Shown here: positions 1 to 64,000 of the stretch, one piece after another
Numbering within the stretch: position 1 is the first letter of the stretch
Layout: each line of letters opens with the position of its first letter
NCBI GenBank assembly: GCA_947172415.1
Contig: OX359199.1
Span: forward strand, 4,676,001-4,740,000
DNA from: Chondrosia reniformis
Taxonomy: Eukaryota; Porifera; Demospongiae; Chondrillida; Chondrillidae
Reading direction: 5' to 3'
DNA: 64,000 nt
The notes under the pieces: generated by a model
Seen by the model: the letters and a program-made list of their open reading frames with translations, nothing else
What the model was told of the DNA's origin: nothing
Database searches by the model: none
Program-made: the position numbers and the translations under genes

Positions 1-953
1 TAGTACTGTCCAGTGAGGTGCCTCCATCGGTATCCATGGAGTCATCCTACAGGTGCAAGCAACGTACTATTATATACAGTCATAACAAGAATACTGATCA
101 ACAGAACTGTAATGTCACTATATCTACAAACCTATTATATACTATTACAGTCATACCAAGATTACTGATCAACAGAACTGTAATGTCACTATATCTACAA
201 ACCTATTATGTACTATTACAGTCATACCAAGATTACTGATCAATAGAACTGTAATGTCACTATATCTACAAACCTATTATGTACTATTACAGTCATACCA
301 AGATTACTGATCAACAGAACTGTAATGTCACTATATCTACAAACCTATTATGTACTATTACAGTCATAACAAGAATACTGATCAATAGAACTGTAATGTC
401 ACTACGTATATATACAAACCTACGTACGTACTATTACAGTCATAACAAGAATACTGATCAACAGAACTGTAATGTCACTACGTATATGTACAAACCTACG
501 TACTATTACAGTCATAACAAGAATACTGATCAATAGAACTGTAATGTCACTATATATATAAACCTATTATGTACTATTACAGTACGTACATGCTAAACTC
601 CACAGGATATGGTAAAGTACACACACATTTGTACATATATAGTTGCATGGTGAAATAATAGTGTTTTTGTTGCGTTAGGTAACCTATCAACATGTACTCA
701 CATCCTGTCCTTGCTGTTCTCGGACTCTCTGAAACTCCCACTTTATAATAACCTCAGCAAGGTCCACAGCTAGTTTGCGATGCTCAATAGTAGCCTTCAT
801 ACATATACAATATATTATATGTACAGATATTTAGATATACATATACAATATATTATATGTACAGATACATACATACATATACAATATATTATACATACAG
901 ATATACGTAGAGATATACATATAGATATACATACATACATACATATATTATAT

Positions 954-1038
<85 letters not shown>

Positions 1039-4000
1039 CTATTACAGCTGAGTAATAAGTCACTTGAGTAACATGTGATCAGAAAACCCATTTAAGGTAG
1101 GCTGTATGCATAAACATGAATGTGGTTACCTACAGACTTACATTAGCTATGAAACCCAGTCTCTGAATGGAGGAGACCATGTGTTGAACTAGATGCTGTC
1201 GGACGGGAAAGTACACTTTGTAGTGACGGACAATCAGCTGACTGAATGTATAAAAGGAAGAAGGAGAATAATATCATGTTACCACAGCAATTTAAAGGAA
1301 ACTACTTCATATTAGAAATATCAGAACTAGTTTCAACATGAACTTCAAGCCTACAAGATAGCCATTCTTTACCAAGTGCCTCACAGGACATGCATCATTG
1401 ATGAGGTCATAGACATGGCATTATTATATCAGTGAGTGAGATGTGGCTTATTTAATAAACCTGTAGCAATCTCACTAAGACTCACAGAATATGTACTAGC
1501 TGATTGATGGAGTGTCCTTCCTCAACAATCACCTTCTTAGTCCAATGAACCAATGTTGCCTTATTGTACAATAAACATACATCATTGCGCAATAGAGCGT
1601 ACTTTATGCAATAGATAGGTATTCAAATGCAATACATACACATCATTGCACAACACACATGCATAATTACATATGCAATACAAGGTACACAGGTAGACCT
1701 ACACTTGCTTGTTATTATTCATAAGATAGTACACAGCTGCTAATACTCACGTTTGAATCCTCCATTCTGATAGGTACAACAGGTGTCAAGATGTCAAGAG
1801 CTTGTCTCACAATGTTCCTTGCTTCAGGAGTGTAGCCTTTCAACAGCGTATGAAAGACCTAAGTACAGTATTACTAACTATTACACCAACAAATGGGCAA
1901 TGATGGGGGGTTGGTCTGGATGCCTGAGGATGCCCATAGGTACAGTATGGGAGCATGCTATGAATATGATCAAAGTGATTAAGTATGAAAGTCAAATAGG
2001 CTACCTGCAAGACTATTCTCTTGTGTATAGCAAATTTGGCAATAATATGAGCCAACAGCAATAGACCATGATACTTGGTAGCTGGGTCCTGTAGGGTGTC
2101 GAAGGAGACCTTTAAACAGAAGGACCATTGCCTCCTTGGTTGGGGAACTCACCACACACTGTTTGGGAAGTAAGCAGGGCCAGGCAAAGGTCATAATTCT
2201 CCTCAACTTATCACCTTGCCTCCTGTATGGGTCAGAGGGTCATGTGACGATCATGTGAAACTTGAGGTCATGTGACGATCTTGTGATAGTAATGAGATTG
2301 GGGGTTAGGTATACTATTAATGAAACATACTTGTTGTTGGAGTCATGAATATGAGGGGCTGCATGTTCCACTAGAAGACGTGAAAACTGCAATAACAGTA
2401 TACTCAAAGGATCCTGAAGAGCAGGGCAAACCAACAGTCTAAAACCAATCTCCAAGCTTGACAAGGTACACACATTTATAGATAAACTTACAGCTGAGCC
2501 CAGAGGTCTGTCTGGGTTAATGACTTGATTTATGAACACACTTATAATGTTATCATCACTGTCATGATCTGGGTTAGGTGGGCCACCCAATAACTACATA
2601 TTCAGCGATAAATGTGGAATATGTGACAATCCAAAAAACTGTATTGGTGACTGTCATGTGCCTTTACTAACTTCATCTCTTTTGCCATTCTCAAATGCAC
2701 CAGTAAACATTGGAATCACAATATGCTGAAGTGCCTGAATTGACAAGTTCACACATACATAACTCCTTTATTGGATTGGATCATATATTTGCAATTATGC
2801 TTGGATACATGGTGACACAGAGAAGGAAAACTGAGTTAAAAATACAAACCTGAGCTTTGAGTTCGTGAGGGAATGCAGCATCATGGAAGAAAGTAACAAA
2901 CTTGAAGAAGACATATCTCTGCTGCTCAATAGTGTAACCCTGAGAGGAATCACACACACACAAGAGTTAACATACAAGAACTACCAAAAGTGATAAGTAA
3001 ACCACAAGTAATCATTCTCAAACATCATGAAGAGGGAAAAATATGAAAGCAGCAATCACTGGTAATCAAACCCAGGATAGCTGGTTATGACCACTAGTGT
3101 TCTACAACTGAGCTACAAGTGCCACAGCAATACTCCAATCATGTACATTTATTTCAGGTATATACATACATACATACATACATACCTTATTGCTGTGTTA
3201 TGGACATGGACAGCTTACCTTGTTAATGTTGGTTGTGATGTAGGTTGACAGGAAATGGAATGAGGTGCTATGTGCAACTGTGAACACATGGAGCAGGTGA
3301 AATAGAAGCTCCACATCATCTGGGTGGTACCTAAGAAAGAAGATGCTGTGATCCCAGGCTGTACAAATCACTGGCACAACAATATCTCTGCCCCTCCAAA
3401 ACTTTGGTCATTCAACTAACTTGTGATATCCAATGAGGCACTTAACCAACTGCTTCTTCTCGTCCCAGTGACTCATGTAGCCATTTTGAAGCTATAAACA
3501 ACAACACAGTATGACAGCAATAGAGTTACATATATCTAACCAACATATAATGTATATAATGTATATACCATTAAAGTGATAAGTACACCACAACCATTTA
3601 AACAAAATATGCAAATCTCTGGGATATGATAAAATATGACCCAGTGGAGAGGGATTAGAGAGAAACAAGGCAATATTCTCATCCAAAGTGCTATACAGTA
3701 TTCTAGCTACAGGCTTAGAAAAGATTTCATTTTTGATAATGCATGTCCATAAGTACATTACTACCAACATTACAAAAGCACACTGGAGACAGGTACTGCT
3801 TAGAATGTGTAGCAAAAAGGTCTTGGAATTAATATATTCAGCAAGGTTGCGAGGCTAAGAGATCCTCACAGGAGTAGTTTTAGTGGGGTTGTGATAGTCT
3901 TGCGACATCCATATCTTCTTCAGGTGTTCAACAAGCAGTTGCTGTTCAGGTAAGCTGAACCACTTCACATTGTGCTTGAGCAAGACTTTGGTAATGACAA

Positions 4001-7000
4001 TACCAGTGTATCTGAGATGGAGGTGCTTCTGATAGGAGACTTCATCACCTGAAATCTGTAGGAAACAGAGAACACCACCATATTAGTTTATAATGTATAT
4101 ACCATTAAAATGATAAGTAAACCACAACTATTTAAATAATATACCATGTTGAACTGAAAAATAGGATTATCATGTAATTTCCCTCATATTAATAGACCAA
4201 TATAGGCCTCAGTAATGCCACTCTAATCCACATTTACACACAACAGATATATACTGCCTTCCACCTACTGGCTGGAACACAAAGGCACCATCCACCAGCT
4301 TATTGGAGGCAGCATAAAGTACTTCTCTCAAGGGGTCTGCTTCCTTTAGACGTAGAAATTCCTGTTAGCAGGGAGTGGAATAATTAAAATGGAGAAGTAT
4401 GTAAAGCATCTCTTGTGGTTGGTCAATGCATGTCAGGATGAAGACAAACCACAAAAAGATGACTTTTGCCCAGGTCACTTAATTGACTGAGAAAATAATC
4501 CATCGTCATTTGCGGGAATCGCAACACAAACTTGAACAGTGGCTCCCTAAATGGACTCCCAACCTACAACATGCAGAGATACAAGGAGAATGAATGACTA
4601 AGAATGAACAGGGCATGGAGGGGAATGGGAGGGTGAGGGGAATGTGAGGCTGAGGGGAATGTGAGGCTGAGGGGAATGTGAGGCTGATGGGAATGTGAGG
4701 CTGAGGGGAATGGGAGGGCGAGGGGAATGGGAGGCTGATGGGGAATGGGAGGCTGATGGGGAATGGGAGGCTGATGGGGTGGGAGGCTGATGGGGTGGGA
4801 GGCTGATGGGAGTGTGAGGCTGATGGGGAATGGGAGGCTGATGGGGTGGGAGGCTGATGGGGTGGGAGGCTGATGGGGCGGGGGTGAGGGGTTTTGTTAC
4901 CTCCATCCCAAGTGCATTCTCTGCTTTGAAGCAGAGTTGAATAAGTGGTTCAGCAAGTTTGAAGGAGGAAGCTGGTAACATGTGAAGCATCTCCATGATG
5001 GAAAGGCAGATGGGAACTTCAGTGGGCTCTCCCCTTCTGGTCTGCTTGACATTGGCCACCAAGTGCTCCACCCAGCGATGAAGATGAGCCTAATGCACAG
5101 AATTACACCTCACAAAGGTAAGTCGCCATGTACCTAACCAGAGCTTTACATATGATAAATATACAGTATAAATGTACATGTACGTACGTACCAGACAAAC
5201 TTCAGCGCATTATCATATTCTACTACTGTATGTGCCTATTTGTATACTTTCTATTATTATGAATATGCCTAACAAAATTTTCATTATTAAAATATATGTT
5301 TTGGTCCCAGACCACAAAAATATTTTAACTTGAAAATTTATCACACAGACATTTCCCAAAATATGTTTTGTATATGCTTTAATATGTATTTTATGTATAT
5401 CGGTATACCAAAAACGTGTGGAGTAGTAATAGTAGTACACATACCAGCAGCTGATCACACATCTTCTCATTAAAGGTATTTGGGAATAAACTTATCATTA
5501 TGGTCAACCTCTGTGTGAGGAAGAGAGAAGAAAGGAGAAAAGGAGAGACATTTTAAATTTCACAGCTACTGTGCCAGAGGTGACATCAAGTTCATCAACA
5601 GTACAACAGAGTATATCAAACTTGAAACCCCACAGTTACTCAGACATACCCTAATGCTAGCAAAGGTGTACTATCTTTATACGTATGAGGTATTTGAGTA
5701 TAAAGTCTTATTGAGTGTCAGCAATACGAATTCACTAATTCTGGACGTTTCAACCCGGAGGTCTTCATCAACAATATATGTATATGAGGAATGGGAATAC
5801 AAGAGGCATTTGCTACTTCAACTAGCTATACTAAATGATAAACTCAAGTCTCAAAACTTAAAAAGGTGAGGGATGGACTAACAAATGATAACACACACTT
5901 ACACACATTCTAGCTCATACAATTTCTCTAACCTGAAGCAGACTGGTGTTGAGGTGTCTGTAATCTGCCAGCATAAGTAGGAGAGGTCGAAGTGCAGTAT
6001 GAACCAGCTCAATGTCCATATGTTCTGTCATGAATTTCTTCATTGCCTCTTTGCCAGCATCCTGTAGCTCTTTAGACATTGATGTGATAGCCTATATTAG
6101 GATATACAAATAACATGTGTATATGTGTATGTACATGGCCTAGTGGAGAAGAAGAGAAGGAGAAGGAGAAATGCCTTATATTCTTCTCACTAGGTTTAGT
6201 CCCTATAGGCTTTTTACTCTAAAGCAGATGTAGCATGTTGAAATGGTGATTCATGAACATAAAGGTACTTATCAGATGCAAGGCACAAATAAAAGGAAAA
6301 AAAGAAAAAATTTCTATAGTCCTACTGACATACACTACATATTACGTACGTACCTTGTGCAACACTAGGAATATCTTCTCTCTAATGTCAGAAGCAGGGA
6401 TGTAGTAGCAGGAGGCAAGTGCTGCTATGGCATGTACCCTCAGAGGCACCAGATTGGCAACAGACTTGTAGCAGGGCAGCCTTGCCAGCACATTGTCATC
6501 AGTATCACAGAGATTATACAGCTATGTACGTATATACAAATATGCATATACGTATGTACATACATAATATAATATATACAAATACATATATACATAACCA
6601 AATCTAACATTCACATTTAGTCTCCCTTGTGAGTGACAGTGTTAATATCATCCATTGTGTACATATTTAACAGAACTATCATGTTAAGGTACAATGCACA
6701 TAACAAGATGAACATATCCTACAAGTGAACCAGCCCACTGAAGAATACTCCCAGGGGAGAATAGGTCTCAGGGTTTCTTTTGGGGGGGGGGAGGGGACAG
6801 AGGGGGAAATCCCCCCCCATGACAAATTATATAGATGATTCCACACTATATACATATGTGCCAGAATGAACATTGATGCACTAAATATGTTTGCCTCCCT
6901 TCATCATTTCTATTATCATCATTTTGCCCCCCCCTTGCTAAATACTCTGAAAGAAGCACTGCTCCAGGCATACTCTATTCACCTCTTGAAAGAATACTTT

Positions 7001-10000
7001 ATGTTCTTGGATGCTTAAATCAATACTGAACAACCTTGGAGTTAGAGAAGTACAGAATGTATTTCCATCCTGTGAGAAGGGACAGTTTAACGGTAACACA
7101 ACAATCATGTCTATACACTGTAGAGACCAACCATTAGAGCTATTTGTGTGACCACTGGTTGGTGCTTCAGAAGGTGCTTCTTTGGTGGAATCATGTCAGC
7201 AAGGATCTAAAAACAAACAAACAAATAAAATATAACTAAATGATATCAAACAAGTAAACAAGTAAACATACTCCTTTGTGGGGCTCCATGATTTCAGTCA
7301 CGCTCTGATTGGTGACCTCCGATAACAGGTGGAGCAACTTGTAAGACTGCTTTCTAACATTTTCATTTGGCGATATGACCTCCTTCACTAGGAAGCGCGC
7401 TACTGAGTGGAATGACCTCTGCTGGATGTTCCTCAGCGAATCAGAATCATGCTCCAGCTGTTTATTGCAACACCTGAGGATGTGCTCCATCAGGTTACGA
7501 GCCTGATCAAGGGTTCCTGAGGACACCTAGGGGTGGAGGAGTGTGGAATGACAGTAGTATAACAGATAAAGAACAATACTAGTTATGATAGACATGATAA
7601 GAGCCTTCTGTAGCAGTGCAAAACAATTCAGAACTTAGAACTTTCAGTCCAGACCTTATCAGCTGAAATGACAAGTTGAGGTATGTATGTACATATCATT
7701 TCAGTTAATAAATGTCTACAGACCATGAAATAATTCTTGTTTTGTGTTGTTACGGAAAGCTACAAAATGATCTACCCTATCATACAAATAGCTCGGAAAA
7801 GATATAGTAGTTGTTAGTGCTTTCCTCCTTGTCACATAGCCAGCCTATATACCATTACTTAGAGTTCAATATGTTCAAACTGATTCATAAGTAGCCAATC
7901 CCTTGTAAAAGTCTGGGTTACTTGGTAACTTCTGAATGCTACCCAGTGCCACTGATGAGGAGTGGTATTCTCCGAAAGGCCTTCTAGCACAGTGGTATAG
8001 TTGTGAGTATTGTCTCTAGGTTCTACCCTTTAGACATACTAAAAGCGCAGCAATAAGCCTCGTTTCTATCAATATTAACTACATATGCATCTACTCCTCA
8101 TAACCAGCTCAGAGGAGGACTGACTCACATCGTTTGTCAGATCCTGCAAGACAAACATGAGTGCCATCAAGAAGATGAGCTGTTGGTTCATTATCCATTT
8201 CAGCGGCATCTTCTCCACAAGGTAGGCCAACGCTGAGCAACCGCCACTCTTAGCAAACCAAACTCTTTTATAGCAGCATTCACACATCTTGTCTCCAATC
8301 ACAATAAACAGGGCCAAGTTAGCTGCCTACAAGAACAAGGAATACATGTGTGAAAGGCAAGCGATAATCAGATCCAACGGTTTAATTGATATACACACAA
8401 GGCCATTTTAGAGGGAAAAACAGGAAAGGGTAGAAAGCACTGGGTATTGTTTAAACAATCTCTACTTTGCTATTGAGCTACATAATTGCTCCAGGCTAAA
8501 CTATTCACACATCCCTACATCTCAAATAAGATAAGTAAGTACAAATTCAATCGGATGATTCCTTTGGCTATATAGACCTATGTAGGCGTGGAAGGGCTGT
8601 CAACAAAGCAGAGAGTCTTCATACTAGTCAAATACACATACCCACACATAGGTAGCTGGTTAATTAAATATCAATGTATACTACTATGTATTTGGTGGAC
8701 TTATATAAACTGGTAGTACTGCACTTCACCACGGACTGTACCTTATCTTTGTCACCAATAAGAACAGTGGCTGTATCCAAGATGAGGCCTAGAGCAAGTT
8801 CTCCAACTTTGGAGCATTCTCTGTCTTCCAAGCACATACACTTGGCAATGGTATCAATCATTGCAAACACATCCAGAGCATCAGAAGAAGGCCTGGGAGT
8901 AACAGAAGGACCACTGACCTCCCCAACCTTGTGGTACACAGGATGGGATCAAGGACACTTACCCCTGCTTGAACACATTATTGTTACCACACTGCTGCAA
9001 CACTGCTAAAATCGTCATGTGCCTGACGATACCAGCCATAAAGATAGAGGCCTCCTTTTGTAGGTCGGGCATAGAAGCAGCCACTACATATGATGGACAT
9101 ATTTAGAGTGACCTACGTATGCCACATGACTAAGAGCACTTAGGAGACTGAATAACTAACCCATGCATCCCAAGAGCGCTTCTATAAAGGTGTCTCTGGC
9201 CGTCACTTGGAGACACGTGGGTAGAGATATACACCTCAAACGAGCCAGTGACATGTCCACAGGCTCAAAGCTGTTTACATATATGTACATGAAGAGAGAA
9301 GTAAATAAACACACAACAGCAGTAAACACTAAGTGTCTAGATGTGTACTATATATATACAGCCTTAGGAAGAAGGGTCACCTAACAGATAGCTTTAGGGA
9401 GGGGATTCTGAGGTTTCTGAAACCTTCTTCAGGTTAAACAGGTCTCTACTTGTACTACTTACATCTATTGATTGACACCTGGAGTCACTTGACTATCATT
9501 TTTTAGGCTTTGATAAACTGGATAGAATTACCAGATGAAGAAGCCATAATTTCCCTCAATTAGACCAATAGTAGACAACTTTATTAATACCCTGGTTTCT
9601 TTTACACTTTATTTGGTGCTGGACACTAATGAAAACTGTCTAAATATGCATACAATCACAAAAGTCTCAATGGAAACCTCTCTTCAAAGCTATGGATGGC
9701 ACTACCAAGGACCTACCAGATATCTGTCTATCAATAATTATTGGTTTCAGACTGTACCTGACGTTAGTGAAGTACTTCTGAAGATCCTCCCCTGGAGGGG
9801 CACTGATTGTTGAAGTGAGGTAACTTTGAAGAAAGAGCCAGGCTTGGTTGCAATAGAATGTATCAGAAGTGCCTCCTGACTTTAGAACATTGACTGCATT
9901 CCTAACAGCCTGGTATTACCACAACATGAAATAAACAACCAATAAAATCAATTAAATGAAAACCTACTTCATCCAGAGGTAGTTCAACACCAGTTGATTC

Positions 10001-13000
10001 ATATTCAGGGAAAGAGAGCAAAATGGCCGACCCGGGTAGAGCACTTTCAGAGTAGGATAACTGTCAACATTACAAAACAAGAGGTTAGGGAGAAGCAGAC
10101 AATAGACAAACAGTGAGAGTGGTACTTTCTGAGGAGCTTGCAGCATCTTCCGGTTGCTTCCACCAAACTTTCCAAGAACTCTATACGCCACTTGGGCTAT
10201 ATTTTCATCTTTGTTGTGGAGTGTCTTCCAGAGGGACTGGGGAATGGAGGTGCTTGGTACGTAATAGGTAAAGGAATAGATGGTCTTTGGTGCTCATATT
10301 AACAGACCTGCATTAGTTCAGCTCTTACAGGCTGAATATGATTATACAAGAAGTCTGGCTGAAGATTATCCACACATAATTCTAAAGTCCTCAAACCCTA
10401 AGAATGAGAGATGGATGGATGGATGGGTGGATGGATGGGTGGATGGATGATGGATGGATGATGCATGGATGGATGGATGGATGGATGGATGGATAGATGG
10501 ATGGATGGATGGATGGATGGATGGATGGATGGATGGATAGATGGATGGATGGATGGATGGCAATATAAACATTAGAGCATATTGCTAACGGAGGTACTGA
10601 CCTGGCTAACAAGAGTCTGTGATCCATTCAAAGCTGAAACAAGTGGGTCCATTAACATGTGTAGAAATGGTAAAAGTGAGCTAAGACGAACGGGTACAGT
10701 TAAACAAAGTTCAACAAAAAGATCTTTCATATACTGTTTATGCACTCCACTCTGGAGGTGATTCAACCCTTGTAGGAGATTTGACAGGAGAGGAAGGAAC
10801 TCCTGATAGAGCAAGTCATGGCTTCCTGGAGTAAGAAAGGATTTCACAGACAGTAAAAGGGGGTGTCCCCATTGATATGTACAACTGCAGGTTACTGTAT
10901 ATGCTATATGTACCATCAGAAGCCTTGTCCTAAGAGGTCATCAAGTTAGTAGATCAAGGTACTAACAATATGTATACAACAGTAAAGGAATAGAGTAATG
11001 GCTAATTTGCTAGCACTATAGAAATCATCATCTATTACCAACCATTAAAAGGCTCAAAAACTCCCAAATATACATACGTTATATACGTAAGTACTCTATC
11101 TATGTATAAACTAGGGTGATAAGTTATCAAAGTAATATTAACTGTCTAAACCAGTTTAAGTGGAAATTTTTATAGTACCTGTAGATAATTCATAAACCCC
11201 TTACCTCCACCAATTGATCTAAAGAGTGCTCTGAGCAGGAGGAAGTAGTTGTAAGGGTCCTTGGCTGTATTTGCCAGTTGGGTGGACTGTTTGACAATAG
11301 TGTGAAGGTGAGGCTTCAACATGCTCTCGTTATCTTGGGGAAAGAGGGAGACAGAACTAAACACTAGCTTGAAGAGCTTCAAATAGAGATCAGCATTATT
11401 AGCTTCTCCTCCTGAAGGAAAGAAAAGAGGTATTCAACTTTACAACACATTGCGTAATATTGCGTAATATCAGATTCACTGTCCACTTGACAAACAATAT
11501 TCTCTTAAGTAGTATTCTACCTGATGGAAAATACAAACTATAAAGTAAGAACTTGATAAATAAACGTATACTTAATATATTTATGTGCAGCATTATAGTT
11601 TTAAGAGCTCTGCAGTACCTCCTAAGGATTCCATCCTCTTCAACAAAAAGTCCAACAAAATGGCGGCAAAAGTAGCAGACGTTGTAGGATTTGCCAAAAA
11701 TGTGTTTAAAATCACTTGTAAGGCATAGTTTCCACGGATACGTTCCACCAAATACTAAATTAGAATGTCAAGATTACAGGACACAAGTATGGACATGACT
11801 GGACAAAGTACCTCAATCTGCTCCTGAAATATTTCTTTGAAGGTGTTTAAATTGATCATAGTAAACTAAAAAAGATCAGAAATTACAGTAAGTAAATATT
11901 GGCATGCGTAAGCAACTTCATCTCATATCCTTCATTCTCTACTAAAACCCTTCAATCCCACTCCAACGTTACACTACCTCCTCACTCTCTCTTCATTCCT
12001 CACTCTCTTCACTCCACACTCTTCACTCTCTTCACTCCTCACTCCTCACTCTCTCCTCACACCTCACTCCTCACTCTCTCTTCACTCCTCACTCTCTCTT
12101 CACTCTCTCTTCACTCCTCATTCTCTCTTCACTCCTCACTCCTCACTCTTTCTCAAAGTTGCATTTAGAAGTGCCTACTCACAGTAGAAGCAAAGTTCTC
12201 CATGACCTCTTTCTCTTCTTTAATAGTCTTCATTGTCTGAACACTAGCTTTTCTCAAAGTGATCAGTCCATCCTGCGTACTGACCATCCTGTAAATGTCC
12301 AATGCCACAAGAGCTACAGCAGTAACAGACCAACACATCTTGAGAAGTGGACAGTGAATCTGATATTATGCAATATTATGCAAATTCATTAATAATATTA
12401 CACAAACAAATATAAATATATGTATTAAAGAAATATTACACAATAAATAATAAATATATGCATTTATAAATTATTCCTACCATATTTCAGCAGTGCTATA
12501 AATTTAGCTGTCTCTTTTGGCAGAAACACTTTCTGAGGATGCTGTGGAGCTGCAGCTGATAAACAAGTAGCACATCACCATGGTAACAGAAGGGGCACGC
12601 CCACCCACTTACCACTCCCAGGGAGTTTGCAGGAGCCCGCCCCCCAAACGATAGTCTTCATACCAGAAACTAGCGTCTTCACCATCACACGACATTCATT
12701 AACTGATGTAACAAGAGCAGTAATTGCAGCAGATCCGGAATTGCCTTGATTAGAGAAAGAACCCACATCCGTAGTAAGGTAGTGCTTAAACCAATGGGCA
12801 TTAATCACTTGTGGAGTAAGGCTACATACTTGAAGTATTAAATATCAATACACAAGTCAATCTCTATCTACTGTCTGAGGAATTGTACAACTAGTAAAAT
12901 GTTTCCTCCTAATTAACAATCCATTGATGAGATCATGTTCTGAAATGTTGGCTAAGTCCAGGAAGGAATCATACACAATCTACAACATTCCACACAATTT

Positions 13001-16000
13001 CAATGCTGGAAAGTGTCAACTTCTCAGCATACCCAAGGAACCATATCACATACGTACGTACGTACATCATTCTACACTGACCTTGAGACTGCCTTGACTG
13101 GCTCTGACTCTGAATTCCTTCAGTGGAAGTTGAATCTTTGTTATTGTCCATTGCTGAACTGAATCACAAAACATATACAAAGTATTACTAAAATACACTA
13201 ATACGTACGTACATATATACGTATATCTATATACGTAGATGTGCGTGTGTGTGAAATAATTGAATTATCTTTAACTTACCATTTCTCAAATATATCTGGC
13301 AGATGGTAGGTTGCAATTGTATGGAACTTCTCAATGAAGCAATCCATCATACAGATTAGCACATCTCTAGCCTGAGTGTCGCAAGTATTGATATACATAC
13401 ATACATGAGGTCACCAAACATGTAAGTACATACGTATACGTACATATATACTGTACATATACTGAACATTAGATAATATGTCTCACAGAGGTATCTTGTT
13501 CAGCAACCTTCCTAACACATTCAACCAAACTCAGCAACAACTGTAGACATAATTAAAAGGTACAACAGAACTGTAATAGAGTACAGAGACAGAAATAAAT
13601 TTTACCATTATTAATAGCAGACACAAAGTTAATAAACGAGTCAAAAGTAATTGTACAGTATACCATAATTGTATATTTTAATGGTTCCTCCCATTTCATC
13701 TTTACAGGGTTTGACTGCATTTGTATACCCCTGCATATTCCTACCTTACAACTCATAATCTGTATGCTGGTTGGGAGGGAATCATCATGAACATTTCTTG
13801 AGAACAACTTCACTGCCTGAACTAAATGTGGCAGTGTAATCTGTGACCTGACATGATGAACCAGGTCCGCCAGGATACTGTAAGCCAGTGGCCTACAAGG
13901 GAATATACGTAGAGTGGAAGGTACGTAGCTGCAAATGTGTATGTCTGAGCAATGTCAGCAGCAGCATAGCCGCTTTGGGATTGCCATTTTTAGACTAAAG
14001 CTGTAAGTGTTGCAATAAGAGTAATCACTTACTCAATCAGACCCTATTGTTGCACAATTGCTAATCAATAGGGTCTTTAAGTAGTACTGTATGACCAAAT
14101 CAATCAGGCTATGAAATACATAAGTCATATATAATTCTTGTATGCACCTTATGACAAAACACCCTTATAATAAAGATTTACCAGATAAACAGAAAAGGTA
14201 TCAAAAATACAAAGACAGCCCATTTCAAAGATATCGTATATTTCATGTACGTATACGGTATATATTTAAGTATGTTTCTAAATTAAGAGGACAAGCATTA
14301 CGTAGGTGTAGCATCACAAACCTTATAGTTTCCCTAGCAGTCCAACCCGACCCTATCAGCACCTTCTCATCAAACAACTGGTCAATCACTTTAATGAAAT
14401 CTAATGAAATGAGCACATTCACTATTTTATACACGTATAATCTATTTCAACATGCTACATCTACTTTAGAGTAAAGGCCTATAGGGAACTAAACCTAGTG
14501 AGAGCTTTGGATGAGGATACAAGAGTTTTCTCCTTCTACTTCTCTTCTTCTCCACTGGGCCAGACAGCTGTTTCTGGGAATTCCGCCCTTTATCAGTGAC
14601 CCCAAGGAATCTTTGTCTTCTTGTTGATCTTTTGTGAGTCCTTGACTCTCCTTTTTGCTAAATCTAGGAGTCTTACACATTTCCCATAACCTGTTTTTTC
14701 CCACCAGATGCATACAAGTGAGTAGTTTGTTACTCTCATTTTTGATTAGACGTGAGTATCTTACACTTTCTCAGGTCAGTTGCTAGGATGTGTCTTGTTG
14801 CTATGAGAAGTTCTCTTCTTAAATGTGGTACTTCCTGGTAGTGATAATATTACGCAATAACTACACTAAGTCCATATTGCAGGATGAAGGTTTTAAGTCA
14901 GTACCTGTGGACAGTTGCACAACAGCGCCAGCATCCCTTGCACCATTCCTCCCACGTGCGAGGCCACCTGCTCCTACAGAATTACATGTACAAACGTACA
15001 TAATTAGAAAGATGGCCATATATTAATATCCCTAACTGTAGTGGAAAATATGTAATTATGGTAACTATGGTAATTATTGTAACCATGGTAACTATGGTTG
15101 TTGGCCTCAAAACATGAGTCAAACTAAGCCATAGCAAGACAACAAGCAGGTAAGATGTAAGTAGAGGTGGGATAGTTTCCGATAGTGGCCTTGTTTCATC
15201 TATTGAAATTACTGCCCCATTTTAGTTCAAACTCAATTGCTTCTTTTGTACTATATCCTCCTCCATGTATCTTATGGTTACTTAGCTAACCTGGTAGATT
15301 CTGACCATGTACGCAAGAAATGAGAGGAATTTGATCTGCACGGCTACAAAGTCTACGTAGCTTTCCTTGTTGAATTGAGGATTACTCCTGCAGAGGAAGA
15401 AATGAATCAGCCGCTTCACTAGGGAGTGAGTACCTTTGGGCAATACATTGATGGACATCAGAGGCCTGTATGATACTGGCATACCTGGCCTGCATTGAAG
15501 GTTGCAGCACTAGAGTACTCATGGTCAGCGGAATGAACTCGGACACTGCCGTGTGGACAGTCTGCTTATATAGCTGCATGGGAGGAGCACACTCAGCAAT
15601 CACAGACTGGTACAGACCAGAGGCCCGTAGGGAGAGACTACTGTAAAACCCTTAATATTAGTGTCCATTATATTTAGTGTTTTACTGTATATGACTTATT
15701 AGCGTCTATTATATTTAGCGTTTGTTGTAAATACTTGCTCCACACTATTGCGCATGCATAATAATAAACATTTTAGCGACCATAAATGTTAGCAAATAAT
15801 ATCGCATTGCTAATTTCACTAACATTAATGGTGCACTAATATTAAGGGTTTTACAGTAACAAAGACATGCTGTTGGGCTATATATAATAACACCGATGAA
15901 CAATGAGTTAACAATGACTAGCTGCATTGCTATGGCATACCAACAGGTCTACTCTAATGAGATAGCGAATCCATACAATCCACAATATACAACATGTGTA

Positions 16001-18643
16001 TGTAATATTTACACAGTAATGTGTACAAGGTTATATAGTAGTATGCAAGGTTATACAGTAGTATGCAAGGTTATATAGTAGTATGCAAGGTTATATAGTA
16101 GTATGCAAGGTTATACAGTAGTATGCAAGGTTATACAATTGTATGCAAGGTTATACAGTAGTATGCAAGGTTATACAGTAGTATGCAAGGTTATACAGTA
16201 GTATGCAAGGTTATACAGTAGTATGCAAGGTTATACAGTAGTATGCAAGGTTATACAGTAGTATGCAAGGTTATACAATAGTATGCAAGGTTATACAGTA
16301 GTATGCAAGGTTATACAGTAGTATGCAAGGTTATACAGTAGTATGCAAGGTTATACAGTAGTATGCAAAGTTATACAGTAGTATGCAAAGTTATACAGTA
16401 GTATGCAAAGTTATACAGTAGTATGCAAGGTTATACAGTAGTATGTATATACAATATATATAATGTTTGTACAGTACTTAATGTATATGCCTGCAGATTC
16501 ACTCACTTGATACATTAATACTACCACAATAGGCAGTTCAGCCAGCACTTTGAGTGAGCTAGTTGCCTTTGGAAGGATATTCTACAGAAACACAAGAAAC
16601 ACCCAATAAAGAATCCTTAACTGGAGCCCTAATACCTCATGCATACATGAACCATCCTTAACTGGAGCCCTAATACCTCATGCATACATGAACCATCCTT
16701 AACTGGAGCCCTAATACCTCATGCATACATGAACCATCCTTAACTGGAGCCCTAATACCTCATGCATACATGAACCATCCTTAACTGGAGCCCTAATACC
16801 TCATGCATACATGAACCATCCTTAACTGGAGCCCTAATACCTCATGCATACATGAACCATCCTTAACTGGAGCCCTAATACCTCAACCATCCTTAATTTA
16901 AAATAATCTATGAAGTAAGCTTACAGATTGTCTAATCCAAAAAGGATGCAATTCCATTCAAAACTTCACACCACTCCAATTTATAATAGTATCAAAGTAT
17001 ATATATGTGTGTGTATATGTAATGCATTTACGGATTCTTAGTGACACTGAGCTACATTTCGGACCAGTAAAGCAGTAACACTTAGGAACATCTCTATTTG
17101 AGTTTACTTATAAAGGTACAGTAGCTAGGCAACTCACAGATTGTGACTTGGTGTCAGCTGATGGGCCCGACATGGACGCCTGAACAGAAAAATCACTTTT
17201 AGTGTCACCCTCGGGAGATTCAAATAAATTTATCTTAGGAGAGAGACAATAGACACAGAGTAGAATAAGGAGAGATATTTGAAGCTGTTGCATAATCTTA
17301 CTACAGTATTACATAACCTTACCATGGTCTTAGGAAGATCTGAATAGATGGTTTTAACAAAATGAAGAAATTGAGATACTTCCGGACTGGCTTGTGGTCG
17401 AAATTGCTTATGTAGTTCAATAATTATTCGCAGACATATCAAAGTATTCTCTTCGTTTTCAATCTCCAAAAGAGAAAACATTACAGAAAGGCATGGCTAT
17501 TGAGAAAAAGATAAAATTGAGAATGTACCTCTTTGGTGAAAAAGGTTAGCTAACCTTCACAAACTGCCTCAAGTGTTCAGTTGATGGAAGGCGATGAATC
17601 AGCTCTAGTACAAGTTTTCTAATTTGCTGTAAAAAAGTATAACATGTTATTTTTATTACAGTATACTCTTATGGTAGTTATTAAAGTATTAGTATCATAG
17701 AAACAATCTAGTTATATGAATGAGATACGTCCACTTGACTGTGTACAATGTCCCTACATTTATGAAGTACGTACTATGTAATAATGCCTACCTGAGTCAA
17801 GACATCTGCTGTGAAGACAGGTTGACCTACAATAGTAGAATGGATGTCATTAATAGAATGGATCTTAGAACAGTAGAATGGATGTCATTAATAGAATGGA
17901 TCTTAGAACAGTAGAATGGATGTCATTAATAGAATGGATCTTAGAACAGTAGAATGGATCTCATTAATAGAATGGATCTTAGAAATAGAATGGATCTTAG
18001 AAATAGAATGGATCTTAGAAATAGAATGGATCTTAGAACAGTAGAATGGATCTCATTAATAGAGTGGATCTTAGAACAGTAGAATGGATCTCATTAATAG
18101 AATGGATCTTAAAACAATAGAATGAATCTTAGAACAGTAGAATCTCATTGGATCTTAGAACAGTAGAATGGATCTTAGAACATCTCAATAAACAGAATAG
18201 ACCTCAAAAATAGAATGGATCTCTATGAAGTAAGACATATCTCACTAAACCACGTATACAGGGATGGAACAAAAACTGGTATTAAAGAAGATGAAATAAA
18301 CAGACCTTCTTTAAGATATTGGAGAAACTTTGGGATAGCACTTTCGAGAAACGGTACATAATGTTGTGAACTAATGATGCTCTAGAAGAAGAAAAAACAA
18401 ACAAAGAGTGATCTAAAAATAAACAGCTTAAATACAAATACATTTGAGCATGTTAAACATCGATAAGTTTACATATTACTTACATCGAAGCTTTCGCTGA
18501 CCTCCTGAAGAGCTTTCAACTTTAGCTCATCGGCTGGTAAAATAAAAGATTCGCATCAGTAATAAGTAGTATTTGGAAACTTGCAGAAACTCACAGACTG
18601 CTGGGTCCACCAAAGAAGCAAGTCTGCTCTTAAGCCCAGACAT
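1..18643 (-). CDS. TRRAP: TRRAP, N-terminal half (multi-exon, runs off left edge)
   Basis: Pseudokinase scaffold of SAGA and TIP60 histone acetyltransferase complexes; the N-terminal HEAT region docks transcription activators. The start ATG at 18643 opens exon 18643-18595, followed by 18533-18484; joined they give a [16 protein letters not shown] stretch close to the vertebrate N-terminus. Further exons match TRRAP in order: [16 protein letters not shown] (near 17400), [16 protein letters not shown] (16500-16575), 15606-15485, 15387-15291, [16 protein letters not shown] (near 14370), [12 protein letters not shown] (near 11800), [12 protein letters not shown] (11210), [20 protein letters not shown] (10700), [11 protein letters not shown] (7290), [15 protein letters not shown] (2200), [19 protein letters not shown] (2050), [13 protein letters not shown] (1180), [13 protein letters not shown] (750) and a partial exon at 1-44. 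The FAT and PI3K-like domains would lie to the left of the window. Introns carry many tandem repeats. Exon limits not given exactly are approximate. The call itself is very secure. Confidence 0.96.
62..590. repeat. About 71-bp tandem repeat in a TRRAP intron
   Basis: About eight copies of a roughly 71-bp unit; the word gtaatgtcac recurs at 109, 180, 251, 322, 393, 469 and 541, so spacing is 71-76 bp. It lies between the TRRAP exon at 1-44 and the exon near 690-775. The open frames across it are only a product of the periodicity. Confidence 0.9.
955..1033. repeat. (GA)n microsatellite
   Basis: An almost pure GA dinucleotide run of about 78 bp in a TRRAP intron, preceded by ATAC-rich simple sequence from about 795. 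Confidence 0.95.
4615..4880. repeat. G-rich minisatellite next to a TRRAP exon
   Basis: Imperfect tandem units of 14-18 bp built on ggctgatggggaatggga. It abuts the TRRAP exon whose minus-strand product includes [19 protein letters not shown] (about 5075-4905). The proline/histidine-rich open frame through it is repeat translation, because the exon ends at a donor just after GMEV. Confidence 0.85.
6136..6258 (+). repeat. Hammerhead-repeat family, copy 1 (5'-truncated)
   Basis: It aligns with the downstream part of the dispersed family, from TGGCCTAGTGG through the ggtttagt/ctataggct block to the terminal ttcat-like end. It starts at the base that would follow the predicted ribozyme cleavage in full copies. 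It lies in a TRRAP intron, opposite to TRRAP transcription. Confidence 0.7.
7935..8030 (+). repeat. Hammerhead-repeat family, copy 2 (divergent, canonical stem II)
   Basis: It contains CTGATGA (7952-7958), GGAG/CTCC stem II with a 7-nt loop (959-962 with 970-973), GAAA (974-977), then the palindrome AGGCCT and a GCACAGTGG block equivalent to ACCCAGTGG of the other copies. Downstream similarity is weak. It lies in a TRRAP intron. Confidence 0.55.
10407..10560. repeat. (GGAT)n microsatellite
   Basis: A tetranucleotide GGAT/ATCC run with few interruptions in a TRRAP intron. On the minus strand it reads as HPSIHPSI peptide, which is not a gene. Confidence 0.93.
11998..12150. repeat. TCACTC-rich simple repeat
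   Basis: Degenerate tandem tcactcctcactctct-type units in a TRRAP intron. Confidence 0.85.
14472..14662 (-). repeat. Hammerhead-repeat family, copy 3 (minus orientation)
   Basis: The reverse complement reads GGGTCA, CTGATAA, a GGG/CCC hairpin, GAAACAGCTGTC, then TGGCCC and the family tail. Stem I arms pair over 6 bp with one G-U and stem III is ACAG/CTGT, but core G8 is changed to A. It lies in a TRRAP intron in the same sense as the gene. Confidence 0.75.
15641..15856. mobile_element. MITE with 25-bp terminal inverted repeats, TA target duplication
   Basis: The left end CTGTAAAACCCTTAATATTA at 15641 is matched exactly by its reverse complement ending at 15856; both sides carry TA (15639-15640 and 15857-15858). 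It is 216 bp with no coding capacity, which fits a Tc1/mariner-type non-autonomous element. Its left end lies about 34 bp upstream (in the TRRAP sense) of the exon beginning at 15606. Confidence 0.88.
16021..16445. repeat. 20-bp minisatellite
   Basis: About 21 tandem copies of gtatgcaaggttatacagta with scattered single-base variants, in a TRRAP intron. Confidence 0.95.
16615..16890. repeat. 41-bp tandem repeat
   Basis: Nearly seven almost identical 41-bp units containing ctggagccctaatacctc followed by atgcatacatgaaccat, in the TRRAP intron next to the previous array. Confidence 0.95.
17832..18200. repeat. About 38-bp degenerate tandem repeat
   Basis: Imperfect units built on agtagaatggatctcatt plus aatagaatggatcttaga, decaying towards the right, in a TRRAP intron between exons near 17820 and 18306. 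Confidence 0.88.
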
Positions 18644-19100
18644 CCAAATCTAGGGCCGCCATTTAATTGACTGAACGACTCAGTTTTATGCGTTTTTAAC
18701 GCAATTTTGTAGGGGATATATATAATAGCGTAATAATGTATAGTCCAGCGTAGCCAGACCCTTTTCCCTAATGGCTTCCCGAATAATTAATTCCTTTGAA
18801 GTTCGCCGCAACCAATTAATGCCTATAGTACGATAGGTATAATATGATAGCTGGGGAGGCAAAAATCAGAGACTGAAGACAAAAAATGACAGAACTTGCA
18901 TGATTAGTAATGTACTATATTATACCCAACTAGCAATGTACCTATACAATGCACCTTATATGTAATGTGTAAGATTCCTATACGATATGTGTTAAGAAGC
19001 CCTACGAATATACACATCTTTCCTAGCCATAAATTACGACATCTGGAGACTTATAAGAGACATATTTGTTAATCCTTCCTACTCTCCAATTGCCGACAGC
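18644..19100. promoter_or_regulatory. Divergent promoter region, TRRAP / dioxygenase
   Basis: A 457-bp gap between the TRRAP start codon (minus) and the dioxygenase start codon (plus). Both promoters and 5' UTRs must lie here. I see no clear TATA box or other named motif, so the call rests on gene geometry. Confidence 0.6.
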
Positions 19101-20414
19101 ATGTCCGCGTCTGCCTTAGTGAGATTTATTTCACTATCTAGACGGCATATCGCTCTTGTAAATTCTTTGCATCAGCGAAGAAATTTCCACGGTACTAGTA
19201 CTGCTTTGAAGGAAACTAATTTTTCAATTCACAATGAAGGCAAAACACTTACCCTGAACTTGACGGATCAACCATCAACCTTCCACTCTACGTGGCTTAA
19301 AAATCACTGTCACTGCCCACAATGTAAGGATCCACAATCTGGCCGTCCAGTATTCAAACCACCGATCTCCGATACCTTCACTTTGAGCGACGTTCGCATA
19401 GAAGGAGACCATCTGTTTGTTCGGTTTAGGGAAGACACCGACCCAGATCACCAAGGAGTGTTTCCGATTAGCTGGATGAAGGACAACAGATACGGAGAGT
19501 CAGTCTTAAAACAACAAGCTCGAGAGGCTAGACCAAAGCCGCTTAAGAGAGCACCTGCTGAATTCTCCTACAACGATATTCAATCGTCGGACGACGCCCG
19601 TTTTGACTTGTACTGTCGAATTATAGAAGACGGAATGTCTATAGTTCGAGGATCTCCAGCAGAACATGGGGTGTCAGAGAAATTTATGAACACTTATATT
19701 TCTCAGTGTATTCCAAACTCATATGGTCCAGTGTTTCTTATAATCAACAGTGAATCAGGAATTGATGCTTACAAACCAAACGAATATGTTCCTTACCACC
19801 AAGACGCACCTTACTATGAAGGATTTCCAGGCACAGAAATATTCCACTTTCTTAAACGAAGTTCCTGTATTGAAGGTGGTGAGAGTCTTATGATTGATGG
19901 GGCATACCTAGCAGAATGTTTCAGACAGGAGCATCCTGAAGATTTTGATGTATTTACTCGAGTGCGGGTCACTTTTGGCTTGCAAGCCGATGGACTTAAT
20001 GAAAATTTTTTTGAAAACAGAAGACATTTCTATAATTTCCAAAGTCCCCATATTGTTCTTGGATTTGACAATGAGATAGTTCGTCTTGCTTGGAGTCCTG
20101 CAAATGAATTGGCATTGAACATCCCTTCAGATATGGTGGAACCGTACTACAGAGCACGTTACAAATTTTTAAGGCTTTTGGAGAATTTCCACTTGAAGCA
20201 CACTCTATTGCTGCACTCTGGAGATATGCTGCTGTTCAACAATCGCAGAATGTTTCATAGCAGAAGAAAAATTAAGTTAAATGGAGGAGAGAGAGTTATA
20301 GAAGGTGTGTGCTGTAGCAATGAAGAACTCAAGAGTGAAGCCCTGTCCCTTGCCCAAAAGCTGAATAAGAGATGCCCTAATATAAGACTATTCAATGGAA
20401 ACTATGTTCAGTAA
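19101..20414 (+). CDS. Gamma-butyrobetaine/trimethyllysine dioxygenase-like, intronless
   Basis: A 437-residue Fe(II)/2-oxoglutarate dioxygenase of the BBOX1/TMLHE family, which hydroxylates carnitine precursors. The N-terminus is basic and hydroxylated (MSASALVRFISLSRRHIALV), fitting a mitochondrial presequence. A small N-terminal domain has LKNHCHCPQC: Cys70, Cys72 and Cys75 with His117 (DPDHQG) match the BBOX1 zinc site spacing. The TauD domain carries the iron-binding HxD (His233, Asp235 in PYHQDAPYYEG) and a distal histidine in NNRRMFHSRR (His386). The frame is open from the first ATG to a TAA with no intron, unlike every neighbour. The 5' gap to TRRAP is 457 bp. I cannot separate BBOX from TMLH activity by eye; a third paralogue class is possible. 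Confidence 0.9.
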   Translation: MSASALVRFISLSRRHIALVNSLHQRRNFHGTSTALKETNFSIHNEGKTLTLNLTDQPSTFHSTWLKNHCHCPQCKDPQSGRPVFKPPISDTFTLSDVRIEGDHLFVRFREDTDPDHQGVFPISWMKDNRYGESVLKQQAREARPKPLKRAPAEFSYNDIQSSDDARFDLYCRIIEDGMSIVRGSPAEHGVSEKFMNTYISQCIPNSYGPVFLIINSESGIDAYKPNEYVPYHQDAPYYEGFPGTEIFHFLKRSSCIEGGESLMIDGAYLAECFRQEHPEDFDVFTRVRVTFGLQADGLNENFFENRRHFYNFQSPHIVLGFDNEIVRLAWSPANELALNIPSDMVEPYYRARYKFLRLLENFHLKHTLLLHSGDMLLFNNRRMFHSRRKIKLNGGERVIEGVCCSNEELKSEALSLAQKLNKRCPNIRLFNGNYVQ

Positions 20415-21787
20415 TATGCTTCAATACAATAAGCTTAATTAAGTGTACAATGTATTAGTTAACAAAATTATACTGTTGCCGGGGCAACTCTGAGGTGTTG
20501 AATTCCATAACCAGTGTATGAGAGGTACACTCCCTGTATAACTGCAATGGGATAGCTCAGGCTCTTATATCACATAGCCAAATCATGGAATGTGTTAATT
20601 GAGTCAACTCAGTTTATATGGATTTTGGAGTCTCCTGACTACAAAATCCATATATCTGTTACGCACAAATATATTCCTCAAGTTTATAGAGGGATCATTA
20701 GACTATATATATTAATTGAGTTTACATGGATTCCAGGCAACTGCATGCTCTCTCTATATACTTATATCAGAGAGTGTGAGGATGCAGTTTGGTATTCAGA
20801 GGTAAATGATGACAACATCAAAGCTGTTAGGGCAGCTCTTGAACTTAAAATGCTCTATGGTGTTTTTCAAAATTCCATACTATTGTTATTCCAATCCAAC
20901 CACATTAATTTTATACACATGCATGTACAGCCATCACTTTTCTAGATCCCTAACCCTTGGTTATATAGTAGTAAAAGGGGGGATGGCTGTAAAATTGATA
21001 ATTGGTTAAACGTTTTGATTCTTTTCCAGCTTGTATTATTTCCAGAAACATACAATACCATCTTTATTTCTTCTTGATAACCTTAAGCTTTAAAGTTCAA
21101 ATATTTATGCATATACTCACATAGCTATAATGTCAATCCCACGACCCTGTTTGACTTGTGTAAAGCTAGCTGTAATGTACATATTTTTAAGCTTTGCATT
21201 TGGCAATTAAACTTGTAACAAGAAATCACTCATTGTTGATTCATGAGGTAATTAATAATTGAATATGTAGGGTGGCCATGTTTTTGGCATTATAGCTATA
21301 TACACTAATTATATAATAATTTATATGTCATTGTGTACAGCCTAGGTTTAGTGCTGAACTAGGCAATTATTGTGTTGCACTACCTTTAATTAGATTTGGT
21401 TTAACATAGCTGTATATACACAATTACAAGCATCTTCTATTATGAAGAATTCATATATATAATTATATTATAATGAAGAATACTTTCTTTTTTTGCCATC
21501 TTTCTTCCTTTTTCTTCATCAACTAGTATTGTGCAATATTTAATATTTAGCTAACTTGATTGCAGTCATCCTGGAGTGAAAACATTTTTATAAAAAGACA
21601 TATAGAAATATTTGCAATGATTCTTCAATTTATTTTTATTTCAGAGTAAATAAAATGATGATTAAATGTATATTCTTCAGTGGCATGGGCTTGAGTTAAT
21701 TGATGAAGGGAAAGTTACTGATGAAAGGATAGAATTGTTATATGTACGTATATGCTTTAAATGTGGAAAATTTTGAAATTTGTTTGT
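20415..21787. other. Convergent intergenic gap
   Basis: About 1.37 kb between the ends of the dioxygenase (plus) and RTK1 (minus). It is AT-rich, presumably holding both 3' UTRs. I find no conserved coding exon; the short plus-strand frames at 20592-21009 have no recognisable similarity. Confidence 0.6.
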
Positions 21788-31640
<9,853 letters not shown>

Positions 31641-31831
31641 TTCTGATCTCCAGCACTATAGGGGCAGCTACCTTTACTTTATCGTCCCCGGAGTCGTAAT
31701 GAATAGACAGTATACTACGGCATTAATTTAAGGAAATGATGATTGATGTCAGAATTATATGAACGCAATTTCCCATCTACTAACCACATTAAAACCACAA
31801 CATTACAAAAGACACAAGAAAGGTGTTATTG
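31641..31831. promoter_or_regulatory. RTK1 promoter / ELAC1 3' gap
   Basis: Only 191 bp separate the ELAC1 stop from the RTK1 start codon, both on the minus strand. Most of it is shared with RTK2 upstream DNA (45275-45375), so the promoter was probably duplicated with the ectodomain. Confidence 0.5.
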
Positions 31832-34800
31832 TTAAGAGATAATATCAATTTTCATTAAGTCAAATGCACACAAAACGTTTTGGCTTTGGAAAGCTATTTT
31901 TGCTTCGTGCAAAAGTTTATCCATCACATCTTTATCGTCGGGTCGATATCGCTGACTAAAGTGGGTCAGGATAAGCTGTCTCACATTAAGACTTCTGGCA
32001 AACTCTCCTGCCATCCCTAAATAGATTGCCATAAGATTGTAGCAGTAAAACATATTATATAGATGGATACATTACATATTAATTAATGATCAAAAATATA
32101 CAGTGACATAGCCTATAATCACAGCTAGTCATTGACTTATATTATTAGTTTTGGCAATACATGGGTTCACAGATCAAGATAAAGACTCCCAGGATCACTG
32201 ATGAAGGGTGGAATTCCCAGAAACAGCTGTCTGAACCAGTGGAGAAGAAGATGAAAGAAAAGAAAAGAAGAAAGAAAGACTCTTGTATCTTTATCCAAAG
32301 CTCTCTTTAGGTTTAGTTCCCCTATAGGCTCTTTTACAGAATAGACATATAGCATGTAGGAAAATGGTATATTAGATTTTTCATGGTATACATACATACC
32401 TATCTGAATACGAAAACTAATGTTCTAATTACATGGAAGTATTACCATGGAACCTTATATCTATACAAATCAAAGCTAGTAATGGTAACCTTTTATTCAA
32501 TTAAAATATAAAATATGAACCATCACAGCAATGGTTTGAAGTTCAGTTAAAAAGTCAAAAGTGTAAGCTCTCATCCCAACCATAACTACAGTCAACTTAA
32601 ATGCTTTTCAATCAAAAGTTAGTTAATATATGGTGCAACTGTATTGAGTGTTAACTACGCTAGCAGATGATTGCAAACAGAGAATGCAATAAAGAGTTGT
32701 AGACTTATAGAAATTATCCTACTGTTGCAACTTCACACTGTTCTTGAAATAAGGAAGAGGAAGGAACAGGCAATAACAACTTGCTAATTCTCACAGAGTG
32801 ATCAAGTTTTATGTTTGCACTCATTATACATACAACCTGTGGTACCCATATATACAAGCTGTAATGTCTCATCTTGCAAACTGGCCAAGTTACAAAGAGA
32901 TTTAGTATAGGAACAGCTGCGACAACATGCAACTTTAGAATTGAATACTACATTTTATATAGGAACTGTACTACCCAACAATAGCACTGCCATAGTGCTG
33001 AACTATAATGTACAGTACTTGACCTGAAACCAACCATATTCAGCTTTAAACTATAAATGACATTGTTATCTTGCATACCCAGAAAAATCTTTAATGTACA
33101 TACTATCATTCTGCATGCTAACATAATCATAGTAGCTAAAGTTATATATAACACAACTGTTTCTTTTTCAACAGATGGAACTGTGGAGGACAGATCAAAC
33201 ATAGATAGATGCCTAATTAGAAATTTTTGTTAGGACTTCTGTAGCTTGCAATCTATTACATACGAAGGATTCACAGAAGATCAAGATAAAGAAAAAGACA
33301 AAGACTCCCTGGGTCACTGATGAAGGGTGGAATTCCCAGAAACGGCCGTGTGATCCAGTGGAGAAGAAGATGAAAGAAGGGAAAAGAAGGAAGAAAAGAC
33401 TCCTGTATCTTCAACTAAAGCTCTCTTCAGGTTTAGTTCCCCTATAGGCTCTTTTACAGAATAGGCATAGCATGTAGGAAAATGGAATCTTAGATTTTTC
33501 ATACATAGAGTAAACTCATAGAGGGACTACACTCTAAGCTCTAATAGTTGAACCTTCTAGAAATAAGATAAAAATGTCTAACTATACCCAAAATACTATT
33601 AAAGTAGTAATCAGCAATTATAGAGGCTATTAAATAATAATTTTAAAGCAGACACTAAAGGAAGAATAAAAGTTTAAAAGTATGTACTTCTACCAATATG
33701 ATCTTACTTGGAGTGGAATGACCAAATTCTACTGTTTTGACTTGTAGTTCATTTTCATTTGTAGCTTCATGTACTAGAATATTGGCATTCATACAGAGTG
33801 GTGCTATGGCAGAACTGTCACATGTATCTCCTAGAATAACTACATTGGAAAATTATAACGCATACACCTACATATGTAGTCTAATTACAGTATTTAAAAG
33901 AGGTTAGTGTAAAAAGAAAGAACTGATCACACTGACCAAGCTTTCTTCCAGGTTTTGAAGGGCCTAGCACCATATATGGATGCACCTACATGCAGATATA
34001 ATAAAATTAGATGAGTGTCCAATCAAATGTAACATCCCAACACACCACACTTCCATCTGGAGCCGTCACTGTTTCTCCGTGCTGTAACTTCCCAAATAAG
34101 GGGCCAGGTTCCAAACCCAAGGCCTTTGCAGCTGTCACATCAAATCTACACCATAGTAGGATATTCCTGTATGCTACATACTATAAATTGAAACGTAATC
34201 AAATTGATTAAGAAAATAGTTTGTTAACAGAATAAAACTACACTTTGGGGAATATTAAGTAGAAGTTTTCTAGGAAATAAGTTTCTCTTTAACTAAAAAT
34301 TCATTTTCTAAATATGCTGCTATTAATATCATATTGTCCATGACACATTTTATGAAGATTATTACTGTTTGTGATATAATATGGATAATCATTAAAATTA
34401 CATTGGTTGTGGTTTAAGATAAGGGAATACTTTCAAGTGCAAGGCTTGGACTGGACATTGTCTGTTTAATGGTGGTCAACTTCTTGAAAGGCTACCTCAT
34501 GACAGGTTGGCAGGTATCCAGGGAGAAGCCTTTTACATTTTTCCTCAGACCATTGAAACAAAGAGCCAATTAGCCAATGGTTAGAGAGTGTTTACATCAT
34601 GTAGAATGAACAACATTTGCAGTTATTATTGGCCAGCTCTATACTATACTATCTCAGCATATGAAACAGTGCACTTCGTGTGACTATAACTTCCTTCTAT
34701 CACAAGTAGGAAAAGAACCCATATGGGATGGATGGGTCGATGGATGGATGGGTGGATGGATGGATGGGTGGATGGATGGGTGGGTCGATGGATGGATGGG

Positions 34801-36487
34801 TGGATGGATGGGTGGGTCGATGGATGATGAATGGATGGATGGATAGATGGATGGATGATGGATGGATGGATGGGTGGATGATGGATGGATGATGGATGGA
34901 GGGATGGAGGGATGGAGGGATGGATGGATGGATGGATGGATGGATGGATGGATGATGGATGGATGGATGGATGGATGATGGATGGATGATGGATGGATGA
35001 TGGATGATGGATGGATGGAAAAGCATTTCTTACATACTTTCCAGGTTGATCATCTTCTTGTATGACAAATCCAAATGAAGCAATTCTATGTTTAAGAGTA
35101 GCGGCTTTCACCTCTAAAGGACCTTCCTTACAACTATGCAGCAAATAGGAATAAACTTTCATGGCTCAGACAAAATAGAAAATAATAAATTGACTTACAC
35201 ATGCCAAAATCCATCTTGCGACTGGATAATGTCATTTCCAGCAAGTTCACTAATGTGCAATGGCCCAGTGGCAATGTGAGATGGTTGCCAATCTGACTGC
35301 AAAATAAATAACAAAACGTTGACATCCTCTGGAGCAAGTGTTTGCCTTCAAGTATTTCCTAAATAATGCTTATGATCACAAAGATATAAAAGCTCCCTAC
35401 AATATCCTACTGAACCACACTAAGGTAATTACATATTCAATTTAATCTACCTCAAAGTTATACACTACTGCACTAGCTTTGACGCAGGCAACATACATCA
35501 CATGACAGTTCATTGAACAAACATATGTCAATGTCACATATAGCTTTCAGATCTGTGGAATGCTGCACTGGACACTATACTGAGTACACACTGCATCATA
35601 TAACATGCAGCCTAACATTACCTATCATGTGACATAGGATCTACGAGACTACATAGATATCTTGATGATGAACCAAGCACTTGTAAGAGCACAATGAGCA
35701 GTGAGAGGGGCAGATATTAAATGCCAACTAATGATTTAATAAATTGGTATTATGTCACAAGGAAGCAGTACTTCCTACCGTCTCACAGCAACACACTTAG
35801 GAAGTACCCACAGGTTGGCGCCACAAAGATCAACAAGTATCATATTATTTTCAACCATTCAACTGTCAACAAGGTGCCCCTGGGCTTTGAACTAAATCAC
35901 TTGGCCAGCCCATATTGGTCTCCATTTTTTTCACTTACTATTTCATTGTGCTTTATATCATGTACAAGCTCATGGACTCTATACTTAAAGCCCATTATGG
36001 ACCTTGAAAGCTCCAAGCTAACTCTTAAAAACCTCCTCAGACCAACTGGTCCATAGATATCAAGAGGAGCCTTCTCTTCGGCTGAGTTCATGCTGACAGT
36101 GCACAATAACCCTGGCAACCCAAACACCTATTAAAGGAAATAACACTATTATTGGCATTATTAGTAGGACATTTACAGGAATACATAGATGGCAGTTAGT
36201 CACATGTACTCATTAACTAGACACACATGGTCTCCATGTAAGTGGGTTATGAATATTTTGGTGATTTTCCCCGGTCTCACAGGACTTTTCATCAACTGCA
36301 CTTGCGTGCCTTCGCCACAATCAAACATCCAATATCCAATAGCTATACATTTCAAAATAGGACAAAATCAAGTACATAACTCCCAGAGACTTTGTCATCT
36401 ACACCGACCAGTTCTTAATATCATCGAACTGGCGCCTCTGTGCAAGGAGGGATAGGCCGATCCAGTTCCTAAAAATGTTAAGTCCAT
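31832..36487 (-). CDS. ELAC1: Zinc phosphodiesterase ELAC1-type (short tRNase Z)
   Basis: Endonuclease that removes 3' trailers from precursor tRNAs, metallo-beta-lactamase fold. Start ATG at 36487 gives [14 protein letters not shown], matching the ELAC1 N-terminus. Following exons give MFDCGEGTQ and ITHLHGDH (the HxHxDH metal motif, about 36330-36250), [11 protein letters not shown] and [12 protein letters not shown] (36127-35910), [11 protein letters not shown] (35280-35200), [20 protein letters not shown] (35135-35035), [15 protein letters not shown] (34140-34010), [14 protein letters not shown] (33990-33930), HEATNENE and GHSTP (33840-33700), and [12 protein letters not shown] to the stop at 31832. 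Metal-ligand motifs (HxHxDH, HEAT, GHST, HFSQRY) are all visible. Introns hold two hammerhead-repeat copies and a GGAT array. It sits between the RTK ectodomain duplicates. Exon limits are approximate. Confidence 0.95.
32163..32393 (+). repeat. Hammerhead-repeat family, copy 4 (near-intact ribozyme)
   Basis: Stem I arm GGATCA 32192-32197, core CTGATGA 32198-32204, GGG/CCC hairpin, GAAAC 32220-32224, palindromic AGCT stem III, GTC ending at 32231, then TGAACC as the other stem I arm (5 of 6 pairs). The family tail follows to ttagatttttcat. It is antisense in an ELAC1 intron. Confidence 0.82.
33262..33502 (+). repeat. Hammerhead-repeat family, copy 5 (cleavage base changed)
   Basis: GGGTCA 33311-33316, CTGATGA 33317-33323, GAAAC 33339-33343, palindrome ACGGCCGT, then G at 33350 where a cleavable C, A or U is needed, then TGATCC 33351-33356 pairing fully with the first arm (one G-U). 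It is antisense in an ELAC1 intron. Confidence 0.82.
34725..35022. repeat. (GGAT)n/(GGGT) microsatellite
   Basis: About 300 bp of ggatggatggg-type units next to the ELAC1 exon encoding IQEDDQPGK. Serine/histidine/proline open frames across it are artefacts. Confidence 0.95.
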
Positions 36488-36654
36488 TGCAGTAGTAGTC
36501 GATAGTTGTCACAAAAGATCTTTTCACAAACGTGCATAACTTATTGAAATATCATTCTCAATATACCACGCCATTTGCTGACGATAAAGAAACCACAAGT
36601 GCGCATGACTCACGCTTGGTTTTTCAGTGTTCTAAACAGTAAGGGCTTATATAC

Positions 36655-36950
36655 CTACACACACACATACACACATACACACATCACACACACACACACA
36701 TCACACACATACACACATCACACACACACATATACACATCACACACACACACATACACACATACACACATCACACACACACATCACACATATACACACAT
36801 CACACATACACACACATCACACATATACATACACACATACACACACATCACACATATACACACATACACACATCACACACATACACACACACATCACACA
36901 TATACACACATCACACATATACACACATCACACATATACACACACACAAA
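36655..36950. repeat. (CA)n-rich microsatellite
   Basis: About 300 bp of acacacatcacacatatacac-type simple sequence just upstream of ELAC1. Confidence 0.95.
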
Positions 36951-37560
36951 GTTGAAACGTTTTTGGCTGCATAAACCTAAGAATGCAGCACTACAATACA
37001 GTATTTCCATCCTGAATGCTCAAATTTAGAGTTTGATTCTTCCTGTAAAACTTGTTCTAATTCTTCAAACTTTTCTTTAATTATCCTCTACTTGGCATGT
37101 GCTTCAACCATATGCATCTGTCTCTCTGACTTACCATATGTATAAGCCATGTGTATGCACCTGCACGCCTTGAGATTGGTACATATATATGCACAAGTTA
37201 ATCTAATACACCACTTTACAAGCACTCTAATGTAACCCTGAGCATTGTTTTCCATTCTTTTATATTCACTCAGATCACTACACTTTTCTAGTTAATTCTG
37301 TTTGTTTCTCTGTCAAATTAAGCTCCTAATTGAATCTATATACCCTTGAATGACAATAGCTACAATTGTATGCAGTCTTGTGCAATTTATCTCCCTAGCT
37401 TTGATTCTCTTTAGATGTCAGTATGTAGTTTTTGCAATCTGTATTCACAGGCTGGTTGCTTTCACATACATTATTTAATGCATTAAAGTGAAGAGAGTCA
37501 GGAATCTGTGTGGCTGTTAAGTGAAATATAGAAAGCAATACCTATAATCAACTAAAAGTC
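36951..37560. other. Intergenic stretch without recognised features
   Basis: AT-rich DNA between the CA array upstream of ELAC1 and the degenerate element at 37561. I see no coding exon or RNA gene. Confidence 0.5.
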
Positions 37561-37790
37561 ATGGTCTATAATTTTCCCGTAGAAACAGCTGGTTCATTGA
37601 TGATTTTTGCCATCATTGGATGACTGGGAGGTCATCACTGGTTGCCACAAATAGGACTTCGGTCCCCCAGCCAAGTAGACGATTGTCACTTGGTTGGTTG
37701 GCGTAATTATCCAGTGTTGTTTATTATTTGCAATAATAGCCTAGCACAGGCTTAAAGTGCAATAAACTCCCCTTTTCAAACCCATTGCTC
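37561..37790 (+). mobile_element. Degenerate copy of the 333-bp hammerhead element
   Basis: It shares with 41650-41850 the blocks gaaacagctg, gatgactgggagg, aggacttcggtcccccag, cacttgg/ggcgtaat and a decayed gcaataaactcccc end. The CTGATGA half of the ribozyme is missing. It lies between ELAC1 and the RTK2 duplicate. Confidence 0.7.
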
Positions 37791-38099
37791 TATACAGGAT
37801 TTCAATTTCTTCCTCACGCATACTTGTACAGCAAGAGTACATATACCAATGCATGAAAACATGCACTGTTTGGTATAAAACATAATTCTGGGAGTGTATG
37901 TACAGGAGATAGTACAAATATTGTAACTTGTACTTGACTGTAGATATGTAGGTATGGTACAATATACCCATCTATGTACTTATAATAAGAATAAAAATTA
38001 GCAATTTACAGTATTCGAAAGAACTACAACAACTAGAAATTAAGCAAGGAAGTTAACAAATATTGCAAGATGCGAAACTAGTATATTAGTCCACCACAG

Positions 38100-38340
38100 A
38101 AACAGTTGGTAAACTCTCCACTTGTTTGGTTTTAGCTGAAACTTCAAACTCGTACCTTTCCCATATCTTCAGACTCACATCTTACAGCACCCAAAACAAA
38201 CTCATTTCTTTCTTTTTCATCCTCATTGGCTTTAAATTTAGCCTACATTTGATAGAGTGCAAAAAGCCTAGATAATTAAACAATTCATTGGGAGCAAGTA
38301 TATATGCCTTGCACTTTATCTCTACCTATAATATGCATAG
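38100..38340 (-). pseudogene. Relic of a third RTK ectodomain copy
   Basis: The minus strand shows AKFKANEDEKERNEF after a splice-acceptor-like tag, aligning with the RTK1 exon AKVKEDDGYKMEL (about 26840) together with its upstream intron (acctcta, ggagtaaata-like blocks). A second open piece reads WERYEFEVSAKTKQVESL, fibronectin-III-like, followed by a stop. A hammerhead repeat interrupts it at 38341. It is more diverged than RTK1 is from RTK2, hence an older duplicate. Confidence 0.5.
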
Positions 38341-38582
38341 CCAAGGATCCACAGAAGATCAAGATAAAGAAAAGACAAAGACTCCCAGGATCACTGATGA
38401 AGGGTGGAATTCCCAGAAACGGCTGTCTGACCCAGTGGAGAAGAAGATGAAAGAAGGGAAAAGAAGGAAGAAAAGATTCCTGCATCCTCATCCAAAAGCT
38501 CTCTTCAGGTTTAGTTCCCCTATAGGCTCTTTTACAGAATAGGCATATAGCATGTAGGAAAATGGTATCTTAGATTTTTCAT
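38341..38582 (+). repeat. Hammerhead-repeat family, copy 6
   Basis: A full-length copy from ccaaggatccacagaag to ttagatttttcat. It has GGATCA, CTGATGA, a GGG/CCC hairpin, GAAACGGCTGTC and TGACCC; stem I has one mismatch and stem III one G-U. It lies immediately left of RTK2. Confidence 0.85.
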
Positions 38583-38755
38583 ATAGTTACATACTGTACA
38601 TATGACAATAGTTATCCTCACTACATACGTACTTGCAGGCATAGGGTCTATAATACATCTTTCAAAATTTACAGCATGCACATTGAGAGTGCCTATATCC
38701 TTCAAGTACATTCTACTACATTCATATTAGGCAGTACAAGACACATCCTCTATTC

Positions 38756-41700
38756 ACTTACAACGAGGGCTTTGTTAACTCTGTGACAATATACTGCAAT
38801 GACTATAAATATCAGTAAGGAGACCAGTGTCAGAAAACCACCAATTGCTCCTATTAAGCCATACACTGCTTGTGGAGAAAGACTTGAATTTGCATCTTTG
38901 GTTAGCATATTAAGAAAACGAAATAAATTTAAAATACATCTTAAATATACATGTACGTATATAGACATGGAATTTATAGGATATATATAATTCATATAGA
39001 TTGTATAATGAATACATGTAAAAGTAAACACATTAAACCAATCTGAATGTTCGTTTAATTAAATGTGAAAAAGACTGTAATGCATTAGAATATGGAACAT
39101 TTGGATTGATAATCCATGCATAATATTTATACCTGGAGTAAGAACAGTTAATGATGGTGCTTCTATAGTAAGGTTGGTCCAACTGCTGATGGCTCCATAA
39201 ATACTATGTGCTCTAACCTGTGACATATATATTATATGGATATATACGTATATATGCCAGATATTTTTGATATGTATTTTATTGAAAAACAATTATTATG
39301 TTCTTATGGAAACAGATCATATGCCAACTAGGGAAGACCCTCAATATACGTAGATGTAGACTGCACACATATACGTATGTGTATCTGCTATATACACAGC
39401 ATATATATACAATATGCAAAACTACATCATAATTATAATACAGTTGACATGGCTTACTCTAAACATCCAATGAGAGTCTTCCACTTTTGGACTTGAAATG
39501 GTTACTGTTATGTTTTCTTCTTCTTTATTATGCTAAAAGTCATGGAGAATGAAATTCACTACATGGTGAACATGTGTTCCAGGAATAACCCCTAACTCAA
39601 GAAATTTATTATCTTACACTATATGTCATCCTGTGAAGATTATCAATGTGTTGGGATCCAAACCAGACTGTAAACTCCACTATTCCTCCCGACACATTGG
39701 CTGGTAGCCGCCAGGATAATGTGATCAATAAGGGGTTTTCTGCTGAGTCATTCATTGACAAGTGGAATTCTTTGTAAGCCAGCTCCCTCACAGGTGATGG
39801 TGGTATAGCTGTGAAATATGTATATACAAATATGAAATACTGCCACTATTATCATAATATGCTGTATACCCTATCTAGATAACTGTACAACATTTGATTG
39901 CATAATGTATGTATTATTGTCATTTTTAATAAACTACTCTTAGTTAATACCCAGCTTAACTGTAATATGTGACTATATGTAAATGCATATGCAGTGAAAC
40001 GAAGTTAATATACATGCACAAAAATCTCATATATGGTTAATGATTTCCAGTGATTATTTGCAATTTAAACATGTGCATATGCTACGTGATTTTAAAAACA
40101 TTTCTAATATATATTTTTTCATAAGTACCTTGCAAATCAATGGAACGTTTTCGTTTACTGTCCAAATTACCACACACACATGATGATCTTGGATCGTTAC
40201 ATATATGATCAATCAACTCCATCTTATATCCATCATCCTCTTTGACTTTAGCCTATATTGATAGGGTATAACAAACCCTAAGTAATTCAACACCTCACTA
40301 GGAGTAAATAGGCTCACATTACATTTACCTCTATATTTAATCGTTTTGTGCCAAATGCTATATTAGAAAAGACAGTTGCATATTCAAAAGTATCAGCCTA
40401 TAAGTGAAGATAAATGTACAGAAATATATACTCCTCTTACATACTTACGTGCTTATGTACATATATAATTAGCTGCAATTGGCCATGTACTGACCACAAG
40501 TGGTTGAGAGTGTGCTTCTATTGGATCTGACCCATCAATCACTGTAACCTCTATTAATTGATTCTTTAGAGGTGTATAGATAAATTGTCGTCCTGCAATG
40601 TTTCTGTCTCTCAGTGTTGCAGTAATGGTAATGGAATGGTATCCAGTAGTAGTATTTGGAGTACTACTATAGTCTAGTACAGACACAATAGCATGACTCC
40701 CACAATACAGCCAAGCTACAAATTTTGATCACAAAAAGACATTTAAACTTTTAATACTTCATAAAACAAATATTAAGAGTAGCTCTAACCTATACCTCAG
40801 CGGTTCAGAGATTTTATGTAAAGCTTTACCTCTAGTGGTCAGATTGGTTGCTAAGGTAGATGGTATGGTGCGATCACCACCTCCTGAACTGCTATTTTGT
40901 GCACATGCAACCTGCAAGAAGATTGTGAAAATGATTCATTTGACAAAATTAGCAATACTACCCTTTATTGTAAATAAAAACCAAGTATATATTGAGTTGG
41001 TTATATGCTTACATTAAGACTCATATATATATATATATATTTTAATACAGATACGGGGTAAGTTGCAATAATATAATAATTATACGTATATATAGTTATT
41101 ATAATTACTTAAACATATGTACATCTATTTATTTTTTAGCTTACTTGTTTGATCATAAATGATTTTAATATAAATATATTTAACTTATTATAGCAATATC
41201 TTAAATATTAAATATTTATATACAAGTTAAAAAATAAATTTTATTAATGTTTAGTGTAAAACTTACTGATATCTCTAAAGCAGTGTTCAGTATATCAGGA
41301 ATTGATGTAAAGTTTTCTTTGTAGATGTAGCCAGTAACTTGCCTCGCTTTCTTGTCATCCTGCATGTTACATAAACACATATCGTTACTTTAAGTAAAAT
41401 ATTCACTGGAAAAATATTAGACTTCGGTCACTTGGCTGGTTTGGCGTAATATTTTTCCAGTGAATATTTTACTTATCATCCTAGCCTTTGCACGGCTCAT
41501 TGCAATTAACTCCCTTTTTCATTGTGAGCGTTCAGTCTCGCTTAGACTGCAGCCTCCATCTTCGCTTGTTTTGATTAATAAGTGGAGACAGTCATCCAAC
41601 TCACCATCATTGAAGTGTACCACACTGATGAGCCCAAATGAGGGCGAAACAGCTGTCCGTGGTTCTTTGATGATTTTTTTTCCATCTCGGATGACTGGGA

Positions 41701-42288
41701 GGCAATCACTGGTTGCCATTTTTAATAGGACTTCGGTCCCCCAGCCAAGATTAGACTCGGTCACTTGGCTGGTTTGGCGTAATATTTTTCCAGTGAATAT
41801 TTTACTTATCATCCTAGCCTTTGCACGGCTCATTGCAATTAACTCCCTTTTTCATTGTTACTTTAATATGCATATGTGTATATATACGTATATACATACA
41901 CATATAGAGCTACGCATATGTATGTATGTATACTTACTTTTGAGACTGGTACTGTTGTTGTGACACCACTATTATTGAATAATTGATATACCCTTATTAT
42001 ATAGTCAGAGCAGAACTCCTCCTCTATATGTAATATAAGTATACGTATCCACTGTATATCATTGAGGCATATATATATATATATATATATTGTATATGTA
42101 AACAATTCAACAAGCTGAAAAGGATGGCATTATATATAAGCATACACATAGATTCTATGAAATATAGTGGATACTCACCTTGACTAGGATCAAAGGAAAC
42201 CTCTAAACCAGAAAGATTAACAGAATTTTCTAAAAAGGCAGCAAGCCTGATATTTTTTGGTGGGTCTGGAATAGCCATACCTGTAGTA

Positions 42289-42373
<85 letters not shown>

Positions 42374-45274
42374 GTACCCATACATACAACAGATGTATGA
42401 AATGCAAACCAAAGGTGGTTAAGGGGCACAGGGCTATACCTGGACACGTATAAACCATTGCCACTTAAGGCTACCAGGCCGTCCGCCCAGGTACATAGCC
42501 CGACTGCCTGGGCGCATTAAGCCATCGCCACTTAAGGTTACCAGGCAGCACTTCCCAGACAGTCACATACACAAGCACCGAGTTCAGAGGTGATGCATTA
42601 TATTATAGTTCAAGTGAAATAAAGGATGTATATGTAATAATGGACAGAAAATGAGTCAATTTGGGTATTTTTTGATTAGTCTTGTAAGAGTTCAAAGGCA
42701 TGCTGCAATCTAACCTGGTGGACAAAAGGTAGTTAATCTAGATTCTCTGATAGAAGTGCTTCCAGCTAAAATGGGTTCATAACGTAGAACTGTTATGCTG
42801 CACTGAATTGTTGGAAAGCTTATAAAGTCTGGAGACTGTCGGTAAAACTCAACTTCATCAGGCAGGAATATGAAATTCATGTGCTGTAAACAAAACGTCT
42901 ATGTTAATCAAATTGATTACATATATCAGGGATTACTCTAAGTAGAGATGGCCCAAAAGCATGGCTACCTTATTCAATGTACTGTATCAGAGAGTACGGC
43001 CAGTGGCATACTGAAACTTCATCACTTCTATGTTTGGGCGCATCGATCCCTACTTCTAGTATATCCATGGGAAGTGATGAAGTTTCAGTATGCCACTTCT
43101 GCAATGTTAGCCTTACCATATGATCACTTTCTTGTTTCGTTACTTTTTCTAGATGTGCCAATCACTGTTATAGTGCCATCCCTTCATTTGTGAATGTTTT
43201 ATTTAACTTATTACATATAATCACCTCTTACCAATTTAAAATTGCTGCAATTTTACTGGTAGATATACAGTATAAGTATACAAGTATACAAGTATATAAG
43301 TATATACTGAGAAAGAGTGTTTGTTTATATATATACGTATAATGTATATAATCAATGCAACATACATGTGGTATGTAGCGAAATGTTCCTCTTAATGCAT
43401 CTTGTATTGACCACAGTATTCCATATGTCTTTTCTGTGGTAAGCTGGCTATTAATGGTCTCATCTTGTAGTTGAAATTTATAAACTCCTTTCTCCCACTT
43501 GTCTTGGTTTGATGAACGAATTAGCCTGGGACGATAATTTCCATAGTTTGGTGGTAGTTCATCCACTGATACTATATGTGTAATAATGATAATCCTGTCA
43601 CATTTTATCGTTTTAATATGGTAAAAGTAAACTATGCACCATAGATATATGAATATATGACTTTATTTTCAGATGCCAAACAAATATCAACTTTTTAGAT
43701 GATTTTTGAAAGCATTGGTGCTGTTACAGTAGTTTCAAAAAAACTAATTAACTTTTTTGTTTAACTTGGGTGTATCATTGATGCTGTAACTAGACACTAA
43801 GTTATGGTAACAGTACGTAGTCTGTGTGATAATGACTTTATTTCAGTAAAGCAGTAATCAACATCTGAAGTGGAAGAACCTCTTTCATGTTGTTCCTTCT
43901 CCTTCTCTTTCTCTAGCTCATCATCAAATATTAATCATCATGATTTTGTGACGATGATGATGAGAGAGAGAATTTAAAGAAAGATACAGTGAAAAAGTTC
44001 TAAAATTAGCTTAGTAACTAACTCAGAGGGTCTAGATTACAAAATATTCTGGAGGAGGACCAAGTTTGGGATCTTAAAGTTTTATAATTCTACCATCCAG
44101 TATACCCCCTACCTGAATTAATTGTTTATATGATTGAAAAAGGGTTAACGTTGACAATCAGTGGTGTGTACAAGAAAGGCACAACTTGCACTGTAAGGTA
44201 TATATTATTGTAAATTATAAAATAAACTTTGTGGTATTTTTAAGCCATAAATGTGGAACGATCCCTTAGCTATATAGAAGAAATTCTTGCTCCATAAATG
44301 AAGGTTATTAATACACATATATGTGACATGCATATTCTTAATATAAGAGAAAGGTTTATAGGCCTATATGAGTATATATATCACAAACCTTCTACAGTTC
44401 GATGAAGTTCTACATCTGTAATACTACACATTTCCTCACAAAGACTGATGTTACTCATACATCTGTTATAGCATGTACTCCCTTCAGAGGTATGATTTGC
44501 TGCAAAAGCCCTTTCACACACACCTCTCTATAAAGGTGAAAGAAGATCATGTTTGAAAACCATACACTTTCAGCTGCATGCAGATAGAGACTGACTGGTG
44601 TTTGGCAGAGTTCAGCACAAGGTGTTGAAGGGTGCAATATTCTCGCTTCTCTATATATTGATCTGAACCTGACATTAAGCATACATGCTGACAAACATAA
44701 GTGTGCCTAAAGCATGTACAGAAAAACGATACTTAATTCCAGCATAAGTTACCTGTGATTACTTCGCAGTGAATCTATACTGTACAGTATCAGTTGGTCT
44801 GCAATTAGTACAATGATACATAACATGTATATATACGCTAGCTCACTTCAAATGCATCAGTACAATTGTAACTGGTGGCATCAGTGCCCAACGGGTAGTC
44901 ATCACTCCTCTCTCCAGTTGGAGGATACTATTTATATACATACAAGAAGTGACATTCAGTTTAGTATCGATTACACAGTATAGAGATTTATGAGCGCAAT
45001 CTACCTTCCTCATGCATATTGGAAAACAACTTTCCAGAAGCCTAGCTTCTCCTGCTGCTGTCTCGGAAGGCCCGTATGGATAGTGGCCCGTTAGGCTTTT
45101 GGTGACCTTCAGTGCGGTACAGCCCGGATGGCGGCAGTAGAAAAAACCCCAGTGCCCATCGCTTTTCTTAGCGATTCTGCCAGCGTCGTTCAGTAAATAG
45201 CGCGCTCCAGGTGGAGCAGTAAGCGACTCTATTGGAATCGCTAAGGAGAGTACGGTAACCAGAGCGACTAGCAT
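38756..45274 (-). CDS. RTK2: duplicated RTK ectodomain and TM exons, no kinase
   Basis: It follows RTK1 exon by exon from start ATG 45274 (MLVALVTVLSLAIPIES) to the TM exon (GLIGAIGGFLTLVSLLIFI) ending at 38762 with a preserved donor, gtaagtg. No kinase exon follows before ELAC1. Frames are intact: the copy of exon 28277-28180 has an 18-bp in-frame deletion, and the exon near 40686-40470 has clustered replacements (AVEFTVFDGSD in RTK1, LIEVTVIDGSD here). The 5' exons are almost identical to RTK1; the TM exon is clearly more diverged. It may be a decoy or soluble/membrane receptor, an alternative ectodomain spliced to RTK1 kinase exons across ELAC1, or a decaying pseudogene. The lower boundary is the last homologous exon, not a proven stop codon. 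Confidence 0.7.
41388..41862 (+). mobile_element. Hammerhead-bearing element with 333-bp direct repeat in an RTK2 intron
   Basis: A direct repeat with period 333 bp (cacttggctggtttggcg at 41429 and 41762) gives about 1.3 units. An inverted fragment at the left end (taaaatattcactgg, 41394 on) mirrors the end of the unit. The unit contains a hammerhead ribozyme at 41606-41674, and the palindrome ccagccaag/cttggctgg. No reverse transcriptase is present, so it is non-autonomous. The layout resembles Penelope pseudo-LTRs or animal retrozymes. Confidence 0.75.
41606..41674 (+). ncRNA. Type I hammerhead ribozyme
   Basis: Core CTGATGA (41625-41631), stem II GCCC/GGGC (632-635 with 642-645) with loop AAATGA, GAAAC (646-650), palindromic stem III ACAG/CTGT (649-656), cleavage triplet GTC (655-657). 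Stem I pairs accac (619-623) with gtggt (659-663), then an internal loop, then ATCATTGAAG (606-615) with CTTTGATGAT (665-674) using two G-U pairs. One weak point is A624 opposite C658 at position 1.1/2.1. It is antisense to RTK2 transcription. Confidence 0.82.
42288..42373. repeat. (ATT)n microsatellite, RTK2 copy
   Basis: The counterpart of 28538-28639 in the duplicate, about 15 bp shorter. Confidence 0.97.
43013..43103. repeat. Shortened hairpin, RTK2 copy
   Basis: The same left arm as 29269-29311, but part of the loop and the inner right arm are deleted, leaving about 27 bp of outer stem (agtggcatactgaaacttc and its complement). Confidence 0.85.
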
Positions 45275-46293
45275 TTCTGATCTTCAGCACTATAGGGGCA
45301 GCTACCTTTACTTTATCGTCCCCGGAGTCGTAATGAATAGAGAGTATACTACGGCATTAATTTAAGGAAATGATGATTGATAATGATGTCAGAATTGTGT
45401 AATCTTGTGGTTTTAACGTGGTTAATAGATGGGAAAGTGCGTTCATATACGACATGTAATTACGAGCGAATTTAATGATAATGACGATGAGATCCGGCGA
45501 GAGCCTACTGCAAAAGTCACCTTTTCCAAGATGGCGTCGCTTCTTCTTATTTTAGCTTTATGTGCAAAATCAGAAAAAGGTCTACAGACCCTCTTAGATG
45601 TACTCTTGCAAAAGTGCCTTTTTACTCTATCATATCCTAGTAAACAAATCACCAATCATATTTATGATATGTATTTAAAGCACAAATCCCTTAGCTAATT
45701 CATGGATTTTATGGAGCATGCACATCCCCACCTCTCACCCACCCCACCCTATAGATATACCTAGCTGTCAATTCCAGAAGAGCAATGAACTTTCGAGCAC
45801 TATTTATCATGACTTTCCTTTGTAATGTGACTTATAAACCTGAACTGGTTGGACCATCCTTATTAATCTTTGTATGGCATGTTACAATAATAGATAATCA
45901 TTATTATTATTATTATTATTATCAGTACACTTATTACACAGTATACTCAGAATAACAAGAGACCATATACATGTTCTAGTATTGCTATATATGTGGTGAA
46001 ATAAGGGGATGGGGGCACAGCCCCCCACATTTTGAAAATAGAGCAACAGTAGTACCCCTGCGAGTATTTGGACTACGTCCACACCTAGTATTATCTTCAT
46101 GCACATAAAACATTTTGGAAAGCTATTAGATATGTCTAGTAGATATATACATATGTACCTAAAAGCACGTACTCATAATAAGATTAATGCTCTTTATTTA
46201 TCTTCCAGCTTTGAAATTATGATCAAATCAGTTTCCAATTAAATGTACATCTAATACATATACGAATGCACTGTATGAATTGTTTCCTTGTTT
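45275..46293. other. RTK2 upstream DNA and intergenic gap to calaxin
   Basis: To about 45375 it matches RTK1 upstream DNA; 45410-45460 holds an inverted 44-bp block (see findings). Beyond the small frame at 45429-45698 there is AT-rich sequence, a short ATT run at 45897 and a G/C-rich patch at 46000-46040. I see no further gene. Confidence 0.6.
45429..45698 (+). CDS. Unrecognised small ORF, divergent from RTK2
   Basis: An 89-codon frame. An internal ATG at 45531 in a favourable context (aagATGg) would give a 56-residue product starting MASLLLILALCAKSEKGL, with a hydrophobic start resembling a signal or anchor. Its first codons overlap the inverted block at the RTK2 duplication edge, so the upstream ATG is probably recent chance sequence. 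I do not recognise it; it could be a first exon, a small secreted peptide or noise. Confidence 0.25.
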   Translation: MGKCVHIRHVITSEFNDNDDEIRREPTAKVTFSKMASLLLILALCAKSEKGLQTLLDVLLQKCLFTLSYPSKQITNHIYDMYLKHKSLS

Positions 46294-47915
46294 TCATGAA
46301 AATACATCTTTCAGGTATTCCTCTATTAACTGCAGATTGAAATTTTGGGGCAAAGATAAGTAACATGGAGAGGACATTAGAAAAAAAAACAATCACTGAC
46401 CTTAGATTCAGGTAGACATCTTCCAAATGACTCCAGCAATAGTGTTTCTGCTTTGACTGTTTTTCTAAAGTCCTCCAGATTAATCTTTGAATCACCATCT
46501 ACATCCTAATGACATATGTACGTACATTATTCGTACAGCATCTGCCTATAATTAGTATATGTAATGGGGGAAATATACTCCTCTCCCTCCTCCATTTACG
46601 TAATATAAATTCTACCTACGTTACACATATATCCAGACACAAAAGCATGTAAATACATATATTCCTAATGTGGTTTTAAAAAGGTTGCATACGCACCATT
46701 TTCTTGACCATTATCTCCACTAGGTCTTTTATACCTTCCTCTGGGTCTTCTTCTGTAGGTTGCTACGTATGTATGCCATAACAGTAATGCGTGAGTAATC
46801 TAAAATGCTATTTTCCTATATATATACATAGGTAGGACTCACATATAAGGAAATATAGAATAGATTGTTTCCTAGACTTACTACTTCAGGAAAAATGTTA
46901 GAGCCTTGGATAAGGATACAGTTTCATTAAAAAAATTTTTCCACTAGGCCAGACAGCTTTTTCTGGAAACTCCACCCTTCATCAGTGACCCTGGGAGTCT
47001 TTATCAGAGTCCTTAGCTCTAAGTACAAGTGTCTTATGATCTAGAAATCCGTCTCTATCCTCAGTTGTTCCAAACTTCATGCAAAAAATCCTAAATGTAT
47101 GCTTTGTAGCATTATTAGATGAATTGATGATACTTCCTGACCTTGATGATAGTAGTTTTTAGTAAATGAAACATCTCTTCTCTGGTCAAGACTCCAGTAC
47201 TTTTCAGATCATAAATACTAAAACAAACTGTCCCATAGAAAACATTCACATTTAGAGTGTTAGCATGTATGCATTTACATACTTATGTAGTTATTTAAAT
47301 GTTAGCATGTCTTCTTATTCAAATCAGAGCCTCAACAGGTAATGTGTATTGTACATTAAACATTGATTTACTTCAACATGAAGTATTTGTACTAATCAGT
47401 CTAATGTATTACAACCACACAATTGTGCTACATGCATATGTACGTACGTACATTCTATCTTTTCATCAAGGGTTCCTTTTAGAAGGATTGACATTCCATG
47501 GATCCACTCCTCTCGACTCAAATATCCATCACTGTCCTTATCGAAAGCTCTGTACACTATACAATACAGCAATCGCCATGTCATAACAATGAAGGAGACA
47601 AGTTACAAATGCATTCAATTTAATATCTGGCTTCAACATGTATTGTTCACCTCTGTCCATAAAGAAGTCGTCAGTCATTCCAAATACTTCATGCAACAAA
47701 TCCCTGAATGTTGTTCTGTCCAACTTCTCGTTAGTCATAGATCGATAACGATATAGCAACTTTTCAGTTTCTTGGCGAGTGACTATGATAAAATGCTAAA
47801 TATCAACCAAAATAGAATATTTACGTTCAATGAGCTCACAATGACTTGATCTGTATAAGGCATTTGACAGTTTTGCAATTTCTTTCCTCTCGATAGCATT
47901 TACTTGAACGGCCAT
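46294..47915 (-). CDS. CLXN: Calaxin (EFCAB1), EF-hand dynein regulator
   Basis: Calcium sensor of ciliary outer-arm dynein. The first exon starts at 47915 ([18 protein letters not shown]), then [19 protein letters not shown] (47740-47655), the EF-hand exon [20 protein letters not shown] (about 47550-47460), [19 protein letters not shown] (47220-47140), [17 protein letters not shown] (46765-46697), [20 protein letters not shown] and [16 protein letters not shown] (46506-46405), and a last exon [11 protein letters not shown] to TGA at 46294. Exon order and motifs follow vertebrate calaxin closely. EF-hands 1 and 3 keep the DxDxD/G pattern; the second (YDLKSTG) has a Lys and a Ser in the loop and may bind calcium poorly. 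A sponge has motile cilia (choanocytes, larvae), so the role fits. A hammerhead repeat sits in the intron at about 46900. Confidence 0.92.
46885..47035 (-). repeat. Hammerhead-repeat family, copy 7 (minus orientation)
   Basis: The reverse complement reads GGGTCA, CTGATGA, AGGGTGGAGTTTCC, GAAAAAGCTGTC and TGGCCT. Core halves are recognisable, but stem III pairing is altered by the A-rich change. It lies in a calaxin intron in the sense direction. Confidence 0.72.
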
Positions 47916-47973
47916 TTTGGTACTCTTGTTGTTACCAAGGAGTTTGTAGTCACATGTGTATCGGCTGATAAAA
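47916..47973. promoter_or_regulatory. 58-bp bidirectional start-to-start interval
   Basis: The calaxin ATG (minus, 47915) and NMT ATG (plus, 47974) face away from each other with only 58 bp between. Both 5' UTRs and the core promoters must share this stretch or overlap the opposite first exon. Confidence 0.7.
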
Positions 47974-50900
47974 ATGGCTGACAAAAAGGAACCGACAGAA
48001 GATATTATTGAAAACGAACGCTTAGAAGACGAAGAAGTATTAGAAACTGTTCCATCTGAAGATAAAATACCAGACAAGAAGCCCAAAAAGAAAAAGAATA
48101 AAAAGAAAAAAGATCTTCCCGCCAGCCAACCTACAAACGCTGTTACTAGCATGAAGGAATTGTTCTCTAAATTGGGCCTTGAAGAAGAAAAGAAAAAATC
48201 CTATCCTTTCTGGGAGACGCAACCAGTTCCCAAAATAGGTAGGTTCATATCTGTATTTGATCGCAAGGAGACCTATGGTACTGTGGACATGTTTTGTGTG
48301 TTTCATTAGATGCAAAGGTTGAAGATTATGGCCCATTTGAGCCTGATAAGGAATCAGTACGACAAGATCCACTGACCCTGCCCGACCAGTTTGTATGGGA
48401 TACTGTAGACATTTACTGTGAAGATAGTGTAAGTCAATTTTATATTTATTTGTACATATGTATGTACTTTATGTACAGATATGAGAATTATTGAGCATCA
48501 ACAACATGGATTTACTTGTTTAGGACATTTCGACCCGGAGGTCTTCAACATATTCTCACAAGGATCGCACCAAGCAGTCCTTATTCTTTTATGTACACAT
48601 ACGTATGTATCAGTATGCATGTAATCTGTCTTATCTTACGGTTGAGTTTCATGTACACATTCATATGTATCAGTATGCATGTAATCTGTCTTATCTTACG
48701 GCTGAGTTTCAGTATATCATAAAGTCATGTTTAAACCTTTTTTCTTTAACATGAAAATGGTACTTCGTATGTATGTATTTTGACCTAACTTCCATTAGCA
48801 AATCTAGTCATTTTTGTATCTGTGTTCTCACCACTTTATAAACCTACCTACAATGCCTGATTGTCTGCTTACTTAATATTTAGTTACAGGAGCTTTATGT
48901 ACTACTGAATGAGAACTATGTTGAAGATGATGATAACCTCTTTCGCTTTGATTACTCCAAAGATTTTTTGAAGTGGGCGTTAACTCCACCTGGGTGGAAG
49001 AAGGAGTGGCACTGTGCAGTTAGAGTAGCTTCCAATAAAAAGCTTGTTGGTTTTATAAGTGCTATTCCTGCCCACGTCAGGGTTCATGTATAGTGAGTCA
49101 AACTGCACAAACATACGTACGTATGTACTGATACATTCTGGTGTAGTTGGCAGCCATTTTGTTTATCTCTCAGTGATTGAGTGTCTTATGACAATAGGTA
49201 ATCAAGAATATCATTTTTCAAATTCCTTATTTAAACAGTATACCTGTTACATTTTGTTAGTGTGTATGACAGGGTAGTAGTGTATGAAATTATAACTAAT
49301 CAAATCTCACATTTAATTAGGTTTTTAAAGCCAGTCCATTCCTCTAGGCTGCCTTTTGTGTATATAGCCTTGTTGGTTAAAGGGAGCCTTTTCCACTCAA
49401 TTGGGCCATAATACATAATTATTTGATTTTATAAATTACGTATGTATTATAGTGAAAAGTTAATGGTTGAGATTAACTTTCTCTGTGTTCACAAGAAGCT
49501 TCGCTCAAAGAGAATGGCTCCCGTCCTTATCAAGGAGATCACAAGAAGAGTTAATGTTGAAGGTATCTTCCAAGCCACCTACACAGCTGGTGTTTTGTTG
49601 CCAAAGCCAGTGGCAGCTTGTCGGTAAGTACAGCCTCACCTTCTTACTATTATTTGTGGGTATTCCTTGACAATCTGTACATGAATTTCCTAAAATGTAA
49701 GTACAGATTATGTGTACGTAAATATTCCATATATTGTATGTGACTATTTGATATATGTTGCAATAATACCTGTATATACGTATGATCTCTTGCAGGTATT
49801 GGCACCGTTCTTTGAATCCTAAAAAGCTAGTTGATATCCAGTTTTCTCAAATTCCCAGAAATATGACAATGCAGAGGATGATTCGACTGTACAAACTACC
49901 AGAAGTGAGTTACTAGTCTACATGGCTAACACCTTTAAGTTATAGGTTGTCTAAAGCTTGATATAGCTTTATTCTTGGAACACATTCTCTGCCTCCTTTT
50001 TATTACTCTTGATCCTCTTCCACCTTCAGATGCCTCTAATTGAAGGCCTCAGGCCAATGGAGGACAAGGATGTAGGCGCTTGTTGTGCATTGCTTAACAG
50101 TTACTTAAAAAAGTTCGAATTTACTCCAGTCTATAAGAGTTTGGTAAGGTAATGAATGGTTCACAACTTTTATCTGTAATCACATGAGAGTCTGTGCTAC
50201 TTTACAGGAAGAATTTGCTCACTGGTTTCTTCCTAGACCAAAGGTATTAGAAAGTTTTGTGGTTGAAGTAAGTACATACATACGTACGTACATATACAGG
50301 GATACTCTATTTCTATTTGAATCGGAATACTCTATTTTAAAGACAGTTTTACATGTTCTTTGTTACTACACCATTTACAGGATCCTGAAACGAGGAAGAT
50401 AACGGGAATGATTAGCTATTACTTTCTACCTTCAACTGTGGTTAGACATAAAGCCCACAAGACACTCAATGCAGTCTACTCTTTCTACAATGTATCTACC
50501 AAAGCATCAATCAAGGACCTCATGTACGATGCCCTAATCTTAGCCAAGAAGGTACAGTCTCTCTACAATACTAGGGTGTTGAATAGGGACAGTAATTTGA
50601 TGCCACAAGACGGCTTGGCACCTTGAACCTAACAATTACTACCAAAATATATTTAAGATAATGTTTGTATGATGTTGTTATGGCAACCTGCTAGCAATAA
50701 TTTGGTGATTGGCTCCACAGCCTACTCTTCAGATGCCACACTGCACCCCTCATTCAATATGGTATATGTACATTCGTACGTATATGGCCTGATTTGATTT
50801 CCTAATGTATTCATGTAGCAAGACTGTGATGTCTTCAATGCTCTTGATTTAATGGATAACAAAATGTTTCTGGAAGACCTTAAATTTGGGATCGGAGATG

Positions 50901-51248
50901 GAAACCTTCATTACTATTTGTACAATTTCAAATGTCCAGAGTTAACACCTGAGCAGGTAAGTGCTAGAGGATGTCAGTGCAAATTAGTTTCCATGTATGA
51001 TGGATGGTCCAGTGGAACAAGAGAAGACTCCTGTATCCTCATCTAAAGGTCTTACCAGGTTTAATTCCCTATAGGCTTTTTAATTTATTGCAGAGTAGGC
51101 ATAGCATGTAAGAATGTGATTATTCATGATGTGCTGGATGTAATTGATAGTCAGCTTAGAATCACCTTGGTGATATATATATATGTTCTCCTCATCAATA
51201 TTTATGTAGCCTTTTCTTCCTCTTTAGATGGCATTGGTTCTGTTATGA
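47974..51248 (+). CDS. NMT1: Glycylpeptide N-tetradecanoyltransferase (N-myristoyltransferase)
   Basis: Transfers myristate from CoA to N-terminal glycine; cytosolic and ribosome-associated. Exons: 47974-48238, 48310-48428, 48890-49092, 49453-49623, 49796-49904, 50030-50143, 50208-50267, 50381-50551, 50819-50956, 51228-51248. All junctions have GT/AG and keep phase. The N-terminus has a Lys-rich ribosome-targeting stretch ([13 protein letters not shown]), then [48 protein letters not shown] and [18 protein letters not shown] (the myristoyl-CoA and oxyanion region), [22 protein letters not shown] and [15 protein letters not shown]. It ends MALVLL, giving the terminal leucine whose carboxylate acts as catalytic base in this family. 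The last coding exon is only 21 bp. A hammerhead repeat lies in the last intron. Confidence 0.96.
51005..51122 (+). repeat. Hammerhead-repeat family, copy 8 (5'-truncated)
   Basis: It begins TGGTCCAGTGG, equivalent to the first base after predicted cleavage, and runs to the family end (agcatgtaag, attattcatg). No ribozyme core precedes it. It lies in the last NMT intron, sense. Confidence 0.75.
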
Positions 51249-51426
51249 TGTCAATATCTTTAGGGAAGAAATGGTTAAAGAATGTACTTGGATTTTTTGT
51301 AGTAGTGCTTGAATAGACACTGCAATTCTTTTTGTCTTAAAATACCCGCCAACTGTGTCGCGGTCACGTGTTACTGAGCATGCGCAGAAATACTTAGGGC
51401 ATTGCAACAGCCATTTGCAGAAGAAA

Positions 51427-55052
<3,626 letters not shown>

Positions 55053-55344
55053 TGAACTATGCATTTAATGTACTCATCTCTTAAGACTCAGGATATTAAT
55101 ACCTTTATTATATGTTGTCATGTAATTAGTATTTATAAGTATAGTAATCCTTATATGTAGAATTTGTTGGGAGTCCTTGTGTATCAATGGTTTAATGTTA
55201 CCGTTGGTGTGGTGAAGTTATGAGTGCTAAATGATTGTTCATTGTAGCAAATAGGTAAATATCATCACAGTTCCACAAGCTAATATATGCATGTGCCTTG
55301 GTACGGAGAAGTGAATTTGTATGAAAATTAGGAGAGTATCTAAG

Positions 55345-55505
55345 TATACAAAGAAGAAGGGTCACTGATGGAGGGTAGTATTCCCTTGCAGAAAAAGCTG
55401 TGTCTGGCCCAGTGGAACAGTAAAATAAAGGTGATACTCTTGTAAGTTGTATCCTCATCCAAACTCTCACTAGGTTTAGTTACCTATAGGCCTCTTTAAG
55501 TGTAA
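55345..55505 (+). repeat. Hammerhead-repeat family, copy 10 (degenerate core)
   Basis: GGGTCA, CTGATGG, a disrupted stem II, GAAAAAGCTGTGTC, TGGCCC, then a shortened tail with aggtttagttacctatagg. It lies in the gap between ATP5F1B and the OSR1-like gene. Confidence 0.75.
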
Positions 55506-55623
55506 TAGTAGGAATTACGACTACATGTAACGTCTGCAATTCTGGTACGCTCTTGCACAATACATTTATGGGATGGATGCCTGCAGGGCAGTGATGTTGT
55601 AATAATTATTAAAGCTCATAAAA

Positions 55624-58600
55624 ATGGCCGAGTCCGAAGAAGAGAAATCAAAGTCAACCTGGCCTGGCACTAAGGATGCCTACGAACTTGGTGACATTAT
55701 TGGTAAGAACGAACTTGTAATACTTAGTTCTTGTAGATAATATCTTTTAAACTAGTCCTTTGCTTGATTTGACCATATGTAGGTCACGGGGCTACGTGCG
55801 TCGTTCAGCGAGCACTGTGCAAGTCAAAGGGAGTTAGTATAGCAATTAAAAGAATAGATTTGGAACAATATAACTCTACCATTGATGAAATACTGGTAAG
55901 CTAAATGGTGTTTTACACTTTCTATTCTGTGATTACTGGATGTGTTAATTAATACTCTTAAAACGGTATTCGAAGTTCTGATAGTAGCTTGTTTCTATTA
56001 TTCTACTTGTTTATAGAAAGAGATTCAGTTCATGGGAAGCTGCTTTCATGATAATTTATGCACCTATCGGACGTCTTTTGTAGTCAGGAATGAGCTGTGG
56101 GTTGTCATGGATCTGATGTCTGGAGGTATGGCTGCTTCTTCTTATCTTCTTACATGTCAATGTCACTGTTTGAGTGTCTCGGTAGCTCTCTTTACTGCAC
56201 CAAAGTCTCATTGAATAAGATCACTATCTCACCTCCATTTTAATTATGTGAGGTGTTAAAAATAGAGACAAGATAACTGTCTGGACTATGTGCCATTCTA
56301 CATTATTTATATACATACCTATATAATATGTGTGTATATACCTTGGCTTAGACTACTGATATCTTTCAGAGGCTTATAACAATTAATAATCCAAGAACCA
56401 AAGACTAGTACATTAGAAATACAGTAGAATCTCATTATAACGAAATTGCTTATATAGTGAATGTCTCAGTATAGTGAAGTACTTTGCTAGCCCCAGCAAA
56501 AGTTGTATACTTATATACGTATACATTCAATATAGTAAATATTTGATATAAGGAACTAATTTTGGTCCCCTTTGAGCTTCACTATAATGAGATTCCACTG
56601 TAGTAACTAAGCAGCCTGTTTGAACTACAGCAGTCTAAATCATTCTATTTTCTTTCTTGTTTAAAGACCATTTTTTGTGATGTTGTCATAGTGATGGTGC
56701 AATTGAATGTGTGCACCCTCATTACCAGTTTCTAGATCCACCACTGTTACCTGTGACTAACACATAGAGAGGATTGTCATGGAGCCTGCACTAGAACATG
56801 TTTGACTTTAAACACTGTATAATATGGCATTTTCTGGTAATGTACTGTAATATCACTGCATCATACGTATATTAGGTTCTCTGCTAGACATCCTTAAGCA
56901 TCAGTTAAGCAAAGGAATCAAAGGCGGACTTCTTTCTGAAGATATCATAGCTACTGTTTTAAGGGAGGTTTTACTGGGTCTGGAATATCTCCACAATGCT
57001 GGACAGATACATCGGTAATGCTCATATACCATTATTAGAACATACGTACATTGTATACCATTATTAGTACATATACCATTATTAGTACATATACCACTAT
57101 TAGTACATATACCACTATTAGTACATATACCATTATTAGTACATATACCACTATTAGTACATATACCACTATTAGGACATATACCATTATTAGTACATAT
57201 ACCACTATTAGTACATATACCATTATTAGTACATATACCACTATAAGTACATATACCACTATTAGTACATATACCATTATTAGTACATATACCACTATTA
57301 GTATATATACCACTATTAGTACATATACCATTATTAGTACATATACCACTATTAGTACATATACCACTATTAGTACATATACCATTATTAGTACATATAC
57401 CACTATTAGTACATATACCACTATTAGTACATATACCACTATTAGTACATATACCACTATTAGTACATATACCATTATTAGTACATATACCACTATTAGT
57501 ACATATACCACTATTAGTATATATACCACTATTAGTACATATACCACTATTAGTACATATACCACTATTAGTACATATACCACTATTAGTACATATACCA
57601 TTATTAGTACATATACCACTATTAGTACATATACCACTATTAGTACATATACCACTATTAGTACATATACCACTATTAGTACATATACCATTATTAGTAC
57701 ATATACCACTATTAGTACATATACCACTATTAGTACATATACCATTATTAGTACATATACCGTTGTGACCAATGATCCATTTATTTAGAAAGTCTCACAT
57801 GATATGGTGATAGGTTGTAACACACTGGGAACTGCTGTGTTGGTACCACTAAAGTGGCTTCAAGTGCCACCTGTTTGAGTTATTGTATCACATGACTCTG
57901 TAGTGTTTGTCATAAGACTGCCACAATGTCTAAAATTAAGATTTACTTAAATTACTATGGCCATATATGGTGTTGCTAAGTACTGGCTTCTGTTGAATTT
58001 TGTGATGTTAAAGATTGTGTTTTCTTTCATGTGTTTTGTTTTGCATCTATTATGTTAAAAATTTAAAACTGACAAGTTTTCCATCTTCTAATTGAGGGAA
58101 TTCATGTACCAAAACTTTGGGCCAATCCTTCATGGTGTAGTGTAGCTGATGTTCAAGTGCTCTTGATAGTGAAGTGAACCAACGGACCTTAGTGAACATG
58201 GGATATTTAGTTTTGTTTGTGCATTAGTATATGGTTGTGGTTTCAAATTGTTGTAATTGCAATATGTATTGTTGTTATACTTTTATAACATGATTGCTTA
58301 CATTTTTGGGTGTACGTAGGTAGGGAATTGTTATTACTACTACTCTGTAAACACATTCCTAATTAACAGTGGTATGAAGTCTCAATTTGCTTTCTCTTTC
58401 AGAGATCTCAAAGCTGGGAATATTCTTCTGGGCGGGGATGGTGCAATTAAGTTGGCAGGTATTATAAACGTATAGGAATGTTACCTCCAGCTCATGTACA
58501 GCTCCCGTATATGTTTGACAGGTATTATAAAGGTATAGGAATGTTACCTCCAGCTCATGTACAGCTCCTGTATATGTTTGGCAGGTATTATAAACGTATA

Positions 58601-61600
58601 GGAATGTTACCTCCAGCTCATGTACAGCTCCCGTATACGTATGTTTGTATCATGCACATCTTTCTTTTGTGAAGATTTTGGCGTAAGCAGTTTTCTTGTG
58701 AAGCCTGGGGAGAGACCAGAGTCCAAGAAGAAGCCAAGAAAGACATTTGTTGGTACTCCTTGCTGGATGGCACCAGAAGTCATGGACCAAGTGAGTTGTT
58801 AGAGCAAAATCACATCTGGTGCATCACTCTCTTTGCTTGTCCATGTGAGCTCAGCTCCTAATCAAACATCTCTATTGGACATAACAGTCTAATGTACATG
58901 GGTAGGGATAAAGCTTTAGTACTCTATCTTATTTACATACGCACAACGCACAAATTTATAGTCTAGTTTATGTGTATAATTGTTTGTCGTTGATATATAG
59001 GGCCGCCATTTTTTCAGGCCATCCTCACTCCTTTCTTTAGAGTGCATATATACCACCATAACCTCTGATAGTATACATTTACTGTATGTCTACGTGTATT
59101 AAAGTATACATGTGTCGATTTAGTTGAGTAGGGTGTGCCATACCTTGGAGGGTGTGCCATACCTTAGAGGTGTGCCATACCTTGGAGGGTGTGCCATACC
59201 TTGGAGGGTGTGCCATACCTCGGCCGGTGTATGGCTACCAGTGATGTACATGTGACATACATGTACCCAGTGGAGAAGAAGATGAAAGAAGGGAAAAGAA
59301 GGAAGAAAAGACTCCTGTATCTTCATCCAAGCTCTCTTCAGGTTTAGTTCCCTATAGGCTCTTTTACAGAATAGGCATAGCATGTAGGAAAATGATATCT
59401 TAGATTTTTCATGTGACTAGCAGGCAACAGTTTGAACTTTGACCTTTCCTTATCTCAATTGTTGGTCCCCCACCACCAAACTCTGAATTGCCTGCCAATT
59501 GTGTTAATTTGCTGCTGTGTAGTTCCATATGAAAGGTGCTTCTCTTTCGTGTGCTACAGACAGTTGGCTATGATGTAAAGGCTGACATTTGGAGTTTTGG
59601 TATAACTGCTCTGGAGCTGGCCACAGGAACTGCCCCATACGCCAAGTTTCCACCACTGAAGGTCCTCATGCTGACAATGGAGAACCCGCCACCCACACTA
59701 GAAGTCTGTGGAGAACTTAACAGTGAAGACTACTCCAAATATTCAAAACCATTTCGGAAAATGATTGAAAAGTGTCTGCTAAAAGATCCAGAGAAAAGGT
59801 GTGTGTACTCTTGGAATATACAGTGTAATTTGATATAACATATAATTCAGGTAAAGATAGCCTACTTACATTTACATCTGTGATATGCAATGTCTTTTTG
59901 TTTGTGGTAGACCAACAGCTTCAGAATTGTTAAAACATCCATTCTTCAAGAAAACTAAAGATAAAGAGTTTTTAAAGGAGATTTTGATCCCTCTCTCTCC
60001 TGATATAAAGCTTAGAGGAAAATCAGTGAGGCACTCTCTCACTCACCCATTCACACTCATTCACAGTCACTCACACTAACTCACAGTCACACTCACTAAC
60101 TCACAGTTACACTCACTAACTCACAGCCACACTCACTAACTCACAGTCACACTCACTAACTCACAGTCACACTCACTAACTCACAGTCACACTCACTAAC
60201 TCACAGTCACACTCACTAACTCACAGTCACACTCACTAACTCACAGTCACACTCACTAACTCACAGTCACACTCACTAACTCACAGTCATACTCACTAAC
60301 TCACAGTCACACTCACTAACTCACAGTCATGCTCACTAACTCACAGTCACGCTCACTAACTCACAGTCACACTCACTAACTCACAGTCACGCTCACTAAC
60401 TCACAGTCACACTCACTAACTCACAGTTACACTCACTAACTCACAGCCACACTCACTAACTCACAGCCACACTCACTAACTCACAGTCACACTCACGCTC
60501 GCTTACTCCACCATAGGTACGTCGCGTCAAAGGGGCCAGTGGTCGAATGCATAAGACAGAAGAAGGTGATTGGGTGTGGTCAGATGACGAGTTTGTAGAA
60601 GAGACTGTAAGTAATCCTAAAGAGCATCTAGACATCACTGACACTTCTAAGGGTACCACATAACTGACACATTAATGTACTTTTAGCCATATAAATAAAA
60701 CTAATTTTTTATGTATCAATCACTATTGCATTTGAATGAGTACTTTGATCAGTCTATATTGTTTTGGTTGTAAGAATCTAATGAGCTCCTCTCAAGGGTC
60801 AAACATGTTAATTACTTAGAAACCATGATCTCACGCTTCTCCCAAACTACTGAACTAAAAGATTGGGCCCTAAGTAAGCAGTTTACTGTATAATTCTCAC
60901 TTTATACAGATACCTGAAGAGAAGGAGAAAGGAAAATTGTTAAGTGCACCAAAGCCTTCTGACTCAGAGGTGATCTAGCATTTCCTCTGTTGTACCCTTT
61001 TAAGTGGAAGTTGTATATCTTCTGCCTTAAAATAGGTGCACTCAAGGGAAGAGTTTGCGGAAGTAATGGTCCCTGTACCCAATAATATTCCTCCTGTATC
61101 AGAACGAGGCACATCCAATGTGGCCATACCTCCTCAGCCTTCCCAGGGACAACCTCCTAAGAAAGTTTTGATGTATGCGTTTTATTCCCAAGGATATGTG
61201 AAAATGTAATAGTTGTAGTTTGCTTCAACTTCAACATGTGCATATATACGTTATACATGTACAGCAGCAGAAAATAGAATGGTTTTATGTCTGTTGTGCA
61301 TCCAGTGGGTCTACAACAGCAGTACCTAGCCCAGCAATATTGGACTTGCAACAGAGGCACCAATCAATCACACAGCAGTTGACAGTTACTATGAATCAAG
61401 TGAGTGTTCTGAGTGTTCTCTTTTGTGAAGCCTTGTAGCCATTTTACTTTCTGGCTTCTCAGTGTCAACTTATTTTTGAATATCAACTAAATGTGAAATG
61501 TATCTCATCATTTAACTCTCCAGCCACTCATGTCTGCTGAGGAGCACAATGAGCTAATAGGCTTCCTCAGGAGACATGTGTGGGTGTGGTAAAATCCAGA

Positions 61601-63679
61601 GTCAAATGATAATGTTTCAAAGCTTTAAACTAGGTTATATGTAGATCCTATTTTCTAATTAAATGGAGTGGTACTTTTTCTTGAACTTAGTTGATGGCTG
61701 TAACTCAACAGCAGCAGCAGTTGCTGATTCAGCAGCAGCAAGGTCAGAGTACTCCTGAAATGCAGATGACAAGTATGCAACTGCTGGAGCAATCCCAGGG
61801 ACTTGCTCAACAACAGCAGATGTTGATGGTGGAGCAGCAGCGCATTAATCTGACCCTCCAGCAGGCACAGATGGGACTGGCAATGGGACAAATGAACATT
61901 CAACCCCAGCAATCCCAATCAGCCCCTCCCACCTCTTCTTCTATTCCTCCTACAAAACTGTCCTTGAGAATCAGGTGCTTGTATAAACTATTTATATTTT
62001 TGTTATTACTCCATGAAATAGCTTTCACGACAGAACAAAGTACCTTCGGCCTACTTTCCTAATTATTCTGAAATTTGAATATGCAGTGTGTGCTATATAT
62101 GTAAATACAAATACAATTATCTGTCATTCTGTATATTTATATAGAGATGCCAACAACCAGTTAAAAGATATCAAATTTGACTTTAAACCTTCTCAAGGTA
62201 GGTCGTGAGTTTGAAGCAATTTAATGTTTAAGTCACTTGCATATATTTAACTTAAGGTTGATTTCATTGTTATAAAATGTTTTAACTGCTTCAGCACTCA
62301 TGATCTGATTAGTTTTGACTGTTTTTAATAGATTCGGCTGATGGTATTGCTAGTGATCTACTCTCAGCGGGACTGATTGATGCAAGGAATTTGGTAGTAG
62401 GTAGGTGATGAAGCAATCTTTGATGTGAAGCCCACTTCAAGTACTGTATTTCTTCTGATTCAGTGAGATTAACTTACAGACTCTATTACACATAACAAGT
62501 CCCTTGTCACATATTTTTAATACTTGAATCAACCCTACCTCTTTGATGCTATAACTAAGCAAGTTTTACTGAGTCAGTGAGACATTATTACTATTTGTAT
62601 GGTTATGAAATAACTATAAACTGTAACTACATGTGTACAGTTGCTGCTAATATTATGAAAATTTTGGAGAATACAACTCTGGAAAAAGTCACATTTCAAT
62701 TGGTGAGTGCTATGTGCAACAGTTATGCCAAAAGGTTAAATTAGTTTCATTAAATATATACAGTATGTGGGTGATAATGTGGGTATTATAGCTCATGACC
62801 TTCTTATTGCAGCTACTCTACTGTAAGTCTTCAATAGCCCCTCTTCCTGTTAGTACTCTTATATCACTAATCATTACTACCCTTCTAGTGAACTCCTGAA
62901 TAATTATACTACATATCCATTCCGCTCTGACCCTCCTATAAATCTCTATTAATTCTATATTAGACCACTAACTAGACACAGGACTCTATAAGGTTCTTAT
63001 CACCTCTTGTTTGAATCTAAGGATTTTGTTAATAATTTTCTTCAGGGACTTTTTATGCACATATGGAGAGTATTTAGAGTGTATAAATCAACAGTATATA
63101 TATGTACCAGCATCCATTGTGAAACTGATGAAGTATAACAATTTATTTTGTCATGTGTCTTAGTTAACACCTTATTCAATTTTTATAATAAGACCCCTAT
63201 ATTTAGCAAAGAGAGCCAAGGATCAAGAAACAGATTAAGATTCTCAGATCGCTAATGAAGGGTGGAAAGAGCTATCTGGTCCAGTGGAGCAGAAGAAGAA
63301 AGCAAATACTCTTGTATCTTTGTCCAAAGCTCTCTTCAAGTTTAGTTCCCTATAGGCTTGTTACAGAATAGGCATAGCATGTAAGAAAATGGTATCTTAG
63401 ATTTTTCATAAGTATTTTATTAGACTAAAACAACTATATTTACACTTTTTAAGCTTGCTTGCAACTACTTGGCTGTACATGGATAGAAACAGCCAATCAG
63501 ATTAAGCCATTGTGAAGGGTAAAATTGAATATTGAGCACATAACTTTATGTAAATTGTTTGTTTGCATTGGCTATCCATTCTGTAGAGCTTGCCAGATTT
63601 GCAACAAGAGGTTGATGAGAAGAAATTAATTGGTTATGCCCAAATTTCCAGAATTACACCAAACCCCAAAACCGAATAA
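55624..63679 (+). CDS. OXSR1: OSR1/SPAK-type STE20 kinase with CCT domain
   Basis: A WNK-activated Ser/Thr kinase that phosphorylates cation-chloride cotransporters. Exons (GT/AG, in phase): 55624-55702, 55793-55895, 56017-56125, 56876-57014, 58403-58458, 58675-58790, 59560-59798, 59911-60025, 60517-60606, 60910-60969, 61036-61172, 61306-61399, 61524-61577, 61691-61974, 62145-62197, 62332-62400, 62641-62702, 63587-63679. Kinase motifs: [34 protein letters not shown] (split by the 57014/58403 intron), LADFGVSSF, T-loop [28 protein letters not shown]. The PF1 region has [19 protein letters not shown] and WSDDEF. Then comes a Gln-rich linker (61691-61974), then the CCT/PF2 domain [37 protein letters not shown] and [10 protein letters not shown]. 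The Gln-rich insert is unlike the vertebrate proteins. AATAAA lies at 63683. OXSR1 and STK39 cannot be told apart; probably the single pre-duplication gene. Confidence 0.95.
56422..56600. mobile_element. Pogo/Tigger-like MITE, TA target duplication
   Basis: The left end CAGTAGAATCTCATTATAAC is matched by the right end TATAATGAGATTCCACTG in inverted orientation; TA is on both sides (56420-56421, 56601-56602). 179 bp, non-coding, in the OSR1-like intron 3. The CAGT-G-AATCTC terminus resembles pogo-family termini. Confidence 0.8.
57052..57766. repeat. 18-bp minisatellite
   Basis: About 40 tandem copies of accattattagtacatat, differing mainly at one base (ATTATT or ACTATT), in an OSR1-like intron. 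Since 18 is a multiple of three, both strands stay open for 245 codons (YTTIST and VLIVVY repeats); these are not genes. Confidence 0.97.
58445..58645. repeat. 63-bp triplication spanning an exon donor site
   Basis: Three units (starting 58458, 58521 and 58584) of ggtattataaacgtatagg plus an atgttacctccagctc block. Each unit boundary repeats ttggcaggtatta or ttgacaggtatta, the same words as the OSR1-like exon end at 58458. Confidence 0.88.
59132..59228. repeat. About 20-bp tandem repeat
   Basis: Five imperfect copies of ggtgtgccataccttggag in an OSR1-like intron. Confidence 0.88.
59262..59412 (+). repeat. Hammerhead-repeat family, copy 11 (5'-truncated)
   Basis: It starts TGTACCCAGTGG, one inserted base away from TGACCCAGTGG that follows the predicted cleavage, and continues to ttagatttttcatg. 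It lies in an OSR1-like intron, sense. Confidence 0.78.
60066..60500. repeat. 20-bp minisatellite at an intron start
   Basis: More than 20 copies of actcactaactcacagtcac filling the intron between exons 60025 and 60517 of the OSR1-like gene. Confidence 0.95.
63208..63410 (+). repeat. Hammerhead-repeat family, copy 12 (core partly deleted)
   Basis: It starts agagagccaaggatca, has CTAATGAAGGGTGG, lacks most of stem II/GAAAC, then GCTATC, TGGTCCAGTGG and the family tail to ttagatttttcat. It lies in the last OSR1-like intron, sense. Confidence 0.78.
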
Positions 63680-64000
63680 TCAAATAAACCAGTAGCATGT
63701 TTATTATTCTGTACACTGTAGAATTATAAAAAGCTGAAGGAAGGTCTGAACGTGTAGTAATAATTGATTTGTAATTCATTTCTTCTGAAGTGTTCGGACA
63801 TGCTTTGTGTATGTACCATGTAAATATTTCACAGACACTTCTAAACACACAAAATCTTAATAGTGTAAACTTGATATACCTGTTGTTAAATTCTTTTTCA
63901 GTTCCTTTTGTTGTGATAACAATGTTGACTGTTTATGTCAACAATTTGAACTCTGCTTTCATATTCATTGATCTATTATGCAACAGTATGTTTATGTATG
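63680..64000. other. Downstream of the OSR1-like gene
   Basis: AT-rich sequence holding the presumed 3' UTR (AATAAA at 63683). No further gene recognised. Confidence 0.5.

What the first reader, a model, noticed from the sequence alone, without database searches (positions are those of the whole stretch)
41606..41674. Canonical hammerhead ribozyme inside an RTK2 intron
Seen directly: CTGATGA, G-C-closed stem II with AAATGA loop, CGAAAC, palindromic stem III (ACAGCTGT), a GTC cleavage triplet, and a long stem I with a small internal loop, the layout of type I hammerheads in Penelope-like elements and animal retrozymes. The one flaw is an A-C opposition at position 1.1/2.1. A short loop-less stem III suggests cleavage works best as a dimer, which fits the tandem 333-bp repeat around it. 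It is antisense to RTK2.
Basis: partly seen in the sequence, partly recalled or inferred. Interest (0 to 1): 0.9.

Follow-up and report, generated by a model that had tools for sequence, protein, structure and literature searches.

The report
Sponge ribozyme parasite of Penelope elements
The spot is one worn copy of a tiny self-cutting RNA parasite that is scattered through a sponge genome, and its copies carry the same insertion scars as the sponge's Penelope-like jumping genes, which points to the enzyme that moves such parasites.

Summary
The hammerhead ribozyme (HHR) is real: Rfam Hammerhead_1, 34.1 bits (cut-off 34), with 363 core-pattern matches genome-wide and none to the reversed pattern. 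It is not an intron function. It sits in one copy (41391-41858, about 1.3 units, near-perfect 13-bp target duplication) of a dispersed, non-autonomous, animal-type retrozyme, in a genome whose chromosome lengths fit the kidney sponge Chondrosia reniformis. The A-C opposition is private to this copy. Its second repeat unit has no HHR. A ~97% identical tandem duplicate of the host locus keeps the insertion but lost the HHR unit.

What is new is the insertion signature. Two retrozyme families and the sponge's Penelope-like element (PLE; RT + GIY-YIG) show the same two-armed, head-to-head insertions with one 'short' and one 'long' end 35-50 nt apart in the unit, and target duplications of about 12 bp: 32 of 32 scored, 5 of 9 inspected later. 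This is the PLE 'tail' signature. PLEs were already suspected movers of animal retrozymes; this is direct sequence evidence. Cleavage, RNA circles and PLE dependence are inferred. One-armed copies also exist, and retrozyme and PLE tails share layout, not convincing sequence.

The parts
41381..41393 (.). Left target-site duplication ATCGTTACTTTAA (its last 3 bases also fit the element end)
   Evidence: 12 of 13 identical to 41854-41866
41391..41419 (-). Antisense arm, 29 nt, ending at the 'short' site
41420..41858 (+). Sense arm, 439 nt, about 1.3 units, ending at the 'long' site
41429..41761 (+). Complete 333-bp retrozyme unit (44% GC)
41619..41663 (+). Type I hammerhead ribozyme core; predicted cut after 41657; mispair 41624 x 41658
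41762..41858 (+). Partial second unit without HHR
41812..41858 (+). Tail: sequence between the short and the long site (inferred RT start region); outer border uncertain by a few bases because of overlap with the duplication
41854..41866 (.). Right target-site duplication ATTGTTACTTTAA
27963..28098 (+). Same insertion in the tandem duplicate, one unit (with the HHR) missing; antisense arm 27963-27991, sense part 28001-28098
37590..37778 (+). Older, diverged relict of the same kind; ends at a long-type end; HHR core not intact

Best explanation
The HHR belongs to a decayed copy of an animal-type (non-LTR) retrozyme, and the sponge's retrozymes are moved in trans by a Penelope-like reverse transcriptase/endonuclease. 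Proposed cycle: multi-unit copies are transcribed; HHRs cut the RNA into units of about 333-363 nt, probably as dimers because stem III has no loop; units are ligated into circles. A PLE protein binds the tail region, nicks both target strands some 10-12 nt apart, and each target end primes reverse transcription at one of two adjacent internal sites ('short' and 'long'). The two cDNAs are joined head to head, giving inverted arms, one short and one long end, and a target duplication. Shown by sequence: HHR motif, dispersed families, end rule in two-armed insertions, duplications, the same rule in the resident PLE, and higher average similarity within an insertion than between insertions. Inferred: cleavage, circles, use of the PLE enzyme. 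The window copy is probably inert (1.1/2.1 mispair, single HHR).
For: 32 of 32 two-ended insertions scored (13 family A of 21 loci, 7 family B of 18 loci, 12 PLE pairs from 40 end loci) have one short and one long end; exact duplications of at least 8 bp in 30 of 32, median 12, against 2.9% of shuffled pairings. Of 9 more looked at by eye, 5 fit: L056, L062, L115, L118 and the PLE copy in L072. The PLE has open frames with RVT_1 and GIY-YIG and 3' ends 97-100% identical among 46 reported matches. The published Anolis PLE starts reverse transcription at two adjacent internal sites that bound the tail and cuts and extends both strands (PMC11167929, parts 1-2 of 4 read); rotifer PLEs have inverted pLTRs, a 31-bp tail at one of them and 8-10-bp duplications (PMC3846280, passages). 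Within-insertion divergence is lower than between insertions: A medians 0.9% (same arm, n 9) and 2.6% (opposite arms, n 20) against 4.8% (n 950); B 2.3% (n 10) and 1.6% (n 12) against 10.0% (n 518); 0 of 1000 label shuffles in each.
Against: The scored list was made by hand after seeing the ends. Of 9 later or left-out cases 4 do not fit: L119 (short end plus an end inside the tail), L054 (short end plus an end at the HHR cleavage site), L025 (short end plus an end past the long site), L049 (two short-like ends, no duplication). One-armed copies exist, e.g. L060 with a 10-bp duplication. Tail sequences of PLE and retrozymes are not convincingly related: PLE-A 804 and PLE-B 687 of 1000 shuffles reach the score; only a second PLE against A stands out (0 of 1000), one of six comparisons. 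The family-A tail does not fold better than shuffles. The nearest segment lies in the same insertion for only 15 of 40 (A) and 9 of 25 (B) segments. No LINE family was put through the same test. No RNA data.
Confidence: 0.72

Rival explanations
1. The 333-bp unit is the pseudo-LTR of an autonomous PLE family, so the HHR is simply a PLE's own ribozyme and there is no separate retrozyme.
For: Same end structure as the PLE; PLEs here carry a minimal HHR-like motif near the 3' end.
Against: The PLE frame matched 5 of the 112 fetched loci then held (L014, L028, L063, L071, L072; L014 and L063 cover one place), and in none of the 20 family-A loci is it joined to the units (in L063 it lies about 0.7 kb from the insertion). 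The one RT frame adjoining units, in L053, is another retroelement hit by an insertion. The PLE's own end is a different sequence with a different HHR type that Rfam does not call.
Confidence: 0.1
2. The retrozymes are moved by a LINE-type target-primed machinery; inverted arms come from ordinary twin priming, and the resemblance to PLE ends is coincidence.
For: Twin priming and duplications above 10 bp are known for LINEs (recalled); published animal retrozymes were first compared with LINE duplications (passage of PMC4918200).
Against: Two fixed end positions used once each in 32 of 32 scored two-armed insertions, in the PLE as in both retrozyme families. LINE twin priming would not be expected to give two fixed ends (inference).
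Confidence: 0.12
3. The repeats are tandem or satellite DNA spread by recombination and duplication, not retroelements.
For: Some copies are clearly duplicated with their flanks (L116 and L117 95% identical over 1 kb; L114 alike), and copies often lie in an abundant 13-bp minisatellite.
Against: Different flanks with their own target duplications in 30 of 32 scored insertions.
Confidence: 0.04
4. A co-opted intronic ribozyme that acts on the receptor gene's transcripts.
For: It lies between two predicted exons of a receptor-like gene.
Against: It is antisense to the gene; the ~97% identical duplicate, the one followed by kinase exons, lacks the HHR unit; this copy has a private mispair next to the core; it is one of hundreds of HHRs in the genome.
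Confidence: 0.02

Closest known systems
Animal non-LTR retrozymes with type I HHR (Cervera & de la Pena 2020, PMC7229834; abstract, part 1 of 3 of the results, discussion and passages seen)
   Same: Type I HHR, units of a few hundred bp, dispersed and partly tandem copies, GC below 50%, target duplications above 4 bp, highly self-paired unit RNA, probably dimer-type HHR
   Different: Here most examined copies are head-to-head inverted with two fixed ends; the words 'inverted' and 'sponge' do not occur in that paper. RNA circles are shown there, not here.
Penelope-like elements (Poseidon of Anolis, PMC11167929; rotifer Penelope, PMC3846280, passages)
   Same: Inverted arms, tail present at one end, short target duplications, HHR near the start sites, partial tandems
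   Different: The retrozyme units code for no RT or endonuclease (no Pfam match over cut-off in the two longest frames) and carry a canonical HHR rather than the minimal one
Plant LTR retrozymes (PMC4918200, passages)
   Same: Non-autonomous HHR retroelements proposed to pass through RNA circles
   Different: Type III HHR in LTRs with primer-binding site, 4-bp duplications, LTR-retrotransposon machinery

Membership tests
Hammerhead ribozyme type I (RF00163) | Covariance-model score at or over the curated cut-off | tested here: met
   34.1 bits, cut-off 34; relatives 34-43 bits
Hammerhead ribozyme type I (RF00163) | Covariation of paired positions | tested here: met
   42 two-sided cells against 20.1 shuffled and 5-15 slid, but two of five measures do not exceed shuffles
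Hammerhead ribozyme type I (RF00163) | Self-cleavage after GTC | not testable with these tools
   needs transcription in vitro
Animal non-LTR retrozyme | Type I HHR in a unit of about 150-450 bp | tested here: met
   333 bp here, 363 (L052, A), 355 (L042, B)
Animal non-LTR retrozyme | Tandem copies | tested here: met
   Two or more HHRs at unit spacing in several loci, four in a row at two places by pattern; the window copy has only 1.3 units
Animal non-LTR retrozyme | Target duplication longer than 4 bp | tested here: met
   30 of 32 with at least 8 bp exact
Animal non-LTR retrozyme | No LTR, primer-binding site or polypurine tract | not tested
   no search made for these motifs
Animal non-LTR retrozyme | Abundant linear and circular unit-length RNA | not testable with these tools
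   no RNA data
Penelope-like element | RT plus GIY-YIG frame in the element | tested here: not met
   no RT or GIY-YIG match in the frames through the unit; the resident PLE has both
PLE-type insertion signature | Inverted arms with the tail at one end only | tested here: met
   32 of 32 scored, 5 of 9 others; one-armed copies exist
PLE-type insertion signature | Start-site sequence shared with the resident PLE | tested here: inconclusive
   PLE-A and PLE-B no better than shuffles, second PLE against A 0 of 1000

The most novel reading that the evidence does not exclude
A PLE reverse-transcriptase dimer copies one ribozyme-made RNA circle from both cut target ends at once, each subunit starting at its own site, so that a two-armed retrozyme insertion is a pair of rolling-circle transcripts of one circle joined head to head. 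Animal retrozymes would then be SINE-like parasites that imitate the two-site start element of PLEs by layout rather than by sequence.
Probability: 0.35. Interest if true: 0.8.

Novelty: new variant of a known kind. Interest (0 to 1): 0.62.

Why it matters
Which enzyme moves animal retrozymes is open: the papers of 2020 call PLEs a strong or likely candidate, from shared HHRs, tandem copies and co-occurrence. This sponge offers a base-level signature shared by two retrozyme families and a resident PLE whose 3' ends are 97-100% identical between copies, so the question can be tested directly: purify that protein and offer it retrozyme RNA. It also adds a sponge to the hosts (none named in the passages I saw), and suggests that the one-ended PLE tail reflects two start sites used once each per insertion.

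Tried and rejected
Host-function reading: rejected, because the duplicate lost the HHR unit and the strand is wrong. 'RTK2' as host: Pfam kinase matches exist at 23.0-24.4 kb but behind the other copy; in the HHR-bearing copy no kinase exon was seen below the membrane-segment-like frame at 38.75-39.06 kb (frames listed; Pfam run on 22 selected window frames). The simplest splice pair around the insertion (donor near 42178, acceptor near 41361) does not keep frame when read by eye, so the exon boundaries stay open.

PLE-owned pLTR reading: L053 looked like an RT gene ending in units, but it is another retroelement without a GIY-YIG match. Shared tail sequence: weak. Shared minisatellite target: little weight, since the 13-bp repeat has 150,253 pattern matches genome-wide (reversed control 9).

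Stop points as proof of a circular template: in family B 7 of the 25 arms of at least a quarter unit stop at unit positions 335-355, around the long site (345); in family A arms mostly stop elsewhere, and the range was chosen after looking. Kept as a lead only. The first within/between comparison was spoiled by self-complementary hits (A: 556 of 2000 permutations reached the observed mean; B: 0 of 2000); redone with overlapping hits removed.

Selection to keep in mind: one search lists insertions whose ends I picked by hand (13 of 21 family-A loci, 7 of 18 family-B loci). L049 had two ends and was left out; L056 was left out for lack of a called left end. The window's left end was placed by hand because the anchor missed it. 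The 12 PLE pairs were chosen by neighbourhood among 40 fetched end loci. L116 and L117 are copies of one insertion, L114 shares their flanks and those of L043; the three were not counted. Single-ended or one-armed family-A loci were not scored (L053, L060, L064, L067, L069; also L027, L028, L030).

Full report
Observation. The ribozyme described at 41606-41674 is there. Rfam's Hammerhead_1 model matches 41619-41663 + at 34.1 bits (cut-off 34), the one gathering-level match in the window. The same family searched over the whole genome scored 73 of 11,921 candidates and reported 65 matches, 51 over the cut-off, best 43.1 bits; the window's own was not among those listed. A 33-letter core pattern occurs 363 times with at most one mismatch, the reversed pattern 0 times. 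On 26 distinct rows 78.1% of cells pair, against 27.8-34.6% when slid, and 42 cells change on both sides against 20.1 in shuffles; two other measures do not exceed shuffles. The A41624 x C41658 mispair occurs in the window row only.

Genome. 117,379,552 bases in 15 contigs. The lengths of contigs 1-14 agree to rounding with 13 of the 14 chromosomes of the kidney sponge Chondrosia reniformis, and contig 4 differs by 0.01 Mb (Table 3 of PMC12181767, passage). The window would be chromosome 11, 4,676,001-4,740,000. The name is an inference from lengths.

Host locus. The minus strand carries a receptor-like gene in two tandem copies, 39.4-45.4 kb and 26.0-31.7 kb, 96.3-97.8% identical in the three long blocks. 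Pfam tyrosine-kinase matches lie at 23.0-24.4 kb, behind the second copy. The insertion is present in both copies with the same ends and target duplication, so it predates the duplication. The 26-32 kb copy lacks one unit, the one with the HHR. Loss by recombination between the 102-bp direct repeats is the simplest reading (inference), because the missing unit holds sequence that the short form could not supply.

The element. The insertion runs from 41391 to 41858: a 29-nt antisense arm, then a 439-nt sense arm of about 1.3 units with one HHR, flanked by ATCGTTACTTTAA and ATTGTTACTTTAA. The unit is 333 bp, 44% GC. The 334-bp query gave 135 matches from 40 of 976 candidates scored. A tail pattern of this family occurs 238 times, reversed control 0. 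A second family, B (unit 355 bp in L042), gave 186 matches from 40 of 1,188 candidates scored, with a 501-bp query. Nine spot-checked loci gave 13 Rfam HHR matches in eight of them; L063 had none over the cut-off. Four HHRs at unit spacing occur at two places by pattern. A family-A unit folds with z -5.04, 0 of 100 shuffles as good. A 180-codon stop-to-stop frame through the window copy has no Pfam match over its cut-off.

End rule. Read outward from the arms, ends cluster at two places in each family. Family A: short end ...GCTTATCA, long end about 44 nt further...CCCTTTTTTCA. Family B: short ...GATGACA, long about 50 nt further...TTTTTTCCA. The resident PLE: short ...CCAAAGATA, long 35-36 nt further...TTATTCTATT. 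In one search, 32 of 32 insertions (13 A, 7 B, 12 PLE) have one of each; exact duplications of at least 8 bp in 30 of 32 (median 12) against 2.9% of shuffled pairings. The two below 8 are L055 (4 exact, 13 with one mismatch) and L037 (6). Of 9 more looked at by eye, L056 (no duplication seen), L062, L115, L118 and the PLE copy in L072 fit, and L119, L054, L025 and L049 do not. So 37 of 41 two-ended insertions fit, with hand selection as told. One-armed copies also occur, for example L060 with a 10-bp duplication.

The PLE. L071 and L072 hold open frames of 772 and 750 codons with RVT_1 and GIY-YIG and a minimal HHR-like motif that Rfam does not call; a pattern for that motif occurs 709 times, control 0. 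A 154-nt 3'-end query gave 46 matches at 97-100% identity from 40 of 1,241 candidates scored. The 772-codon frame finds 1,193 proteins at E 0.001 or better among 7,991 scored; the best 120 are listed, one of them an Anolis carolinensis protein, 41% identical over 93% of the query. Anolis carolinensis is the source of the PLE shown to start reverse transcription at two adjacent internal sites bounding the tail and to cut and extend both strands (PMC11167929, parts 1 and 2 of 4 read); whether the listed protein is that element was not checked. Rotifer PLEs show inverted pLTRs, a 31-bp tail at one of them, and duplications of 8-10 bp (PMC3846280, passages). The two-armed retrozyme copies carry this signature.

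Template. Segments of one insertion are on average more alike than segments of different insertions, in the same arm and across arms (A medians 0.9% and 2.6% against 4.8%; B 2.3% and 1.6% against 10.0%; 0 of 1000 label shuffles each), as expected if both arms copy one RNA. But the nearest segment is in the same insertion for only 15 of 40 and 9 of 25 segments, and gene conversion could do the same. Arms longer than one unit cross the HHR cleavage site, so their template was circular or uncut.

Comparison with print. The 2020 retrozyme paper (abstract, part 1 of 3 of the results, discussion, passages) names LINEs or PLEs as possible movers and PLEs as a strong candidate; a review and a curation guide say much the same (passages). 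Searches for retrozyme + Penelope + target site (5 papers), hammerhead ribozyme + Porifera (0), hammerhead + penelope-like + Amphimedon (0), Penelope + pLTR + tail + target site duplication (3) and penelope-like + hammerhead + tail + inverted (5) listed no title on this end rule in retrozymes. Only openly licensed papers are held, and three relevant papers were not, so absence from print is not established.

Verdict. A real HHR in a probably inert copy of a sponge retrozyme, and good but hand-selected sequence evidence that two-armed retrozyme insertions here are made by PLE-type machinery.

Noticed in passing
window 21791-24424 and 38750-45400, minus strand: A receptor-like gene duplicated in tandem; kinase exons (Pfam PF07714 at 23.0-24.4 kb) are seen behind one copy only.
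   Followed up: partly
G000, genome-wide: A 13-bp minisatellite (TAGTTGTATGTAC) has 150,253 pattern matches against 9 for the reversed pattern, and many retrozyme and PLE copies lie in it.
   Followed up: partly
L072:843-3400: A PLE copy appears inserted inside the tail of a family-A retrozyme, with a 12-bp duplication read by eye.
   Followed up: partly
L054:2612-2654: One end of a retrozyme insertion stops at the HHR cleavage site, as if priming had begun at the 3' end of a cleaved RNA; no duplication seen.
   Followed up: no
L043, L114, L116, L117: Family-B insertions multiplied together with their flanks, like segmental or satellite duplications.
   Followed up: no
family-B loci, unit positions 335-355: 7 of 25 arms of at least a quarter unit stop around the long start site, possibly one full turn on a circle; not seen in family A.
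   Followed up: partly
L032, L035 and other places: A third HHR variant (loop CCAAAG, CTAAAG or CTAAAC) with the best Rfam scores among the checked loci (41.6 and 40.3 bits).
   Followed up: no
window 16613-16885, 16026-16445, 57054-57761, 60061-60496: Very regular tandem repeats (41-, 20-, 18- and 20-bp units, 95-100% matches).
   Followed up: no
window 36203-36367, minus strand: Metallo-beta-lactamase (tRNase Z-like) exon between the two receptor copies.
   Followed up: no
window 38336-38583, 33259-33503, 32176-32384: Another repeat of about 210-250 bp, 92-93% identical, in three places.
   Followed up: no
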